From positions 124,001 to 188,000 of the IMG/VR virus record IMGVR_UViG_3300022843_000001: a DNA stretch of 64,000 nt, one strand, 5' to 3'. Shown here piece by piece: positions 1-64,000 of the stretch. The DNA is from a virus. Position numbers and translations under genes: made by a program. Position 1 is the first letter of the stretch. Every line of letters starts with the position of its first letter. The notes beneath the pieces were generated by a model. That model saw nothing but the letters and a program-made list of their open reading frames with translations. It was not told the DNA's origin and ran no database searches.

Positions 1-1107
1 ATCGTTGTATTTGTCGTAGATTTTAACAGCAGTAGAATCAGCAACAGAATATGAAGTAGATGCAAGTGCGTTAAAATATTCTAAAACGTTTGTAGCAGGA
101 GTTGCAGCGTTAACTGTATCTGCGATTGGTGGTGATATAAAAGCAACACAATCCTTCCGGCCTTCAACCAAAGTAATTACTTTAGCGCCCAGGGTTGTTA
201 CACCGTTAACGTCAACTGGAGCGATTAACAAGTTAATGTCAACAGTTTCAGCATCTGCAAACAGATCAAGTGCTATTGATAATTCACCAGCAGTAGCAGC
301 AGAACCTTCAACACCACCATTAAGAGTAGTAACTTCGGTTGTACTTCCAGCAGTAAAATCAGTTATACTTGTAGTGCCAGCATCGACAGCAGTAGTGTGA
401 TCAAGCCAGTAGATGTATTCTGATGTTGAAGCAATAACTTCAATATAGTAGTTAGAAGTACCATCAGTTTTCTTTGCATCAGAAGCAGCAGAAACATATG
501 CGAATTTTTCTAAAACGTTTCCAGGTGTTCCTGAGATTGTACCCAATGTGTCTATAACGATAATGTGCATTTCATCAAGAGACCCACCACGAGCAACCGC
601 GTAATCAGAAGAAGTAGGTTTAGAATCAAATTCTTTGTCGTATCGAGCAGCAGAACCTGTCCAAACTGCCCATGCGGCGTCTGACGCAGGACAAACTTCA
701 ACTTTGATTCCGTTACCGATAGTTCCTGCAGCACGTGCGCCCCAGATACCAACAGAAGCTTCACCAGCCTTAAAATTGTCTTCGTAATGTGATAGATTTT
801 TGATTAATAATCCAGTTCCAGAACCAGTTGCATTTACTTGTAATGCCTTTGCAGCACGAACAATTCTTAATGAATTTCCGTATTTTAGAAATGCTGCAGC
901 TTGAAAGAATGGGGTGAAATTTGCGGTGGTTGGTTGACCGAACTTAGCAACCATATCTGTTTCTGATGAAACAGTAGTTACTTCGCCAATCGGGCCCGCC
1001 GAGAAGTCGCCAACCAAAGCACCTATCGATGTAGATACTGCGGGTACGACATTCGTTAAGTCAATTTCCTTGACTTGAACGCCTGCTGATACTTGAAATG
1101 CTGACAT
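1..1107 (-). CDS. 18: T4-type contractile tail sheath protein (gp18), 3' end outside window
   Basis: The frame is open from an ATG at 1107 to the window edge (369 codons, no stop), so the C-terminus lies outside. The N-terminus MSAFQVSAGVQVKEIDLTN and the following AVSTSIGALVGDFSAGP stretch are typical of myovirus sheath proteins, which polymerise around the tail tube and contract at infection. A purine-rich AAAGGA precedes the ATG. It lies directly after the gp17 gene and a homing endonuclease, which is the T4 order 16-17-18. A T4-type late promoter box lies about 60 nt upstream. Identification rests on the N-terminal pattern and on gene order. Confidence 0.87.
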   Translation of the reverse strand, partial: MSAFQVSAGVQVKEIDLTNVVPAVSTSIGALVGDFSAGPIGEVTTVSSETDMVAKFGQPTTANFTPFFQAAAFLKYGNSLRIVRAAKALQVNATGSGTGLLIKNLSHYEDNFKAGEASVGIWGARAAGTIGNGIKVEVCPASDAAWAVWTGSAARYDKEFDSKPTSSDYAVARGGSLDEMHIIVIDTLGTISGTPGNVLEKFAYVSAASDAKKTDGTSNYYIEVIASTSEYIYWLDHTTAVDAGTTSITDFTAGSTTEVTTLNGGVEGSAATAGELSIALDLFADAETVDINLLIAPVDVNGVTTLGAKVITLVEGRKDCVAFISPPIADTVNAATPATNVLEYFNALASTSYSVADSTAVKIYDKYND

Positions 1108-1166
1108 GTTTTTATCCTTTGTTAAAATAATAAGAAATCATAATAAGGTTGTATTCAATTTACATA

Positions 1167-1174
1167 TATTTATA
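1167..1174 (-). promoter_or_regulatory. T4-type late promoter box TATAAATA for the sheath gene
   Basis: The minus strand reads TATAAATA here, the T4 late -10 element recognised by gp55-type sigma with sliding-clamp coactivation. It is about 60 nt before the sheath start codon. The same octamer precedes the endonuclease gene and gp13 in this block. AT-rich DNA gives chance matches, so position is the main support. Confidence 0.55.
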
Positions 1175-1865
1175 TCAAATGGTATCTGCGAATCTTTGAT
1201 TTAGATATTCCAGTGAGACGCCAAGCCTCAGATATAGAACTATACAGCTTATTGTCTATTGATACTTCTTTAGATTGTGTTTGTATATAGCCGTTCTCAT
1301 ATAACATTTTTAAACTCTTTGACATTTGATCTCTAACACGAATATCACTCATGGCTTTAATCTTTTTGTCGACAGTTTCGCTACTCTGTTTTACCCCCAT
1401 CTTGCTTTTTGATATCTTGCTTTTTGTTTCTTCAGATTTCCTTTTTCCGGTATTAGCAATCTTCAGCTTGAGTTTAAATGATTCAGATTTAGGCTTTCTT
1501 GCACCTTCTAATGCTGATTTCTCACTGATAGCAAAATTATCCGTTTTATTGAGGAATTTTAAATTTTCAACGACTCTCATTCGTTTTAAAACTACATTTT
1601 CCCATGCTATAGCATTTGAACTATTATCAAAGATTCTTCTTATATTGATAATGTCAGGTTCGCCATATTCCATTCTGAATGATTTGACGTGCTTAGAAGA
1701 AGTAAAGTAAGATACCCATAAATCATCGGGGGTACAGTTTTTGGCATATCTTACCCCATAATAATATTTGGCATATTTCGACCATCCTATAACATAAGTA
1801 TAAGGTTTATAACTAATGGTAGACATGATAGCTAATACCTCATTTGAGTTTATAGTAAGATTCAT
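1170..1865 (-). CDS. GIY-YIG family homing endonuclease with NUMOD-like repeats
   Basis: 231 residues. The N-terminal 100 residues follow a phage GIY-YIG variant: YTYVIGWSKYAKYYYGVRYAK, then LWVSYFTSSKHV, then PDIINIRRIF and a conserved Glu in the AWENVVL helix. The middle is Lys/Ser-rich with NUMOD3-like DNA-binding repeats (KPKSESFKLKLKIANTGK, KRKSEETKSKISKSK). Such enzymes cut intronless or intron-containing target genes and copy themselves in. It sits between gp17 and gp18 with its own late promoter box. A shorter start at 1826 (MSTISYKPY) is possible. Confidence 0.8.
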   Translation of the reverse strand: MNLTINSNEVLAIMSTISYKPYTYVIGWSKYAKYYYGVRYAKNCTPDDLWVSYFTSSKHVKSFRMEYGEPDIINIRRIFDNSSNAIAWENVVLKRMRVVENLKFLNKTDNFAISEKSALEGARKPKSESFKLKLKIANTGKRKSEETKSKISKSKMGVKQSSETVDKKIKAMSDIRVRDQMSKSLKMLYENGYIQTQSKEVSIDNKLYSSISEAWRLTGISKSKIRRYHLI

Positions 1866-1892
1866 AATACGATTATCTTCAATTTACCATTA

Positions 1893-1900
1893 TATTTATA
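1893..1900 (-). promoter_or_regulatory. T4-type late promoter box upstream of the GIY-YIG gene
   Basis: The minus strand reads TATAAATA about 28 nt before the endonuclease start codon, in the 39-nt gap after the gp17 gene. Free-standing homing endonucleases in T4-like phages often carry their own late promoter. Confidence 0.5.
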
Positions 1901-1904
1901 ATAA

Positions 1905-3527
1905 TTACCAACTTGAAGATTTCATCGTTGTTGAATCGTCTATACCATATCCTCCGTCATCGATTCCGTCATCAACAAACCCAAAAGGTATAACATCATT
2001 TTCTATCATCTTCATATTTTCCGCGTGAATCATATCTCTAAGATTTATATCTGTAATCGATTGAAAGAATGGAGTTGAAGCAAACCAACCAAATAATACA
2101 AGATTCATTACTAAATCGTCGTGATGGCCGTTGGTTGCTTCATAAGAAGAACCTCTTGCTTCAAACGTGGACATTTCTATTATTGTATTTTCATCGCAAA
2201 TCTCTAGTTTATTTTCTTCTATCAGATCTTTGAAGTTGGAACAGCCGATTCTTTTTATCTTCTTGGTCATTTTTACACCAAGTGCATCCGCTTTTACTGC
2301 AGATTCCATATAAACATTTTCGTATTCTAGCTCGTAATATAATCCATTACATACCAGCGTGCCTTGATCGTTGCTTTCAATTACAGCGTACGCTTCGTTA
2401 TAAGTTTTGCAATATTTATAGATCACATCTGGAAACAATAACGGGGAAATCATATTATCTCTGAACACGCAAACCTGCTTCATAGGTCGCGAAGTTATGT
2501 CTATGATTATAAAAGTTGAATAATCCTGTCCTCTACCATGAGCAACATCTACAAAACACATATATTCATGATCGATTTCTGGTTTATAATATACGCTAGC
2601 ATTACCTTGAGTATAAACAGGTTCTGTCTTTCTAAGACTAAGTAATTTGTTGCCATCAATAAGAGTAAGGCCATAACCAATGAACTCGTTACCAAACTCT
2701 TGTCTAAATTGAAGTGCACTAGTATTTTGAATTGTTTCTTGCTTCCACGCCTCGTCTCTACCTGGGACGTCCCACCAATCAACTCGAAAATTGTTATATG
2801 AATTTACTTCCTGAACTGACCCTTCCCATAACTTGTGGAATGAATTGCCAAGACCGTTTGCGGTTGAGGTAATAATAACTCTAGAAGTTTTTCCCGAGGT
2901 TATTACAGGGTAGGTTGAAGTGTAGAATTGAACATCATTTTCAACAAAGGCAAACTCGTCAAGATACAAAAGCGAAATAGATAAACCACGAATAGAACTT
3001 CCACTTGTAGCGGCGGCAACTATACGAGAATTATTATCGAATTCAATTGAACCTTTGTTTAACGCTTTACACCCAGGTTGTAAAAAGAAAGGTACATTTT
3101 CTAACATTAGAGTAATACGAGAAAGCATCTCTCTCGAAGTAGCACCTTTGTTTGCCAATATAGCAACTACCTTTGTTGCATGGAACAAAACATACCAAAG
3201 CAAATACGCGCAAGACGAAATGGACTTACCTGACTGTCTACATGCCAGAACAATGGAAAATCTGTTTGAATTAAAATGATCAAACATATCTTCTTGGTAA
3301 TCATATAAATCGAAATCGACGAGACCTCTATCTAGATGAATTACTTTAAGATAGTTTCGTGCAAAATATGCAGGGTCTGCCATACATTTCTTGTATTCAA
3401 CAACCTGATGCTCTGTAAACTGTGTTACAACCCCTGCGCGCTTTACCTGTGAGTTGCCAAGATATGTTTGTTCAGACGCTGGTGTTACTTGGGTCTTTTG
3501 GTTTATGCTCAAGAGCTTCTCCATCAT
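1905..3527 (-). CDS. 17: T4-type terminase large subunit (gp17)
   Basis: 540 residues; T4 gp17 has 610. It pumps DNA into the prohead and cuts concatemers. Visible motifs: YDYQEDMFDHF adenine-binding region, Walker A ACRQSGKS, Walker B SLLYLDEFAFV, coupling motif TSTANG, and nuclease acidic residues in FVDVAHGRGQDYS and near the C-terminus (HHDDLVMNLVLF). The start lies inside the 3' end of the small-subunit gene (56-nt overlap), as in T4. It is not closely alike to the second large terminase at 11790-13400, which has a different Walker A (FRGGAKT). Confidence 0.93.
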   Translation of the reverse strand: MMEKLLSINQKTQVTPASEQTYLGNSQVKRAGVVTQFTEHQVVEYKKCMADPAYFARNYLKVIHLDRGLVDFDLYDYQEDMFDHFNSNRFSIVLACRQSGKSISSCAYLLWYVLFHATKVVAILANKGATSREMLSRITLMLENVPFFLQPGCKALNKGSIEFDNNSRIVAAATSGSSIRGLSISLLYLDEFAFVENDVQFYTSTYPVITSGKTSRVIITSTANGLGNSFHKLWEGSVQEVNSYNNFRVDWWDVPGRDEAWKQETIQNTSALQFRQEFGNEFIGYGLTLIDGNKLLSLRKTEPVYTQGNASVYYKPEIDHEYMCFVDVAHGRGQDYSTFIIIDITSRPMKQVCVFRDNMISPLLFPDVIYKYCKTYNEAYAVIESNDQGTLVCNGLYYELEYENVYMESAVKADALGVKMTKKIKRIGCSNFKDLIEENKLEICDENTIIEMSTFEARGSSYEATNGHHDDLVMNLVLFGWFASTPFFQSITDINLRDMIHAENMKMIENDVIPFGFVDDGIDDGGYGIDDSTTMKSSSW

Positions 3528-3852
3528 TAATTTGTTTTAACGCCTGTTGTAAATCCGCGGTGCTGCCAATAAACAAATTATTTGTTGTGGTGCCGTTCGG
3601 TGCATCCAAGCCAGGCTGTGAAACTTTTGTATCTATGTCTTTCTTCTTCTTTTGCAGTTCAATTAATTTTTCCGCCACTTCTGAATTTTGCTTCATAAGT
3701 GTACCCAACACTTCAAACGCTCGAGGGTGTTCAAGATTTTTCGCAAGTTCCATCATTAGATCAATTGCTTCTGCACCTTTTTCTGCTAATTCATAATATT
3801 GCTTTCGGGCAAATTCATAATCATCACGTAAATCTTTTTCATCAATAGCCAT
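3472..3852 (-). CDS. 16: T4-type terminase small subunit (gp16)
   Basis: 126 residues. The central helical segment EHPRAFEVLGTLMKQNSEVAEKL followed by a Lys-rich helix is the pattern of T4-like gp16, which forms a ring that recognises DNA and stimulates the gp17 ATPase. The C-terminal 50 residues are polar and low in structure. Position before, and overlapping, gp17 supports the call. Confidence 0.83.
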   Translation of the reverse strand: MAIDEKDLRDDYEFARKQYYELAEKGAEAIDLMMELAKNLEHPRAFEVLGTLMKQNSEVAEKLIELQKKKKDIDTKVSQPGLDAPNGTTTNNLFIGSTADLQQALKQINDGEALEHKPKDPSNTSV

Positions 3853-3858
3853 TATTTA

Positions 3859-4836
3859 TTACCAATTTTCAGTTACACTTGTTAGCACATCGGTAACAAC
3901 GGTGTTTTGGATTGTTATAGTTTCTCCTGCCACGAAAAGTTCACTTGGAGAAGAAACCAGCAAAGTATTACTATTTATTTGTGTTATTTGACCCACACTT
4001 GCAGTTGTGGTCCCAACAATAATATCACCTACATTAAACAAAGAAACAGTGCTAACTGCAAGTGAGATTGTTTCTGGTACATTACCAAGGTTGGTCTTAA
4101 CGTTTACAGTATGTTCTTCATCAGGTCCGGTAAGAAAAGGGTTTAACATAACGATTTGTTTTTCAAATACCTGATTTGAGGTTGAATCGATAAAGTCCGT
4201 TACGGTCTTTCGGATAACTGCGCCGTTACTAACTTCTCCATAAAATCTTACCCTTGTCTCGAAGTCGAGAGTATACACAATAGTTCGTCTGGTATTGAAA
4301 TCACCTTCATAATCGTCGGCTATTCCTACTCCATTCAATACAAATGGCATATCAGTTTTTATGCTGTCGTTAACCTGTTTAACCGTGACCGTATAGTCTG
4401 GTTGAAAAAACGGCAAAATCTGTTCGATGATTTGTAAAGCATCGTCTTGATTCTTGGACATTATATTTAATTGAATTCCCATTCTATAACCAACAGGTCC
4501 CAGTATTCTTTTCTTGGTGTATGTTGAAGAAGATGTATTTGTCAGAGTCTGTTTGGTCCCTTTCTGCATTTTGGTGTTTGGGTCATAACTTAAGCTAGTC
4601 AACTCAAAAGACATGCGAGGCAATTTGATCGCAATTTTAGGATCGTTTAAATCCGCCTGTTGATCAATTCGAGCAAGAAACTTCTTTTTAGGTCCGTACG
4701 ATAAAGGTACTTTTGTTATATTTTTAACTGTGCCTGCGTTGTCAGTTCGTAGTATAGTAATGTCATTGAATAAAGTACCGAACACCGCTACTGATCTTCT
4801 TATAGTCTCATGATAAAAATGTATTCCGTTAAACAT
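3859..4836 (-). CDS. 15: T4-type tail sheath stabiliser / tail completion protein (gp15)
   Basis: 325 residues (T4 gp15: 272). The N-terminus MFNGIHFYHETIRRSVAVFG and the segment YGPKKKFLARIDQQADLND are characteristic of gp15, which caps the tail tube and sheath and docks to the gp13/gp14 neck. The extra C-terminal 80 residues, rich in Thr/Val, contain a small beta-type domain (GDIIVGTTTASVGQI) of a kind also seen inside the upstream gene. It sits between gp14 (1-base stop/start overlap) and gp16. Confidence 0.83.
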   Translation of the reverse strand: MFNGIHFYHETIRRSVAVFGTLFNDITILRTDNAGTVKNITKVPLSYGPKKKFLARIDQQADLNDPKIAIKLPRMSFELTSLSYDPNTKMQKGTKQTLTNTSSSTYTKKRILGPVGYRMGIQLNIMSKNQDDALQIIEQILPFFQPDYTVTVKQVNDSIKTDMPFVLNGVGIADDYEGDFNTRRTIVYTLDFETRVRFYGEVSNGAVIRKTVTDFIDSTSNQVFEKQIVMLNPFLTGPDEEHTVNVKTNLGNVPETISLAVSTVSLFNVGDIIVGTTTASVGQITQINSNTLLVSSPSELFVAGETITIQNTVVTDVLTSVTENW

Positions 4837-5756
4837 TATAAAGTACCTTCAGAGAATGGATTGCTTTCTGTAAAATCAATTATTTCATTGGCCTCAGTTT
4901 CAAAGTCGAAGTTTTGTGAGTCCTCTGTATTTGGAAAAACACTACCAACTGTAGAAGTAGAAATATCAAACACTTCTGTTATGTTGGCCGTTGCGCCAGA
5001 TACTGAACCTAAAATCATATTTGCGTTGACTTCTCCAGTTATGAATGAATGAAAGAGACCATCATTTGTTTCAATGTCTATTACTTGCATAACCGCTTCT
5101 GGATGATTGATATTGACTACTTCTGCTTTTATGTTAATAAGAGGTTCGTCTTGAATAATCTGTGTTATAGTTTCGCCTTGTATGAATGTACCGGTAATCA
5201 GACCTAATTGGAATCTAGTAGTATAAGCATTAACTTCGATTGCATCTATTTCTGCTACACCGGTATTAAAGTCTTCATCATTCATTTCGAATAGTCGTGC
5301 CTGCATCTTATATACAGGAAGATTCGATAGTTGATAAAAAGGCATTTCATGTTCAACAAACGATATCTCGAAGAAACTGTTAGACATAGGCAAATAAATA
5401 AGGTCGCCTTCATTAGGTCTATTTTGAAATTCATCATTTTCAAAAGATCCAACCATCTGTTCCCATCTACGTTTAGCAACTATAAAGGTCGCTTCGTCTC
5501 TAATTTCAAGGCCAAATTTAGACATAAGATTGCCTTCACCTTCAAAGCCTTCGTTGCCTTCGATATAAACTTCGATCATGTATGCATCATCGAATTGAGA
5601 CTCTACATCTTCATTTAATATAGAATCTCGGGTAACAATATTACGAGGAAGGTAGTAAATATCTTGTCCAGCCCACTTAACAGATTCGATGATTAAATCC
5701 TCAAAAAGAATCTGTTCAGAACGAACCTTGGTTGATAAGTATAAATTAGTTGGCAT
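4836..5756 (-). CDS. 14: T4-type neck protein (gp14)
   Basis: 306 residues (T4 gp14: 256). The N-terminus MPTNLYLSTKVRSEQILFEDLIIES and the GLEIRDEATFIVAKRRW segment are family features. gp14 with gp13 closes the filled head and joins it to the tail. A repeat-like insertion around residues 185-285 (GTFIQGETITQI, GEVNANMILGSVSGATANI) resembles the beta module at the end of the gp15 homologue. Stop and start of gp14/gp15 overlap. Confidence 0.86.
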   Translation of the reverse strand: MPTNLYLSTKVRSEQILFEDLIIESVKWAGQDIYYLPRNIVTRDSILNEDVESQFDDAYMIEVYIEGNEGFEGEGNLMSKFGLEIRDEATFIVAKRRWEQMVGSFENDEFQNRPNEGDLIYLPMSNSFFEISFVEHEMPFYQLSNLPVYKMQARLFEMNDEDFNTGVAEIDAIEVNAYTTRFQLGLITGTFIQGETITQIIQDEPLINIKAEVVNINHPEAVMQVIDIETNDGLFHSFITGEVNANMILGSVSGATANITEVFDISTSTVGSVFPNTEDSQNFDFETEANEIIDFTESNPFSEGTL

Positions 5757-5800
5757 TTGAACCTGCTTTGTATTTAGTTGTGGTTTCTATAAAGTATGTG

Positions 5801-6556
5801 TTAACCAATGAAAAAATCTAAAGGAGCCTCCCAGTTAATTTGCATATCAGTTTCTAGTTTTTCAACCTCAGCATTCGCTTCTTCCCACATTATCTGTCCG
5901 TTCATAGTAACACCACCTGGGAGAAGCATGCCTTCAAATTTCTTCAAATTTGTTCCCCATTGGCGCTTAATTAATGCTGTTATGTAACGTTTCAGAAACA
6001 TATCATTATAGACTGAAACGTAAGTTTCTGGGTTAATTATAACAGATGCATCTAATATGATCCAATCATTTTCCTTTATGTCAGTACCCCACTGAATGTA
6101 AAGGTGTAACTTATTCTGGTGACGACTAAATCGTACTTGACTTGAAGTATTGAACATATCACGAGCTTGAGTTAATTGCCCTTGCATTTGAGAATAATAT
6201 GCCATGCCTTGAAATCCACCCGATCTTAAATCGTAGACGTCATTATACGCCATTTGATAATCGATATTAAAGATGCCGCCGCCGCTTCCAGCGCCAGATG
6301 TGTTGAGTGGAACAATTCTAGTAATAACTGATATGTCTGAAGGCAGGGTTACAAATTCATTAGAGATGTCTGCCGCGGTAATTTGTATTTTGTAGTATGA
6401 ATTTAAAATAGCGTCTGAATGATACATCTGATAAAATTCAATACCTTCGTCTACTCGGTCAGAAACTTGATCATCATCTACATTGATCTCAAGCACTGGC
6501 GCGCCTAATTGTCTTAGACAATAATCAATAAGCTCGTTTCGTGTTGTGACTACCAT
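5801..6556 (-). CDS. 13: T4-type neck protein (gp13)
   Basis: 251 residues (T4 gp13: 309). The N-terminal RNELIDYCLRQLGAPVLEINV, followed by DDQVSDRVDEGIEFYQMYHSD, is the hallmark of T4-like gp13 head completion proteins. The C-terminus ETDMQINWEAPLDFFIG also fits. It is the first gene of the T4-type block in reading order, with a late promoter box 29 nt upstream. This marks the rightmost certain T4-type gene. Confidence 0.87.
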   Translation of the reverse strand: MVVTTRNELIDYCLRQLGAPVLEINVDDDQVSDRVDEGIEFYQMYHSDAILNSYYKIQITAADISNEFVTLPSDISVITRIVPLNTSGAGSGGGIFNIDYQMAYNDVYDLRSGGFQGMAYYSQMQGQLTQARDMFNTSSQVRFSRHQNKLHLYIQWGTDIKENDWIILDASVIINPETYVSVYNDMFLKRYITALIKRQWGTNLKKFEGMLLPGGVTMNGQIMWEEANAEVEKLETDMQINWEAPLDFFIG

Positions 6557-6584
6557 TTCAGTACCTGTATATTTCTGTTTATGT

Positions 6585-6592
6585 TATTTATA
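6585..6592 (-). promoter_or_regulatory. T4-type late promoter box upstream of gp13
   Basis: TATAAATA on the minus strand, 29 nt before the gp13 start, within the 44-nt gap that separates the T4-type genes from the block to the right. It would place the whole gp13-gp17 operon under T4-type late control. Confidence 0.55.
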
Positions 6593-6600
6593 ACTTTATA

Positions 6601-7092
6601 TTATTTAATATACCAAACAAGTTGAAGGCCTAATCCGTCATAACCGTTACGGTCTTTTCCTAACACGCAACTATGATGAGTCAACTGTCCGTTGATTGCA
6701 ATAGCTTTATTACTTGACAACCAAAAATTTTGATTAATGCCTAGGTTTGATGTACCGTGTTCATCTGTGCTTCCTGAGACGCACTGAGGAGATATCTTTT
6801 TAGTATAATCAATTCCAATAAAAACATATGTATGGTTAAAATACGTTCCATTATCAAATATACTATCGGCGTGTGCAGGTTTAATAATTGAGGAAAGAAT
6901 CCATAGTACTCCAGCAATTATTATAATAGTACCGATACCCAATGCGGCTGATGCCACGGCTCCTTTTCCTTCATTTGCCCGCCATGAAGCAAATGAAGCC
7001 TTTTTTATAATAAAAATGTAAACGCTATATGCAATAACTAAAAGCAGTATAAGTGCTAAAAATGATAATGCCTGGGTCATAAAAGAAATCAT
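6601..7092 (-). CDS. Small membrane-anchored protein with exported beta-rich domain, unknown function
   Basis: 163 residues from the ATG at 7092, chosen because AAAGGAC lies 10 nt before it; a longer 173-residue reading is possible. Residues about 5-27 and 45-65 are strongly hydrophobic, with an Ala/His/Ala sequence (KPAHADSIF) after the second one that could be a signal cleavage site. The C-terminal domain has alternating aromatic strands (YVFIGIDYTKK, LGINQNFW, LGLQLVWYIK), a mini beta-barrel-like pattern, and two or three Cys. I do not recognise the family. It follows the next gene by 17 nt and lies beside the T4/N4 junction. Confidence 0.6.
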   Translation of the reverse strand: MISFMTQALSFLALILLLVIAYSVYIFIIKKASFASWRANEGKGAVASAALGIGTIIIIAGVLWILSSIIKPAHADSIFDNGTYFNHTYVFIGIDYTKKISPQCVSGSTDEHGTSNLGINQNFWLSSNKAIAINGQLTHHSCVLGKDRNGYDGLGLQLVWYIK

Positions 7093-7108
7093 AATCTTAA
7101 GTCCTTTG

Positions 7109-7474
7109 TTATAATAGATCAAGCAATTCTTGCTCGGTTGTTGTGGAATCTATATCAATTTGCATTTTGTCGTCATTGTCTCGAATAACTTTTCTATCGG
7201 ATTCTGCTTGTGTTGCGTCTTGGCTCGGTATCTGCTTCATTATGATTGCATCATGTGGTGCAAAGTCCTTCTCTCGTTTTGCTCTGCGTAACTCATGTGC
7301 AACCTCCTTCGCTAAAGGTAAATCAGTTACCACCGCGTCACCTACAATTCTCCACGCACCACGAAAGACCTTATCAGGGACTGACACAACTTCAAGCCAT
7401 GTTGCACCTTCAGGTATTGAGGACTGCTTTGAGCAAATCGCAACGGTGTTATCTTCTTGTTGATATGCGTACAT
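7109..7474 (-). CDS. Putative tail-fibre-associated or assembly protein, unknown
   Basis: 121 residues. The WRIVGDAVVTDLPLAKEVAHE segment and KREKDFAPHDAIIMKQIP are reminiscent of small phage proteins encoded after tail-fibre genes. Highly charged helices and an acidic C-terminus (TTEQELLDLL) suggest a chaperone or adaptor. The start overlaps the stop of the endonuclease VII-like gene (TAATG), so it is translated with the tail-fibre operon. Function is inferred from position only. Confidence 0.6.
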   Translation of the reverse strand: MYAYQQEDNTVAICSKQSSIPEGATWLEVVSVPDKVFRGAWRIVGDAVVTDLPLAKEVAHELRRAKREKDFAPHDAIIMKQIPSQDATQAESDRKVIRDNDDKMQIDIDSTTTEQELLDLL

Positions 7475-7941
7475 TAATGCTTCCTCAAATAGTTAATAGC
7501 CTTCTCAAGAAGCCCTATATCATCTTTAAAATGGCCTAAAGCAAAGTTACAGCTTATACATAACAAGCCTCTAACCTCACCTGTTATGTGGTCATGGTCT
7601 ACGTTTAAGCTCTTAGTGCAGTCATCTTCATGTACATTACATATTAAACATGAGTAATCCTGACTTACCAGCATACTCGTATAGTCATCGTAGGTTATGC
7701 CATAGTTTTTCTTTAACCTAGTATTGGCTACTTGCCTTGGGTTAGCTTTATACCATGCCTTAGCCCTGCTGCTGACCTTATCTTTTCTACTGTCGTCATA
7801 GGCGATATACTGATAGTTGCGACAAGGAATGCATATATTCCTATATCCATGCTTTGATCCCTTATTAATAACAAAGCCTTTAAGATCTTCCGCAGTATGA
7901 GCCGACTTATCACAAGAAGGGCAGGTTCTTAGTGCTTCCAT
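7474..7941 (-). CDS. Recombination endonuclease VII-like (HNH/His-Me finger) nuclease
   Basis: 155 residues. Start chosen at 7941 because GGAGG lies 11 nt upstream and the ATG follows the tail-fibre stop by one base; a longer reading with MVFLLAILF is an artefact. An N-terminal Cys pair CPSC and a later CIPC form one zinc knuckle. The catalytic region has CLIC, then LNVDHDHITGEVRGLLCISCN, then LGHFKDD, the T4 gp49 pattern of a zinc-stabilised His-Me finger. Such proteins resolve branched DNA or act as homing nucleases. Its place within the tail operon suggests a mobile gene. Confidence 0.85.
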   Translation of the reverse strand: MEALRTCPSCDKSAHTAEDLKGFVINKGSKHGYRNICIPCRNYQYIAYDDSRKDKVSSRAKAWYKANPRQVANTRLKKNYGITYDDYTSMLVSQDYSCLICNVHEDDCTKSLNVDHDHITGEVRGLLCISCNFALGHFKDDIGLLEKAINYLRKH

Positions 7942-7942
7942 A

Positions 7943-10900
7943 TTATTCTTTACCTCCGAAAATGTTAAGGCATAACTGAAAAGGATCGCTAGGAGAAAAA
8001 CCACTATTCCAGTGATTTAAAATAATAGACCTAGTTTCTGGACTTTGTGTACCTGTAACAGAGGGTGAGTTATTGTCTTCCAACCTATTCGCCTCACAGG
8101 AGTAAGAGTAAGTAGCAGTAAAAGGTACTTCGAAGATAACTTGGTATTTCCCAGTTCCCAAATCAACAACATCAGACACATTATAACTAGCGAGAATCAA
8201 CGGTGGATTCTGAGTACCATCAAAGTTGACCCAAGCGGTTGCAACACCAGTGTTCTTAATCTCACCATGAACTGTCAAGTCACCATGCGCTTCAACATTA
8301 TTAAACCGTTGCTTGGCAACAGGCATATTGACGAGTGTAGAGTTGATTACATCACCTTCGCTGTCAGTTCTAAACTCAGCTAAGTATGTCCGTTCAATAG
8401 CGGTGTCACTAGAGTTGTACATTCTACCAGCGTCGATTAAGTAGTAGTCTGACGGGAGGATTGTGTTAAATTCTAGTTCTGCTATTCCAGTGTATGTAGC
8501 GGCTCCATTATTAGCGGTGTTGTTAATTCTGTGGTAAATATACGCAGTGGTGTTACCTGCAGTAGTGTATAGATCGCCCCACAACTTTACCCCATTTCCA
8601 GAGTAATCGGACGAGGTGAAAGTAGAATCAATAGCTGTCCAAGTAAATCCGTCATTAGAGCCTTCAATAGTAAACCTTTTAGGTAATCTAGTATTGTCTG
8701 CAGGAGCACGTAATCTCCATGATTTAAGCACCCTAGCTTCAGTACCTTTATACTGAAGTTGCGAGTTTGTTGTAGACGTGCCTAACCATAGGTCCGAACT
8801 GCCAACAACTTGATCATTAGCGTTTTTATTAAACGCATTCCAAGCTGGGTACAGACTAACACTAGCGCTGGCAGCACCCGTAGAACTCTCGTAACCAAAG
8901 TGCCTAGCGGTAGTTCTCAATGATGCATCTAACGGACTAACAACACCCCATTTATCAGCGTCATTACGAGTAATACCTTCTAGTGGTCTGTTCTCAGTTA
9001 CACCATACGAACCACCTAAGTCTTTATAGATGTAGTAGTGCTTGCTCTCATGTCCAGCACCTAATGCATACGTTACACCAGAACCTACGTTCTCTTTGCT
9101 GTCCACTTGACCATTCGCATCAAAACCTTGAGCAAATGATATGAGTGTATTCTGAGCGATTGAGAGAGTATCTGCCGTAGTTGGGTAGGTGTAGTCACTG
9201 TTGGTATACGTGTTTGTACCAGCACCTCCTGTTGATGACTCTGCATAAGCCATGAAGAGGTATTCATCGTTTAGGTCGTTACCATTACCATTATCATCTC
9301 CAATATAAAATCCATTATCATCTAATCTAGTTCTAGTAGTTTGTGACACTTGCGCTCCTGAGTTTTCTAAACGCAAATAATTATCTAGTATCTGAGAATC
9401 TACTGTTTCCCAGCTACCAATATTAGTTAAATTTTTAACCATTACAAAAGCAGGTTTAAAACCACAGTCTACATAATTACCAGCAGCACCAGTGCCAATG
9501 TACTTGCCTATTTTTGATACGTTGGGGACTGATGTGAAGTGGTAGGATACATAATTTTTATCAGCTTGATTACTGGCTAAATTTGAACCAATGCTTACAG
9601 TCAATTCGTTTACAAGATAGTTTACAGCGGCAATGTTGATAACAGTACCCGTTGTATTAAGGATTATGGTGTTGTGAGAATCACCTAAAAGTTTACTCTG
9701 CACTAACCAATCAAACCCTGTGTCTCGTCCTTTAGTAATAGTTAAATCAGGCTCAACACCTAAATGATGAGGTATTTCATGTCCTGCTGCACCATCACCT
9801 TCGTAACCAACAATACTGAAACCAAGGTCGGGGTTGTAGTGTGATGTATACGCTTTGTTGCGGTTAGTTGTACCAGTAACTTTCTTAGTTGTCTGCCATG
9901 ACCATGAAGCGTAAGTTTCTGCGTTCCCATTTATTACATCTGACGTTCCCACTGTAAAACCAGTGGGGGTGAAACTTTGGTGGGTTGTTGCAACAGTACC
10001 TTCTTCGTCGGTTGTATCACTTCGCAATCTAACTGAGTTACCCCTAATTGTGTCAAATAGGTGATGACTATCAGCACTACGACTTTTAGCCCAAACAAGC
10101 CCACCAAAGTCACCAGTGGACATATCAAGACCAGTGTTAATAGCTCGACCATCTGCACCATCACCTGTGTATATTGCAGCACTAAAACCTGATCTTTCTG
10201 ATTTGCCTTGAGTTACTGCTTCTTGGTTCAAAGTTGAATTACGAGCAATAGTATTAGATACAGCAGTATCTTTATCATCAATTTGTGTCTGAGTATAACC
10301 ACTAACTATGTCTCCCCATAAAGAACCTGAGTAAGCTTGCATTTTATTACTAACACTATTGAAATATAGTGCTCCTATAACTAAAGCGTCACCATCATTA
10401 TCTAATGTAGGATCTGAAGATTTTGCTCCTAAATACCTATCATCAAAGTTATCGTAAGCCAATTCTGCAGCATCTCTAGCATTTTCTGCTAATGATCGTT
10501 CATAAGTTGCTGTTACTACATCAGCATTAGTAGCTACTACATCAGCATTAGTAGCTGATAAGTCTAAAGCAGTATCGATTGTGTCTTGATGTGTAAGTAC
10601 GAGATAAGCAGCTACAGCTATTCGATCTAAACCTGTCTGCACTTTGTCTGCTTCTGATAATATAACGTTGTTATTAGTTGTTACAACATCATTGTTAGTT
10701 GCCACAACATCAGCAGCAGTATCAATAGTATCTTGGTTAGTACTTACTAAGTCATTTGCAACAGCTGTTCTGTCTAAACCTGTCTGGTTTTTATCTGCTT
10801 CAACAAGTATGACGTTATTATTAGTAGTAACAACATCAGCTGCTGTATCTATCGTATCTTGGTTTGTTTCAACTAAGTCAGAAGCCGTATCGATTGTGTC

Positions 10901-11131
10901 TTGATTAGTAGCAACTAAATCTGCTGCAGTGTCTATAGTATCTTGATTAGTAGCAACTAAATTAGAAGAAGTTTGTTCTGCATTATCAGATATGTTATCA
11001 ATTTCTGACTCTAATCTAGTAATTTCTGTAAGTTTATCAGCTACTGACTTTACAATATCATAACCAGTAGTAGCCAATTCTCTGTCTATAGCAACTTTAT
11101 TTGATGTTAGCGAACTAAATTTTCTAGCCAT
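7943..11131 (-). CDS. Tail fibre / appendage protein with discoidin-like domain
   Basis: 1062 residues. Residues about 20-215 are coiled-coil-like repeats of the form VATNQDTIDTAADL, as in trimeric fibre shafts. Residues about 300-640 hold a beta-rich module seen in marine phage fibres (YTGDGADGRAINTGLDM; GYEGDGAAGHEIPHHLG; KYIGTGAAGNYVDCGFKPAFVMVKN), probably in three repeats. Residues about 745-885 look like an F5/8 type C (discoidin) fold: YPAWNAFNK, RLPKRFTIEGSNDGFTWTAI, YIYHRIN, often carbohydrate-binding. A small beta domain ends the protein. It would be the receptor-binding appendage. Start overlaps the stop of the upstream connector-like gene (TAATG). Confidence 0.83.
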   Translation of the reverse strand: MARKFSSLTSNKVAIDRELATTGYDIVKSVADKLTEITRLESEIDNISDNAEQTSSNLVATNQDTIDTAADLVATNQDTIDTASDLVETNQDTIDTAADVVTTNNNVILVEADKNQTGLDRTAVANDLVSTNQDTIDTAADVVATNNDVVTTNNNVILSEADKVQTGLDRIAVAAYLVLTHQDTIDTALDLSATNADVVATNADVVTATYERSLAENARDAAELAYDNFDDRYLGAKSSDPTLDNDGDALVIGALYFNSVSNKMQAYSGSLWGDIVSGYTQTQIDDKDTAVSNTIARNSTLNQEAVTQGKSERSGFSAAIYTGDGADGRAINTGLDMSTGDFGGLVWAKSRSADSHHLFDTIRGNSVRLRSDTTDEEGTVATTHQSFTPTGFTVGTSDVINGNAETYASWSWQTTKKVTGTTNRNKAYTSHYNPDLGFSIVGYEGDGAAGHEIPHHLGVEPDLTITKGRDTGFDWLVQSKLLGDSHNTIILNTTGTVINIAAVNYLVNELTVSIGSNLASNQADKNYVSYHFTSVPNVSKIGKYIGTGAAGNYVDCGFKPAFVMVKNLTNIGSWETVDSQILDNYLRLENSGAQVSQTTRTRLDDNGFYIGDDNGNGNDLNDEYLFMAYAESSTGGAGTNTYTNSDYTYPTTADTLSIAQNTLISFAQGFDANGQVDSKENVGSGVTYALGAGHESKHYYIYKDLGGSYGVTENRPLEGITRNDADKWGVVSPLDASLRTTARHFGYESSTGAASASVSLYPAWNAFNKNANDQVVGSSDLWLGTSTTNSQLQYKGTEARVLKSWRLRAPADNTRLPKRFTIEGSNDGFTWTAIDSTFTSSDYSGNGVKLWGDLYTTAGNTTAYIYHRINNTANNGAATYTGIAELEFNTILPSDYYLIDAGRMYNSSDTAIERTYLAEFRTDSEGDVINSTLVNMPVAKQRFNNVEAHGDLTVHGEIKNTGVATAWVNFDGTQNPPLILASYNVSDVVDLGTGKYQVIFEVPFTATYSYSCEANRLEDNNSPSVTGTQSPETRSIILNHWNSGFSPSDPFQLCLNIFGGKE
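10490..10980 (-). repeat. Imperfect tandem repeats encoding the fibre shaft
   Basis: About a dozen imperfect copies of a 36-45 bp unit encoding variants of LVATNQDTIDTAAD or NADVVATN. Some nucleotide copies are almost exact, for example the repeated acatcagcattagtagcta near 10510-10555. Copy-number change by slippage would alter the length of the coiled shaft. Confidence 0.8.
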
Positions 11132-11748
11132 TATACAAAACCTCTTTGATCAAATTTATAAGATTCCATATCGTCAGGAAGCAGTAAACCTTGGTCTACT
11201 ACTCTTTTACAGCTTTGGTCAAACCTTATATAGTGTGTATTATTTTCTGCTTTTATGTCAGAAGATATAGTTGAATTACCTCTATAGCCTATGTAATGCA
11301 ACAAAGCTTCTAGTAGTTGTGGAGGTAATGCTAAACTATCAGTAGTGTAATTAACAAAAGGAATAGACCCTCTATATATAATACTTAATTTTTCATCTTG
11401 TGCTACATTAGGAACTTCTACTGTGTTATACGTGGGAGTCATTATACCTAGAGGATCTTTTTCATCATTTACAGAAACTAGTTCTCCTTGTTCGTCATAA
11501 CACTCTATAACTACAAGGAAATTAGCAGGATTGTTTATACTAACATCTGTGTCGGTACCGTCTAGAGTATACGTTGTTTTACCTGTTTGAAGAGTAATAA
11601 TAGCTTCTTCAGCTTTAAGTGTGAACCTTTTATGAAGTTCCAACATACCAAGATTTATAAATCCAATTACTGCTTCTTCATTATCTTTTACAGATAACTG
11701 CCTCAGCTCTGAACTTTTAGCTAGACTTATTACTTGGCTGACTAACAT
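11131..11748 (-). CDS. Putative head-tail connector / tail adaptor protein
   Basis: 205 residues, mixed alpha/beta. The N-terminus LAKSSELRQLSVKDNEEAVIGFINLGMLELHKRF resembles phage head-tail adaptor proteins that have a helical bundle followed by a beta-rich part. It lies between the N4-type large terminase and the tail fibre, where N4 has connector/tail genes. The call is positional and by general pattern, not a firm family match. The stop overlaps the fibre start. Confidence 0.5.
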   Translation of the reverse strand: MLVSQVISLAKSSELRQLSVKDNEEAVIGFINLGMLELHKRFTLKAEEAIITLQTGKTTYTLDGTDTDVSINNPANFLVVIECYDEQGELVSVNDEKDPLGIMTPTYNTVEVPNVAQDEKLSIIYRGSIPFVNYTTDSLALPPQLLEALLHYIGYRGNSTISSDIKAENNTHYIRFDQSCKRVVDQGLLLPDDMESYKFDQRGFV

Positions 11749-11789
11749 TTGTTAACCCTTAAATTTTCATTATACTACCATACTATACA

Positions 11790-13400
11790 CTAAAATATAG
11801 TACTGTTATGTAGATTATCCAAATCATCCTCGTCTGGAAAGGTAGCATACGTACCTTCTTCATTTTGTACATACTGTGTATTAGTTTCTTCACTAGGTTC
11901 AAATGGGCTTAGTTCTGATAGCATAGCAAAAGTATCAGCTACATCATCATGTTTAGATTTAAACCCTTCTTTTGTAACAAACCTTAGTTCTTCTAAACAC
12001 TCATTCATGTATTTAGATCCTTTCATTTCTTCAGGAAGTAATACTTTTTTAGCTATTATCTTAGGAAGAAAAAGCATAAATCTAGATATTTTCTTTTTAG
12101 TAGGTCTTATACCTTCTTTAACGTTATCAAAACCTTTAGCTAGATTAAAGAATACACTTTTTCTTATCATCTCAGCTTTAATCCAAGCTATAAAACCACC
12201 TTGTTGACCACTTACCTCAATTCCAACTTCTAAAGGCTTGTACATAGCTACGTACTTAAACAGATCTGCTAAAGTTTTATCCATCAGTTGTTGTGCAATT
12301 TTACCGTCTACTAAAAGCCAATCTCCGTTATTGTTATAAGCCCACACAGAAATTACGCTGTAGTCAGCTGTTTTTTCTTCACTAGTAGCAAAGTCAGTTG
12401 TTATGTACCAGTTGTAGTTGCCTTTGTTTTTTAGAACATCTTTTCTGCTGTACCAAACTAAATCGTCACTGTTAACTAGTCTGTCTTCGTCACTTGTTAT
12501 TCTAAGCATAAGCTCTTGGTCAAATGCAGCTAACTCGCCACTTTCTTTAAGACTGTGGTACTCGTGGTTAATAAAAGAAAAAGGAAATCTATCTTCCCAC
12601 GCACCAACAAATTCTTCTTCTGTACACGGAAATTTTTCACATAGAGGATAAAGCTTTGTTAGCCATGATTTAGACTCAGCTGCTTCGTATAGAGGATCTT
12701 GCTTATTAAACGGTGTACCTGTCCAATTGATCATACGTTTTTTAGGATGTAAGCACTGTCTTGCTGCTCTATACAGAACTTTTTTAATGTCTTCTACAAT
12801 AGTTGCAGATTCTGCGTTTTTGTCTGACATGAGATCGTCTAGCCCTAGCCATGTAGGACGCTTACCATATTTCTTAAATCCACGAACACCTGTGTTAGCA
12901 CCAAAACCTTTAACGAAAAACATTTTACCGTCAGCGTTTTGAAACTCCCATTCAGAATCTATAAACTTTGTGTAAGGAACATATTTCTGTAAAAATTGTG
13001 AATGGTCCCATCTGTACTGCAGGTTTTGCCTCATAGACTTAACACCGTTGTCTATTGTGTCAGCTACGTACATGGCTACGTCAACTTCACCAAAACCGTC
13101 AACTTCACCGTAAACAGCTATGTACAAAAACATGTACTCATGTATTACTGAAGTTTTAGCACCACCACGAAAACAGACAAACAAGTTCTGCCTAGATTCA
13201 GTTATTGTGTCCAACATGTCATAGTGAAACAGAGGTGAAGTATTTTCTTCACCCATAGATCCGTTAACTAGTTTAATAAATGCTATAAACTTTAAAGCAA
13301 ATCTAGTAGGTACGTAATCTTTAGAAAATTTGGAGTAATCAATTTCTTTCAGCTTTTCTTCAAGATCTTTTTTAGCTTCTTCTACTATTACTTCTGTCAT
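11790..13400 (-). CDS. N4-type terminase large subunit
   Basis: 536 residues from the ATG at 13400, which overlaps the stop of the upstream gene (TAATG); a start at 13412 is also open. Walker A-like FVCFRGGAKTSV, Walker B RPTWLGLDDLM, coupling WTGTPFN, and a nuclease domain beginning WYITTDFATSEEKTADYS with a final acidic cluster at KHDDVADTFAML. This is the ATPase/nuclease motor of an N4-like packaging system. It is a second large terminase in the window, of a different lineage from the T4-type gp17. Confidence 0.9.
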   Translation of the reverse strand: MTEVIVEEAKKDLEEKLKEIDYSKFSKDYVPTRFALKFIAFIKLVNGSMGEENTSPLFHYDMLDTITESRQNLFVCFRGGAKTSVIHEYMFLYIAVYGEVDGFGEVDVAMYVADTIDNGVKSMRQNLQYRWDHSQFLQKYVPYTKFIDSEWEFQNADGKMFFVKGFGANTGVRGFKKYGKRPTWLGLDDLMSDKNAESATIVEDIKKVLYRAARQCLHPKKRMINWTGTPFNKQDPLYEAAESKSWLTKLYPLCEKFPCTEEEFVGAWEDRFPFSFINHEYHSLKESGELAAFDQELMLRITSDEDRLVNSDDLVWYSRKDVLKNKGNYNWYITTDFATSEEKTADYSVISVWAYNNNGDWLLVDGKIAQQLMDKTLADLFKYVAMYKPLEVGIEVSGQQGGFIAWIKAEMIRKSVFFNLAKGFDNVKEGIRPTKKKISRFMLFLPKIIAKKVLLPEEMKGSKYMNECLEELRFVTKEGFKSKHDDVADTFAMLSELSPFEPSEETNTQYVQNEEGTYATFPDEDDLDNLHNSTIF

Positions 13401-14272
13401 TAAAATTTCCAAGGCTTATCAGGTGTAGAAGATTTACCAGTATTTGGTATATCCCATACGTCTTCTTCAGGATCAGGTACTTCTACAAAAGTATTACTTT
13501 TACTTGGTATAGGTTTATCCCTGATTTCTTCAGTAAACTCAGCTTCTTCAATATCATCTGTTTCTATTTCTTTACTTACTATTTTAGATTCAATAATTGT
13601 TTTAATAGGTACACCAGCTTGAATACTTTGTTGTTCTTTTATAATTAATTTTTCTGTAGCTTCTCTTAAAGACGCTATAGCAGATTTAGCACCATCCTCA
13701 ACTTGTATACTGATAACATTGTCATCAGAAGGTTTAAGCTCTTTAATTAATGTTTCACCTGCCTTTTGTCTAACGATTTCTGATTTAGCATTACGCATTA
13801 ACTCAGCTTGGTTAGTTATTGATTCGTACAGCAGATGTCTAAAAATTAGTTGTACAGGGGTAGTAGCTACTTTTCGTATTTCACTAACTAAAGCAGTAGC
13901 GTTATATCTAGATGCTTCGCCTGTTATTGCACTTTTAGTTTGGCCTCTGTCAGTTCTAGCTTTAAGTCTTTCTGGAAAAACAAGAATATAAGACTCAGTT
14001 AAACTGTTACCAGATTCAACTAAAGAAAAAAACTTAACAGCACACAAGTACCCTCTTGAAGTGTATTTGCTGTTACTGCTCAGTATATTTAAATGGTCCC
14101 TGTAAACGTCTAAAAATTCTTCACCGTAGTCAGGATTTTGAGCTAGCTTGTTAAGCTCATACACAGTATTCTCATCAATCATGTGTTTTTGTTTAGCAGA
14201 CAGCTGAGACTGTAAAACTTTTAAATCAAGTTTAGCTTGTTTGGATTGTTCTGATGTTACTGTTGTTCCCAT
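13400..14272 (-). CDS. Putative terminase small subunit (N4 gp69-like position)
   Basis: 290 residues, largely helical, with a basic N-terminal half and an acidic proline-containing C-terminal tail (VEVPDPEEDVWDIP). It directly precedes and overlaps the large terminase start, as the presumed small-subunit gene does in N4-like phages. I see no certain helix-turn-helix. The function is inferred from position and size. Confidence 0.55.
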   Translation of the reverse strand: MGTTVTSEQSKQAKLDLKVLQSQLSAKQKHMIDENTVYELNKLAQNPDYGEEFLDVYRDHLNILSSNSKYTSRGYLCAVKFFSLVESGNSLTESYILVFPERLKARTDRGQTKSAITGEASRYNATALVSEIRKVATTPVQLIFRHLLYESITNQAELMRNAKSEIVRQKAGETLIKELKPSDDNVISIQVEDGAKSAIASLREATEKLIIKEQQSIQAGVPIKTIIESKIVSKEIETDDIEEAEFTEEIRDKPIPSKSNTFVEVPDPEEDVWDIPNTGKSSTPDKPWKF

Positions 14273-14281
14273 TTCTATAGC

Positions 14282-14737
14282 CTAATAAGGTATGTCTTGT
14301 TCTACAAATTCTACTGCTGATTTACTTAGTATGTAGTTGTAGTCTTCTGTGCTGATAGGCTTACTACCTTTTGGTAGCAGTACTTTATAATTAATATTTT
14401 TTATGTAACTTATTACTTCTTCAACATCAATGTCTTTAAATAACTCTGTGTGTCCATCAGTTTTCTTTTCAGGAACCCATTTCCACTCTGCTAGCAGTTC
14501 ATGTAAATGCTGTTCTAATAAATAAGGTACACCTGTTTCAAAATCTAACTTTGATCTAGTGAAAGGAATATACCTGTACGCCATAAACCAAGACCTTAGT
14601 ATTTCCATCATACGGTCAGTAGATCTAGGGGCGAAGCACATTCCAATTTTATAGACAACTTCCATGTCATCTAAGGTAAGTTCCAGTATGTAGACTCTAC
14701 CTACTGAAACTTCTGGTACTTTCCTAGTAGCAAACAT
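14282..14737 (-). CDS. T5orf172 / GIY-YIG-like protein
   Basis: 151 residues. The N-terminus has the order GRVYILELTLDDMEVVYKIGM, then PRSTDRMMEIL, then LEQHLHELLAEWKW: the T5orf172 (Mug113-like) branch of the GIY-YIG fold, with the first strand VYILEL and the KIGM strand in place of GIY and YIG. Members are DNA-binding or nuclease proteins. It sits 9 nt before the small-terminase gene in the same leftward operon. Target unknown. Confidence 0.7.
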   Translation of the reverse strand: MFATRKVPEVSVGRVYILELTLDDMEVVYKIGMCFAPRSTDRMMEILRSWFMAYRYIPFTRSKLDFETGVPYLLEQHLHELLAEWKWVPEKKTDGHTELFKDIDVEEVISYIKNINYKVLLPKGSKPISTEDYNYILSKSAVEFVEQDIPY

Positions 14738-14740
14738 TTA

Positions 14741-15193
14741 TTAATCTACAACACACCAATCTTCAGACATTATATCTATTACTGTACTGGCATAGGGTAT
14801 TTTTCTTGTGCCTTCTTCACAATCAGGAATAACAAAATAAGGATAAGAAACAGTCATTTCAGAGTTTGTAGAGTTACGAAGTACTAAGTACATACCTTTT
14901 CCATTCCAACCTGCTCTACATACTTTAGAACCACGTTTAAGTAATTCTATTGCGTGACCAAACGTTAAATTACCACTAGTTTTATATGAAGTTTCAAACA
15001 CATCTTTAGGTGACCAACTGATGTAACCATCGTAAGCAGCTGTATTAGGAAACCCTGTTTCAAGATACTCAACTAAATAACCTTCATCAGTACCATCTTC
15101 GTCATCAGGTAATACCCAACCTCGAAATTCGTTGTAATCTAAACGACTCATAGGTTTTGCAGACACTAATTTTGTTCCTACAAAAATTTCCAT
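14741..15193 (-). CDS. Tad2-like (DUF2829) anti-Thoeris protein with N-terminal extra domain
   Basis: 150 residues, two parts. Residues 1-72 (SRLDYNEFRGWVLPDDEDGTDEGY, GYISWSPKDVFETSY) match the domain often found before DUF2829. Residues about 75-150 are the DUF2829/Tad2 fold: LTFGHAIELLKRGSKVCRAGW, NGKGMYLVLRN, ending DIMSEDWCVVD. Tad2 proteins trap the cyclic ADP-ribose isomers made by Thoeris TIR enzymes; other family members bind related nucleotides. It overlaps the Acb2-like gene by one base, forming an apparent counter-defence pair. Confidence 0.8.
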   Translation of the reverse strand: MEIFVGTKLVSAKPMSRLDYNEFRGWVLPDDEDGTDEGYLVEYLETGFPNTAAYDGYISWSPKDVFETSYKTSGNLTFGHAIELLKRGSKVCRAGWNGKGMYLVLRNSTNSEMTVSYPYFVIPDCEEGTRKIPYASTVIDIMSEDWCVVD

Positions 15194-15471
15194 TAGAAAA
15201 ATTCCGGCTGCGCTACTGCTCTGGTTGCGTACATTAAACCGGTCTGTAAATCTGTTTTAGCTAGTGCCAAGAATCGTTCAGGTGTTGAATTTTTAATGTG
15301 GTCTTTTTCTTTTTTAGTCATGTCTGGACTGTATTGACTAGATACGTGTTTAGAAATTTCAATAAGTACTTCTTCCATTTTAGGACCAAGTGCTTTAATT
15401 TTGTTCATTAAGTCGATTTCGGTCTGTGAGAGTTCACGGTATCCAGTAATTTTGCGGTGCTGGTTGTCCAT
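15193..15471 (-). CDS. Acb2-like (Vs.4 family) cyclic-nucleotide sponge, anti-CBASS
   Basis: 92 residues from the ATG at 15471, chosen because AGGA lies about 10 nt upstream and because the family starts here. The pattern HRKITGYRELSQTEIDLMNKIK, then LALAKTDLQTGLMYATRAVAQP and a final aromatic residue, is that of T4 Vs.4/Acb2. These proteins form hexamers that sequester cyclic di- and trinucleotides made by CBASS. It is the first gene of the terminase operon in reading order and abuts the Tad2-like gene. Confidence 0.85.
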   Translation of the reverse strand: MDNQHRKITGYRELSQTEIDLMNKIKALGPKMEEVLIEISKHVSSQYSPDMTKKEKDHIKNSTPERFLALAKTDLQTGLMYATRAVAQPEFF

Positions 15472-15579
15472 CTTTAAATCCTGTATAGGTTGTTTAAAAA
15501 TTAAAATATACACTATGTACTTTTTGTAGTCAATAATAAACGGATCTTAGGCTGGTACGTAGAACTAGGGGGTACTGTC

Positions 15580-15669
15580 TGGCAGAAAGAGAGAGATTTG
15601 AACTCTCGGCCCCATTTCTGGGACTTTCCCTTAGCAGGGGAACGCCTTAAACCACTCAGCCATCTTTCT
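15580..15669 (-). tRNA. tRNA-Ser (GCU)
   Basis: Full cloverleaf on the minus strand: 7-bp acceptor AGAAAGA/TCTTTCT, anticodon loop CTGCTAA between TTCCC and GGGAA, a long variable arm as expected for Ser, T arm GAGAG-TTCAAAT-CTCTC, and an encoded CCA. GCU reads AGC/AGU. Confidence 0.93.
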
Positions 15670-15755
15670 TTAATTTGGGGCTTTACACAAGTTTTTACAC
15701 TTACTGGTTAAAACACGTTAACCATCCACAGCTATCAAACTGTGGGATAAAGCAT

Positions 15756-15830
15756 TGGTAGCGATAACGGGATTCGAACCCGTGATTTCTAGGTTATGAG
15801 CCTAACGCCTTACCACTTGGCTATATCGCA
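15756..15830 (-). tRNA. tRNA-Met (CAU), possibly Ile2-type
   Basis: Anticodon loop CTCATAA on stem TTAGG/CCTAG, T arm ACGGG-TTCGAAT-CCCGT, encoded CCA. The first acceptor pair is a T-T mismatch (TGCGATA against TATCGCT), an initiator-like feature, but the three G-C pairs of an initiator anticodon stem are absent. CAU could be elongator Met or lysidine-modified Ile. Confidence 0.9.
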
Positions 15831-15860
15831 AACTGCACAGTACTATATTATTTATACTAA

Positions 15861-15934
15861 TGGAAGACCTGTCTGGAATCGAACCAGAATAAAAAGATTC
15901 AAAGTCTTTCGCATCACCATTCTGCCACAGGTCT
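15861..15934 (-). tRNA. tRNA-Gln (UUG)
   Basis: Acceptor AGACCTG/CAGGTCT is a perfect 7-bp stem, anticodon loop CTTTGAA on AAAGA/TCTTT, T arm TCTGG-TTCGATT-CCAGA, encoded CCA. UUG reads CAA, a preferred codon in AT-rich genes like these. Confidence 0.93.
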
Positions 15935-15938
15935 AAAT

Positions 15939-16013
15939 TGGCTCCAAAGGTCGGACTCGAACCTACAACCTTTCCGTTAACAGCGGAATGCTCTACCATT
16001 GAGCTACTCTGGA
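15939..16013 (-). tRNA. tRNA-Asn (GUU)
   Basis: Acceptor TCCAGAG/CTTTGGA with one G-U pair, D arm with TGGTAGAGC, anticodon loop CTGTTAA on TTCCG/CGGAA, T loop TTCGAGT, encoded CCA. It is the first of the four-tRNA cluster in reading direction. Confidence 0.93.
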
Positions 16014-16054
16014 ATAATAAAATGTAAGTGCTAGGCGCTAACACTATTCGCACA

Positions 16055-16092
16055 TAAAAAAACCCCCAGTACTTTCGTAGTGGAGGTTTTTG
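16055..16092 (-). terminator. Rho-independent terminator before the tRNA cluster
   Basis: On the minus strand an imperfect stem ACCTCCACTAC / GTACTGGGGGT closes a GAAA tetraloop and is followed by a run of seven T. It would stop transcription coming from the RepL-like operon just before the tRNA genes. The plus strand also has a T run, so it may act both ways. Confidence 0.6.
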
Positions 16093-16245
16093 TCTTCTAG
16101 GTTTTTCTTTACTTTTAGGTATAGATACTACTGAAGATCACCTCCACGGTGCTGTTTGAAATTCGGTTGATGTTTATTGTTAAAGTAAGTTTTCATTTTT
16201 GTACTCTATCAAGTATTTATTGTTTAGTACAGTACTTATAGCAGT

Positions 16246-16488
16246 TTATTTTATCCACACGTAATTTGTTATTTGAGTACTATATTTAAAATCTTTATGT
16301 AGTACTCCTTCAGTAACTTCTATTTTACCAAATTTTACTACTACTGCAGGAATCCCTTCAGCCCTTAGTTTGTCTGCTAACCAATGAAGATAAGGTCCAT
16401 TTTCTATTACGCTGTGTGCATAGTTTCTGCTTGGAGCAGGACCATTGTACTCACATTCATTTATTTCTACTTTTACACTTTTAGCCAT
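16246..16488 (-). CDS. Small protein, unknown function
   Basis: 80 residues, ATG start 3 nt after the upstream stop. A short helix (PYLHWLADKLRAEGIPAVVVKFGKI) links two charged ends. No motif recognised. It is the last gene of the leftward RepL-like operon. Confidence 0.6.
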   Translation of the reverse strand: MAKSVKVEINECEYNGPAPSRNYAHSVIENGPYLHWLADKLRAEGIPAVVVKFGKIEVTEGVLHKDFKYSTQITNYVWIK

Positions 16489-16491
16489 TAT

Positions 16492-16752
16492 TTACACAGC
16501 TTTAATTATTACTAAATTTGATTCAGCTGCTGTAGTGCCTTTTGGTACGTACAATCTGCATTTTACGTTATTATAGTCTACTGTATAAAAATCAGTTAAC
16601 ACGTAAGTTTTCTTTTCTTTTTGTACATCACCATGAACTACGTACTTTTCTATTTCTTGGTGTAATTCTTTAGCATAACCTAATGGGCCACACCAATTAC
16701 CATAACCACTAGGTTCGTGTACGTAAGTGTAGATATCATAACCTTCTATCAT
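16492..16752 (-). CDS. Small protein, unknown function
   Basis: 86 residues. The ATG at 16752 overlaps the RepL-like stop codon (TAATG), so it was preferred to the TTG at 16758. The sequence is beta-rich with many Tyr/Val and one Cys pair far apart. No family recognised. Confidence 0.6.
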   Translation of the reverse strand: MIEGYDIYTYVHEPSGYGNWCGPLGYAKELHQEIEKYVVHGDVQKEKKTYVLTDFYTVDYNNVKCRLYVPKGTTAAESNLVIIKAV

Positions 16753-17153
16753 TAACAATCACCCCAACGTTTAAATAAGATAGCACCTTTGTTTTGATTA
16801 CCATGTCGAAGTAAACTAGGGGATAGCATGTACACACCGTTATGCACTTTTTTAAGTAAATTTTTCTTGTACAGTTTTTGGAACAAAGTAGAAACAGTAG
16901 GTACTGTTGTATCACATTCTTTAGCAATAAAAGCAAATGTTCCTATGATACGGTTATTACTATCTTTGTTTTTAATAAGCCACGCCAAAACAGTATTAGT
17001 AGCGGTACCAGCTACACCAATGTATTCAGCTAATAACTTAGCATAAGACCTTTCCCAATAAGCTTTAGGAATCTTTTCAATAAACATATCAACAGGCATT
17101 ATTTCACCTGTACGATCATTTACCATTGTGTACGTGTCTTCATCTATATTCAT
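16752..17153 (-). CDS. RepL-like winged-helix replication/regulatory protein
   Basis: 133 residues. The segment LAWLIKNKDSNNRIIGTF, then a helix-turn-helix-like IAKECDTTVPTVSTLFQKLYKKN, then VHNGVYMLSPSLLRHGNQNKG, ending ILFKRWG, is the plasmid RepL (Firmicutes Rep) pattern. RepL proteins start plasmid replication; phage versions may be initiators or transcription regulators. A perfect 13-bp inverted repeat lies just upstream (17181-17245), a candidate binding site. Confidence 0.75.
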   Translation of the reverse strand: MNIDEDTYTMVNDRTGEIMPVDMFIEKIPKAYWERSYAKLLAEYIGVAGTATNTVLAWLIKNKDSNNRIIGTFAFIAKECDTTVPTVSTLFQKLYKKNLLKKVHNGVYMLSPSLLRHGNQNKGAILFKRWGDC

Positions 17154-17180
17154 ACTTAAATATTCTTTAGTACTTATTAA

Positions 17181-17245
17181 AATCGTATTTTAGCAGTTAT
17201 ATAAGTTGTTGTCTACATTATTATAGTGTTTACTAAAATACGATT
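17181..17245. repeat. Perfect 13-bp inverted repeat around a 39-bp spacer
   Basis: AATCGTATTTTAG (17181-17193) is exactly reverse-complemented as CTAAAATACGATT (17233-17245). It sits between the AP2-HNH gene and the RepL-like gene, 28 nt before the RepL start. It could be an operator, an initiator site, or a cruciform. Confidence 0.8.
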
Positions 17246-17261
17246 CTACTAATGGGTGTAT

Positions 17262-17936
17262 TTAATCTACGTACTCTTGTATTTTGTACGGAAGTTTAAA
17301 AAATAATATCCATTCATTTCTATGAGCTACTGCATCTTTTAACTTTACAAATCTGTCAGACGCTACTAACTTTCCTTCATGTTTTAGTACAGAAGACCAT
17401 TTTCCTGTTTTTTTAACTAGTGTTATGCCTACGTACCCACTAGAACTATTTTTATACACTCTTTTGTTAACTGCTTGTTCTTGTCTTGTAGCCCACGTAC
17501 AGTTGCCGGGGTTATAACCACCATTGTTGTCAATACGCTCTATAGTCAGTTTTTCTTTGTACCCACTGTTTTTAGCCCACTCTATAAATGTCTCCATTGA
17601 GTTTGCCCATTCAGAACACATATCTATTCCTCTATTACCATAGTCAATATAGCTTTTATTTTTTGGGTTAGTACATCTGTGAACCATCGCGTACCAGACT
17701 GCTGATATTTTGCTTGTTGAAAGTCCGTGAGTAGTTCTTACTTTTGATACAGCTTCTTTAGCAAAGCAACCACAAGATGTAGATAGACCTGATTTTAAAT
17801 TACTACCTCTTATAGTTTTTTCATTACCACACTGACATTCACATAACCAGTAATGAGTGTTCTTTACATCTTCTGCTCTACTAACAACAGTTAGTCTTGA
17901 GTATACGTTTCCTACAATGTCTTTAGTGTTTACCAT
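17262..17936 (-). CDS. AP2-domain HNH homing endonuclease
   Basis: 224 residues from the ATG at 17936, which has AGGAG 8 nt upstream; upstream in-frame Met residues lack a site. N-terminal zinc-ribbon-like CECQCG and CGCF, then HNH core AVWYAMVHRCTNPKN, GIDMCSEW, TIERIDNNGGYNPGNCTWAT, and a C-terminal AP2-like DNA-binding domain (GYVGITLVKKTGKWSSVLK). One of three related AP2-HNH genes here (also 40831 and 45312). It is first in the leftward operon next to the divergent region. Confidence 0.88.
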   Translation of the reverse strand: MVNTKDIVGNVYSRLTVVSRAEDVKNTHYWLCECQCGNEKTIRGSNLKSGLSTSCGCFAKEAVSKVRTTHGLSTSKISAVWYAMVHRCTNPKNKSYIDYGNRGIDMCSEWANSMETFIEWAKNSGYKEKLTIERIDNNGGYNPGNCTWATRQEQAVNKRVYKNSSSGYVGITLVKKTGKWSSVLKHEGKLVASDRFVKLKDAVAHRNEWILFFKLPYKIQEYVD

Positions 17937-18462
17937 TACGAATCTCCTGTTAAAGCAGTAGCATAACATACTAAACAATGTTTATCACTACATTTACTAA
18001 AGTCTAATGCCACATACCCCTTAACTTATACAAATATTCTTTAGTAGACACTATTAAATATTATAGTGCCGTAGGGCTAAGAGCTAGGTGTGTCAAGGGG
18101 TACCTACCTTCTGCTTATATACTCTATGGTCCTTCGTTCCGCTTTGCTACTAACAGCTAGTTTTCCTCAACTACTTTATCGTAAACAAAGTGCCTTATCA
18201 TACCCGTTAACAACCACTACATTACTAAACGTAAATTTAGAAGACATTCCAAACTCCTACACAAATAAAATTATATTATATATTAAAATAATTTTTTATT
18301 AAATATTAAAATAAAATTTATAAAAAATTTAAATAGGGTCGGAACAAATACTAAATTTTTAATATAACTTCTAAAGCAGTATATAGCATTCCGCTATATG
18401 TACCGCTGGGTACCCCCCGCATTCCGTGGATGGGACCCATTCAAACCAAAAGGTAAATAACC
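17937..18462. other. Divergent intergenic region: AT-rich tract and early promoter candidates
   Basis: No convincing gene in 526 bp. It separates leftward genes from rightward early genes. Contents: an 8-bp inverted repeat TACCCCTT/AAGGGGTA with arms near 18015 and 18100; an extremely AT-rich stretch at about 18255-18360, suited to an unwinding element; then tandem hairpins at 18381-18440. In N4 this position corresponds to the joined genome ends and the first vRNAP promoters, so terminal repeats could lie here. A 70-codon rightward reading at 18090-18302 has no clear ribosome site and was left out. Confidence 0.55.
18381..18440 (+). promoter_or_regulatory. Three tandem hairpins, candidate virion RNA polymerase promoters
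   Basis: ATATAGC-ATTCC-GCTATAT (18381-18399), GTACC-GCTG-GGTAC (18400-18413) and ATGGG-A-CCCAT (18430-18440) follow one another; GCATTCCG occurs twice, 32 bp apart (18387 and 18419). N4 vRNAP recognises small DNA hairpins with stems of 5-7 bp upstream of early genes. Location right before the first early gene fits. Loop sizes differ from the N4 trinucleotide loops, so this is a candidate only. Confidence 0.4.
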
Positions 18463-18846
18463 ATGAACGTAATCAAAACTGTAGTAAAAGACATCTACAC
18501 AATCACAGGCACACTGCTAGGAGCAACAGGTGAGATAGTAACCACACTATCAGGTGAGGCAGCTAACGCTACTAAGTTAGTGACATCAGCTATCACTGCA
18601 ACACCGGGTGTCATACGTGAGGTAATCAACGCACCTATCACTGCGACAGCTGCTTACCAAGCAGAGGACAAGGGCATCTCATACGACGAAGCAGAGGCAG
18701 CACTAATAGCTATGCTACCAAGCACTGCTAGCCAAGCAGTGAAGGACTCTATGATAGCAGCAGGTAGGCTATCAGCGTCTCTCATGAAGGAAGAGGAAGC
18801 TGCGGAAGCTAAGGTAGCTACTTCAGTCACTACAACTGTAGGTTAG
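18463..18846 (+). CDS. First early protein, unknown function, Ala/Thr-rich
   Basis: 127 residues of low complexity: many Ala, Thr, Val; helices such as SYDEAEAALIAMLPSTASQAVKDSM and a Glu/Lys-rich end. The DNA is less AT-rich than its neighbours and uses more C-ending codons, as in highly expressed early phage genes. No family recognised. It is the first rightward gene after the hairpin region, so an early host-takeover role is likely but not shown. Confidence 0.7.
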   Translation: MNVIKTVVKDIYTITGTLLGATGEIVTTLSGEAANATKLVTSAITATPGVIREVINAPITATAAYQAEDKGISYDEAEAALIAMLPSTASQAVKDSMIAAGRLSASLMKEEEAAEAKVATSVTTTVG

Positions 18847-18992
18847 TACACACTCACACTAACTACACTCACCAGCTCTAGGCAAGCTATATAATACTGC
18901 CTACTTACCACCATGCATACTGTGTACATGCAGTATGTATGCTAGTAAGTGTTACGTACTACTCAGTACGGCTTACAAACAGGAGAAATGTG

Positions 18993-19079
18993 ATGAAAGA
19001 ATCCACCAAGCAAACTATCGTTGAAACTGTGCTGTATGTAGCATTAATGGTAGCAATACCATGTATGTTTATTCTTTAG
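18993..19079 (+). CDS. 28-residue membrane peptide
   Basis: Begins MKESTKQTIVETVLYVALM and ends in a hydrophobic stretch (VLYVALMVAIPCMFIL), a single membrane span. AGGAG lies 8 nt before the ATG, a strong ribosome site. The hairpin CGTACT-ACTC-AGTACG lies just upstream (about 18955-18970). Small early membrane peptides are common in N4-like phages; function unknown. Confidence 0.5.
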   Translation: MKESTKQTIVETVLYVALMVAIPCMFIL

Positions 19080-19099
19080 GACACTTTAGGAGTATTATT

Positions 19100-19378
19100 A
19101 TGTCAGTAAAATCTAAGTACACTCATGGGTGCGGTGTGTGTAGTCTTATAAGTAACTGTGGGTGTGCAGCAGTATTACAAGTACCTGATTTAACAGGTTA
19201 TAAATACTCTCATGAGTATGATTCTTGTGACTATCATCAGATTGTTAAACATGATATTTATGACAATCGTGATCTTGGTGTGGATAGTTTTGTTGAAACT
19301 ATTTTAGTGACTTATAAAGCTTCTTTAGTGCTATCTGAAGATAGATTAAATGCTTATTTAGCTGATGATAGTAGATAG
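19100..19378 (+). CDS. Small Cys-rich protein, unknown function
   Basis: 92 residues from the ATG at 19100, which has TTTAGGAG 9 nt upstream; an in-frame ATG at 19061 lies inside the previous peptide gene and lacks a site. The N-terminus has four Cys in a possible zinc knuckle (HGCGVCSLISNCGCAAV). Acidic C-terminus. Not recognised. Confidence 0.6.
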   Translation: MSVKSKYTHGCGVCSLISNCGCAAVLQVPDLTGYKYSHEYDSCDYHQIVKHDIYDNRDLGVDSFVETILVTYKASLVLSEDRLNAYLADDSR

Positions 19379-19447
19379 GTTTTAAGTTAGTTTATTTAGA
19401 TAGGTGTTGCTACCACATTGAGTAGCAGTCTATTAATGGAGAATATT

Positions 19448-19735
19448 ATGAACACATTATTAATAAACAGTACACTTACTGTTTTAAGTATTGACGAAAT
19501 AGTGGCGAATCATGCTCAAGCAGTATCTTTAGTATTAGTTGGTTTGTATGACATGCATGTTCAGGTAACTAAGGAAAATAACTCTTTATTCTTTAAGTAC
19601 ATGACAGATCAAGAGATGGATTACGCATTGAGTGATGTTGATGCTGGTACTTCAAGCCAGTTTAATTACCACAACCCTAATTGGCACTTTGTATCATCAT
19701 TACGAATAGCTATCAGAGATAGTTTAGAAGGTTAA
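19448..19735 (+). CDS. Small protein, unknown function
   Basis: 95 residues from the ATG at 19448, preceded by GGAGAATATT; the same leader form (GGAGAACATT) precedes the RNA polymerase gene. Contains a hydrophobic helix (VSLVLVGLYDMHV) and an acidic C-terminal half. No family recognised. Early operon, just before the polymerase. Confidence 0.6.
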   Translation: MNTLLINSTLTVLSIDEIVANHAQAVSLVLVGLYDMHVQVTKENNSLFFKYMTDQEMDYALSDVDAGTSSQFNYHNPNWHFVSSLRIAIRDSLEG

Positions 19736-19833
19736 ATAATGACCACCTAGCTCTACGGAAAGGGTTAGGAAATGTTAAGGAGCAGTACAGTACCGTGTAT
19801 ACATTCGTATACATGTCATGTTTGGAGAACATT

Positions 19834-21840
19834 ATGAAAAACTTACAACCAGCAGTGTCAGAAAAAGCAGCAATAGATCACACAAATGACAGCTTGAAAA
19901 CTGCTATGTATTTGATGCTTAGCAACTCTGATTTGGTTACAAAGACAGCATTTTACGCTAATGAAGAGTTATACGATGATTGGACAGCTATGGTACACGA
20001 ATACGTGTTTGATACTTTATTACCGAACAGACTGAAGCATGTAATAGCAGCAGTAACTAGCGTAACAAACAGTTGCGATAAGGTATTGCTGAGCACTTTT
20101 GTAGGCATGTTGAAGTATAAAAACATGGTTGGGCCATTAAAGGTTAAGCAAACTGAGGGACAGCTTAAACGTTTTAATATACTGGTGGCTGAATTAGTTA
20201 CTAGTATACTAATTGACGAAGGCTTGCTTGAAGTACAAGTAGAAAAAGTTACAACAGCATTAGGTGTTAGAACACATAAGTATGTGACGTTTACTAAACA
20301 TAATGTCAAAGATGTGTATAAAGGCATTATGGATAAAGCTGGTGTTGTGCTGCAGAAAGATATTGCTGGGCGTAAGCCTAATAATGCGCAGAAAACTTGT
20401 CTTGCATTGTTATCTAGTCAGGCGTATGAACTTCATACTGCTCTTAGTCAGGCAGTACTGCACAAGTTTTATACACTTAAACCTGATTGGAACAAGACTC
20501 ACGATAAGAATGGTAATGAAATTAAATGGGTTGGTGCTTATAAACGTAAGCATTACAAAGATATGGCAGCGGAAGTAATGGAACTGCAAGATTGCATTTA
20601 CTATATTGCGCATAAGTTTGACAATCGTTTACGTGTCGGTCCTGAGGCAAATAGGCTTGAAGGTATTAATCTTCATGGAAAGTCTTTTGAAACTGGACAG
20701 CATTGTGCTGCAAACTATAAAGATATAAATGATCAGGCTTATAGAATGATTGAGCAGCAGTTGTATTCAGCTAGGCATAACCGTGTGACTGTTCAGCAAG
20801 CAGTAGATAATTTGTCATCTAATGACTATTTACCTGTTACTGAGGACATTATGCTTGCAGCTACTAGCCAGAAGGAAATGGCTAACTTGCACACTGCTAA
20901 GAAAGCATTAAAGTCAATGCAACGACACGCTGAAGGCAAGCCTTGCGGTAATTTATTCGGCTGGGACTTCACGTTCTCAGGTGGCATTATGGCAGGTCTG
21001 TTGTTCAAGAGTCCTGAGTTCTTACAGTCAGGTAATCTTTATGGTGAGGATAAGGTAACTGATGCACATGCTAGGTTTGGTGAGTTATTTGGTCTTAGTG
21101 GTATTGATAGAGATACTGTTAAGGATATGCAGCAACCAGTTATGCATGGTGGTCACATTTCAGGTTTGCTGAAAGTACTAGCAGATCATGGATTTGAGAT
21201 GTCAGAAGCAGAGGTAAAGAGAGGTCTTACAGGTGTATACGGTGAATGTGTTGGTAATGTAAATATCATTGCTGAGTGGGGTCAAGCGTTAGCATGCAGT
21301 GAGTATGCAACAATGACTTGGACTATGCCTGATAACATGATTTCAGCACACAAAGCTTACCAAAGTGGTATTGCTGTTGAGAATTATGTTGCATCAGCTA
21401 CTAGTAAGCGTGGTTATACTCATAATGTACAGCTTAGTAATTTGCCTTATGAGACTACTAATACTGGTAAACCTTTGTATGCTAAGGAGATGACTATTGG
21501 TCATACTAACTATAAAGTTACTACTCATCTGAGAGGATTATTTGCCGATATTCTTCATAGTGTAGATGCTTATGTGTTACGTAGAGTAGTGAAAGCTGTT
21601 ACTGATCAGGGCTATACTATATTGGTTAAGCATGACAACTTTTATATTCAACCAGCAGCTTATCCTACTTTAATTAAAGCAGCTAAGAAGGTGTTTAGAG
21701 AGTTGCTTCATAGTAATTTGCTGCACAATATACTCACTGAAATTAGTGAACGGTCACATAAAGAATCTAATGTGCCAGAAATAGTTTATGGCGAAGCTCA
21801 AGATTTGATTGAAGAAAGCCATAATTTCTTACTACCATAG
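19834..21840 (+). CDS. T7-family single-chain RNA polymerase (N4 RNAPII-like, fused)
   Basis: 668 residues from the ATG at 19834 (GGAG 9 nt upstream). Motifs of T7-type polymerases in order: DNRLRV at D263 (DxxGR-like), motif A GWDFTFSGG at D378, motif B R426-x3-K430 followed by MHGG, motif C KHDNFYIQP at D601. Length equals the sum of the two N4 RNAPII subunits (about 269 and 404 residues), so this looks like one-chain RNAPII. In motif B the residue aligned with T7 Y639 is H438; a second YG (Y469) lies downstream. Expected role: middle transcription from its own promoters, made by the virion polymerase. Confidence 0.85.
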   Translation: MKNLQPAVSEKAAIDHTNDSLKTAMYLMLSNSDLVTKTAFYANEELYDDWTAMVHEYVFDTLLPNRLKHVIAAVTSVTNSCDKVLLSTFVGMLKYKNMVGPLKVKQTEGQLKRFNILVAELVTSILIDEGLLEVQVEKVTTALGVRTHKYVTFTKHNVKDVYKGIMDKAGVVLQKDIAGRKPNNAQKTCLALLSSQAYELHTALSQAVLHKFYTLKPDWNKTHDKNGNEIKWVGAYKRKHYKDMAAEVMELQDCIYYIAHKFDNRLRVGPEANRLEGINLHGKSFETGQHCAANYKDINDQAYRMIEQQLYSARHNRVTVQQAVDNLSSNDYLPVTEDIMLAATSQKEMANLHTAKKALKSMQRHAEGKPCGNLFGWDFTFSGGIMAGLLFKSPEFLQSGNLYGEDKVTDAHARFGELFGLSGIDRDTVKDMQQPVMHGGHISGLLKVLADHGFEMSEAEVKRGLTGVYGECVGNVNIIAEWGQALACSEYATMTWTMPDNMISAHKAYQSGIAVENYVASATSKRGYTHNVQLSNLPYETTNTGKPLYAKEMTIGHTNYKVTTHLRGLFADILHSVDAYVLRRVVKAVTDQGYTILVKHDNFYIQPAAYPTLIKAAKKVFRELLHSNLLHNILTEISERSHKESNVPEIVYGEAQDLIEESHNFLLP

Positions 21841-22027
21841 TAGGTAGTTAATGCACAAGGATGTGCCAATATACTATTAAGGATTTTTATGTAGTGTACA
21901 ACAAGGTATTACATTAACCGCACCAGTTGTGGGTTTACTTTAGTGTATACGAATATGTATTGATCTTTATTTATTATTTCCCTTATTACACCCCTAGATT
22001 CGACAGTTTTTTTCCTGCTCGCATTCG

Positions 22028-22040
22028 CTCCCTATAGTGA
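22028..22040 (-). promoter_or_regulatory. T7 phage promoter-like core on the minus strand
   Basis: The minus strand reads TCACTATAGGGAG, identical to positions -8 to +5 of the T7 class III promoter; the upstream recognition half (-17 to -9) does not match. It would fire leftward, antisense to the RNA polymerase gene. Use by this phage's polymerase is unproven. Confidence 0.3.
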
Positions 22041-22150
22041 AAAAAGACGGTATGTTCTTTTTTACAGCAGCTAATGACGTACTGGCAATACGCAATCTGT
22101 AAATATATAGCTGTTTTAATATGTATAGCAATCTCGCATTAATTTAAATA

Positions 22151-22500
22151 GGAGATGTGTAATGGATATACTGTGCCGTTAGAAGCGGCTTAAATAGACT
22201 TGTAATAAACCAACTCAAGTCTTTTACCAGAACTACCAATAAGATACTAAGTATCTATGTACGATCTCACAGATGTAGCCATAGGCACACAGCTGAGTGA
22301 AACAAACTAGTAGAGTAAACTGCTTGACTAAATCTAACCAAATTTAACACCGTAAGTGTGTAACGGCTATTGTGCTAGCTGTAAAGTTTAGCTATTCGCT
22401 CTGAAGTAGTCTGAGGCAAATTTACACATTTGTACAACGACACGGTTGCCTTGAACAAGCAACACTGGAGACGTAACCAGTATAAATTATGTTAGTAAAT
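22151..22500 (+). ncRNA. Candidate structured RNA, hairpin-rich and non-coding
   Basis: About 350 nt with successive short hairpins: GCCG/CGGC (22175-22189), AGACTTG/CAAGTCT (22196-22222), AGATA/TATCT (22242-22256), CCGT/ACGG (22350-22366), GTTGC/GCAAC (22445-22463), ACTGG/CCAGT (22464-22481). All frames are closed by stops. It does not fit tRNA or another RNA family known to me. It could equally be a long structured leader for the next gene. Confidence 0.35.
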
Positions 22501-22564
22501 TTTTAGTTAAGGTAACGTATTACACCTATTTTAAAGTAATACAAAATTTAAGAGGATTTATATC

Positions 22565-22885
22565 ATGTCTATCATGAAAGATACGCCTGAAATGCGGTCA
22601 GCTGCATATAAAGAGGCGTTACAACGTAAGCAGCAAATGAAGTTGCACAATATAACTGCAGACATGACTCAAGAACAGTCTGACGCAAAAATCATTCAAC
22701 TTTCGGAAGCAAAGGCAGAATTAACAGGCAAGCCTGTGTCATCTGTTGCCGCAGGGCAGGAATGGTACGTTAACGAGTTAATTGAGTTTGCTGGAATGTC
22801 TCCTACAGAACGTTATCAATGGGGTAGAGACCAGTCATTTCCTGATACTGCTTCTGATGCAGAACTGCTATCCGCACTAGCTTAA
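22565..22885 (+). CDS. Small acidic/helical protein, unknown function
   Basis: 106 residues after AGGATTT. Begins MSIMKDTPEMRSAAYKEAL; helical, Gln/Glu/Ala-rich, with one Trp-rich segment (GQEWYVNELIEFAGMSPTERYQWG). Not recognised. First gene after the hairpin-rich region. Confidence 0.65.
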   Translation: MSIMKDTPEMRSAAYKEALQRKQQMKLHNITADMTQEQSDAKIIQLSEAKAELTGKPVSSVAAGQEWYVNELIEFAGMSPTERYQWGRDQSFPDTASDAELLSALA

Positions 22886-22986
22886 CTGTTAGTGCTCACG
22901 TGCCAGTACGTGTACCCAACTGGCAATTAACCAGCGTAATTTATAGGCTTATTCTTAAACTTCTTAATATAAAAGGTTAATTAACT

Positions 22987-23361
22987 ATGACTAATTTACT
23001 AAAAAATCAAGTTGAAGCTGTAAAACTTTGGTGTCAAGCACTTGAGTCTGAAGAATACTTACAAGGAGTGAATACTTTACAAGAAAATGATAATAGTTTT
23101 TGTTGTTTAGGTGTTGCTTGTTTAGTAGCTGAAAAAAATGGTGTACATGTAATTCGTGATGAGTTTGGAATTATAAAAGGCAATAATCTTGCTACACAAG
23201 CAGCAGTTATGGACTGGTTAGGATTACGTGATCCATCTGGTGCGTATAGCTATACTGATATAAATATACCTAGTTTAACTTCGCTTAATGATAGGGAAGT
23301 ATCGTTTAAAAAGATTTCTAAAATTATACAAAGTAACCCAGAAGGTCTATTTATTTCTTAA
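22987..23361 (+). CDS. Conserved phage protein of the FCCLGVAC family, copy 1
   Basis: 124 residues. Core SFCCLGVACLVAEKNGV, then MDWLGLRDPSG and SLTSLND, a pattern common in phages of many types with unknown function. A paralogue is encoded at 26461-26862. The two share the CCLGVAC core, the spacing to the DW(Y/L)G segment and the C-terminal aliphatic helix (ISKIIQS). Confidence 0.75.
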   Translation: MTNLLKNQVEAVKLWCQALESEEYLQGVNTLQENDNSFCCLGVACLVAEKNGVHVIRDEFGIIKGNNLATQAAVMDWLGLRDPSGAYSYTDINIPSLTSLNDREVSFKKISKIIQSNPEGLFIS

Positions 23362-23400
23362 AAAGATAATTTAGGCTAATTACAAATTTTAGGTGTAGCT

Positions 23401-23598
23401 ATGAAAATAGATAACAAACATTGGTTATGTTTATGCTTAGTTAAAATGTCTGAAGAGAATAAAAAAGTTAAACATAACCACAGTACGTCTATTACTGATA
23501 ACAGTTTTGAACATTTAACTAAGTCTGTATTTAGTATAGATCTTAATGGTGGTATTACTGAAGAAGGTTTAACTCTAGTAGAACGTAATTTTCCTTAA
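23401..23598 (+). CDS. Small protein, unknown function
   Basis: 65 residues, starts MKIDNKHWLCLCLVKM, followed by a Lys/His-rich stretch and an acidic end. No motif recognised. Spaced 39 nt after the previous gene, in the same direction. Confidence 0.5.
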   Translation: MKIDNKHWLCLCLVKMSEENKKVKHNHSTSITDNSFEHLTKSVFSIDLNGGITEEGLTLVERNFP

Positions 23599-23619
23599 AG
23601 TAACTTTTAAGAGGTTATT

Positions 23620-24021
23620 ATGATTAGTAAATATCCGGGTAAGTACTGTAGTAAGAAAGTTGCTGATATGTCTCCTGAAGAGCATAAGCAACATAGAATA
23701 CATTCTAACGCTTACAACAAATCTAAAAGTCCTGAACAAAATAAAAGAGATTTGGATTCACAAAATAGATGGAGATCTAAGAATACTGAAAAAGTACTAA
23801 TTTACTCTAAACGTTGGAGAGACAAAAATACTACTAAAGTAAAAGTGTGCTCACGTGATTACTATAGAAGATCGTCTAAAAACTTAACTGATGTGTATAT
23901 AAGAAATCTTGTACATATCAGTACAGGATTACAGAAAAATTTAATAACTCAGGAAATGATAAATATTCATCGTTCAACCCTCGCAATAAAGCGAATTATT
24001 AAAACAACCAGAGAGAAATAA
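23620..24021 (+). CDS. Basic phage protein with Arg/Trp/Asn repeats, possible DNA-binding
   Basis: 133 residues, very basic. Repeated RWR(S/D)KNTEKV and RRSSKN units, then NLTDVYIRNLVHISTG and a C-terminal helix INIHRSTLAIKRIIK. The same arrangement, with and without an HNH domain, is common in phage proteins linked to endonucleases; here no HNH core is present. Preceded by AAGAGG. A nucleic-acid-binding role is likely but unproven. Confidence 0.6.
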   Translation: MISKYPGKYCSKKVADMSPEEHKQHRIHSNAYNKSKSPEQNKRDLDSQNRWRSKNTEKVLIYSKRWRDKNTTKVKVCSRDYYRRSSKNLTDVYIRNLVHISTGLQKNLITQEMINIHRSTLAIKRIIKTTREK

Positions 24022-24023
24022 AA

Positions 24024-24560
24024 ATGAAAGATCAAAATTTTAAAGTTATTGTAGATACTATTAAAAAACTTAGTTTTAATAGTGATTCACAAAAGTATGA
24101 CCTAGCTAAAGTATTACATCAAGCTCGTATTGTTAATTGGTCACAGACTAAGTACAAGACATTTGACAACATGATTAAAGTAGAGATTAATGACACTAAT
24201 CGTGAAGTTTATACTTTAATTTATGGTTATTCTTGTATGCAGAAGTTTAAATGGTCTGATGCAGCTATTAAGACAGTGTTAAAACAATTAGGGTGGTCTA
24301 GATTTGTAGCTGCTATACAAAAAGAATTTGTTATTAAAACAAAATATGATTTTATTAATAAGTATTACAAAATGCCTATGAATAAGTTAATACCTGTACG
24401 TGCAGTAGATCCTGAAGGTGATAGAGCTTACGGTTTTAATTTACCTGCAGAACATGCTAATAAATGGGATGGTATTCTTACACAACACGGTATGACTATT
24501 ATCAATGGTCGTAGACATGGTGTAAGAGACTCTGTTATATCATTGATTAACACACTTTAA
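24024..24560 (+). CDS. Middle-gene protein, unknown function
   Basis: 178 residues, mixed helix and strand, neutral to basic. Segments SDAAIKTVLKQLGWSRFVAAI and a C-terminal GRRHGVRDSVISLINTL are noticeable. Not recognised. It starts 2 nt after the previous stop and ends an operon part before a structured gap. Confidence 0.6.
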   Translation: MKDQNFKVIVDTIKKLSFNSDSQKYDLAKVLHQARIVNWSQTKYKTFDNMIKVEINDTNREVYTLIYGYSCMQKFKWSDAAIKTVLKQLGWSRFVAAIQKEFVIKTKYDFINKYYKMPMNKLIPVRAVDPEGDRAYGFNLPAEHANKWDGILTQHGMTIINGRRHGVRDSVISLINTL

Positions 24561-24801
24561 TATAATTCGAATAGGTAGCTGATGCTCTCTGCTGTTAATT
24601 ACACGATGTTTCTGTTGACAACCAACATGTTCTGAAAAGAAATGTGCAGGGGATTAGAGTAAGAGTGATAGAGTACCTCCTACGAGAAATCTAGGTGTGC
24701 CTGAAGCACAGTAAAAAGCAGTATTAAATTATAACCCTAGCTAGAGGGTAAAGTCGGTATTCGTGTTTCTAGTGAAGCGTCTAATTAACGTATGCGAATA
24801 A
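24561..24801. other. Gene-free gap with small hairpins before a tRNA-like element
   Basis: No convincing ORF. Short hairpins such as GTGC-CTGAA-GCAC (near 24695) and CCCT-AGCTAG-AGGG (near 24742). It may be a processed RNA precursor together with the tRNA-like element that follows. Confidence 0.4.
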
Positions 24802-24871
24802 GCATTAGTGGTGTAATGGTTGCACACCTTCATTGCGAGGGAGTGTAGAGTTCGATTCTCTGCCTAATGTC
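24802..24871 (+). tRNA. Degenerate tRNA-like gene (anticodon uncertain)
   Basis: Acceptor GCATTAG/CTAATGT pairs over 7 bp (one G-U), D arm GTGT-AATGGTT-GCAC, T arm AGAG-TTCGATT-CTCT. The anticodon stem CCTTC/GGGAG is weak (one mismatch, two G-U) around ATTGCGA, suggesting UGC (Ala); a shifted reading gives GCG (Arg). Only 70 nt and no encoded CCA. It may be a functional odd tRNA or a decaying one. Confidence 0.5.
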
Positions 24872-24903
24872 GGCACTTATTTTTAATCAACTAGGTAAAT
24901 ATT

Positions 24904-25110
24904 ATGTCTACAATTCAAGTAAATAAAGAAGCTCACAGAGCTAAAGCACAACTATTTCGTACTGGACACATTGTACGTGAATTGTCAGGAAACGTTGTGT
25001 GTGATGGAAGTGTAACAGTTAAAAACTACCCTTGGTGTAATAACGTCAGTGGTATTAATGTTGCAAAGAAATTTGTTCGTAAGTCAGGTCAAGTTTCTGT
25101 TAATAATTGA
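24904..25110 (+). CDS. Small protein, unknown function
   Basis: 68 residues, basic, starts MSTIQVNKEAHRAKAQLFR and has a beta-type middle (GNVVCDGSVTVKNYPWCN). It lies exactly between two tRNA-like elements. No family recognised. Confidence 0.5.
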   Translation: MSTIQVNKEAHRAKAQLFRTGHIVRELSGNVVCDGSVTVKNYPWCNNVSGINVAKKFVRKSGQVSVNN

Positions 25111-25118
25111 TAAGTTTT

Positions 25119-25177
25119 GCCTTTCCACGGTTGGCAGTAAAGTAACTGGCAGGTTCGACTCCTCGCTTTAGGCACCA
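25119..25177 (+). tRNA. Truncated tRNA remnant with encoded CCA
   Basis: The 3' half is tRNA-like: GG-TTCGACT-CC T arm, then TTTAGGC-A-CCA. Only four acceptor pairs (GCCT/AGGC) form, and at 59 nt there is no room for full D and anticodon arms. Probably a remnant or a tRNA mimic, not a working tRNA. Confidence 0.3.
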
Positions 25178-25207
25178 TTTACTATTTTTAAACTTACAGA
25201 GGCAGTT

Positions 25208-25609
25208 ATGAAAATTGATTTCAGTAACCCATTGTTTGGAACATCAAAACCAAATCCTTGTGAGTATGCATTTCGTTATTGTGATAGTAGTAACATGCTT
25301 GGGTATTGGGATATTTATTCAGAAGAATTTACAGCTACTGGAAGAGAAACTAATATTTACTTAGAGTACTGGAAAATACTTAGATTTACTCCTAAAGGCA
25401 TTGTTATTGAATGTTACAGAGTTGGAAAGTTTAAGGAAAAATTTATAGCCCATAAATGGCTAAAGAAATTTGCTCACTTAAATCTAGAGGAAGCTCAAAC
25501 AGCTTTCTTGTATCGTAAAAGTAAACAAATAGGGTTACTTAAAGGACAACTAGTAAACGCAAATGCTGCTTATAACCTAGCTAAAAACAAAAAATGGGGA
25601 CATGACTAA
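25208..25609 (+). CDS. Unknown protein upstream of the 3'-phosphatase
   Basis: 133 residues; begins MKIDFSNPLFGTSKPNPCEYAF, then beta-rich segments with many aromatics and a basic helical C-terminus. No kinase P-loop is visible, so it does not supply the missing 5'-kinase half of Pnkp. The stop overlaps the phosphatase start (TAATG), implying coupled translation and a shared function. Confidence 0.6.
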   Translation: MKIDFSNPLFGTSKPNPCEYAFRYCDSSNMLGYWDIYSEEFTATGRETNIYLEYWKILRFTPKGIVIECYRVGKFKEKFIAHKWLKKFAHLNLEEAQTAFLYRKSKQIGLLKGQLVNANAAYNLAKNKKWGHD

Positions 25610-26055
25610 TGAAACCACTTTATATTTTCGATATTGATGGAACACTAGCTGATCTTAGGCATCGTCTTCATTTAATTAAACAAAAAAGTCCTGATTGGGA
25701 TGCGTTTCACTCTAGCGTAATGAGTGACGCACCAATTCCTAGCACGATAAGTACATTGCAAATGTTGGCTGAGTTTTGTGATATTTGGTATTTTACAGGA
25801 CGTATGGAGACTTGCCGAGACTACACTGAGATGTGGTTAAAAGCACACGTACAAGGTTGGAGTAACCCTAATGTGACAATGAGAGCTAAAGACGACACTA
25901 GGCCAGATTACGTAATTAAGCAGGAGATGTTAGATAATATGCTAGATGTTGATCGTCGTAGATTAGTTGCTGTATTTGATGATCGTCAAAAAGTTGTTCA
26001 GATGTGGAGAGCAAATAATATTACTTGCTACCAAGTAGATAACGGAAACTTTTGA
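25609..26055 (+). CDS. HAD-family polynucleotide 3'-phosphatase (T4 Pnkp C-terminal domain-like)
   Basis: 148 residues. Catalytic FDIDGTLAD (two HAD Asp), motif II-like YFTGRMETCRDYTEMWL, then MRAKDDTRPDYVIKQEML and the metal-binding VFDDRQKVVQMWR, closely following the phosphatase half of T4 polynucleotide kinase/phosphatase. It removes 3'- or 2',3'-cyclic phosphates from cleaved RNA before ligation. The N-terminal kinase half is absent. A Rnl2-type ligase is encoded 2 kb downstream, giving a partial RNA-repair set. Confidence 0.85.
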   Translation: MKPLYIFDIDGTLADLRHRLHLIKQKSPDWDAFHSSVMSDAPIPSTISTLQMLAEFCDIWYFTGRMETCRDYTEMWLKAHVQGWSNPNVTMRAKDDTRPDYVIKQEMLDNMLDVDRRRLVAVFDDRQKVVQMWRANNITCYQVDNGNF

Positions 26056-26065
26056 GGATAGTTTA

Positions 26066-26449
26066 ATGAAATTAACAAGTGAAAATGTAGAAAAAGTTTT
26101 TAGATCGTGTTTGTTTGAAGACAATGAAGAACAGATAGATATTGTTAACTCTGCTGGAGTAGTTATAGATGCAGAATTTAAAAAACAAAAACTAGAAGAA
26201 AACAAAGAAAACATTATTGCTATGTTAGATCAGCTACCTGATGACTTTAATCAAGAACTCGGAGGAGGTATGCATTTTACTAATGCTGCTTATAGAAATG
26301 ACAACTATTTATGGGGTGAACACTGCCATGTTGATTTTCTTATTTGTTTAGGTATAGCTGTAGGTTATGTCAGATTTTGTTTAGCAAGGGAATTTTGGGC
26401 AGTATTGCCACAAAAACTTCCTTATTTTGTAACAGGAAAAATTAATTAG
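26066..26449 (+). CDS. Unknown protein
   Basis: 127 residues, with an acidic N-terminal half (CLFEDNEEQIDIV) and a hydrophobic C-terminal part (FLICLGIAVGYVRFCLAREFWAVL) that could be a membrane segment or a core helix. MLDQLPDDFNQELGGG suggests an enzyme-like fold, but no motif is decisive. Confidence 0.6.
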   Translation: MKLTSENVEKVFRSCLFEDNEEQIDIVNSAGVVIDAEFKKQKLEENKENIIAMLDQLPDDFNQELGGGMHFTNAAYRNDNYLWGEHCHVDFLICLGIAVGYVRFCLAREFWAVLPQKLPYFVTGKIN

Positions 26450-26460
26450 GTAATAATATT

Positions 26461-26862
26461 ATGACTAATAAAGAAGAATACAAAAGAAGAAGAAAACTTT
26501 TAACAGACGCTTTGCGTTCTGGTGACTACAATCAAGGTTTTGGAGCTTTAGAAACTAAAGCAGGGTTCTGTTGTTTGGGTGTAGCTTGTGTAGTTGCTGA
26601 AAAAAATGGTGTAAAAGTTAACCGTGTTAGTGGAATACAAACTCTTGAAGGAAATACTTTTTTATCTCAAAAAAATGTTATTGATTGGTACGGTTTTCGT
26701 AGTTTTTCAGCTAAATTTACATTAGCAGGCGATACAAGCGAACTTTCTTTGATAAATTTAAACGATGTATACAAATTTTCATTTGACCAAATAGCAGACA
26801 TTATTGAAAATGAGACTGGCAATCTTTTTGTAGAAAGTGATGATCACCATGTTAAACTCTAA
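26461..26862 (+). CDS. Conserved phage protein of the FCCLGVAC family, copy 2
   Basis: 133 residues. Core AGFCCLGVACVVAEKNGVKV, then VIDWYGFR and LINLNDVYKFSFDQIADII. Paralogue of the protein at 22987-23361; probable duplication within the accessory region. Function of the family is unknown to me. Confidence 0.75.
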   Translation: MTNKEEYKRRRKLLTDALRSGDYNQGFGALETKAGFCCLGVACVVAEKNGVKVNRVSGIQTLEGNTFLSQKNVIDWYGFRSFSAKFTLAGDTSELSLINLNDVYKFSFDQIADIIENETGNLFVESDDHHVKL

Positions 26863-27109
26863 TCATCCCTTACATATATGTACTGACTGCACTTATTATG
26901 ATGCTCACAGAGACAACTACGGAAAAATTATAGCTAGGTGGTGTAAAAAACACACTGCTATTTGTGAAGACGCTGTAAAAGTTTGCGATTACCAAGTTGT
27001 ACAAAAGCAAACAAATTTTGTTTTATATACGTGTGATTTTCATAATAAACATTTTATTAACAGGTTTGCTCTTGAAACACAAGATACTGAGTATAACCTC
27101 CACTTGTAG
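26840..27109 (+). CDS. Small Cys/His-rich putative zinc-binding protein
   Basis: About 89 residues; the start (26840 or 26849) overlaps the end of the previous gene. CTDCTYYD, then WCKKHTAICEDAVKVCDY provides several Cys/His positions for zinc. No named family. A C-terminal aromatic segment follows. Confidence 0.5.
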   Translation: MITMLNSNHPLHICTDCTYYDAHRDNYGKIIARWCKKHTAICEDAVKVCDYQVVQKQTNFVLYTCDFHNKHFINRFALETQDTEYNLHL

Positions 27110-27118
27110 GTTTAAATT

Positions 27119-27247
27119 ATGAAAATGGTTTGTTATTTATTAGTAGTATTAATAATTGTAATCGTAGCTGTTTTTGCAGATCCAAGAACAGAACTAGGGA
27201 GTAAAAAACACTTACCGGGAAGTTCTTTTTGTGTAACGTTTTATTAA
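27119..27247 (+). CDS. 42-residue signal-anchor peptide
   Basis: Begins MKMVCYLLVVLIIVIVAVFA, a membrane anchor or signal peptide, then a short polar tail (DPRTELGSKKHLPG). ATG follows AAATT without a clear ribosome site. Possibly an envelope-targeted small protein. Confidence 0.45.
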   Translation: MKMVCYLLVVLIIVIVAVFADPRTELGSKKHLPGSSFCVTFY

Positions 27248-27263
27248 CAACAGGAGTAAAAAT

Positions 27264-27554
27264 ATGACTACTTTTGAATCTTGGATACAAAATATTAAAA
27301 GCATTATGTGGACTAAAGACAAAGTAGCTTGTGCTACAGTTGCTTGGCATTATCAACAAAAAATAATTAACAAACTTAATGCAAAATTAAGTTTAATTGA
27401 AAATAACAACCATACTTTAAAAGAAGATACTAAAAAGCAATCTGGGTTATTAAAAGAAGCTGTTACAAGGCTAGAATGGTTCATAAACACATTTCCTGAA
27501 GGATGTAGTTATAATGACCACAATTTGATAGCTAGAGTTAAAGAAGTTATATAA
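27264..27554 (+). CDS. Coiled-coil small protein, unknown function
   Basis: 96 residues with GGAG 8 nt before the ATG. A Lys/Asn/Glu-rich coiled-coil segment spans residues 35-65 (KLNAKLSLIENNNHTLKED), and LEWFINTFPEGCSYNDHNLIARV ends it. Not recognised. Confidence 0.6.
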   Translation: MTTFESWIQNIKSIMWTKDKVACATVAWHYQQKIINKLNAKLSLIENNNHTLKEDTKKQSGLLKEAVTRLEWFINTFPEGCSYNDHNLIARVKEVI

Positions 27555-27745
27555 TGATAATGAAAAAACCTATGAATATTTTATTTATTGCTATATGACA
27601 AGCACAAACAATAACTAATTGTGTACTAGTAGTTACTATTAGTATATGTAACCCAGTAGCTAAATACCACAGTGTTGATGTATTTTCTACGTTAATCCAG
27701 CCACAACCAGTACCGCCATTCTTTGGGAGTGGTACGGACTATTAA
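27554..27745 (+). pseudogene. Small membrane-protein gene interrupted by in-frame TGA
   Basis: The ATG at 27554 overlaps the previous stop (TAATG). The frame runs 63 codons with one TGA at codon 15 (27596-27598), where Trp would fit: before it a hydrophobic stretch MNILFIAI, after it TITNCVLVVTISICNP and a Pro/Gln-rich end. One G-to-A change would explain it. Readthrough is possible but unsupported. Confidence 0.5.
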
Positions 27746-27746
27746 A

Positions 27747-27930
27747 ATGAAATAACTAATACAGCGTAAATAAAGCTAAATTAAAGTGGAATTACAAACT
27801 ACGTACAAATGGTAAAGTAGTGAGTAAAAGTGGTTATTTGACTGCTAAAAACGCTTCTACAGAAAAAGATTTGTATATATTGGAAAACAACTTAATTAAT
27901 CAATTATCAGGTATAGAAACATGGATATAA
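27747..27930 (+). pseudogene. Decayed small gene, frame-shifted near its start
   Basis: From 27760 a clear coding-like frame runs without a start codon (KLKWNYKLRTNGKVVSKSG, then a helix EKDLYILENNLINQL) to a stop at 27930. The only ATG (27747) is in another frame and hits TAA at once. A one-base shift near 27755 would join them. The 3' end overlaps the next gene's start. Confidence 0.45.
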
Positions 27931-28115
27931 AACCCTGCCAATTTTGTAATTCAACAGATACACAATTAGGAGTTTATAAAAATCGTGTGTTTATTATATG
28001 TATAGGATGTGAAGCAAAAGGACCAACTGTTTATGTAGATGATACAGAAAAACTAGGGGAATCTAAAAAACTAGCTATTAGTAATTTTAACAACCGAGAA
28101 TACAAAAATGATTAG
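27921..28115 (+). CDS. Lar-like restriction alleviation / zinc-ribbon protein
   Basis: 64 residues. CQFCNSTD, then IICIGCEAKGPT and a C-terminal AISNFNNRE match the Lar family layout (two CxxC knuckles, then a W/F-N-x-R end). Lar of Rac prophage weakens EcoKI restriction. Short and zinc-bound, so a specific anti-restriction role is only suggested. Overlaps the RNA ligase gene by 8 nt. Confidence 0.65.
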   Translation: MDIKPCQFCNSTDTQLGVYKNRVFIICIGCEAKGPTVYVDDTEKLGESKKLAISNFNNREYKND

Positions 28116-29097
28116 GTATCCAAGTATTGAACAATTTAGAAGAGTAATTAAAGAAGTAGAAATGACTTTTAAAAATGAAATTCAGCCTACATTAAAATTT
28201 AAAGGTACTGTAAAAGTACATGGTACTAACGCTTCAGTAGTTATTGAACCTAACGGAACTATAACAACACAGTCTAGAAACAACGTAATAACTGTTGAAA
28301 ATGATAATGCTGGTTTTGCTAAATGGATTGAAGAACGAAAAAGCTGGTTTTATGAATACAAAAAACAACTAGAACACCAACTAATAGCTTGGGGAAGTGA
28401 CACTGTAGTTATTTACGGTGAGTTTGCTGGTGGCAATATTCAAAAAAATGTTGCAGTGACAGGTATTGATAAATTCTTTTACGTATTTGGTATTAAAATT
28501 ATTAATGAAAAAGAAAATGAAGATTACTGGTCTTCAGAAATTCCTGAATTTACACGAATGGATAATTATAACTTTGACAGAATTTTTATGGCTAACAAAA
28601 TTTGGAAAAGAAATATACTTATCGATTTTAACAAGCCACAAGAATTGCAAAATCAAATGATTCAGCTAACTGAAGAAATTGAAGCTAACTGCCCTGTAGG
28701 AGCATTATTAGGCTCTACTGAGTGTACTGTTGGTGAAGGAGTAGTGTGGGAACACATTGACTGTAATGGCAACAGATTAGCGTTTAAAGTTAAAGGGAAA
28801 AAACATAGCTCATCTAAAGTTAAAGTTATGGCTGCTGTTGACGTAGAAAAAATGAAATCAATAGATGAATTTGTTGATTATGTATTAACTGAAGCTAGGT
28901 TAGAACAAGGCTTTAAAGAAATATGTGATTGTAATGCAGACAGAAAATACTTAGGTAACTTTATTAAATGGGTTTGTTCTGATGTGTTTAAAGAAGAAAC
29001 TGATACTCTTTTAGCTAGTGGTTTAACAACAAAAGAAGTATCTAGTACTTTAAGCAAAACAATTAGAAATTGGTTTTTCAATAAGGAGTTATTATAA
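28108..29097 (+). CDS. Rnl2-type RNA ligase (T4 gp24.1-like)
   Basis: 329 residues. Nucleotidyltransferase motifs in order: I KVHGTNAS with the adenylated Lys in the KxxG box near residue 37, Ia-like TTQSRNN, III VVIYGEFAGGN, IV GEGVVWE, V FKVKGKKHS. These, and the length (T4 Rnl2: 334), fit Rnl2, which seals 3'-OH/5'-PO4 nicks in duplex RNA. Together with the 3'-phosphatase it likely repairs tRNAs cut by host nucleases. A C-terminal helical domain of about 85 residues is present. Confidence 0.92.
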   Translation: MIRYPSIEQFRRVIKEVEMTFKNEIQPTLKFKGTVKVHGTNASVVIEPNGTITTQSRNNVITVENDNAGFAKWIEERKSWFYEYKKQLEHQLIAWGSDTVVIYGEFAGGNIQKNVAVTGIDKFFYVFGIKIINEKENEDYWSSEIPEFTRMDNYNFDRIFMANKIWKRNILIDFNKPQELQNQMIQLTEEIEANCPVGALLGSTECTVGEGVVWEHIDCNGNRLAFKVKGKKHSSSKVKVMAAVDVEKMKSIDEFVDYVLTEARLEQGFKEICDCNADRKYLGNFIKWVCSDVFKEETDTLLASGLTTKEVSSTLSKTIRNWFFNKELL

Positions 29098-29099
29098 AA

Positions 29100-29408
29100 A
29101 TGTATTTAAAAGAAGAAATTGAAAAATGGGCAACAGCTGTAGGAATAATTAAAGATGGTACTTTTATAGGACAACTTAAAGGTTTAAGTACGGAAGTAGT
29201 AGAAGCTACTGAAGCATACACTATGTTTAAAACACAGAATGCAAATGTAGCAGAAATAGAAATGGAAATGGGTGATATTTATATTTACTGGATGAATGCC
29301 TGTACAAAACTAGGGTTAGATCCAGAAAAATGTGTAGATAAAGCTTTTAATAAAGTAATTAAAAGAACTGGAACAATAGTATCAGGAAGGTATAAAAAAG
29401 ATGATTAG
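29100..29408 (+). CDS. MazG-like nucleotide pyrophosphohydrolase
   Basis: 102 residues. The four-helix MazG pattern is visible: LSTEVVEATEAY, then EIEMEMGDIYIYWMN with the acidic metal ligands, then a terminal PEKCVDKAFNKVIKRTG. Phage MazG-like enzymes hydrolyse NTPs or dNTPs and may alter host nucleotide or alarmone pools. Starts 2 nt after the ligase stop. Confidence 0.8.
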   Translation: MYLKEEIEKWATAVGIIKDGTFIGQLKGLSTEVVEATEAYTMFKTQNANVAEIEMEMGDIYIYWMNACTKLGLDPEKCVDKAFNKVIKRTGTIVSGRYKKDD

Positions 29409-29703
29409 AAAACCATTAGTAAATAACTATATGCGTAGAATTAAAACTATTAAAGTCGGAATGAAAAAAATTAACGGCAAAATGATTCCTGCATATCGTG
29501 ATGTTTACGTAGATGTTTATGACGTTATCAGAGCATTTAATGTTACAGATCCTGCTATGGCACATGCAATTAAAAAGTGTTTAGCTGCAGGACAACGTGG
29601 AGCTAAAGACAGTATTAAAGATAAAAATGAATCTATACAAGCTATTGAAAGGTCAATAGTAATAGAAGAGGAAGAAGAAATTTACTCTTCATTAGTACCT
29701 TAA
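29401..29703 (+). CDS. Small phage protein, unknown function
   Basis: 100 residues. The beginning is basic (RKPLVNNYMRRIKTIK) and the middle YRDVYVDVYDVIRAFNVTDPAMAHAIKKCLAAGQRG resembles a conserved phage protein with a helical core. Ends with a Glu-rich stretch. It overlaps the MazG-like gene by 8 nt. Confidence 0.6.
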   Translation: MIRKPLVNNYMRRIKTIKVGMKKINGKMIPAYRDVYVDVYDVIRAFNVTDPAMAHAIKKCLAAGQRGAKDSIKDKNESIQAIERSIVIEEEEEIYSSLVP

Positions 29704-29821
29704 TTTAACAACAATAACAAATTACAGAACTTATGGAAAAATTAAAGATACATGTCCTGTATGTAACAAGTTAATTGCTGCTACAGGTTTGGATCAACAC
29801 ATGAAAGCAAAACACGTATAA
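29696..29821 (+). pseudogene. Zinc-finger-like frame without a start codon
   Basis: After the previous gene's stop, a shifted frame encodes TYGKIKDTCPVCNKLIAATG and then DQHMKAKHV: a C2H2-like finger (CxxC, 12 residues, HxxxxH). There is no ATG, GTG or TTG. A +1 shift at the CCT-TAA end of the upstream gene would append it. Decay is the simpler reading. Confidence 0.35.
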
Positions 29822-29833
29822 AGGAACATACTA

Positions 29834-29944
29834 ATGTCAGAAAGTAACTTATTCGAAGAAGCAAGCCGTTATAAATGGACTTTTAAAACAGCAAAATAAA
29901 CTATTTCAGTTCAAGATCTGGATGCGTTAAACTCTACTCTTTAA
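29834..29944 (+). pseudogene. Broken copy of a common phage protein (NLF-EASR family)
   Basis: ATG with AAGGAAC upstream. It reads MSESNLFEEASRYKWTFKT, the N-terminus of a widespread phage protein of about 150-200 residues, but TAA occurs at codon 22 (29897) and again at 29942, with ISVQDLDAL between them in frame. Beyond that, all frames are broken. The gene is decayed, or the short peptide is all that remains. Confidence 0.5.
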
Positions 29945-30132
29945 AAAATATAGGTTGCTGCAATTTCTCCATCGTTAACTTTTATACAAAGTTTAACGGT
30001 AAAAAGACCACGACCGAAAGTGTCGTCAAAAATAACAATGTGCAAACACTAAAGATCCTAAATTTGTATAATTTTATGTTTGTATTAAAACTGGCAGCGT
30101 AATCATATACAGTAAATTGTTTTACTTGAATT
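29945..30132. other. Gene-free decay zone before a terminator
   Basis: Contains only interrupted coding-like pieces, for example a frame near 30050-30125 reading TKDPKFV, stop, FYVCIKTGSVIIY. No intact gene with a ribosome site. Confidence 0.4.
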
Positions 30133-30162
30133 AAGGTCGGTATTTAAGTACCGGCCTTTTTT
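30133..30162 (+). terminator. Rho-independent terminator
   Basis: Stem AAGGTCGGTA / TACCGGCCTT (10 bp, one G-U) with loop TTTAAG, followed by TTTTTT. Reads rightward, ending the accessory operon. Confidence 0.85.
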
Positions 30163-30190
30163 CTACATTAACCTAATAGAAACTAATACT

Positions 30191-30355
30191 ATGAAAAGAA
30201 CTAGAGAAGAGTTAACCAAATACATAGACCACGTAATTAAAGATATTCATGAAGACTGTAACAAAACAAAAAATAGAGAAGAAATAAACTATAGTAATGA
30301 TCTTCTTTTAGTGGCTTTCAAGATTAAAGAATTGTTAGTGAGCAGCAGCCCGTAA
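30191..30355 (+). CDS. Small charged protein, unknown function
   Basis: 54 residues from the ATG at 30191: MKRTREELTKYIDHVIKDI, then a Lys/Asn-rich middle and a helical end. No strong ribosome site. It lies alone between two terminators (30133-30162 and 30384-30409). Not recognised. Confidence 0.5.
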   Translation: MKRTREELTKYIDHVIKDIHEDCNKTKNREEINYSNDLLLVAFKIKELLVSSSP

Positions 30356-30383
30356 TTTAGTAAATAATCAATAAACTAGTATG

Positions 30384-30409
30384 CCTGTACTTGTTACAGG
30401 TATTTTTTT
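30384..30409 (+). terminator. Rho-independent terminator
   Basis: Stem CCTGTA / TACAGG with loop CTTGT, followed by a T-rich run (TATTTTTTT). Rightward, just before the next gene's ribosome site (GAAGGAA). Confidence 0.75.
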
Positions 30410-30426
30410 GCCTGAAGGAAAGTAAT

Positions 30427-30675
30427 ATGTTAAACATAAAAAAGTACATAAGAGATTTAGTCAATGAACAAGTAAGTTTACTAAACAGAGAAAAAGAAAA
30501 AGAAGTAAAAAATGACACCGTTAAAGAAGTAACGTACTTAATGAGAGATAAAATTAATAGTTACATCAGAGATAAACAGCAAAATGAAATACGACAAGAA
30601 ACTAGCAGGTATACAGAAAGTGAAGAATTTCTTTCTAAAATAGTTCAAAGGATAATTAACCTTCAGGTGAAATAA
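30427..30675 (+). CDS. Small highly charged helical protein
   Basis: 82 residues from the ATG at 30427, chosen because GAAGGAAAG lies upstream; an in-frame upstream ATG lies inside the terminator. Lys/Glu/Arg-rich helices throughout (LLNREKEKEVKN, KIVQRIINLQ). It overlaps the helicase start (TAATG), so it may be a helicase accessory protein. Confidence 0.6.
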   Translation: MLNIKKYIRDLVNEQVSLLNREKEKEVKNDTVKEVTYLMRDKINSYIRDKQQNEIRQETSRYTESEEFLSKIVQRIINLQVK

Positions 30676-32081
30676 TGGAGTTTACAACAGAACAACATAA
30701 CATTATCGATCATGTAATAAATAACCCAGTAACTCCTGACAAATATGGAAATATAACACTTGTACCAGCTAGTGCTGGCTGTGGTAAGACGTTTATAGGT
30801 AAAGAGATAGTATCACGGCTTAACCCACGTAAAGGTCTTTACACAGCATTTAATAAAGCCATAGTGCTTGAATCCGAAGAGAAATTCAGCAACTACGATG
30901 TGGAGTGTAAAACATTTCATGCACTAGCTTATAAATTTGTAAAACCAAAAAGAGGTATGCAAGAACTTAGCTACAATGACATAAAAGAAAAAATTACTTA
31001 CCCTGACAAAGCACTTGTACTGGAAGTTATAAACTTATTTTTTGTTTCTAGTTCATTAGATATGTATGACTTTTTTGAAGAGTATTTTTTTAAAAGAGAT
31101 GATCTTATACCTATAGCAAGTAAATATGTTAACTTGATGATAGATAGAAAAATACCTATGAGTTTTAATTTTCTACTAAAGTACTTACATTTAATGCTAG
31201 TAGAAGGAACTTCATGTAAATACGATATAGTTATTCTTGATGAAATTAATGATGTTACTGCAGTTCAATTAGAAATATTCAAATTAATTGAATCACCTAT
31301 AAAAATAGGTCTTGGAGAATCTAACCAAGCTATTTATAAATTCTTGAATCTTAAAGATGGTTTTGATGAACTACATGAAGCAGTCCAACTACCTCTAACA
31401 AATTCTTTTAGGTGTAGTATTGATATTGCAAAAAATATTGAAAAGTTTATGAAAACTTACGTAAAACATGATTTCCTGTTTACAGGTACATCTAACCCTG
31501 TGAAAAATGGAAATACACTTTACGTTACAATGACAAATGCGGCTATTATATTTTTAATAAAAGAGTTTATTAGTATAAACAAAGGGTTTACGTTACTAAG
31601 AAAAATATCAGATATATTTGCTTATCCTTTAGCTATTGTAAGTGCTTCATCAGGTAAAGAAGTATACCAATATAAATATAAGTTTTTAGAAAAAGAGTAT
31701 AAAAAATATAAAAAAGACCAATCAGATAAAACATCATTTTTTTCTTATTTAATAGAAGAAATCGGTGATCAAGAAACAGAATCTGCAATCTCTTTACTAT
31801 CCACTTTAGCTGCAAATAAAACAAATATATTTGATTTGTATAAAAAAGCTAAGTTTGTTAAAGCAGATTCAAAATATACTATTGCAACTGTGTTTACTTC
31901 TAAAGGTTTAGAATTTGAAACAGTTAACATTAATAATGATATGAACAGTGCTGTTGGCAGAGTAATTGAGAATGGTGGTGTACAGTCAGAAGATGACTTA
32001 GTTATTATGAGAGCATATTATGTTGCTACTAGCCGGGCTGGAGTCAACCTAAATAACGCAATATTCTTAAAAATACAGTAG
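30675..32081 (+). CDS. Superfamily 1 (UvrD/Dda-like) DNA helicase
   Basis: 468 residues. Walker A VPASAGCGKTF near residue 32, Walker B DIVILDEIND, motif III-like IGLGESNQAIY, motif IV-like LTNSFRCSIDIAKNI, motif V VFTSKGLEFETVNI and motif VI MRAYYVATSRAG. Such helicases unwind DNA at replication forks or during recombination; N4 has a similar one (gp37). Length is close to T4 Dda (439). Confidence 0.9.
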   Translation: MEFTTEQHNIIDHVINNPVTPDKYGNITLVPASAGCGKTFIGKEIVSRLNPRKGLYTAFNKAIVLESEEKFSNYDVECKTFHALAYKFVKPKRGMQELSYNDIKEKITYPDKALVLEVINLFFVSSSLDMYDFFEEYFFKRDDLIPIASKYVNLMIDRKIPMSFNFLLKYLHLMLVEGTSCKYDIVILDEINDVTAVQLEIFKLIESPIKIGLGESNQAIYKFLNLKDGFDELHEAVQLPLTNSFRCSIDIAKNIEKFMKTYVKHDFLFTGTSNPVKNGNTLYVTMTNAAIIFLIKEFISINKGFTLLRKISDIFAYPLAIVSASSGKEVYQYKYKFLEKEYKKYKKDQSDKTSFFSYLIEEIGDQETESAISLLSTLAANKTNIFDLYKKAKFVKADSKYTIATVFTSKGLEFETVNINNDMNSAVGRVIENGGVQSEDDLVIMRAYYVATSRAGVNLNNAIFLKIQ

Positions 32082-32091
32082 GCTAAAATCT

Positions 32092-32337
32092 ATGAATAAC
32101 GCAAAAAATATGAACTTAGGATCATTATCAACATACGAAATACAAGGATTAGCATTAGATAACACATCCTTTCTTGAGGAGCTTGGTAGAAGATGTTTGA
32201 AACTAAACCTAGATTGTTATGATAAGGATTCAACTTGTTATCATGAAGAAGAATGTAACGAGCTTAAAGATGAGATAAGCAACCTACAACAAGAATCAGC
32301 ACTGTGTGCGGAATGTGGAGAAGACCTTGATACATAA
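32092..32337 (+). CDS. Small protein with Cys-rich C-terminus
   Basis: 81 residues. N-terminal helix, then Cys-rich CYDKDSTCYHEEEC, a coiled segment, and CAECGEDLD at the end, a possible zinc knuckle. Not recognised. Confidence 0.55.
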   Translation: MNNAKNMNLGSLSTYEIQGLALDNTSFLEELGRRCLKLNLDCYDKDSTCYHEEECNELKDEISNLQQESALCAECGEDLDT

Positions 32338-32428
32338 AACAATATTATTTACTTAAAATAAAAATTACGCAGTCACTCACTCTGCATAATAACTTAAATT
32401 TAGTGAGTACCTTTAAAGGAAAATAAAA

Positions 32429-32779
32429 ATGTCAATTAGTAATATTTTAGAACAGAAAAAAGAAGATCTTTCAGATGCTGAGAAAATTAAAGCAATTGCT
32501 GAAATTGTAAGTCAAGCACGTAAAAGTTATGGAAATTCAGATGCAGTTGTTACTTCACCTGAAATTAACACAACTGATGGTGTTGTAGAATTACAGTTTG
32601 TTTCGGTTGAGACAAAACTATCTCTGGTTAAACAAGAAGTAGTAGCTATCAAAATGGCTGCAATCGAGTTTGAAAAAAGTAATGAAGGTGTTAACCGTGA
32701 CAAAATGGTAGAGCAATTGCTTGCTACATCACCCATTATGGTAAACCTTGCTGACACAGCTAAGTTTTCTTACTTGTAA
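32429..32779 (+). CDS. Small protein, unknown function
   Basis: 116 residues with AAAGGAAA upstream. Helical N-terminus (LSDAEKIKAIAEIVSQARKSYG), middle strand and a helical C-terminus. Begins MSISNILEQKKED. Not recognised; an upstream gap of 91 nt may carry a promoter. Confidence 0.6.
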   Translation: MSISNILEQKKEDLSDAEKIKAIAEIVSQARKSYGNSDAVVTSPEINTTDGVVELQFVSVETKLSLVKQEVVAIKMAAIEFEKSNEGVNRDKMVEQLLATSPIMVNLADTAKFSYL

Positions 32780-32812
32780 GCTTTAACTAAATAATATTAA
32801 GAGGTAGTAGTA

Positions 32813-33577
32813 ATGTTTTTATCATTTGTAAAAAAAGATGCTTCTGAGCTAGAAGTAGTAGCAAAGATTCGTGGTAAGTACAAAACACTGCCTTTTGATA
32901 TTATTTTAAGATTGTTACTGATTTATAAAACTATAGGTTTAAAAGAATTAAACCTAAAAATAGACGAATTTGCTAATAAAATAACTAACCAGTCTTTATC
33001 TAACTACTGTGACAGTTACGGTAATGAAGAACAGGATCTTTATTTTAATATAACTAAAGTGCTGCCTTTTTATGAGCATTTTTATTTTAGAGATGATTTA
33101 AAAAATTTGTTAATAAAAGACGCTTTGCGTTTTGTTTTTGCTATAAAACAAAACACTTTAGGTTTATTTGACACAAAAGTAAATGATATATTTGATGTAC
33201 AAAAAAATTTACATATTTCTATAGCTTGGATAATACAAGAACAAGATGCTGTATTTGCTCATTTACCTAATCATATAAATCTAAGCAGCAATAACTTTGA
33301 TCAAATTGTTGAATTCAGTAATCTTAGCAATTTAAAAATTCAAATAATTAATACAATAATTTTAGATGCTGCACGAGAAAAAAAGTACAAGTTTGTGTTT
33401 AACGAAAATTATAAAAAATCTTTTCCTGACGTTACCAGTGAGTTAGAAAAAACTACAAAATATAAAACTGAATCAGGTCAAGTAACAGAAACAACATCAG
33501 CAAGTGCACCGGGAAGCCAAGATGCAATACTGCCAGATGGGTCAATTTATGATTATAAAACTGTGGAAAAACCTTAA
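32813..33577 (+). CDS. Unknown replication-cluster protein, ending at an in-frame TAA
   Basis: 254 residues, AAGAGGTAG upstream. Helix-rich with many Lys/Asn/Phe; the last 55 residues are polar and low in order (SASAPGSQDAILPDGSIY). After the TAA the same frame stays open for 43 codons (see next feature) and ends in an SSB-like acidic tip. It sits directly before the MoxR-like gene in the replication cluster. Function not recognised. Confidence 0.65.
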   Translation: MFLSFVKKDASELEVVAKIRGKYKTLPFDIILRLLLIYKTIGLKELNLKIDEFANKITNQSLSNYCDSYGNEEQDLYFNITKVLPFYEHFYFRDDLKNLLIKDALRFVFAIKQNTLGLFDTKVNDIFDVQKNLHISIAWIIQEQDAVFAHLPNHINLSSNNFDQIVEFSNLSNLKIQIINTIILDAAREKKYKFVFNENYKKSFPDVTSELEKTTKYKTESGQVTETTSASAPGSQDAILPDGSIYDYKTVEKP

Positions 33578-33709
33578 TTACCAAGACCTGAATTAAAATT
33601 TGGTAAAGGATACGATGATGTAAAAAAATATAATTCTCCTGAATCAGTAGTAAAAATTGCTAAAAAGAAATCACAAATTATTTACGACAACGACGACATA
33701 CCTTTTTAA
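33578..33709 (+). pseudogene. In-frame 43-codon extension after a TAA, ending DNDDIPF
   Basis: Continues exactly in the frame of the previous gene past TAA (33575-33577) and reads RPELKFGKGYDDVKKYN, a basic stretch, then IIYDNDDIPF and TAA at 33707. The final DDIPF matches the C-terminal tip of bacterial SSB, which binds many replication partners. No start codon lies inside. Either a point mutation cut off the tail or some ribosomes read through. Confidence 0.5.
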
Positions 33710-33720
33710 GAGAAACAATA

Positions 33721-34500
33721 ATGAAACACCCTAAATATGATGAAGTTAAATTACTGGTTGATAATGACATAGCTGTTTTGCTAGTAGGTCCAGCTGGTAG
33801 TGGTAAAACAACTATTATAGAAACAATATCAAAAGAAAGAGATATGGAGTTTTATGTTATATCTATGACAAGACAAACTACGTTATCTGCACTAATAGGT
33901 TTTAAAAATATTAATGGTGACTATACATCTACTGAACTTAGGAAAGCTGTTGAATTTGGACACTTATTATTAATTGATGAAATAGATGGAGGTGATCCAA
34001 ATGTCCTACTATGTCTTAATACGTTAGAAAATGGGTTTATGTCATTTCCTGACGGCGTTGTCAAAAAACATAAAAATTTCAGATTGTGTGCAACAGCTAA
34101 CCCAAAAGAAAAACAATACACTGGTAGAGCAGTATTAGATGAATCTACGTTAGACAGGTTTGACAATATTTTTATAGATACAGACGCAAACCTAGAAAAA
34201 GAAATTGTTGGTGCAACTATTCATGATTGTATGAATGATGTACGAAAAGTACTAAAAAACTGGAATCACCAAAAAACAATTTCTATGCGTGATGCAATCC
34301 GTTTTAAAAAACGTCATGACATAAAATTGATAGACGGATTTGTAGAAAAACTTCTCGATAATGAAGATAGTATGATAGATAAATATAACACTTTAAGAGA
34401 AGTTAAAACTTTTATAGTACAAGAGTTATGTCCTACAGTAGAAATTTTGTACAAAAATATAATGAAATCACAAGGAATATTCAATGAAAACACTACCTAA
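33721..34500 (+). CDS. MoxR-like AAA+ ATPase (N4 gp24-like)
   Basis: 259 residues. Walker A LLVGPAGSGKTTII, Walker B LLLIDEIDGG, sensor 1 CATANPKEK, arginine-finger region DESTLDRFD. MoxR-type ATPases work with a VWA-type partner as chaperones; N4 has the same pair among its middle genes. The stop lies inside the next gene (17-nt overlap). Confidence 0.85.
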   Translation: MKHPKYDEVKLLVDNDIAVLLVGPAGSGKTTIIETISKERDMEFYVISMTRQTTLSALIGFKNINGDYTSTELRKAVEFGHLLLIDEIDGGDPNVLLCLNTLENGFMSFPDGVVKKHKNFRLCATANPKEKQYTGRAVLDESTLDRFDNIFIDTDANLEKEIVGATIHDCMNDVRKVLKNWNHQKTISMRDAIRFKKRHDIKLIDGFVEKLLDNEDSMIDKYNTLREVKTFIVQELCPTVEILYKNIMKSQGIFNENTT

Positions 34501-35284
34501 TATATACCCTGACGTATGGAAAAAAGAGCTAAAGATAGAAACTTTAGACTATTTACCTTTTCGTAACTTAATGCATTTTAAACATTTTGTATCAAATATT
34601 ACACAAATTGAAGATAACAAATGTGATGTTTCTTATTCTGATGCGTTATCTGATTTAATGCTGGGAAAATACGAAAAAGATGATAGTAGATATGAAAGCG
34701 TTAGAAACTTAGTGAGAAAAAATCTATTAAAACGTGGACTTATTACTCAAGAAATTTATGAAAACTTTAAATACTCTACTGATGGTATTGTAGTTGACTA
34801 TGATGTAGGAAAATATGCAGCTGGTGAACCTGATTGTGTTATTACACCTTCAGTACAATATGTAGATTTTTTTCATGAACTTTATATAAATATATCTTAT
34901 AGATATGATATTAGTGATATTGATATTTCTAAAAATATTAATAAATTGTTGGCTACTATCGAAGAACTAGAGCGTCAACATATATTCATTAAAATTACTT
35001 TAATACTAGCTTGTAGAGAAATTAACAACAAAAACAATTTCCTGTCTGTAATACCTTTATTTTCTCATAGAGAATTTAAAACAGTAGAAATTATGTCTTC
35101 AGTTTTAAATAATAGACTGTTGAGAAAATTCTTTTTTGCTATATTTGAAAATAAGTATGGTGATGAATTATCAGATTTTTATGGAAGAGTACTAAAAGTA
35201 TCTGACTCTTTATCATTAAATGATGAATTTAATGAAATAGAATTCTTTACTGAAATTAAAGACACTGTTGAAAGGAGATTATAA
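34484..35284 (+). CDS. Putative VWA-like partner of the MoxR ATPase (N4 gp25-like)
   Basis: 266 residues. The YAAGEPDCVI motif and a central alpha/beta segment (FFHELYINISYRYDI, FIKITLILACREINN) recall the partner protein encoded after the AAA+ ATPase in N4-like phages. Gene overlap with the ATPase supports a complex. The VWA metal site is not clearly visible, so the fold is inferred. Confidence 0.6.
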   Translation: MKTLPNIYPDVWKKELKIETLDYLPFRNLMHFKHFVSNITQIEDNKCDVSYSDALSDLMLGKYEKDDSRYESVRNLVRKNLLKRGLITQEIYENFKYSTDGIVVDYDVGKYAAGEPDCVITPSVQYVDFFHELYINISYRYDISDIDISKNINKLLATIEELERQHIFIKITLILACREINNKNNFLSVIPLFSHREFKTVEIMSSVLNNRLLRKFFFAIFENKYGDELSDFYGRVLKVSDSLSLNDEFNEIEFFTEIKDTVERRL

Positions 35285-36702
35285 TGAGTACTATTGATAT
35301 GCTTGAAAGTTATGTAAAAAGCAAAACTTCATCTTTATCAAATTTTCCTATTATTGTTAAAAAAGGTATAAACACTATATCTGGTGAAGCTCCTTTTAAA
35401 CTAAAATTAGCTATTGTTCTTTCTGAACTAGTTACTTTATCTTCACACCTAAGAAAACCTATAGTGTTGTTTGACGGCACATTAGTTCCTACTAATGCTA
35501 TTACGTTTGCTTTGTGTGGTTCTGGCGAAGGTAAAGATAAAGCAGTAAATGCTGTAAGAAAATCTTTAAAAGAAGCTTATTATAAACTAGAAGAAAAACG
35601 TAAAGAGTATGCTGAAGAAAAAGCTAAGAATGACGCTATAATACATGGTGAGTCACGAGAAGATTGGCAAAAATATTACTCAGCACCTAAGCCTTTACAA
35701 GCTGGTCTTGGCACTGTTGAAGGGCTAACAAGCCATTTTGCTAGTATAGAGTCAAACCCTTTAGGTGCAGGAAGTATCATGAGCACTGAAATTGGTAGTG
35801 AGTTACAAACTAATGGATCTATTATGGAAATTTTTAAAGTAATTTCTGTTGCTTATGATCTAGGTGCTATAGCAGCAAAAATAATTAAATCTTCAGAAAA
35901 TCAAACAGCTTCAATATTAAGTTTACCTGTAAACGCTTTACTGTTTGGCTCACAAGAAGCTTTACTATTTAATAATGATGTAAAATCAAAGTTTAAGCTT
36001 GTGTTTAATACACAATTAGCTAGAAGATCAATATTCTCGTTTACACCCGGAACTTCTCCAAGAAAACAAATAAACTCTGTAGAAGAGTTATATAAAATAA
36101 GAGAAAAAGAACGTGATCGTGTAGTAGCTAGTCAAGAAGAGTTAAACAACTTTACTTCAAATTTAGTAGATGTAACAAATCAAGAACCTTTAACTGTGAG
36201 CAAAGACGCTAATAAACTATTTGATGTTTATATGGAATACAACTCTATGAAATCTGATGAGTTATCAAATAAGTACCCAATATCAAAACTTAGCCGTAGG
36301 CACAAACAATGGCTAGCTTTAAAGTTAGCTGGTAGTTATGCAATACTAAATCATGAAGATCATGTATCAGAACAAACTTATGCTTACGCTATAAATACTG
36401 TTGAATTTTTATCAGATGACTTAAAACTATTTGAAATAGAGTTAATTAAAGAACCTTATGAGCAATTAGCTGATTTATGTGCAACTAATGCAGAAGATGG
36501 CAAGTTTACTATGTCACTTCACGATTTACGTAAAATGGGGTATATAACTGGTACAGGCTCATCTAAGAATAAAATATTAGATTTAGCAACATTAGTTAAC
36601 AGTTACGACCAAGAAGCCAGTTACACAGGTAACCCAGATTCAATCAGTTATCAGCAAACTATGAAAACTGATGTAATCGGAGTTTCTTATATTATATTTT
36701 AG
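35284..36702 (+). CDS. DUF3987-like primase-helicase component (N4 gp42-like)
   Basis: 472 residues. ATP-binding-like CGSGEGKDKAV near residue 80, a long Glu/Lys helix, MSTEIGSEL and NTQLARRSIFSF, as in DUF3987 helicase-like proteins. In N4, gp42 is needed for DNA replication. Overlaps its neighbour by one base. It probably acts with the AEP-like protein at 37199-37975. Confidence 0.7.
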   Translation: MSTIDMLESYVKSKTSSLSNFPIIVKKGINTISGEAPFKLKLAIVLSELVTLSSHLRKPIVLFDGTLVPTNAITFALCGSGEGKDKAVNAVRKSLKEAYYKLEEKRKEYAEEKAKNDAIIHGESREDWQKYYSAPKPLQAGLGTVEGLTSHFASIESNPLGAGSIMSTEIGSELQTNGSIMEIFKVISVAYDLGAIAAKIIKSSENQTASILSLPVNALLFGSQEALLFNNDVKSKFKLVFNTQLARRSIFSFTPGTSPRKQINSVEELYKIREKERDRVVASQEELNNFTSNLVDVTNQEPLTVSKDANKLFDVYMEYNSMKSDELSNKYPISKLSRRHKQWLALKLAGSYAILNHEDHVSEQTYAYAINTVEFLSDDLKLFEIELIKEPYEQLADLCATNAEDGKFTMSLHDLRKMGYITGTGSSKNKILDLATLVNSYDQEASYTGNPDSISYQQTMKTDVIGVSYIIF

Positions 36703-36711
36703 GAAAATAAA

Positions 36712-36909
36712 ATGTCACTATTTTTAATTTGGACTTTATCAATAACTGTATTAATACCTTTGTGTGTATTATGCCATATAATAATTTTTCCTATATGGTT
36801 TATAGCAACAACAATAGCAACAACAGTTTCTATTACTACTTATCGTGAATCTTTCAGATATTTTTTAAAAGATTTTGTTGTTGAATTGAAAGGATGTTTA
36901 CCAAAATAA
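36712..36909 (+). CDS. Small membrane protein
   Basis: 65 residues; residues 1-45 are nearly all hydrophobic in two spans (LFLIWTLSITVLIPLCVLC and IIIFPIWFIATTIAT), with a charged tail. Follows the replication gene by 9 nt. Function unknown; holin-like size, but nothing else supports lysis. Confidence 0.55.
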   Translation: MSLFLIWTLSITVLIPLCVLCHIIIFPIWFIATTIATTVSITTYRESFRYFLKDFVVELKGCLPK

Positions 36910-36932
36910 AATTAATTAAACTAGGAATAAAA

Positions 36933-37196
36933 ATGAGTATTGTATCAGCACAACATGTTAAAGATGTAATAATAGGGTACATTAATGGTAAAACTATTCA
37001 AATGTTAAATGTTAATAATATTTGGAGAGATTTAAGTCATGCCCCTAATTGGGATTTTTCTAAAGAAAACTACAGAATTAAGCCAGTACCTAAAAAAATT
37101 TGGGTACATGATAACCATGAGTATGATTGGTTTGAACCTAAAAATGACGAAGACTTTAAACCTTTAGGATATAAGTTATTCGAGCAGGTGCTGTAA
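36933..37196 (+). CDS. Small phage protein with WRDL-YRIKP pattern
   Basis: 87 residues from the ATG at 36933, preceded by AGGAAT; an earlier in-frame Met at 36894 lies inside the previous gene. NNIWRDLSHAPNWDFSKENYRIKPVP is a pattern seen in small phage proteins with unknown function. Ends 2 nt before the primase-like gene. Confidence 0.6.
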   Translation: MSIVSAQHVKDVIIGYINGKTIQMLNVNNIWRDLSHAPNWDFSKENYRIKPVPKKIWVHDNHEYDWFEPKNDEDFKPLGYKLFEQVL

Positions 37197-37198
37197 TC

Positions 37199-37975
37199 AT
37201 GACACAAGACATGAAAGAGTACATGAAGGTAAACTGCTCAAAAGGGTATACTTATGAAGAAGCTAAGTTTGAAGAATTACCTTCTGGTATTCTAGAATCT
37301 AACGCTGCTTATAGTCCTTTTAGGTTTGCAGGTGGTATTAGGTCAAAGTCTAATATTGAAGGTGGTGCCAAGTTTGTTGTACTTGATATTGATAAATCTA
37401 TGTTAACTGATTTAGAAACGCATACATTATTAAACGAGTATAATCATCATATTGCTAGAACTAGTGATCCAGATAACGAATATAAATTTCGTGTGCTTAT
37501 AGAGCTAGATTCTATAGTAGATGTTGAAGATCGTATGTGGTCTGTATTTATTGAAGAAATAGGTATTGAGCTAGGTATTGTTATAGATAATCTACCTAAA
37601 AGTTCTATATTCTTTTCTTACGAAAATCGTGAAATACACAGTCAAACAGAAGGTACTCCTTTACCTGTTAAGCCATTATTAGATCGTGCTGCTATTCGTT
37701 TACGTGATAAACCAAAGCCAGCTAGAGAGTTACCTACTGCTAGCAAGAAAGCATTATTAGATGATCCACGTACTACTTTTGAATTTGCGTTTAACGCAGA
37801 AAAAGGTGAACGTAGTAGATTTCTTTATAGAGCACTAGCTTACGCAATTGACGTTGGTGCTACTGAAGAATACATCATAGATTTAGCTAATGAAATTAAT
37901 GATTATTGGACTGATAGTATGGATACAGATAGGTTAGAAAATACTTTAATTACACCAGCGTTACGTAGGATATAA
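37199..37975 (+). CDS. Archaeo-eukaryotic primase-like protein (N4 gp43-like)
   Basis: 258 residues. AKFVVLDIDKSM provides a DxD metal motif, HHIARTSDPDNEYKFRVLIELD a second catalytic segment, and a C-terminal helical domain follows (YALAYAIDVGATEEYIIDLANEIND). This layout fits PrimPol/AEP-type primases and the N4 gene next to gp42. It likely makes primers for the split DNA polymerase. Confidence 0.65.
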   Translation: MTQDMKEYMKVNCSKGYTYEEAKFEELPSGILESNAAYSPFRFAGGIRSKSNIEGGAKFVVLDIDKSMLTDLETHTLLNEYNHHIARTSDPDNEYKFRVLIELDSIVDVEDRMWSVFIEEIGIELGIVIDNLPKSSIFFSYENREIHSQTEGTPLPVKPLLDRAAIRLRDKPKPARELPTASKKALLDDPRTTFEFAFNAEKGERSRFLYRALAYAIDVGATEEYIIDLANEINDYWTDSMDTDRLENTLITPALRRI

Positions 37976-37977
37976 TT

Positions 37978-38211
37978 ATGTCTATTTACTCTCACCCAAC
38001 TCAAATTACAGAATTAGAAGGTATTTACGTTGTAAAAAATAATCAAAAAAATAAGTACGTTTATTTAAGTGTTGTATTTTTTGGTATGAAAAAAGAAATT
38101 TTTAAAAGTCATTTAGATATTGTAAATTATTTAGAAGCAGCAGATGTTTCCGAAGATGATTTATTTTTTAATAAAAATGAAACTTTAGATTCTGTATTTT
38201 TAGAAGCATAA
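37978..38211 (+). CDS. Small protein, unknown function
   Basis: 77 residues; a central strand YVYLSVVFFGMKKEIF and two helices with an acidic end. Recalls small AP2-like or DNA-mimic folds, but no family is evident. Begins 2 nt after the primase-like gene. Confidence 0.55.
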   Translation: MSIYSHPTQITELEGIYVVKNNQKNKYVYLSVVFFGMKKEIFKSHLDIVNYLEAADVSEDDLFFNKNETLDSVFLEA

Positions 38212-38231
38212 AATAAAAATGGAGAATAACA

Positions 38232-38813
38232 ATGTTTGCAAAACGTGTAATCAAAAAAATAAAACCTACAGATGTGAGTATTCTTACTCAATCTAATGTT
38301 CCTAAACCTTTACATGGGTTAAATCCTAGAACACTTTTAGGAAAAATTTGGTGGGATAAAACTAGGTTTAAAGCACAAGAATGCTATGGCTATAAATGTG
38401 CTGCATGTGGTGTAGATAAAGAAAACGCTAAAGAACATCAATGGTTAGAAGGACATGAAGCTTGGAATATAAATTATCAAACAGGTATTTGTGAAGTAAC
38501 AGAAATACTGCCTTTATGCCACTACTGTCATAACTTTATTCATAGCGGTAGGTTAGTTGTTACAGCAAGTAGAAAAAAAGCTGTTGACGTTATTACTCAT
38601 GGAATTGCATTGCTAGCTGAAACTAAACTTAAAGTATTCCCCGGGACGCTTATAGTTGCAAACAGATTAGGCATTGACACAAAAGAATTAAGATCTTACG
38701 CTCTGCCGTCAAATCTTTATTGGTCAGATTATAAAATGAAGTTAAACGGAAAACTGTACGACAGTTTGTACAAAAATTACGAAGAATGGGAAAATCATTA
38801 TGTGGGAATATGA
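38232..38813 (+). CDS. HNH-like zinc-finger nuclease-fold protein
   Basis: 193 residues. Zinc knuckle CAACG, then LEGHEAWNI, then LCHYCHNFIHSG, the HNH pattern of a phage family common near replication genes. A C-terminal domain of about 80 residues follows. The catalytic His may be the one in GHE; activity is not proven. Overlaps the next gene by 14 nt. Confidence 0.7.
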   Translation: MFAKRVIKKIKPTDVSILTQSNVPKPLHGLNPRTLLGKIWWDKTRFKAQECYGYKCAACGVDKENAKEHQWLEGHEAWNINYQTGICEVTEILPLCHYCHNFIHSGRLVVTASRKKAVDVITHGIALLAETKLKVFPGTLIVANRLGIDTKELRSYALPSNLYWSDYKMKLNGKLYDSLYKNYEEWENHYVGI

Positions 38814-39453
38814 AGGAACACCAATTAATTTTCACGAAGATTTACACGAGTACTGTGTAGCAATTGTCTACGAAATAACATTTAAAGGTGGCAAGAAATA
38901 CATAGGTAAAAAGCAAGTAAGATCTTTGCGTAGATTAAAAGCAACTAAAAAACAATTAGCTATTCGTAAAAACTATAAACGTGTAGAAATGAAAAACATA
39001 CCTTTTATAGATTACGCAGGTACGTCTGAATTTACTGAAAATTTAGTGCCTGTAAAAAAAGAAATACTTCATCAATGCAGCAACAAAAAAACAGCAACTT
39101 ACTTAGAAGCTGGTGAAATGTTTCATGTAAATGCAATATTTAACACAGACTATTTAAACAAAAATATTCAAGGTTGTTATTTTGATAATTCACTAGATGG
39201 TTTGATTGATATAGAAGCTGAAATAGAAATGCTAACAGTAGAAAAATTTACAAGAAAAACAGCAATAATTGAACATAATATTGAGTACTCTGTACCAAAA
39301 GACGAATGGTACGCTTTAATAGATGCAGGTGTAGATCCAGAAGAAGCATTCCAACAATTAAACCAAATAGTAGATACTAAAATACGTTTTGTAGACTGTA
39401 AAACTGATTTAGTTGAGTCAATACAAATTCACAGCACTGAATTTATCTGGTAG
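38800..39453 (+). CDS. Putative GIY-YIG-type nuclease
   Basis: 217 residues. YEITFKGGKKYIGKKQVRS, then FIDYAGTSEF and LEAGEMFHVNAIF resemble a phage branch of GIY-YIG nucleases in which YIGKK replaces the second motif and the Glu of LEAGEMF is the metal ligand. Target unknown; not obviously a homing enzyme because it sits tightly in the operon. Confidence 0.6.
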   Translation: MWEYEGTPINFHEDLHEYCVAIVYEITFKGGKKYIGKKQVRSLRRLKATKKQLAIRKNYKRVEMKNIPFIDYAGTSEFTENLVPVKKEILHQCSNKKTATYLEAGEMFHVNAIFNTDYLNKNIQGCYFDNSLDGLIDIEAEIEMLTVEKFTRKTAIIEHNIEYSVPKDEWYALIDAGVDPEEAFQQLNQIVDTKIRFVDCKTDLVESIQIHSTEFIW

Positions 39454-39495
39454 CAACTATTCCTTAAAACTAGGGGGTATAAATAGGAAGTTAAA

Positions 39496-39726
39496 ATGAA
39501 TATAAAAGAAATAAGTAAAGATATAGAAATTCTTCTAAGTGCAATGTATGACGCAATGATAACAAAATCACTTGCACCAGAAGAATACGATATTAATAAT
39601 TACGAAGAAAAACACCGCAGTTTCATAAATAACTATGTAGAAAAAAGCTCTGGTATGACTTGTGCTGAAGTGTTAATCAGCTATTTACAATTTAATAATC
39701 TTTTAATTGAAGGTATTGCAGAATGA
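39496..39726 (+). CDS. Small helical acidic protein
   Basis: 76 residues, acidic and helical: EISKDIEILLSAMYDAMI, EKSSGMTCAEVLISYLQF. AGGAAG upstream of the ATG. Overlaps the nucleotidyltransferase-like gene by 4 nt. Not recognised. Confidence 0.55.
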   Translation: MNIKEISKDIEILLSAMYDAMITKSLAPEEYDINNYEEKHRSFINNYVEKSSGMTCAEVLISYLQFNNLLIEGIAE

Positions 39727-40139
39727 AAACAGTTCATCAAATAACTTTACAACTTTTACGTAACAAAAATTCAGTATTGTTTGGATCTCAATCTTTAGAG
39801 CTAGACAACTGCGATGATACTGACATAGCAATAATGCTTAGTGACTTGCCTGAAGAATTAAAACATTTACAAGTTTTTAGTCCAGAAAACTATTTTACTG
39901 TTCTTCCATTTGGTTGTATTGGTTTTATACGCATTACTGATCAAATAAAAGATTTTTACGAAAAACCAAATCATATTGATATATTGTTATTCAATAACAA
40001 ACTAGGTCTTAGTGTTATTTCAGGTGTTGTAAGAGATTTAAAAAGTATTCCTAAATTTTACGTAACAGAAAAAAAAGTTAGAATAAAACTGTACGAAATA
40101 GGTATAACTTACTATAACAAAATGGTGGAAAACATCTAA
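39723..40139 (+). CDS. Nucleotidyltransferase-fold protein
   Basis: 138 residues. VLFGSQSLELDNCDDTDIAIM has the GS and DxD elements of the pol-beta-type nucleotidyltransferase fold, with a third acidic strand DILLF. Such proteins transfer nucleotides to proteins or nucleic acids; MNT antitoxins share this fold. The stop overlaps the start of the exonuclease gene (TAATG). Confidence 0.65.
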   Translation: MKTVHQITLQLLRNKNSVLFGSQSLELDNCDDTDIAIMLSDLPEELKHLQVFSPENYFTVLPFGCIGFIRITDQIKDFYEKPNHIDILLFNNKLGLSVISGVVRDLKSIPKFYVTEKKVRIKLYEIGITYYNKMVENI

Positions 40140-40804
40140 TGTCCTATAATACAGTAAATTATCAAGTCTATAACACACTGTATAGTATTAACAAAATTTT
40201 ACGAGTTCTTAACGAGCACAAAATACTAGGATTTGATGTAGAAACTAGATCAATTTACACTGCAGAACAAGTAAAAGAAGCTAAAGAGCTTCTTAAACAT
40301 CCTAAAAATATTAATCCTTGTTTTTTAATTAATGTTAAAAAAGTGGCTAAGTCTTCTGGATTAAGCCACCCAACTCTTATAAGAACTACACATTTTATAT
40401 TTGGCATAACTAGTACTGAGAGTGTTATTTTGATAGCTCATGATGAAAAAACAGAAATGGCAATTTGGAATTGGATTGTAAAATACAAAGGCAAATTTCT
40501 TATACACAACTCAGGTTTTGATTTAAAAATATGCTATCAAAGAACAGGAAAACTTCCTGTAAATTTTGAAGACACTCAGTTAATTGCTAAATGTTACATA
40601 AACAATGCAGATAACTGGAAAGCTAAAGTAGGACTTAAAGTGCTCATGGGTGGTTATTACAATCCAAAGTGGAGCATGTATGAGGATTACAATATCAAGA
40701 ATATCAATGATACAGACTTCTTGGAATATTGTGCAATTGACGGAAGCTCTGTGGTAATGCTTTATAGGTTGCTGCAAGAGCATAAAGAGAGTATGCTACC
40801 ATAG
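40139..40804 (+). CDS. DNA polymerase 3'-5' exonuclease domain (separate gene)
   Basis: 221 residues, DnaQ-type. ExoI LGFDVETRS, ExoII LIHNSGFDLKI, ExoIII EYCAIDGSSVVML: all catalytic acidic residues and the Tyr are present. It ends at TAG where a normal family A enzyme would continue into the polymerase domain. The polymerase is encoded at 42241-44052; a homing endonuclease and three small genes lie between. Together 221 + 603 residues approximate N4 DNA polymerase (gp39, about 870). Confidence 0.88.
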   Translation: MSYNTVNYQVYNTLYSINKILRVLNEHKILGFDVETRSIYTAEQVKEAKELLKHPKNINPCFLINVKKVAKSSGLSHPTLIRTTHFIFGITSTESVILIAHDEKTEMAIWNWIVKYKGKFLIHNSGFDLKICYQRTGKLPVNFEDTQLIAKCYINNADNWKAKVGLKVLMGGYYNPKWSMYEDYNIKNINDTDFLEYCAIDGSSVVMLYRLLQEHKESMLP

Positions 40805-40830
40805 ACGTTTAGCAAACAAGGTTTAAAGTT

Positions 40831-41532
40831 ATGGAAAAGTCTAGTGTACGACTTAAAAGAATACTGGTAGGTATGAAGTGCAGATGCAACGGAACAGCAG
40901 GAGAGCACTCACTAGTTAACTATAAAAACAGAGGAATAACAGTCTGTGATTTGTGGTTAAACTCAACAAAAGACTTCATGTTATGGGCAATGGAAAATGG
41001 TTACACACCAGAGTTGTCTATAGACCGTATAAATAATGACAAAGGATACTCTCCAGATAACTGTAGGTGGACAGATCAATCAGTACAATCTGCTAATACA
41101 AGAGTTCTTTATAAACATAACGTGTCTGGTTTCCGTGGGGTAAGTTGGAATAAGCAGTATGGTAAATGGGAAGTGTCTATAAGTGTTGACCGAAAAACAG
41201 TAAAGGTTGGCTACTACGACACTACCTTGGAGTCAGCTATGGCTTACGACACTTATATAAGGGATAACAATTTACCACATACAACAAATAACACTGTTGG
41301 AAGGGTAGAGTCCAGCAAAGGAAAGTTATTGTTGTCTAGTAACGTATCAGGTTACGTAGGTGTATCAGCACCTAAACGTATAGCTCACTTAAAAAATTGC
41401 TGGTTCACTCAAATACAAGTAAAAGGTGAAAGAGTGTTTAGTAAGTATACTGATTCGGCAATGAACGCAGCAATTTTACGTGAACAATACATAAAAGATA
41501 ACAACTTACCTAACAAGTTGAACTTCCAGTGA
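40831..41532 (+). CDS. AP2-domain HNH homing endonuclease inside the split DNA polymerase locus
   Basis: 233 residues. HNH core RILVGMKCRCNG, GITVCDLWLN, SIDRINNDKGYSPDNCRWTD, then two AP2-like DNA-binding units (GFRGVSWNKQYGKWE and GYVGVSAPKRI). It directly follows the exonuclease gene with 26 nt between, the expected position for an element that split the polymerase gene. Confidence 0.9.
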   Translation: MEKSSVRLKRILVGMKCRCNGTAGEHSLVNYKNRGITVCDLWLNSTKDFMLWAMENGYTPELSIDRINNDKGYSPDNCRWTDQSVQSANTRVLYKHNVSGFRGVSWNKQYGKWEVSISVDRKTVKVGYYDTTLESAMAYDTYIRDNNLPHTTNNTVGRVESSKGKLLLSSNVSGYVGVSAPKRIAHLKNCWFTQIQVKGERVFSKYTDSAMNAAILREQYIKDNNLPNKLNFQ

Positions 41533-41571
41533 TGGTTGTAAAACTGTGGTACCAATTAAAGGAATTTAAAC

Positions 41572-41772
41572 ATGACTGAACATGACAATGAGATAAGAAC
41601 TATTTATTGTGACTGTGGTGAATGGGAAATGTTTCCTTCTGATATGCCAAGACGAAAATCACAAAACTTTGAACATGTACAAAACACTGAAAACAACGAA
41701 GCTATTTATAAATGCAATTGTGGTTTAACTACTACTAGTGTTTGTGAAATTTCAGATAGTTCTGAGGAATAA
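41572..41772 (+). CDS. Small zinc-ribbon-like protein
   Basis: 66 residues, acidic. CDCGEWEMF and later YKCNCGLTTT give two Cys pairs for zinc. AAAGGAATTT upstream. It lies between the homing endonuclease and the polymerase gene. Confidence 0.55.
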   Translation: MTEHDNEIRTIYCDCGEWEMFPSDMPRRKSQNFEHVQNTENNEAIYKCNCGLTTTSVCEISDSSEE

Positions 41773-41775
41773 AAC

Positions 41776-41958
41776 ATGACTGAATACACAGTTAAATGGG
41801 AAATTCAGTTAGAAGCTGAAAGCCATAGGGAAGCAGCTAAACTAGCTAGAGGAATACATCTAGACCAAAACTCAGAAGCTTTAAATTTTAAAGTAACTAA
41901 AGATGACGATGGTACTATAAAGTTTATTAACTTAATGGACTATAACGGAGAAATCTAA
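41776..41958 (+). CDS. Small conserved phage protein
   Basis: 60 residues: TVKWEIQLEAESHREAAKLARGI then a short strand and loop, a common small phage ORF with strand-helix-strand form and unknown role. Ends with a TAATG overlap to the next gene. Confidence 0.55.
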   Translation: MTEYTVKWEIQLEAESHREAAKLARGIHLDQNSEALNFKVTKDDDGTIKFINLMDYNGEI

Positions 41959-42248
41959 TGGTTTACAAAAATCTTAGAGATCTGGCTGCTGCACTTGACG
42001 TTGTGGTAGGAAGGTACATGTTACTCAACTACCGTATAACGGACACAGAAAACCAACATACACTGATGGTATTTCGTTTAGTACGGGAAGGTTACAAACT
42101 TCATGGCAAAAGCTCTGGTGGTGGTATTAAATCAGTCAACATAAAGCTAGACGATATTTTTGGTGTTGATGAACACTTACAAGAACTTGATGAGTTATGT
42201 CGTAACTCAATAGATAACAGTAAAAGGTATATGGTGCACTATGAGTAA
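41958..42248 (+). CDS. Small protein upstream of the polymerase
   Basis: 96 residues, mixed alpha/beta. Begins MVYKNLRDLAAALDVVVGR; ends overlapping the polymerase gene by 8 nt, so it is translationally coupled to it. No family recognised. Confidence 0.6.
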   Translation: MVYKNLRDLAAALDVVVGRYMLLNYRITDTENQHTLMVFRLVREGYKLHGKSSGGGIKSVNIKLDDIFGVDEHLQELDELCRNSIDNSKRYMVHYE

Positions 42249-44052
42249 CACACAGCTAAGACCTTGGCAATTACTGCCTGTACCTTACCCAGCAGAATTT
42301 GATCCATCAGATGATGATCCTGATTATTTTTACAAAAACGTTGTAAAGCAGTTAATACCTGACATTATTAAAATGACTCTAGAAGGTATCCCTATAGACC
42401 AAGAAGCAGTTGAAAAACTGAGATTAACTATCGATAATGTTTTAACTTCTGTAACAGAAAGATTAAATAAAAATCCACTTATAGAGCAATACAAAGAACA
42501 TGTATACCCTGCATTAGTTAAAGAATACAAAGATAAAGTACTTGTTTCTGTAAGAACATATCATTATTATTTAAAAGAATTTAATACTAAAAATATTACT
42601 CATAGAACTTATGTTGTAAATGCTTTTTTAATAAATCAAAAACTTAATGATAAATGTAAAGAAAAATGGACAATACCAGAGCTTAAAAAAACAAACCAAT
42701 TTTTAAAAAGTAGGTTTTTAACTAATGCAATTGACGGAACTCTTTCTCCTGTAAATCTTACTGTTGAAACTGGAATGATTAATCTAGCAAAAGAACAAGC
42801 AAGACTGTGGAATAAACCTAGATACAAAAAATCTGATATACCTGTAATAGTTCCTGACATTAATCCTGCAAGTGCTAAACAACTTCAAACGTTTTTTAAT
42901 ATGCTGGAAATAGAACCTATTACGTTATCAAGTAAAACAGGTGATGCCAGTTGGAACCGTAAAAACATAGAAATGTTATTTAATACTGAAACAGATGAAG
43001 ATCTTTTAGATGTACTACAAGCGTTTATTGACCATTCATTTAGTGGAATTATAAAAAATAACTTTTTAGCAGCATTTGATAGTTTTACAATTGACGGTGT
43101 ACTGTACGGTAACATTAAATTGTTCGGTGCTAAGAGCTTCAGACCAACCTCTAACTCGCCTAACCTGCTTAACATGCCTAGTTCTAAGTCTATATACGCA
43201 AAGCCCTTAAAAGAGTGTTTTATATCTCCTGAAGGCAAAGTTATATATGCAGTAGACTTAGGTGCTTTAGAAGACAGAGGCATTGCAAATCTGTCAGGTG
43301 ATAAAAACAAACAAAATATTTTTCTAGAAAACTTAGATGGTCACTCTCTCAACGCTTGTGGTTACTTTAAAAAAGAAATAGAAAAGTATATGGGTGTAAA
43401 TACTGACAACGTAGCTTATGTAAAAGAATTTTTTAGGTTAACTGATGAAGAAAAACATCCTGAACTTATTAAAATTAGATTTAATTCTAAAGCTCCTACT
43501 TTTAAACTAGCTTATGGCGGTTTTCCAGATGACACCAAAGGTGGAGTAATTACCGAAGAAATATTTAACAACTACCATACTGTTTTATACCCGGGTATTA
43601 CTGATTACCGGGAAAACTATGTACTTCCGTTTGCTCAAGAAAATGGCTACATACATCTAGGTTTAGGTTGCAGAATATACACAGATGACGCTGAAGGTAA
43701 AATTAGATCTATAAATAATGCAACAGTACAATTTTGGAGCATATTAACTCTAATAGCAGTTAACGAAATTAATTTTAGAATTTCAGAACTGGGTTATGAA
43801 AATAACATAAAAGCAATTTCAACTATTTACGACAGTATTTACTTTATAGTAGATGCAGACACCGAAATGATTAAATGGCTTAACGACAATATTATTCCAA
43901 TACTTTGTACTAAATGGCTTGAAGAAGAAGTTGTTTGTAACGTTGCTGAAGGTGAAATAGGTCTTAATTGGGCTAATTTACATAAAGTTAAAAACAACGC
44001 ACCGCTAGAAGACATATACAAAATTTTGGAGAAAATTCATGATAAAAAATAA
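42241..44052 (+). CDS. Family A DNA polymerase, polymerase domain only
   Basis: 603 residues. Motif A VIYAVDLGALEDRGIANLSG, motif B RFNSKAPTFKLAYGGF (Lys and Tyr-Gly), motif C STIYDSIYFIV with YDS in place of HDE. The N-terminus LRPWQLLPVPYP replaces the exonuclease domain, which is a separate gene at 40139-40804. The two proteins must assemble or act separately. It would replicate the phage genome with the gp42/gp43-like proteins and the SSB candidate. Confidence 0.93.
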   Translation: MSNTQLRPWQLLPVPYPAEFDPSDDDPDYFYKNVVKQLIPDIIKMTLEGIPIDQEAVEKLRLTIDNVLTSVTERLNKNPLIEQYKEHVYPALVKEYKDKVLVSVRTYHYYLKEFNTKNITHRTYVVNAFLINQKLNDKCKEKWTIPELKKTNQFLKSRFLTNAIDGTLSPVNLTVETGMINLAKEQARLWNKPRYKKSDIPVIVPDINPASAKQLQTFFNMLEIEPITLSSKTGDASWNRKNIEMLFNTETDEDLLDVLQAFIDHSFSGIIKNNFLAAFDSFTIDGVLYGNIKLFGAKSFRPTSNSPNLLNMPSSKSIYAKPLKECFISPEGKVIYAVDLGALEDRGIANLSGDKNKQNIFLENLDGHSLNACGYFKKEIEKYMGVNTDNVAYVKEFFRLTDEEKHPELIKIRFNSKAPTFKLAYGGFPDDTKGGVITEEIFNNYHTVLYPGITDYRENYVLPFAQENGYIHLGLGCRIYTDDAEGKIRSINNATVQFWSILTLIAVNEINFRISELGYENNIKAISTIYDSIYFIVDADTEMIKWLNDNIIPILCTKWLEEEVVCNVAEGEIGLNWANLHKVKNNAPLEDIYKILEKIHDKK

Positions 44053-44227
44053 AGAACAACTTATAAAAAATATATCAGAAAAAGCAGTAGATGAAATGGA
44101 CCTATCTACTCTTATGGAAATAGTTTTTGAAACTATTTGTAAAAATTTAAATAATTTAACTGATAAGGAACTTGTAGAAAATATAAAAGAATTCTACGAA
44201 GAATTTACTAACGATATTGAATACTAG
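44039..44227 (+). CDS. Small acidic helical protein
   Basis: 62 residues of charged helices (EKAVDEMDLSTLMEIV, NIKEFYEEFTN). Overlaps the polymerase 3' end by 14 nt. Unknown; may bind the polymerase. Confidence 0.55.
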   Translation: MIKNKEQLIKNISEKAVDEMDLSTLMEIVFETICKNLNNLTDKELVENIKEFYEEFTNDIEY

Positions 44228-44235
44228 GAAAAAAC

Positions 44236-44445
44236 ATGCAAAACATAGGAAAATTAAGAGAAAATGGTTGGCTTGATACTAAAGCACCAAATTCTCCACG
44301 TAAGGTACTTTTAAACATGAAGTTAGCTGTAGCTGTTGAAGAAAATAATGATGGTACTTGTAAAGTTTTATTTCCATCAAGATCTTGTAAAAATACAATT
44401 ACATCTTTTGAGGCTGTAGAAACTTTTTTATCGGAGATGAAATAA
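44236..44445 (+). CDS. Small protein, unknown function
   Basis: 69 residues; small beta-type sheet suggested by KVLLNMKLAVAVEE and TCKVLFPSRS, then a helix. 8 nt after the previous stop, 1 nt before the nuclease gene. Not recognised. Confidence 0.55.
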   Translation: MQNIGKLRENGWLDTKAPNSPRKVLLNMKLAVAVEENNDGTCKVLFPSRSCKNTITSFEAVETFLSEMK

Positions 44446-44446
44446 C

Positions 44447-45256
44447 ATGTCAAATCCATTAGATTATGACCACAGTACTGACTATCTACCAAAAGACTGT
44501 GTACTAAAAATAAGTCCAAGCAAATTTAGTACTTTTATTGAAAAGCCTCATAACTGGTTTAGACAAGTTATACTTGGAGAAAACCAATTTACTTATAGTA
44601 CGTCATCAGTACTTGGTACAGTAGTGCATTACTTATCTGAAATGGTAGCTAAAAAACAAGATATAAGTAAAGACGCTATTTTTGAATACATAAATAAACA
44701 TGAAGATAATGATGATTACTGTGCTCAAACAGTAATTGATAATTTTGAACAAATGGCAGGGGTACTTATTAATGAATACGTACTTCCTAATATGGATAAC
44801 TACCTAGAAATTGAATCTAGGCATTTTGTAGAAATACTAAAAGGCTTTTATGCTAGTGGTAGTTTAGATGTGTTAGAAGGCACTAAAGACGATTGTATGG
44901 TATCTGATTATAAAACTTACCATTCAAAAACTAAACCTAAGTCAATACCTTACTATTACAAATACCAACTGCTTGTTTATGCTTACATTCTTACAAAGCT
45001 AAAGTACAAACCAACACGTATAAGACTTATATATGTAAGCAGAAATATTGAAGGTCTTATGAGTCCTACTGGTAACGGTAAACAATTAAAGTCATACCCT
45101 CCTGAATTAACAGTTCTTACAGAAATGATTACTGATGAAGATATGCAATTTATTACCGGGCAGTTAGAAATGTGTGTTGATGCATGTCTCGCTACTGATG
45201 AACATCCTGAATTAACGCATGTAATTTGGCATGATCCGCGCCTTCGTGGTTTATAA
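44447..45256 (+). CDS. PD-(D/E)XK nuclease (RecB/Cas4-like)
   Basis: 269 residues. ISPSKFSTFIEKPHNWFRQ at the N-terminus, GTVVHYLSEMVA with the conserved His, GSLDVLEGTKDDCMVSDYKTY as the D-x(n)-(D/E)xK core, and YYYKYQLLVYAYIL with a QxxxY helix. This matches RecB-type exonucleases used in phage recombination or genome degradation. It is followed after 55 nt by a homing endonuclease. Confidence 0.88.
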   Translation: MSNPLDYDHSTDYLPKDCVLKISPSKFSTFIEKPHNWFRQVILGENQFTYSTSSVLGTVVHYLSEMVAKKQDISKDAIFEYINKHEDNDDYCAQTVIDNFEQMAGVLINEYVLPNMDNYLEIESRHFVEILKGFYASGSLDVLEGTKDDCMVSDYKTYHSKTKPKSIPYYYKYQLLVYAYILTKLKYKPTRIRLIYVSRNIEGLMSPTGNGKQLKSYPPELTVLTEMITDEDMQFITGQLEMCVDACLATDEHPELTHVIWHDPRLRGL

Positions 45257-45311
45257 TAGTAGACAAACGTGCCACAACAAGGTAGTATTTGTTTTTTAAG
45301 GAGTAAAGAAC

Positions 45312-45812
45312 ATGGCACAAAGACAGTCAAGATTTGGAAGAAGTACAGGAAAAAATAACGCTACTGACTCACCTAACTACACAAGATGGAGTCACATGAG
45401 ACATCGTTGTTATGTTGAGTCAGATAATAACTATTTTAACTATGGTAAAAAAGGAATCATTGTTTATAAAGAATGGATTACTGATTTTTTTGCTTATGAA
45501 AAATACATAATGTCTTTACCTAATGCAGGAAAAGAAACCTACACAATAGACAGAATAGATTCATCTAAAAACTATGAACCTGAAAATTTACGTTGGGCTT
45601 CTAAAGTAACGCAATCAAGAAACTGTAGAATTTCTTCTAACAACAAGTCAGGAGTTACAGGTGTGTCTTGGGATAAAAGAAATAACAAATGGAGAGCAGT
45701 GATAGCTATTAACTACAAAACAGTATCACTAGGAAGATTTGATTTACTTGAAGATGCTATTTCAGCAAGAAAACAAAAAGAAAATGAAATTAAATTTTAT
45801 AAGCAGGCTTAA
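45312..45812 (+). CDS. AP2-domain HNH endonuclease, third copy
   Basis: 166 residues. Core YTRWSHMRHRCYVESDN, GIIVYKEW, TIDRIDSSKNYEPENLRWAS, then one AP2-like unit (GVTGVSWDKRNNKWRA). Shorter than the other two. AAGGAGTAAAG precedes the ATG. Inserted between the nuclease gene and a small-gene cluster. Confidence 0.88.
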   Translation: MAQRQSRFGRSTGKNNATDSPNYTRWSHMRHRCYVESDNNYFNYGKKGIIVYKEWITDFFAYEKYIMSLPNAGKETYTIDRIDSSKNYEPENLRWASKVTQSRNCRISSNNKSGVTGVSWDKRNNKWRAVIAINYKTVSLGRFDLLEDAISARKQKENEIKFYKQA

Positions 45813-45824
45813 AGGTGCGTAATT

Positions 45825-46049
45825 GTGACTTGGACAAAAGAAGAATACGGAGTTCTTTCAGATAAAAGAGGTGGTCGTTGGACAATAACTAATGGTCATT
45901 TAAGATTTGATGTGCATGTTATGTACGACGGTAGTGGACGAAAAGAAAAATATCCTGATGGTGTAATAATATCAGTTGACCAAGCTGACGAGTATGTAGA
46001 TAAAATTATCAATGCTTTAAATGAAGCTAATGTAAAACTAGAAAGGTAA
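45825..46049 (+). CDS. Small protein, GTG start
   Basis: 74 residues, starts GTG at 45825 with AAAGGTG upstream. Beta-type middle (GGRWTITNGHLRFDVHVMYDG) and helical end (ADEYVDKIINALNEA). Not recognised. Confidence 0.55.
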   Translation: MTWTKEEYGVLSDKRGGRWTITNGHLRFDVHVMYDGSGRKEKYPDGVIISVDQADEYVDKIINALNEANVKLER

Positions 46050-46053
46050 AATA

Positions 46054-46356
46054 ATGATACAATCATTACAAGAAATTATATCAAAAAAAGCTCAATCTGA
46101 ACTAAACACAAAATACATAAATGTATGCAACAAATTTTTAACTGACTTAAAGATGGTCGGTGAAAGAGTTGATTTAGAAATAGATGGCAAAGTAATATTT
46201 GTTCCTTCCAGAAAAATTATAGAAGCTTTTATTTATTCAGCTTACAAAATCAACGCAGAAACACACGTAGAAAAAGAAACTATAAAGTTTATGCAAAGTG
46301 TACAACAAGCAAAAGTTAGATTAGAAGAACTTGGAGAATGGAATTATGATGAGTAA
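46054..46356 (+). CDS. Helical small protein, unknown function
   Basis: 100 residues, mostly helical with a short strand (VDLEIDGKVIFVP). Four nt after the previous stop. The end overlaps the next gene. Confidence 0.55.
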   Translation: MIQSLQEIISKKAQSELNTKYINVCNKFLTDLKMVGERVDLEIDGKVIFVPSRKIIEAFIYSAYKINAETHVEKETIKFMQSVQQAKVRLEELGEWNYDE

Positions 46357-46525
46357 TGTACCAGATGACTATTGGAGTCACACAGACAATCCATTACATC
46401 CAGACTTTGATGACAAACAAGGAATGTTGGATGAAAAAGAGTATGAAAAGCAAAGGGAAATTGCTATAGACGCTGAAGCTGAAAGACGAGCTGAAGAAAA
46501 AACTGACGCATTTTTATTTGAGTAA
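46346..46525 (+). CDS. Small acidic protein
   Basis: 59 residues from the ATG at 46346, preceded by GGAG 10 nt upstream; a TTG at 46331 is less likely. Acidic/helical with YWSHTDNPLHPDF and a Glu/Arg-rich helix. Not recognised. Confidence 0.5.
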   Translation: MMSNVPDDYWSHTDNPLHPDFDDKQGMLDEKEYEKQREIAIDAEAERRAEEKTDAFLFE

Positions 46526-46538
46526 CAAAGGTTAGATT

Positions 46539-47276
46539 ATGAGCGCAAAAATATTAGTAAACGGTAAATCAGGTTCTGGTAAAACTAACCTGTTAAAAAC
46601 ATTAACAGACGCATTTGTTATATCTAGAGACGGTAAACAATTTCCTTTTAGTATACCTCACATGATGGTACCAACATTTTATGATATGCAAATACTGACA
46701 CAAGGAGGTCAAGTTGTAATAGACGGTTTAGAAGTTGACGTTGAAGGATTTTTTGATAAAGTTGAAAAATACAATGACAAAATGGGATTTTACCCTAAAA
46801 CAATTGTAATTGACTCAGTTTCTAAAATCATGCAAGACATAATCGATTACGCAAACATAAACTTTGTTAACTTTGATATCCATTCTTATATAAATAAAGA
46901 AACAGCAGTGCTTACTAAATTTGTACAAGAAGATTTAGTAGCAGAAGGCATGAACGTAGTTATTATTAATCACGTTATGGACAATGACAAAAAAGGTCTT
47001 ATACCGATCGGTCAAGGCAAGTTTAAAGACAAAGGTGGTTTTTACGGTGAAGTAGATCACTCTATACTCGTAGAAAATTTAAAAGTTGTTCATCGTGGCG
47101 TAGAGAATCAAGCTAGAACTACTATTGCAACACTGCCTGATAGACAGCATATTGAAAATGACGTTAACCCTGCTAAAAGTAAAAAACTAGCAGAAGGTGA
47201 AGTTTATTACAATTTGCAAGAACACATTGACATGATTTTGAAAACAGAAAATGACAATGCTGAATGGTGCTTTTAA
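46539..47276 (+). CDS. RecA-fold ATPase (Sak4-like recombinase or phage nucleotide-binding protein)
   Basis: 245 residues. Walker A VNGKSGSGKTNLL, Walker B PKTIVIDSVSK, then VVIINHVMD. Short RecA-type ATPases of this kind, often beside an SSB gene, promote single-strand annealing (Sak4 family). An SSB candidate lies one gene downstream, which supports the call. Confidence 0.75.
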   Translation: MSAKILVNGKSGSGKTNLLKTLTDAFVISRDGKQFPFSIPHMMVPTFYDMQILTQGGQVVIDGLEVDVEGFFDKVEKYNDKMGFYPKTIVIDSVSKIMQDIIDYANINFVNFDIHSYINKETAVLTKFVQEDLVAEGMNVVIINHVMDNDKKGLIPIGQGKFKDKGGFYGEVDHSILVENLKVVHRGVENQARTTIATLPDRQHIENDVNPAKSKKLAEGEVYYNLQEHIDMILKTENDNAEWCF

Positions 47277-47719
47277 TGAATAAACAGCTATTACATTCTT
47301 CTGGCAAAATTTCTTACCTTTTAGGTATAGACAAAGATAATGCAAAAGTTTGGCTAGAAGACGCTGTGTGGGATTGTAGTTGGTATTGGGGATTTGGTTA
47401 CATGGTAACTTACAATATATCAAAAACAGACATTACTTCACATACTCATTTTAACAGTTTGTTTAAAGAAGGCAAAATTACACTATCAGATAACGGTATT
47501 AAAACACCTCTTTCAGCAAAAGAAGAATGGGAACTAGCTGAACTTATGAAAAGTTTTTACATACTAAGGGAAGCAGCAGATCTTTTACACCGTGGTGGAA
47601 CACACATATCAAACAATCCTGCTTCAAAAGTTCTTAAATTACCAAAGTACTCAAATCATATAAATAAAGTACTACTGCCAGCTATTTTTAAATCAGTTTT
47701 TAAAATACTGCAACCATAA
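47276..47719 (+). CDS. Unknown protein between the RecA-like ATPase and SSB candidate
   Basis: 147 residues from the ATG at 47276, which overlaps the ATPase stop (TAATG). Aromatic-rich N-terminal half (WDCSWYWGFGYMVTYN), then helices EWELAELMKSFYILREAADLLHRG. The same arrangement occurs in other phage replication/recombination clusters. Function not known. Confidence 0.6.
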   Translation: MNKQLLHSSGKISYLLGIDKDNAKVWLEDAVWDCSWYWGFGYMVTYNISKTDITSHTHFNSLFKEGKITLSDNGIKTPLSAKEEWELAELMKSFYILREAADLLHRGGTHISNNPASKVLKLPKYSNHINKVLLPAIFKSVFKILQP

Positions 47720-47767
47720 TTACCAACAAGGGCTGACACCCTTTACTAACCCATGAGGGACTAAAAC

Positions 47768-48472
47768 ATGTCATTTGCAAAGAAAAGCACAAATAAAGAA
47801 GACGTTAAAGCGTCAGCCAGTAACTACATTTCAGCATCTGGTTTTTACAACGTATCTGTATTAGCAGCTTTTGTTGATACGTCAGAAAAAGGATCTAATG
47901 TTGTTAACTTTTTCGTAAACAATGAAGGTCAAGAACAAGTTCTGTACGGTAACTTACGTGTTACTAACAGTAACGATGACAATGGCGATTCAGTAGAAAA
48001 CAAAATAGGTATGAAAGTTTTTAACCATATACTAGTTGTTGCTGACATTGATACTGTTGCTGACCCTGTTGAAGGCGATTTGCCTATTGGAAAAGAAGGT
48101 ATAGACAAAACTGTAGCAATTCTCGAAGACCTACAAGATATTGACCTTGTTATGCGTATTCAACTTGAGTACACAAAATATATGGGCAAGATCCAAGAAA
48201 AGAAAGTGTTAAAAGCTGTCTATCGTGCTGGTGATAACGCAACTGCAGAAGAAATTGTTAATGATGGTAACTTTGGTGCTGGTTTTGAAAAAGATCAAAA
48301 ATATAAAGACAACATCACATACAAAGATGACCTTACTGCTGAAGATATTGAAAAATGGGTATCTGGTGGACGTAAAAATACTGGTAGTAGTGGTGGTGGT
48401 GGAAAATCTTCAACTTCAAAAACACCTTCATTCGGTAATTCTGAAAAGCGTTTCGGCAATAAAAAAGCGTAA
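47768..48472 (+). CDS. Single-stranded DNA-binding protein candidate (N4 gp45-like)
   Basis: 234 residues. Beta-rich first 190 residues with the KKVLKAVY and NVVNFFVNNEG strands, then a flexible Gly/Ser/Lys linker (SSGGGGKSSTSKT) and basic end RFGNKKA. Size and position at the end of the replication cluster match N4 SSB. N4 SSB also activates late transcription by host RNA polymerase through its basic C-terminus. It overlaps the next gene by one base. Confidence 0.7.
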   Translation: MSFAKKSTNKEDVKASASNYISASGFYNVSVLAAFVDTSEKGSNVVNFFVNNEGQEQVLYGNLRVTNSNDDNGDSVENKIGMKVFNHILVVADIDTVADPVEGDLPIGKEGIDKTVAILEDLQDIDLVMRIQLEYTKYMGKIQEKKVLKAVYRAGDNATAEEIVNDGNFGAGFEKDQKYKDNITYKDDLTAEDIEKWVSGGRKNTGSSGGGGKSSTSKTPSFGNSEKRFGNKKA

Positions 48473-48660
48473 TGTGGAGTAGACTAGTTATTGGCTTTAA
48501 AACATTAATAACTGCCATACTAATTGGAGGCACAGTTGTTGCCTCTTTTTACGTAGGGTATTTGTTGTTAGTTTTAGTAACATTGCTGATTATAGTTGGA
48601 ATAGCTTATCTGTTTTTTAACAGAGATAAGGTAGTCGAGTGGTTTAACTCAGATGATTAA
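48472..48660 (+). CDS. Two-span small membrane protein
   Basis: 62 residues; two hydrophobic spans (LITAILIGGTVVASFYVGY and LLVLVTLLIIVGIAYLFF) and an acidic end. Last rightward gene before the bidirectional terminator. A holin is possible by size and form but nothing more supports it. Confidence 0.6.
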   Translation: MWSRLVIGFKTLITAILIGGTVVASFYVGYLLLVLVTLLIIVGIAYLFFNRDKVVEWFNSDD

Positions 48661-48666
48661 AATATT

Positions 48667-48690
48667 GGGGAGGTAACTCCCCTTTATTCA
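48667..48690. terminator. Bidirectional terminator between convergent transcription units
   Basis: GGGGAG / CTCCCC stem with loop GTAA at 48667-48682, followed by TTTATT on the plus strand and preceded by A/T-rich sequence on the other. It separates the rightward middle genes from the leftward late genes. Confidence 0.75.
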
Positions 48691-51600
48691 TTAGTAAAAA
48701 ACACCCTTAAAAACATTCTCAGGAACTACGCTTCCAACTCCAACAGACTCTAACGGCATGTGTGCAATACCACCGTAACGAGTACTCATGTTAAGAACGT
48801 TAGCACTAAAGATAGTGTTCATGTTTCCTGTTACATACTCTTGTATAACCATTTCAGTAGACAAGTTAACAGGTTTATCTTTAACCATTCTGTAAATAGC
48901 TTTCTGTATACGTAACCAGTAAGAAGGAAACATTAGTATACCTACGTCGCTTAGCTGTTTAACAGCCATAGGCAAGTTTTCTTTGTAATCAGGAAAAGAG
49001 TCAAGTACGTGTATTCGTGCTTGTGAAGGTGTCATTTTCTCATTCTGAATAGCATGTCTGTACAGAGTTTCTTTAGCAAACACATCAATCCTATCCGTTA
49101 CACTAGAACCTAATCTTACAATTTCACTATTTGGGCTAGTAGTAAACTGAGATACATAACCTACAACATCCTCGTCCGTCTTCAATTCCTTAATACGATC
49201 AGTAACCATATCAAGTTGCTGTTGAGCACCTTTACCATAACCAGATTTACCAACTATCCCGCCAATATGACTTAAGAAGTCCTCACCTTGAAAACCAATC
49301 TTATTTAACGTTTTAATAAAATGAGCTACAACATTCTTATTACCTTTTCTGTCTGTAAGCATGTACTCAAGTGCTGTTTGAACATCAGCTTGGAATCCAG
49401 AAGAAGCATCAGAATTTTTAGCTACAAGATCAGAACCTAGAGAGTTAATAAAACCTTTGTTACCTAAGTTACCTACAGAAGTATTATCAATCTGAGTTTT
49501 TAACGCAGTTATTCTATCCTTTATAGCTTGATTGTCTTTAGTACCTACTAACCTAACTTTTAGCTGAATAATTTCATTAGTTATATTTTGATACTTATCA
49601 TAGTCTTTAGATATTTCTAAAAAGTTTTTACCTATAAACAATGGTGAAGCACCTGCAACACTTAAGTAAGCTACGTTAGACATAACATCAATAGCCCATT
49701 TAGCAGGGTTTACAACAACCATACCTATTTTAGAACCAGCTGTAAGGTCTTTTACTATTCTCATTGCCCACTTCATGTGGTGATTATCAATAAGCGATTT
49801 AGAAAATCCACCTATAAGTAAATGAGACATGTCTTTTCTTACTAGCGTAATTTGGTCACTAAATTTTACACCGCTAGTTCCTTTTACATCAGAAATTCTA
49901 CCACCAACTGGTTTGTATCTAGCTCTAATAGACTTGTCTAATGTGTTGTAAGCTTTGCCATCATCTAGCTTAACAAACCAAGGGTTGTCCATGTTATCAG
50001 AATCAACTACTTCTTTTAACTTACCTAGATCTGTATCGTTTGTAGCAAGAAATCTATTTTCAGACATAACTATGTTATTTCGTATTATCTGAGAATCCTT
50101 AATAGCCATGCTGTGTGCTGCACCTCTAACAAGAGTATTTACAAAGTCAGTCTCTATACCTAAAGTTTCTTTTTCAGCAGGACTAAGTACTACTTTAAAT
50201 TTGTTACTTTCAGCTTTAACAACGTTAGAGTAGTTTATTTGACTAGCACTAGTTACGTCTACGTCTGTAGAACTCAACTTTATGTCAGTGTATGCTCCAC
50301 GAAGTTCTGTAGAATCAATAAGCTTTTTGTAAACAATACCTAAATTGTCTTTAGTTGGATTTCTTAATACTTTCCAACCTGTTTCTTCACCTATTTCATA
50401 AGATCTTAAATCTTTAAGTTCTATAGCTTTTGTTTGATGAGATTCTTTGTAGTACTCAGGCAACATACTGTCTCTTAAACCTTCAGTACCTTCTACACCT
50501 AGCATAGTAACTCTATTAGCAATACTATTGTCTTTAACTAGGTTAACTAAATCAGTTTTAGCTAGGAATGACTCAAATTCTTTATTACCTATTTTTTGTA
50601 TGGACTTAAGAGCTAATAACTTTCTAATGTCTACACTAAATGTAGCACTATCTGACATAGCATAAGTAGAAGCTAAGTTGTACAATTTGCCACCTTCTTT
50701 AGTACCTGCCTCAGTTTCTACAGTACGTTCTACGTTACGTTCAATTAAGTGATCTACATCTCTAATAGCAGACTTACTAACTTTTTTTATTTCAGTCTCT
50801 AACCGGGTTACTTCAGCGTCTATTTGACTGCTTGTAGTAATGTCACTAGCAAACACAAAGTAATCATGTAGCGGTAATTGAGTTACAAACCTGCCTATAG
50901 TACTAACCTCATCTTTAGACACACCAGTAAGTGCTTTTTTAAACTCACTTTTTTGAAAAGCAATAGAAGAAATTTGCTGACCTTCCAGTAAAGCTGAATC
51001 AGCTAACAAATCTGCCTTGTTAACTTTATTAGTACCTTCACCAGTAATAGTTTGAACTAAACCTTGAAGTGCTTCAGACCCTTCGTAAATGCCGGATAAT
51101 TTATCAGCAGCATCACTATAAAGAGGAAACAACCTTTTCATGTTTTTGTCTAAAGTGTTTAATAAACGTTTACCTTTTCTTTCAATTTTACTGTTAAGCA
51201 TACTAGATACAGCAGCATTTAAATAACGAAGTGAAGCTTTGTCTTGCATATCAGCAGCACTAGTTGTTTGTCTATTTTTTCCAGAAAACAAAACTGTTTC
51301 AAATTGTTTTTGCATATCTGTAATAAAGTTTATGTCTTCTTCTCTTTTACTTTTTCCTGAAACAATAACACCATTAATAGCAGAAAATAACTTTTCAGCA
51401 TTAGGATCACCAATTTTAAAATCAGCGTAAGTAACATTATTAATAATAGTTATTACTTTATTTTTGACAAATTCTAATACTTTAGCTAATTTATTTTTAG
51501 AAGTGTTATTTAGTGAACTGTACACTTCAGCAGCTACATCAGGTTCTGAATTCATAATAGCAATAAATTCAGATAACATAGTTTCTTGTGAAGAATTTAT

Positions 51601-54600
51601 ATCAATGTAATCCATTCGTTCTTGAGTTTTATTACTAAAAGTTTTTCTTAAAACATGATTCATAGTTTTATCTATGTAAGCCATGTTTAAGTCTAATTGA
51701 GTACTGGTACCACTAGTTTTATTAGCAAATCTTTTAACCCAATCAATTACAACTCCTGCTGTAAAACTGTGAACTATTTCATGTTCAATAAGTTCTATTC
51801 TAGTTTTACGATCAGTAGAATTTTCTGAAATAACTACAGTATCAGTTTCAGTATCAAATTCAAATTCTTCACCTATTCTTACATTAGAACTGTTAGATCC
51901 TTCAAGAAAACTTTTAATAATAGGTGATTCTTCTTTGTACTGCTCTAATATAGTTTCTACGTCTGTAAGTGACTCAGTAGCTGTTTCTGGCTCACTAGCA
52001 GTTGTAGTAGTATTAGGAGCAGCATTATCAAATGCGTCCTTCATAGCTGAATTAGAAGGGTTAGCAGTAGCAGGTTCAGCATTAGGAACAGTAGCAGTCT
52101 CAACTTCTGTATTAGCATCAGCACCAGCAAACTCTCTGGCTTTTATACTGTTACCAATAAGAGCGTTAGTCTTCATGTTCATTCTTTCACTGTTAGCTAT
52201 TTTAGCTTTAGCAGCTACTCTTGCATCAATCTTTGCTTTAAGTTTAGTAAACTTATCTGACTTAGCTAGTGCAGGATCATAAAACTCAATAGAGTTTAGT
52301 ACTTGTTGATGAGTGTCATACTCACCTAAAAGTCTTTTATTTAATCTTACGTAAGCTTCTTCTACAAGGCGTACAGTCTCTGTTGTGCCAATTATCTGAT
52401 CGTGTACGACAATTGCACCGCTATCACCTAGGACTTCGTTTATAGCGTGATACATAAGCCCAGAGTCTATTCCGTGTATAACAGACACATCCATTATAGA
52501 TTGAAACAGTTCTTGTTTACGTGTTAGTACTGTGTGGCCACCTTCTTTAGCTAGGTCACTATCTCCGGTTAAAGGACTAGATACTTCAACAATTTTTGTA
52601 AGAGGCATACCATAAGTTTTAACTTGGTCAATACCAATACCATCTAATACAGCTCCAAAAGGAAGTACTTTCATTCTATGGTTATCTTTAACTTGAGTAG
52701 CTAAATTATAAATGTCAGCACCATCTTTTCTAAAGTCTTTTAGGTAAGCTTCGTAAATTTCTGCCTGCATTATTTCATACAGTTGTTTAGGAACACCTTT
52801 AGTAATAAGAGCAGATTTAATATTAGAGTACAGACCTGATATGTCTTTTAAATCTTTACTGTCAGCATTTTTAAGACTTGGTGAATCCATTAGGTCACCT
52901 AAGTAATCTCTAATGTTTTCGTCAGCTAGGTTGTCTATAATACGTTTAGCTAGGGTGTCAGCCATAGATTTAACAGCTCCTTTAGGTCCCTGTCCGTATA
53001 TAAATACCATAGTAGGATCTTTAGCAAAGGCTCTTTCACCTTCTTTAGTACCACCAAATAACAAGTTTAAAGTAGTTTGTAATAATTCTCTTACGTTGCC
53101 TTGGCCTATGTCTGGTGACATAACTAAACTGTCTTTTTTATTAATAAACCTGCTAGTAGCATCTGACATAAGTGCGTAAACGTCATCTATTTTATTTTCG
53201 TCTAGTACTAAATTTCCATCTGCATCTGTAATAATACCTATGCTTTCCATAAACGTTTCTACATTGGCGTTAGTTCCTAATGCTTGTTGAAATGTTAATG
53301 TACCACCCTGTGCTGTAGCGTCAGCTGAATCCATAAGCTCAGTTTGTAAAGTGTCACCAGTATTATCTCTAATATCTTGAACACCTTTTAAAGTTACTAA
53401 CAATGCTGCGTAGTCTACGCCTTGAAATCTTTCAGGTAGGTTACTTAAAGCTACTATTTTACGTTGCAGAGTTTTTGCATTTTCGTAACTTTTAAAGTCT
53501 TGTAAAGCAGCATCTAGATTAGCATTGCCACCTTCTACAATTTCTTTATAAGTCAGTTCTTTATCATCTAGTGTTTCTTTAATGCTGTACACAAGACGGT
53601 TAAAATCAAAAGACTTTACTTTAACTGACTGAGTACCACTAGTAAGCATGTGTCTGCTTTGTTTAGATGCATGAGCGTTTAACACACTGTTATCGTAGTA
53701 AAGTCTTATGTTTCTACCACCTTTCATTATCATGTGCAGTTCTTCAGGATTACCTTCAGAATTAACAAGCTGGTTATAAGTTTCTATAATATCGTCTAAA
53801 GGTACTGTTTTAGATAAGTTTTGACCACTAACACTTTCTTGCCTATCAACAGAGTGATCATCAGAAGTTTTAATTCCAAATAAAGACTTAATCATTAAAG
53901 GTTTATTTTTAAACTTGTCAGTTAAAAGTTTTGTAGCTGACTCACCTGTTTTGTCAGTTTCTTCTTTAATAAGTGCAAATAAATCATGTACTGTGTTATT
54001 TACGTAAAGAGGATTATCAAATAATTTCTGTCTAGCACTTTGTGTACTAGGAGATTGAACATTACCATCAGGATCACTTTGAGCTACATCAACTGAACCG
54101 TCCTGTTTACCTGTGTAAGGCATAGTAATATTAGATGGCTGTGTCACATGTCTTACAACAGATAACGTGTCTACTATGGTACCTAGTTCGGTACCGCTTA
54201 AGTCAGCTGCAGTTCTATTAAGAAAATGAGATGACTCCTGAGACAAAGTATCAGTAAGTTTACCGGAAGAACTAACTTTGTATTTAGAAATGCCTAGTTT
54301 ACTTGTATTTAAAGAAACACTTTTAGCATTTGTTGTTGTAATTTTCTTTGACTCAAAAGTTTGTGTTATAGCTTCACTGTCAGTGTAATCACGAATAGTA
54401 GTTACATCATCATGAAAATTTACATAGCCTTTTTCTTCAAGTAGCTCTAGTGCTGCTATACCTTGAGTGTAATAAAGTTGCTCAATTTCTGCTGCAGTCT
54501 TAGGACTTTCTTCCATAGACTTGTATCTAGCTTGGTTTTTGTACATCCATTTACGACCAATACTAGCAGCTAGCCTAGACAATGGTAGTACTGGAAGTAT

Positions 54601-55002
54601 TCCATCTACAGACAATTGACTCATTTGTACGTCATTATTACGTGCTTTGTCAGACTCACCTTTAACTGCTTCCATAACTTCATGAAGTGCTATAGCTTTT
54701 GAAATACTGTCTTGATCTACATTATCGTTGTCTATACCAATAATATCTTCTTTAAAAGTATCAGCTTTTTGACCAGAATTTAATATTCTTGTAAGAGCAT
54801 TCTCTATTTTTAAAAGAGTAGGTTTAGATTCATCTTTACCCGGAAGTCCTTCAACACTATTAGTATTTACAAGTCTGTGAACATCTTCAGGTGTAATATT
54901 CCATACATTAAAACGCATGTTTTTTTCTGTATTAGGATCTATTTCTACACCATTAAATTCTTGAATGTATTTTAAATATAGTTCTGGTGAAGGACAGGAC
55001 AT
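48691..55002 (-). CDS. N4-type virion RNA polymerase (vRNAP)
   Basis: 2103 residues. Motifs are spaced nearly as in N4 vRNAP: G429/R430 (DxxGR-like MKGGR), motif A MDSADATAQGG (D558 or D561), motif B R657-x3-K661 followed by Y669-G670 (IYGQG), motif C VVHDQIIG at D868; the N4 numbers for the minimal polymerase are about R424, D559, K670, Y678 and D951. After a Pro/Ala/Thr linker (about 955-1010) comes a domain with HEIVH at 1074-1078. In N4 the protein is about 3500 residues with the polymerase in its middle; here the polymerase is at the very N-terminus. Packaged in virions and ejected with DNA to read early genes. Confidence 0.88.
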   Translation of the reverse strand: MSCPSPELYLKYIQEFNGVEIDPNTEKNMRFNVWNITPEDVHRLVNTNSVEGLPGKDESKPTLLKIENALTRILNSGQKADTFKEDIIGIDNDNVDQDSISKAIALHEVMEAVKGESDKARNNDVQMSQLSVDGILPVLPLSRLAASIGRKWMYKNQARYKSMEESPKTAAEIEQLYYTQGIAALELLEEKGYVNFHDDVTTIRDYTDSEAITQTFESKKITTTNAKSVSLNTSKLGISKYKVSSSGKLTDTLSQESSHFLNRTAADLSGTELGTIVDTLSVVRHVTQPSNITMPYTGKQDGSVDVAQSDPDGNVQSPSTQSARQKLFDNPLYVNNTVHDLFALIKEETDKTGESATKLLTDKFKNKPLMIKSLFGIKTSDDHSVDRQESVSGQNLSKTVPLDDIIETYNQLVNSEGNPEELHMIMKGGRNIRLYYDNSVLNAHASKQSRHMLTSGTQSVKVKSFDFNRLVYSIKETLDDKELTYKEIVEGGNANLDAALQDFKSYENAKTLQRKIVALSNLPERFQGVDYAALLVTLKGVQDIRDNTGDTLQTELMDSADATAQGGTLTFQQALGTNANVETFMESIGIITDADGNLVLDENKIDDVYALMSDATSRFINKKDSLVMSPDIGQGNVRELLQTTLNLLFGGTKEGERAFAKDPTMVFIYGQGPKGAVKSMADTLAKRIIDNLADENIRDYLGDLMDSPSLKNADSKDLKDISGLYSNIKSALITKGVPKQLYEIMQAEIYEAYLKDFRKDGADIYNLATQVKDNHRMKVLPFGAVLDGIGIDQVKTYGMPLTKIVEVSSPLTGDSDLAKEGGHTVLTRKQELFQSIMDVSVIHGIDSGLMYHAINEVLGDSGAIVVHDQIIGTTETVRLVEEAYVRLNKRLLGEYDTHQQVLNSIEFYDPALAKSDKFTKLKAKIDARVAAKAKIANSERMNMKTNALIGNSIKAREFAGADANTEVETATVPNAEPATANPSNSAMKDAFDNAAPNTTTTASEPETATESLTDVETILEQYKEESPIIKSFLEGSNSSNVRIGEEFEFDTETDTVVISENSTDRKTRIELIEHEIVHSFTAGVVIDWVKRFANKTSGTSTQLDLNMAYIDKTMNHVLRKTFSNKTQERMDYIDINSSQETMLSEFIAIMNSEPDVAAEVYSSLNNTSKNKLAKVLEFVKNKVITIINNVTYADFKIGDPNAEKLFSAINGVIVSGKSKREEDINFITDMQKQFETVLFSGKNRQTTSAADMQDKASLRYLNAAVSSMLNSKIERKGKRLLNTLDKNMKRLFPLYSDAADKLSGIYEGSEALQGLVQTITGEGTNKVNKADLLADSALLEGQQISSIAFQKSEFKKALTGVSKDEVSTIGRFVTQLPLHDYFVFASDITTSSQIDAEVTRLETEIKKVSKSAIRDVDHLIERNVERTVETEAGTKEGGKLYNLASTYAMSDSATFSVDIRKLLALKSIQKIGNKEFESFLAKTDLVNLVKDNSIANRVTMLGVEGTEGLRDSMLPEYYKESHQTKAIELKDLRSYEIGEETGWKVLRNPTKDNLGIVYKKLIDSTELRGAYTDIKLSSTDVDVTSASQINYSNVVKAESNKFKVVLSPAEKETLGIETDFVNTLVRGAAHSMAIKDSQIIRNNIVMSENRFLATNDTDLGKLKEVVDSDNMDNPWFVKLDDGKAYNTLDKSIRARYKPVGGRISDVKGTSGVKFSDQITLVRKDMSHLLIGGFSKSLIDNHHMKWAMRIVKDLTAGSKIGMVVVNPAKWAIDVMSNVAYLSVAGASPLFIGKNFLEISKDYDKYQNITNEIIQLKVRLVGTKDNQAIKDRITALKTQIDNTSVGNLGNKGFINSLGSDLVAKNSDASSGFQADVQTALEYMLTDRKGNKNVVAHFIKTLNKIGFQGEDFLSHIGGIVGKSGYGKGAQQQLDMVTDRIKELKTDEDVVGYVSQFTTSPNSEIVRLGSSVTDRIDVFAKETLYRHAIQNEKMTPSQARIHVLDSFPDYKENLPMAVKQLSDVGILMFPSYWLRIQKAIYRMVKDKPVNLSTEMVIQEYVTGNMNTIFSANVLNMSTRYGGIAHMPLESVGVGSVVPENVFKGVFY

Positions 55003-58000
55003 TAAATTTTACACCTTGGATTTAGTTTAGTATAAAGAGCTTCAGCTTTTTTCTTGTCAGAAATAACTTGTGAAGGTTCATTATCAAATGATTCTGTCAT
55101 AACTACCTCTGTTTGTACATCAGGAAAAGCTTGTTCAAATGCACTAAGTATTTCAGGGTACTTATCTAAAGAAGTAAAATTTCTTAGTAAGTTTTTAACT
55201 TCAGCAATATTAGTATAACCAGCTTCTTTAAGTTTTGTAATTATTTTAGGTAACGTAGGAGTAATTGTAGTAGAAACAATTGCTTGTTTAGAAGGACTAT
55301 CTTCAACAGAAGCAATTATACTATCAAATGAACTTAGTTGTTTATTTATAGTGTCACGTTTCTTTTGTACTTCTGGTGTTACTTCAACAGTTTTTATTTC
55401 TTCAACAGCAGCTTCCTGTTTTGTAGAAGGAGTAGGTTTAGGACTAGGAGCAGCAGGTCTTTTAGGACCTACAACATTTTCTTTCTTTTCTGGTCCAACA
55501 ACTAATTCTTTAGCAGCAGTAGCAGTATCTGTAACTGTTTTAGCAACTGAGTTGTAAGCATTTTCTAACTGTTTATCAAATTTAGCCATACCTTCTTCAG
55601 TTTCAAGATTAGGCATATCAGGCATATTAGGTAAGTCAGGTAAAAATTCCTTAACTTTTTTTGTAAAATCTTTAGAACTTTCTGAGTCTAAAAGACTTAT
55701 CAATTCTTTTGTTGATTCAGCATTTTTAAAATACTCAACTAAACCTTTAGATTTAATATTTTTAGACAACTCAGCTATTTTAGCTTTAGCTTCTGTTCTA
55801 ACAGGTTTACGTATTTTATTTGATTCTAGTTTTAACTTGTTAGTAAGTACACCTAGACTAACTTTGTTTTTGCCTTTTTTAACTGAATCAAGTTCTTTGT
55901 ATTTATCTAGGGCAGCCTCAACAATTTCTAAAGAAGGTAAATCTGCTACTTTGCCATTTATTGTATCTGAAACAAGTTTAAATACAGAGTCTGCTCCATT
56001 TTCTGAAAGAGCTGGACCTTTAGCAATATCTTTTAGCTCTGGCTTAATATTGTCTATAGTTGTTAAAGTATCGTTACTTTGACCTATATTTTTTAAAGCT
56101 TGTTTTTTATTAGCAAGAGTTTTCTGTAATTTCTTGGCTAGGTCCGGGTGTTTTTTATCAATAACAGATATTACTTTTGTAAGATCGTTTATTTCCATAT
56201 CTTTAACAGCAGCTAAAACAGTATTAGAAGACTTAATTCCGTTTCTAAGACCTAACTCTATAACACCTCTAGCAGTACTAGATTCTAGATTTTTAACAAT
56301 TTCTACACTTGCTGTACCAAGTGCAGTAACAGTTTTAACTAAGTTTTCTACAGGAACATTTTTTAGAAGTTTTTTAGCTTTTTCAGTACTTTTGTTTACA
56401 ACATTAGTACCTACTTTGCTTACAACTCTTCCTACACTAGTTGCCATTAACTCTGTTTTTACAAGAGCTTGATCACTTCTAAATTGACTAATTAACTTAG
56501 TTTTTATAGAGTTAAATTGTTTTGGATCAGCAGCAGCTTCAGTAGTTATGTTCCCATTAGTTTGTATTTTTATGGTTTCTACACCTACTACGTCATCAGC
56601 TAGTAAGTCATCAATAGTTTTAGCATTTAAAACAGTGTCAATATTTTTTTCTTTGCCTGCTATTTCTTTATCTGCTATAGCTGTTCTTGCTGTTTCAGAT
56701 TCAGACAATACTGCACGATCTGTTTCAGACAATAGTTCAAAACTTGCTTTAGTAAGTGCATCTTGACTTATTTCTTTAACTTTTTTACCACCTCTTACAG
56801 CAACACCTGCAGTTCCTACAACAGTGTCTAAAGCTGCACCAGCAACAACTCCCGGAGCAACAGTAGCACCTTTAACACCACCGCCTACCATAGCACCTAC
56901 TAAAGCAGAGTAGTTGGCTTCATCTATATTACCTTCTTCATTAAGTTCATCTAAAGCAGACCTAATAGAAAAGTCATCCATCTTAGCTTGTAGTATTGAA
57001 TGCCAAGTTTGTAAATATTCTAGTGTTGCTTCTAATCCGCCAACAGCAGACACTTTTACAGCAGCTTTTAGTACTCTTTTAGCAACTTCTACACTGTATT
57101 TTTTAGGTATAGGAGACAATGCTTTTGAAATGTCTTTTGCATATTGTTTAGTAGCGTTTTTAGCAACTGTAACACCTGCTATAGATGGCAAAGCACTCAT
57201 AAATATAGCTCTATCAAACATCATAAGTGCTAAAGCAGCAGGAGCATTAACTAATTTGTGCATAACTGAAGACGCTTCACCATTTTCTTTAATGTAAGCT
57301 TCTTCATTTTGTTGTAATACAGCAGCAGTTGATAAACTTACTTGACTAGCTTTTTTACCAACAGACTTAGTAGCAGCTAGTGCTTTTTGTAATACGTTTA
57401 ATTTTACACCTGCATCTTTAGCAGCTACTGCATCAGTAACAGCATCTGATATATCACCTATTGCATTAGCACCACGAAAAAGCTTTTTACCAAGCATAGG
57501 TAAACCACCAATACCAGCAGTACCAAGAGTACCAGCAATGCCTGACGCTATTGTTCCAGTTAAACTGTCTACAGCTAGTTCTGGAAGTACTTTTGCAGTT
57601 GTACTTATAGCGTCTATTACATTACCTGCTGCGTCTAAATACTCACCTTCTCTTAAACTTATTCTAGCGTTAGCTAAACTGTTTATGCCTGAAGATGCTG
57701 CTTCATTAAGCTCTTGCCTTACCGTGGCTCTAACGTTACTTCTAACGTCAGCTTCTTCCATTAGATTAGGGTTAGATTCTCCTGAAGCAATATTTTTTAT
57801 GTTGTTAAATTCTCTATCAACAGCAGCAGTACCTAATGAGTACAAGTCATTAGCAAAACTAGTACTATTTGCAAGACCACCATTAAATCTGTCTATGTTG
57901 TTAGCTTGTTCTTCAGACACAGGAGTAACTTTAGGTTCAGGTGTAAGCTTTTGTTGCTTACTTGCTATTTTGTCTTTTAAAGAATCAATTTTCATGTCCA

Positions 58001-58061
58001 ATAAAGAAGACGAGTAGTCTACCTGATAAGCATTTCCAGCATTTCTAAATATTTCAGACAT
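55002..58061 (-). CDS. Large virion protein, possible detached N-terminal part of vRNAP
   Basis: 1019 residues. N-terminal 130 residues helical and charged; residues about 150-430 are Ala/Gly/Val-rich with possible membrane-active segments (TIASGIAGTLGTAGIGGLPMLG, APAALALMMFDRAIFMSALPSIAG, GAMVGGGVKGATVAPGVVAG); the rest is Lys/Glu coiled coil with a Pro-rich linker. The stop TAA overlaps the vRNAP start ATG. Length matches the N4 vRNAP N-terminal domain of about 1000 residues, which lies before the polymerase domain, so the gene pair may be a natural split. It probably enters the cell with the DNA. Confidence 0.6.
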   Translation of the reverse strand: MSEIFRNAGNAYQVDYSSSLLDMKIDSLKDKIASKQQKLTPEPKVTPVSEEQANNIDRFNGGLANSTSFANDLYSLGTAAVDREFNNIKNIASGESNPNLMEEADVRSNVRATVRQELNEAASSGINSLANARISLREGEYLDAAGNVIDAISTTAKVLPELAVDSLTGTIASGIAGTLGTAGIGGLPMLGKKLFRGANAIGDISDAVTDAVAAKDAGVKLNVLQKALAATKSVGKKASQVSLSTAAVLQQNEEAYIKENGEASSVMHKLVNAPAALALMMFDRAIFMSALPSIAGVTVAKNATKQYAKDISKALSPIPKKYSVEVAKRVLKAAVKVSAVGGLEATLEYLQTWHSILQAKMDDFSIRSALDELNEEGNIDEANYSALVGAMVGGGVKGATVAPGVVAGAALDTVVGTAGVAVRGGKKVKEISQDALTKASFELLSETDRAVLSESETARTAIADKEIAGKEKNIDTVLNAKTIDDLLADDVVGVETIKIQTNGNITTEAAADPKQFNSIKTKLISQFRSDQALVKTELMATSVGRVVSKVGTNVVNKSTEKAKKLLKNVPVENLVKTVTALGTASVEIVKNLESSTARGVIELGLRNGIKSSNTVLAAVKDMEINDLTKVISVIDKKHPDLAKKLQKTLANKKQALKNIGQSNDTLTTIDNIKPELKDIAKGPALSENGADSVFKLVSDTINGKVADLPSLEIVEAALDKYKELDSVKKGKNKVSLGVLTNKLKLESNKIRKPVRTEAKAKIAELSKNIKSKGLVEYFKNAESTKELISLLDSESSKDFTKKVKEFLPDLPNMPDMPNLETEEGMAKFDKQLENAYNSVAKTVTDTATAAKELVVGPEKKENVVGPKRPAAPSPKPTPSTKQEAAVEEIKTVEVTPEVQKKRDTINKQLSSFDSIIASVEDSPSKQAIVSTTITPTLPKIITKLKEAGYTNIAEVKNLLRNFTSLDKYPEILSAFEQAFPDVQTEVVMTESFDNEPSQVISDKKKAEALYTKLNPRCKI

Positions 58062-58067
58062 AGTTAG

Positions 58068-60074
58068 TTACTTACCTTGTTCTTCTAATAAAAGTTTCAA
58101 GTATTCTGCTTGTTGTTTTTCAGCTCCTGATTTAGGTTTAAAATCTTTTAGTTTTTGATCACCTGTTCTAAGAGCTTCTAATAACTGTTTAATTTTATCT
58201 TCATCAACTTTACTTTTTAAATCTCGAAGTTTTTGGAGTTTTACATTGCTTGCAGTTTTTTCAGCTTTTTCTTGAGCTTGTTCAAAATTAAAATTTTGTA
58301 GTCTAAAATCAGTACCATTAGGGTTAGTTCTTTCAGGTCGATCTCCAGCACTGTAGTTAAAAATAGAAGTATCTTTATACTTAGGATTTTTTGCGTCTAC
58401 TTCACTTAAACCTTTTTGAGCTGCAGCTTTTTCTGCTTCAGTACTATTAGGGTCTAATGCTATAGCTATAAAACCTCTTTTATCAGCAGCAACTTTTTGA
58501 GATTTAACTTTTGCTCTAGCCTCTAATTCTTTAGCTTTTGTAGTTATTTCTTTAGTTTTAAGTTCAGGTGTGTACGTATTACCGGGACCAGAAAGTATTC
58601 TATTTTCAGCAGGTGTAATATCTCTTTCTTTTGTGCTAATAGGAGCTTCTACAGGTTCTTCAACATCATCACTAGTATCTATTTCATCTTCAGAAATTAT
58701 AGGCTTAAGCTTAATTTTAGGCTTAGTTTTAGGTTTATTTCCACCTAGTTTAAAGTCTCTACTAACTCCTGTTTGTTCTTCAATAAACTTTTGAGCTTGT
58801 TTTTGTCTTTCTTCAGAAGTAGTAGCTTGCTGTATAGAATTTTTTAATATTTTGTTAATAGAGTCATCGTACTGAGAAATTAAACTATTATATAGAGACT
58901 GTTGTTGTTGAAATTTTTGATCATTACTTTCACTACCACCAATTTTTCTACTGCTAGAAGCTTCTTGGTTTTGTTGAGCACCTAGTGCAATAGCAGCCAT
59001 AGTATCATCGTTAGACATCATATCTGATATGTCTTTGCTAAACGTACCATCACCATTTATTAATTTTAAAGCTCTCATAGCTCTAATAGTGGCTGCTGGT
59101 CCAACTTTAGATTGAGACTGACTAGCAGCAACTATAGTTTGTAAATCATCTATAGACATATCAGGAGAATTTAAAGGAAATAAACCAAAAAATGTTTCAG
59201 GAGTAAGTGCTTCACTGATCCATTTTATAGCACCTTTACTTTGAGGAACATTTAATGTTTCTGAAATATCTTTAAAAGCATCAGCATTTTCTTTTTGACT
59301 TATAGAACCAGTTTTAAATGCGTTAGTTCCAATATTAGTAGTATTACTATTTCCTGAGTTGCTAAATATTTTGCCAGCAAAATTTAATCTATTTTCAGCA
59401 TTTTTACTTAATCTTTCTTGACTTTTAACATCTAACACACTGTAATTTTCAGTAGCTGTTTGTTGCATTTGTGCTATTTCTGTTTCACTTAGACCAGCTT
59501 CTCTTGCTAAAGCAGCTACATCTGATTTTATTTTAGCAGGGTCTTGATACAGTCTAGGGTTATCAATCATATTTTGGATAAACCCATCCATAAGATCATC
59601 TTTTCTTTTATAACCATCTACTTGATTTAGATTTATAGAAGTATTTCTTCCACCGTCACTAATAGTTCTTGTACCAGAAGTTTGTGTTTGGTAACCCGGA
59701 GAATTAAATATAGCTTGTTTTGTGCCTTGTTCCATCTCAAAAGAAGGCTGCATATCTTTAGCTTGTTGAATTAAATTGCTCATAGCTAAATTTTTATCTA
59801 TACCTCTTTGTTTTTCTAAATCAAAAATACGTTGTTCTTCAACTACAGCTCTTTGACCTTCGTTTTCACGAAAATTTTGTTGTCTTTCAAAATTGGCTTG
59901 TTGTTGCATAACAGCATTTTGCTCAAGCTGTGCATTTCTAGCTTCTTGCATTTGTGCATTTATACTAGCAAGACCTTTTTGAGAACTCTCAATAGAACGT
60001 GCAGCGTTAGCAAAAGCTTGGTTAGAGCCACTAAAGTTAGGATTTATTCTAGATCTAAAAAGTTCACCAGCCAT
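58068..60074 (-). CDS. Internal virion/ejection protein, helical
   Basis: 668 residues, Gln/Lys/Asn-rich. N-terminal coiled coil (EARNAQLEQNAVMQQQANFER), a mid helical domain (LSETEIAQMQQTATENYSV) and a long charged tail rich in Lys. Typical of phage ejection proteins next to vRNAP. Six nt upstream of the 1019-residue gene. No family named. Confidence 0.55.
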   Translation of the reverse strand: MAGELFRSRINPNFSGSNQAFANAARSIESSQKGLASINAQMQEARNAQLEQNAVMQQQANFERQQNFRENEGQRAVVEEQRIFDLEKQRGIDKNLAMSNLIQQAKDMQPSFEMEQGTKQAIFNSPGYQTQTSGTRTISDGGRNTSINLNQVDGYKRKDDLMDGFIQNMIDNPRLYQDPAKIKSDVAALAREAGLSETEIAQMQQTATENYSVLDVKSQERLSKNAENRLNFAGKIFSNSGNSNTTNIGTNAFKTGSISQKENADAFKDISETLNVPQSKGAIKWISEALTPETFFGLFPLNSPDMSIDDLQTIVAASQSQSKVGPAATIRAMRALKLINGDGTFSKDISDMMSNDDTMAAIALGAQQNQEASSSRKIGGSESNDQKFQQQQSLYNSLISQYDDSINKILKNSIQQATTSEERQKQAQKFIEEQTGVSRDFKLGGNKPKTKPKIKLKPIISEDEIDTSDDVEEPVEAPISTKERDITPAENRILSGPGNTYTPELKTKEITTKAKELEARAKVKSQKVAADKRGFIAIALDPNSTEAEKAAAQKGLSEVDAKNPKYKDTSIFNYSAGDRPERTNPNGTDFRLQNFNFEQAQEKAEKTASNVKLQKLRDLKSKVDEDKIKQLLEALRTGDQKLKDFKPKSGAEKQQAEYLKLLLEEQGK

Positions 60075-60081
60075 TATATTA

Positions 60082-60546
60082 TTACCCTATTGCACTACCA
60101 TCTACATTAGCTGCTTTAGCTCTTGCCATTCGGTCTATATATTCTTGACTACCAGCTTCCACACTATTTAATGCTAAACCATTACGAGTTCTTTCCATAA
60201 GATCTGCATTATAAGAAGTTGCATTATTAGCAAGACTTCTATTCATACCAGCTAGCTCAATACCAAACTGTTTTTTTCCTTGCTTACGCATTTGGTGAGC
60301 ATTATACATACCATATAGGCTACCTAAACCTTGAGCAGCTAACCCAAAGTTTTGAAATCCATTTAAAGATTCTGGTGCTTTTGGGTAATTTTGATCACCC
60401 ATTAAAACACCATTACCTGCATTCATTCTGTAGTCTTGTGGTTTATAACTAAAATCGTCATAGGAAGCTGCTAAACTAAATTCTTTAGCAGGGTCGTATA
60501 TTTGTGTTGTTGTAGGAATTTTGAAATTACTGTAAGTTTCACCCAT
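60082..60546 (-). CDS. Small virion protein, ejection-type
   Basis: 154 residues. Segments GLAAQGLGSLYGMYNAHQMRKQGKK and LANNATSYNADLMERT resemble small internal virion proteins near ejection-protein genes in podoviruses (T7 gp14-like position). Separated from its neighbours by a few bases. Function inferred from position. Confidence 0.5.
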   Translation of the reverse strand: MGETYSNFKIPTTTQIYDPAKEFSLAASYDDFSYKPQDYRMNAGNGVLMGDQNYPKAPESLNGFQNFGLAAQGLGSLYGMYNAHQMRKQGKKQFGIELAGMNRSLANNATSYNADLMERTRNGLALNSVEAGSQEYIDRMARAKAANVDGSAIG

Positions 60547-60563
60547 AATTCTGTACCTTTTTG

Positions 60564-63305
60564 TTAAACTACACCTAAAGTTAAGGCGTTTTTATGATAG
60601 TTGCCCACTACTGTACCATAATCATACATGCTAGAATAGTTGTATTGTATTGGTCCAGCCATAAACCTATATGTGTCAGGACTATTAAGAAAAGCTAGGT
60701 AGGTTGGGTCTAATCCATTTTCTTGTGCTTCTATTAATCTAGCTAGTTCTTGTGACCTAATATCAAATTGATTATTTATTTCTAGCATCTCTGCTTGAAG
60801 CTCTAGTATATCTGCATTTATATCAGCTACTATCATATTACTAAACTGTGTGACGCTTTGTGTAATAACAGCAGGATCACTCATACCTGTTGAACCTGAA
60901 CCAGTTTGGCTAGTTAAGTAAGCAGCACCAGCAGCAACAACTACTTTTAAAAATTCACTATCTATACTAGATATTATAGCAATTGCTATAGAAATAATAA
61001 CATAATTAGCTAATGCAACCTGAAAAAAAGCAGCTAAAGATAGTTTTGTAGGGTCAAAAGTTATCAGAGTGTAAACTATTAGTACTATTTCTAGTAAATC
61101 TGCAAACGCTGAAGTTTCATACCAAGCCACTTCAGTTATCTGTACAGAATAAAAATTCATCCTTAAAGCTAGGGTGTACAACTGTAGTTGTTCAACTGGA
61201 GTTAAACTATCAATAGAAAAATGAGACAACAGTATAGAAAAGTTATCATCCCCTAGTTTACTAAGGCTCATGTTTTCTTGCCCATTACCTAAAATAAACT
61301 CTATACCAGACATGTTTGTTAATACAATTGTAGAACAAGAAGTAGTAGACACCTGTTTTCTCATAGTAAGAGTGTTTACGTTAGTTACAGTATGGCTGTA
61401 AGTACCAATTGGACCTGAATCAAATATGGTAGTAGAAGCATTTTGTGTAGACCATACTACAGCTCGTTTTACATTTTGTTCTAAAAACGTAGCATAATAC
61501 CCTTGGTTGTCTACTGTTGTATTAAAATCAACAGCTTCTGTAATTACTAATGTATAAAACATCTCATAAAGAATTTTAGAAACTACTGTTGCTGTATCAG
61601 TAGGGTTTACAGCGAAGGATAAAAATCCTTCTGATATACCAGCAATATTAGGGTTAGCTTCTATTTGTTGTATTATGTCGTTAAACTCTAAGTCTAAAGT
61701 ACCTAATAGCCCTACTATACCATCATAGTTTTCTTGTCCTACACTAACTACACTGGCAGAAACTGTGTTAGACCTAAGTATACCAATAGGCATAAACTCT
61801 AAGTTACTTAAACTACTGCTTACCATTTTAACATCAGGGTAAGTATTACTACTTATGTCATACACCCAATATTTCCATTCAGCAATTTCGTCAATATAGT
61901 AAGTAACAATTACATAAGAAATAATTCTATAAGCAGGTCTAGTAATCACACTAGTCAAAGTTTCTGTTAAAGGAGATGGCATATTAGTGTTATCTGTGTC
62001 TACAGGGTTAGCAACACTATAAGTAATAGTAGTTGATATGCTGTGTTTTCCTTCAGCTAAAGCGGTAGCTTCAAAACTGTCTTGTGTAGAGATACTTTCT
62101 ATACTTACAACCATAGTAACAGAGGAACTTAACAAGTTTACTGTTTCCGGGGTTATAGTAAAACCTAAACCTGTACCACTAGAAGAAATTTGGTTTATGG
62201 TAGTTCCTGCAGAAGCATCACCACCAGAACTTGTCACTGTAAAAGTTATTACATTTCCGTCTACATCTACACTATCTACTGTTAACACATCATCATTGTC
62301 CAAAGTTATTGTGTCTAATGCACTGTAGAAATTAGTACTGTCGCTTCCAGAACTAGAGTACGAACCATTACTGCCAGAATCATCGTAGTTTGCCTCTGTT
62401 TGATCTTCTAACAAGGTATATTCATAAGGTAATGAGTTTGCTTCAGTACTAATAGTAAAGTCTGTGTACGATGTACCAGCTAGCAATACTACAGTATCAA
62501 CTGAGGTAAAATGGGTACCGTTTGTAGCTGTTCCTGTGTAACTTAAATTAACTGTGACAGTTTTGTTAGCAGGTATAAGTCTATCGACACTAACTGTGTA
62601 CATTAGTGTGTTATCTCCTTGAACTACTTCTGAATAACCAGATAAATAAAACGTAGCAGTTTCTCTTAGTCTCTGTACTGTTAATTGGTAGTTATTAGCT
62701 CCTGCATTGTACGTAACAGCAGATAAAAAATAGCTATCGAAAGTACCGTACTCGTCACTAAAAGTTAATGTATTAAGATGGGGAAGATAACTATAAACAT
62801 TTTGTAAATAGTGTTTAAAATAAACTTCTTTTGTAGGGTACTTTTGTACTGCACTAGTAATATTAACTGTGTAACCAGTTATAGAAAACAAAGCATTAAT
62901 AACAGCAGATTGGTCTATAGTATTTTTACGTACATTTGTTGTAGGTAAAGCATAAGGATACTCACCTTCTTCTGCGTAATTGTAGTAACCGTCTATTTTT
63001 CCTTGAGCAACTTTAGTGTACTTATTAAACGGAGATATTAATGCAATAGCAGAATTTTTTGTGTACTCAAGTGCTATTTTAACTAACGCATCTTCTTCTA
63101 GATCTGTAGTTGAAGGATAAACTTTCTGTGAAACATGTTGTACTTGTACTACGGTCTCATCTTCGATACCAAATATACCTACTACAAATTCCAGTAAAGG
63201 CATAACAATATCATCCCATACTGTTTCTACAGCCTCTACTACTCCTTCAACAACATCTTCTACTATGTCTATTATATCTTCAATAATTTCTACAACAGCA
63301 CCCAT
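60564..63305 (-). CDS. Large structural protein with Calx-beta-like domain
   Basis: 913 residues. An amphipathic acidic N-terminus (EIIEDIIDIVEDVVEGVVE), a beta-rich region with a Calx-beta-like pattern at about 240-300 (VSVDRLIPANKTVTVNLSY, GTHFTSVDTVVLLAG), a membrane-like stretch near 770-805 (LAAFFQVALANYVIISIAI), and a helical end. Probably part of the tail or an internal virion structure. No N4 counterpart is assigned. Confidence 0.6.
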   Translation of the reverse strand: MGAVVEIIEDIIDIVEDVVEGVVEAVETVWDDIVMPLLEFVVGIFGIEDETVVQVQHVSQKVYPSTTDLEEDALVKIALEYTKNSAIALISPFNKYTKVAQGKIDGYYNYAEEGEYPYALPTTNVRKNTIDQSAVINALFSITGYTVNITSAVQKYPTKEVYFKHYLQNVYSYLPHLNTLTFSDEYGTFDSYFLSAVTYNAGANNYQLTVQRLRETATFYLSGYSEVVQGDNTLMYTVSVDRLIPANKTVTVNLSYTGTATNGTHFTSVDTVVLLAGTSYTDFTISTEANSLPYEYTLLEDQTEANYDDSGSNGSYSSSGSDSTNFYSALDTITLDNDDVLTVDSVDVDGNVITFTVTSSGGDASAGTTINQISSSGTGLGFTITPETVNLLSSSVTMVVSIESISTQDSFEATALAEGKHSISTTITYSVANPVDTDNTNMPSPLTETLTSVITRPAYRIISYVIVTYYIDEIAEWKYWVYDISSNTYPDVKMVSSSLSNLEFMPIGILRSNTVSASVVSVGQENYDGIVGLLGTLDLEFNDIIQQIEANPNIAGISEGFLSFAVNPTDTATVVSKILYEMFYTLVITEAVDFNTTVDNQGYYATFLEQNVKRAVVWSTQNASTTIFDSGPIGTYSHTVTNVNTLTMRKQVSTTSCSTIVLTNMSGIEFILGNGQENMSLSKLGDDNFSILLSHFSIDSLTPVEQLQLYTLALRMNFYSVQITEVAWYETSAFADLLEIVLIVYTLITFDPTKLSLAAFFQVALANYVIISIAIAIISSIDSEFLKVVVAAGAAYLTSQTGSGSTGMSDPAVITQSVTQFSNMIVADINADILELQAEMLEINNQFDIRSQELARLIEAQENGLDPTYLAFLNSPDTYRFMAGPIQYNYSSMYDYGTVVGNYHKNALTLGVV

Positions 63306-63312
63306 AATTAAA

Positions 63313-63792
63313 CTACCTAGAATTATGTAAAATTTTATCCAATTTCTGTTTTATTAGACTAATGTTTATGATAACAGGGGTACCAAACTCATACCATTTT
63401 TTAATACTTTTAACTGTTAGTAAACTTTTTAAGTTAATAACTCCTTCTTTTTTATGGGGAATAAAACTAAGAGTCTTTACAGGTGAATAAGCATTTCCAT
63501 AGAATATACTTATAAGAAGTGTTAGTGTACCTACAGGATTTCCTTTACCATAAAACAAAACTCCTTCAGTTTTGTAAGGACTTAGTTTCTTAAAATACAA
63601 AAAACAAGACCCATCAATTAAACAATACGCTGTGTTCTCAGCTATACACTTTAACATACGTTTTTTGTGTATATTAGTGTCACTATCAGAAACTAAGGAT
63701 TCTACAACAGAGTAGTGGTTATCTATATCTTGTTCATTACATTTACGGATGTAGTTATCATTCTGCAGTAAATTAATAAGTTTGTATTTCAC
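63313..63792 (-). CDS. Unknown protein, GTG start, downstream of an ACP-like gene
   Basis: 159 residues, GTG start at 63792, 1 nt after the preceding stop. Mixed alpha/beta with FLYFKKLSPYKTEGVLFYGKG and a hydrophobic core (GTLTLLISIFYGN). A GNAT-like or acyltransferase-like fold is conceivable, in view of the ACP-like gene, but the motifs are not clear. Confidence 0.5.
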   Translation of the reverse strand: MKYKLINLLQNDNYIRKCNEQDIDNHYSVVESLVSDSDTNIHKKRMLKCIAENTAYCLIDGSCFLYFKKLSPYKTEGVLFYGKGNPVGTLTLLISIFYGNAYSPVKTLSFIPHKKEGVINLKSLLTVKSIKKWYEFGTPVIINISLIKQKLDKILHNSR

Positions 63793-63793
63793 A

Positions 63794-64000
63794 TTATACA
63801 GAAGTAGTTGAGTGGCAGATAGAAACTAACATTTTTACGGACAAAGCATCTACATCTATATCATCAAATTCTGCTGTGTCAATATCATAATCATTGGCTA
63901 TTGTAAGCAGTACTATTACTACTCCTAAACTATCAAGCTCGCTATCCATAAACATACCGTCCATGAGAACAGGCAACCCATTCTCATAGACAATACAACT
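63794..64000 (-). CDS. Acyl carrier protein-like protein, 5' end outside window
   Basis: The frame is open to the edge (69 codons inside). The segment MDSELDSLGVVIVLLTIAND follows the ACP layout: DSL with the phosphopantetheinylated Ser, then an aliphatic helix and acidic helices (DIDTAEFDDIDVDAL). A candidate TTG start at 63976 would cut off the first helix, so the start is probably further right. ACPs carry acyl chains; the purpose in a phage late operon is unknown. Confidence 0.6.
   Translation of the reverse strand, partial: SCIVYENGLPVLMDGMFMDSELDSLGVVIVLLTIANDYDIDTAEFDDIDVDALSVKMLVSICHSTTSV

Follow-up and report, generated by a model that had tools for sequence, protein, structure and literature searches.

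The question raised by this locus is whether the giant virion RNA polymerase (vRNAP) of an N4-type phage can be encoded, and ejected, as separate chains. The window (a 64,000-nucleotide stretch, positions 124,001-188,000 of IMG/VR record IMGVR_UViG_3300022843_000001) carries on its minus strand an N4-type ejection operon consisting of gp53, gp52, gp51, a 1019-residue protein (55002-58061) and a 2103-residue polymerase (48691-55002). The 1019-residue ORF ends exactly at the start of the 2103-residue ORF, the two sharing a single base (55002) in the sequence TAATG; this junction, first noted in a sequence-only reading of the window, was confirmed.

The gp53 homologue (tail plug; 913 residues, 60564-63305) was assigned by tblastn to the gp53-position genes of Schitoviridae and by PHROG 2220, and the gp52 homologue (154 residues, no cysteine, 60082-60546) by a weak BLAST match to N4 gp52 and by PHROG 2646. 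The ejection protein at the gp51 position (668 residues, 58068-60074) was assigned by its place in the operon, its size and the absence of cysteine; its profile similarity to gp51 of phages with a fused vRNAP was marginal. In N4, gp51 forms the periplasmic tunnel. The N4 counterparts comprise 644 (gp51), 150 (gp52) and 885 residues (gp53) and lie ahead of the 3500-residue gp50. PHROG matches to portal (1.6e-181), TMP-like (1e-55) and MCP (2e-81) proteins were obtained just beyond the end of the window, so that the Schitoviridae structural-module order of portal, TMP-like, MCP, gp53, gp52, gp51 and vRNAP was found here, with gp51 placed by position and size.

The 2103-residue protein (PHROG 2206, virion RNA polymerase) consists of an RNAP domain (approximately residues 1-960) and a C-terminal domain (CTD). 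Alignment of its family with fused vRNAPs using hhalign gave a probability of 100 and P ~1e-43 (105-2066 against 1083-3411), the match running from the RNAP domain through the C-terminus of the fused proteins; the leading domain of about 1000 residues found in N4 is missing, as the sequence-only reading had stated. The same reading had placed the polymerase motifs from about residue 430 onwards, numbered almost as in the isolated N4 mini-vRNAP, and this numbering held: R430, D561, K661, Y669 and D868 correspond to R424, D559, K670, Y678 and D951. The last four aligned with N4 full-length positions 1556, 1667, 1675 and 1948, and R430 aligned three residues off R424. The segment HEIVH (residues 1074-1078, 51769-51783, minus strand) mapped onto N4 2228-2232, equivalent to the HExxH reported in the N4 C1 domain (PMC12633501), so that a large HExxH-bearing CTD homologous to that of N4 is present. 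A model of residues 1-1000 was calculated with AlphaFold using 13 relatives (pLDDT 81.4, pTM 0.80), and in a fold search the N4 mini-vRNAP structures were its best PDB matches (E 2e-12, TM ~0.47), whereas the polymerase sequence profile found no chain in the PDB. Pfam was uninformative for both the 1019-residue and the 2103-residue proteins. The catalytic residues and the predicted fold identify the 2103-residue protein as an N4-type single-subunit RNAP core.

For the 1019-residue protein, a profile of 20 family members was compared with an N-terminal domain (NTD) profile of 34 fused vRNAPs, giving a match with a probability of 95.1, P 3.2e-8 and a score of 84.5 that spans columns 237-401 against 280-432, in order; the best score among 29 shuffles and one reversal of the NTD profile was 20.8. 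An earlier profile of eight sequences had given 89.8 and P 1.8e-6. A weak second match was located near both N-termini (23-46 against 22-46), and when the full-length fused vRNAP profile was searched with the family the best place was the NTD. The main match comprises about 150 columns, among them a Gly-rich/E-x3-E-x2-Q segment that may be a module common to ejection proteins in general. The N4 NTD is helical and lipid-binding and is joined to the RNAP by a low-complexity linker of about 100 residues at 907-1006 (PMC12633501); the break between the two window proteins falls in the region of this linker. An AlphaFold model of the 1019-residue protein from six sequences was all-helical, at low confidence (pLDDT 49.5). 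The profile match supports the proposal of the sequence-only reading that the N-terminal ejection (membrane) domain of the vRNAP is here encoded as its own gene, between gp51 and the RNAP.

The same NTD|RNAP gene pair was shared by 20 sampled rows, several pairs being only 20-30% identical in the N-terminal protein. It was present in the Alteromonas phages vB_AmeP_PT11-V19 (1000 + 2082 residues) and vB_AmeP-R22Y (1008 + 2083 residues), in the IMG/VR loci L019, L020, L022, L024, L025, L140, L141, L145, L146, L147, L152, L153, L154, L156, L157 and L163 (L152, L156 and L157 being near-copies of one another) and in L148. In an unrooted tree the vRNAPs of the split loci formed one strongly supported group (100/100). 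The vRNAP was fused in the 14 annotated Schitoviridae compared, from N4 to Alteromonas A5 (about 3000-3800 residues; 3022-3760), with the gene order gp52, gp51, single vRNAP, and no extra gene of about 1000 residues was found next to the full-length vRNAP in any of them. A scan of genome contigs revealed no further relatives.

The second departure of the split proteins from the N4 type concerns cysteine. The absence of cysteine from N4-type vRNAPs is already known (PMC2784036, PMC3715699, PMC3915230) and has been explained as avoidance of disulfides during transit (PMC3715699, PMC3915230). Among 69 distinct closed full-length fused vRNAP ORFs of about 3500 residues each, 63 contained no cysteine, three (L044, L075 and L106) had cysteines only close to a start called too far upstream, and three had a real internal cysteine (L042 at 1350, L091 at 3871 and L121 at 2388). 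Each window protein contains exactly one: Cys1017 of 1019, two residues before the C-terminus of the upstream chain (codon TGT, 55011-55013), and Cys3 of 2103 in the downstream chain (codon TGT, 54994-54996), both on the minus strand, with cysteine-free interiors. At the cysteine content of the other window proteins (1.0%), about 21 and about 10 cysteines would be expected in the 2103-residue and 1019-residue chains, respectively. The window vRNAP thus departs in two features from the N4-type definition of a single cysteine-free chain (NTD, RNAP and CTD in about 2800-3800 residues), the NTD being separate.

This arrangement was found at all 25 distinct junctions (26 rows): the upstream piece has a cysteine 0-5 residues from its C-terminus and the downstream piece has one at residues 3-8. 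The split pieces hold no other cysteine, middle pieces carrying one per end, if an over-called start in L019 is set aside (the GTG-initiated call contains two cysteines; a start at the ATG five codons further in leaves one). As background, among 173 other ORFs of the same loci 5.2% had a cysteine within their last six residues, and 6.4% had one at residues 2-8. Both TGT and TGC are used as the junction codons and the intergenic gap varies from -4 to +16 nt, which argues that selection acts on the cysteine residue. A cause at the nucleotide level, such as a start signal or coupling, was ruled out by this variation and by L148, described below. Neither the lone cysteine at each broken end nor the breaks at other domain borders had been noticed in the sequence-only reading.

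Independent breaks carry the same mark, among them those at the RNAP|CTD border. The vRNAP of Alteromonas phage vB_AmaP_AD45-P1 is encoded as 2495 residues (sole cysteine 2493) and 1409 residues (sole cysteine 4), and that of an AD45 relative, 57% identical in the CTD piece, as 2802 residues (the sole cysteine being the last residue) and 1394 residues (sole cysteine 4). For AD45-P1 to P4 (L014, 32624-44400), GenBank notes a potential frameshift at the break in the vRNAP; the arrangement looks like a true division into two genes, complete with a cysteine pair. Locus L066, where the breaks flank an inserted helicase module, has three ORFs, of 2344 residues (Cys 2343), 970 residues (Cys 3 and 970) and 1271 residues (Cys 3). 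The 970-residue ORF (L066, 12439-15351) combines an HExxH segment with an SF1/Dda-like helicase (PHROG 325, 8e-42; Pfam AAA_19 and AAA_30; Walker A at 350) and has no internal cysteine; from its sequence and its place inside the vRNAP operon, its product is a candidate virion-ejected helicase.

The first L148 locus contained the CTD gene only, with Cys6; it was predicted, before the sequence was read, that an RNAP piece located elsewhere would have a cysteine at its C-terminus. The RNAP piece proved to be 1003 residues long with cysteines at 3 and 1000 only. L148 is thus composed of three genes, the NTD piece (cysteine two residues from the end), the RNAP piece and, after ~6.5 kb of other genes, the CTD gene, with the cysteine pair kept at both junctions despite this distance. 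In L167 (5654-10958), genes of 751, 595 and 413 residues lie between the RNAP and CTD genes of a three-part vRNAP and gave no PHROG match. In the tree L148 was nested in the window clade beside L145, in which the RNAP and CTD are fused, and AD45, L030 and L066 formed a separate clade; the RNAP|CTD break of L148 is therefore a later one, and independent of that of AD45.

The placement of the lone cysteines strongly suggests an inter-chain disulfide between the pieces. Since the chains lack cysteine elsewhere and every cut brings one to each of the two new ends, the likeliest partner of each end cysteine is the other. We consider it probable that the window phage has a two-chain N4-type vRNAP in which the end cysteines form an inter-chain disulfide that restores one ejected thread and can be reduced once inside the host cytoplasm. 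This bond would link the cysteine at the upstream chain's C-terminus to the one at the downstream chain's N-terminus. It has to form late, because the host cytoplasm, where virions are assembled, is reducing; it would arise in the released virion or in the oxidizing periplasm. No phage-encoded thiol oxidase was identified, and a thioredoxin search of three split records was negative. According to the N4 model, the stored vRNAP is a row of loosely connected beads, and its ejection takes it along a narrow channel (PMC12633501); the bonded chains would likewise constitute one continuous beads-on-a-string thread that passes through the tail and ejectosome, the bond surviving the periplasm. Reduction in the cytoplasm would then free the polymerase from the membrane-bound NTD. 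We infer both the order of these events and the functional value of the release. It is likely, if somewhat less so, that the group as a whole builds its ejected giant enzyme from separate chains whose ends are joined by disulfides. Each joint would act as a reversible post-translational splice, workable at any domain border, tolerant of gene separation and able to accept new cargo (such as the helicase); it would hold during ejection and open in the reducing cytoplasm to release the polymerase.

How a 3500-residue enzyme passes through a tail of ~35 Å, and whether it needs to be one chain, are open questions for N4 (PMC12633501). In the split group the cysteine-free rule is kept everywhere except at the cuts, where a cysteine stands on both sides, which suggests that what is constrained is the thread's covalent continuity, and that the joint is opened by redox. 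If this is true, it represents a natural design by which a protein cargo of several parts is delivered along a narrow channel and taken apart on arrival.

The strongest competing explanation, although an improbable one, accepts a real split and selection on the terminal cysteines and gives these cysteines another role: chains of one type might form disulfide-linked homodimers, for example, or the cysteines might jointly bind a metal or anchor the chains to the membrane or to a different ejection protein. Several vRNAP copies are present per N4 virion (PMC12633501), so that pairing of like with like is conceivable on the sequence evidence. Against these roles, the cysteines occur only at the broken ends, on both sides and at each independent break, and never at the outer chain ends. 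A pair of cysteines alone is also few for a metal site. The gp51 and gp52 proteins of the split genomes offer no cysteine partner, being cysteine-free except for gp51 of L147 (near an over-long called start) and the gp52-position ORF of L153. The latter (L153, 4713-5177; 154 residues) has two cysteines, at residues 3 and 10; gp52-position proteins elsewhere are cysteine-free.

Considerably less probable is plain loss of the NTD by the polymerase, with an unrelated extra ejection protein, the 1019-residue one, occupying that position by chance. The similarity to the NTD is indeed remote: single-sequence tblastn of the 1019-residue protein in phages gave nothing at E 0.01, and profiles were required. 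The family profile, however, matched the NTD only and in order, with no match to the gp51 families; the summed length of the two window proteins (1019 + 2103 = 3122 residues) is that of a vRNAP, and the cysteines are paired at the join. The sequence-only reading would also have lost ground to an equivalent separate gene beside a full-length vRNAP, and no relative examined has both.

A sequencing frameshift, mis-called genes, stop read-through or a programmed frameshift yielding one long protein is very improbable, even though GenBank flags the AD45 break as described above and a 2023 survey ascribed it to gene calling or read-through (PMC10654107), since the split recurs in independent isolates and assemblies, the genes have proper starts at gaps of -4 to +16 nt, the L148 CTD gene lies ~6.5 kb downstream, and the apparent frameshift splits have no cysteine pair. 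For the window itself, another assembly (a 65,148-bp IMG/VR contig) contains the split region at 100% identity; this, together with the recurrence of the gene pair in the 20 sampled rows, shows that the window record does not owe the split to faulty assembly. Shigella phage pSb-1 served as a control: like the split phages its vRNAP is called as several ORFs (three), but these are separated by overlapping frame jumps in sequence 56-70% identical to N4 and contain no cysteine, which is consistent with sequencing frameshifts. The broken vRNAPs of L033, L040, L047 and L058 were without cysteine pairs as far as checked, L040 being an interrupted copy of the intact L043. L055, a candidate for a cysteine-ended split (DCCQV), was rejected: its tail is read in a shifted frame, beyond which the gene continues in a different one, so that the CC arises by chance.

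Compared with N4 gp50 (PMC12633501; PDB entries 2po4 and 9pnq), the window vRNAP shares the place after gp51, the RNAP catalytic residues and fold, a CTD with HExxH, a homologous NTD and a cysteine-free interior; it differs in being divided into two chains, each of which has one cysteine at its broken end, whereas gp50 is a single 3500-residue chain without cysteine. V19 and R22Y have the same split and cysteines as the window phage; in the part of the R22Y paper covered here a vRNAP of 2083 residues is reported, the missing NTD is not remarked on and the cysteines are not noted (PMC11705849). In AD45-P1 the vRNAP likewise occupies two ORFs, each with a lone cysteine where the chain is broken, but the break lies between the RNAP and the CTD and is annotated as a potential frameshift. 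The 2023 survey joined the separated AD45 and pSb-1 ORFs and dropped proteins under 2500 residues (PMC10654107), and surveys with this cutoff would miss the split group. No report of cysteine-capped split vRNAPs was found in the open-licence papers searched.

Several further features of the window record were observed. A 681-residue protein (19795-21840) matched phage RNA polymerase families (PHROG 2051 and 414) and is probably the second phage RNAP, and a protein with an RNA ligase domain (Pfam PF09414) is encoded at 28108-29097. The 198,785-base record contains two large terminases, one T4-like at window positions 1905-3527 and a second at 11790-13412. The 65,148-bp contig, assembled from this same phage, begins at window position 7739, so that it does not include window positions 1-7738 or the first terminase. 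Near-repeats of a tail-fibre-like region occur at the join, so the 198,785-base record may be chimeric.
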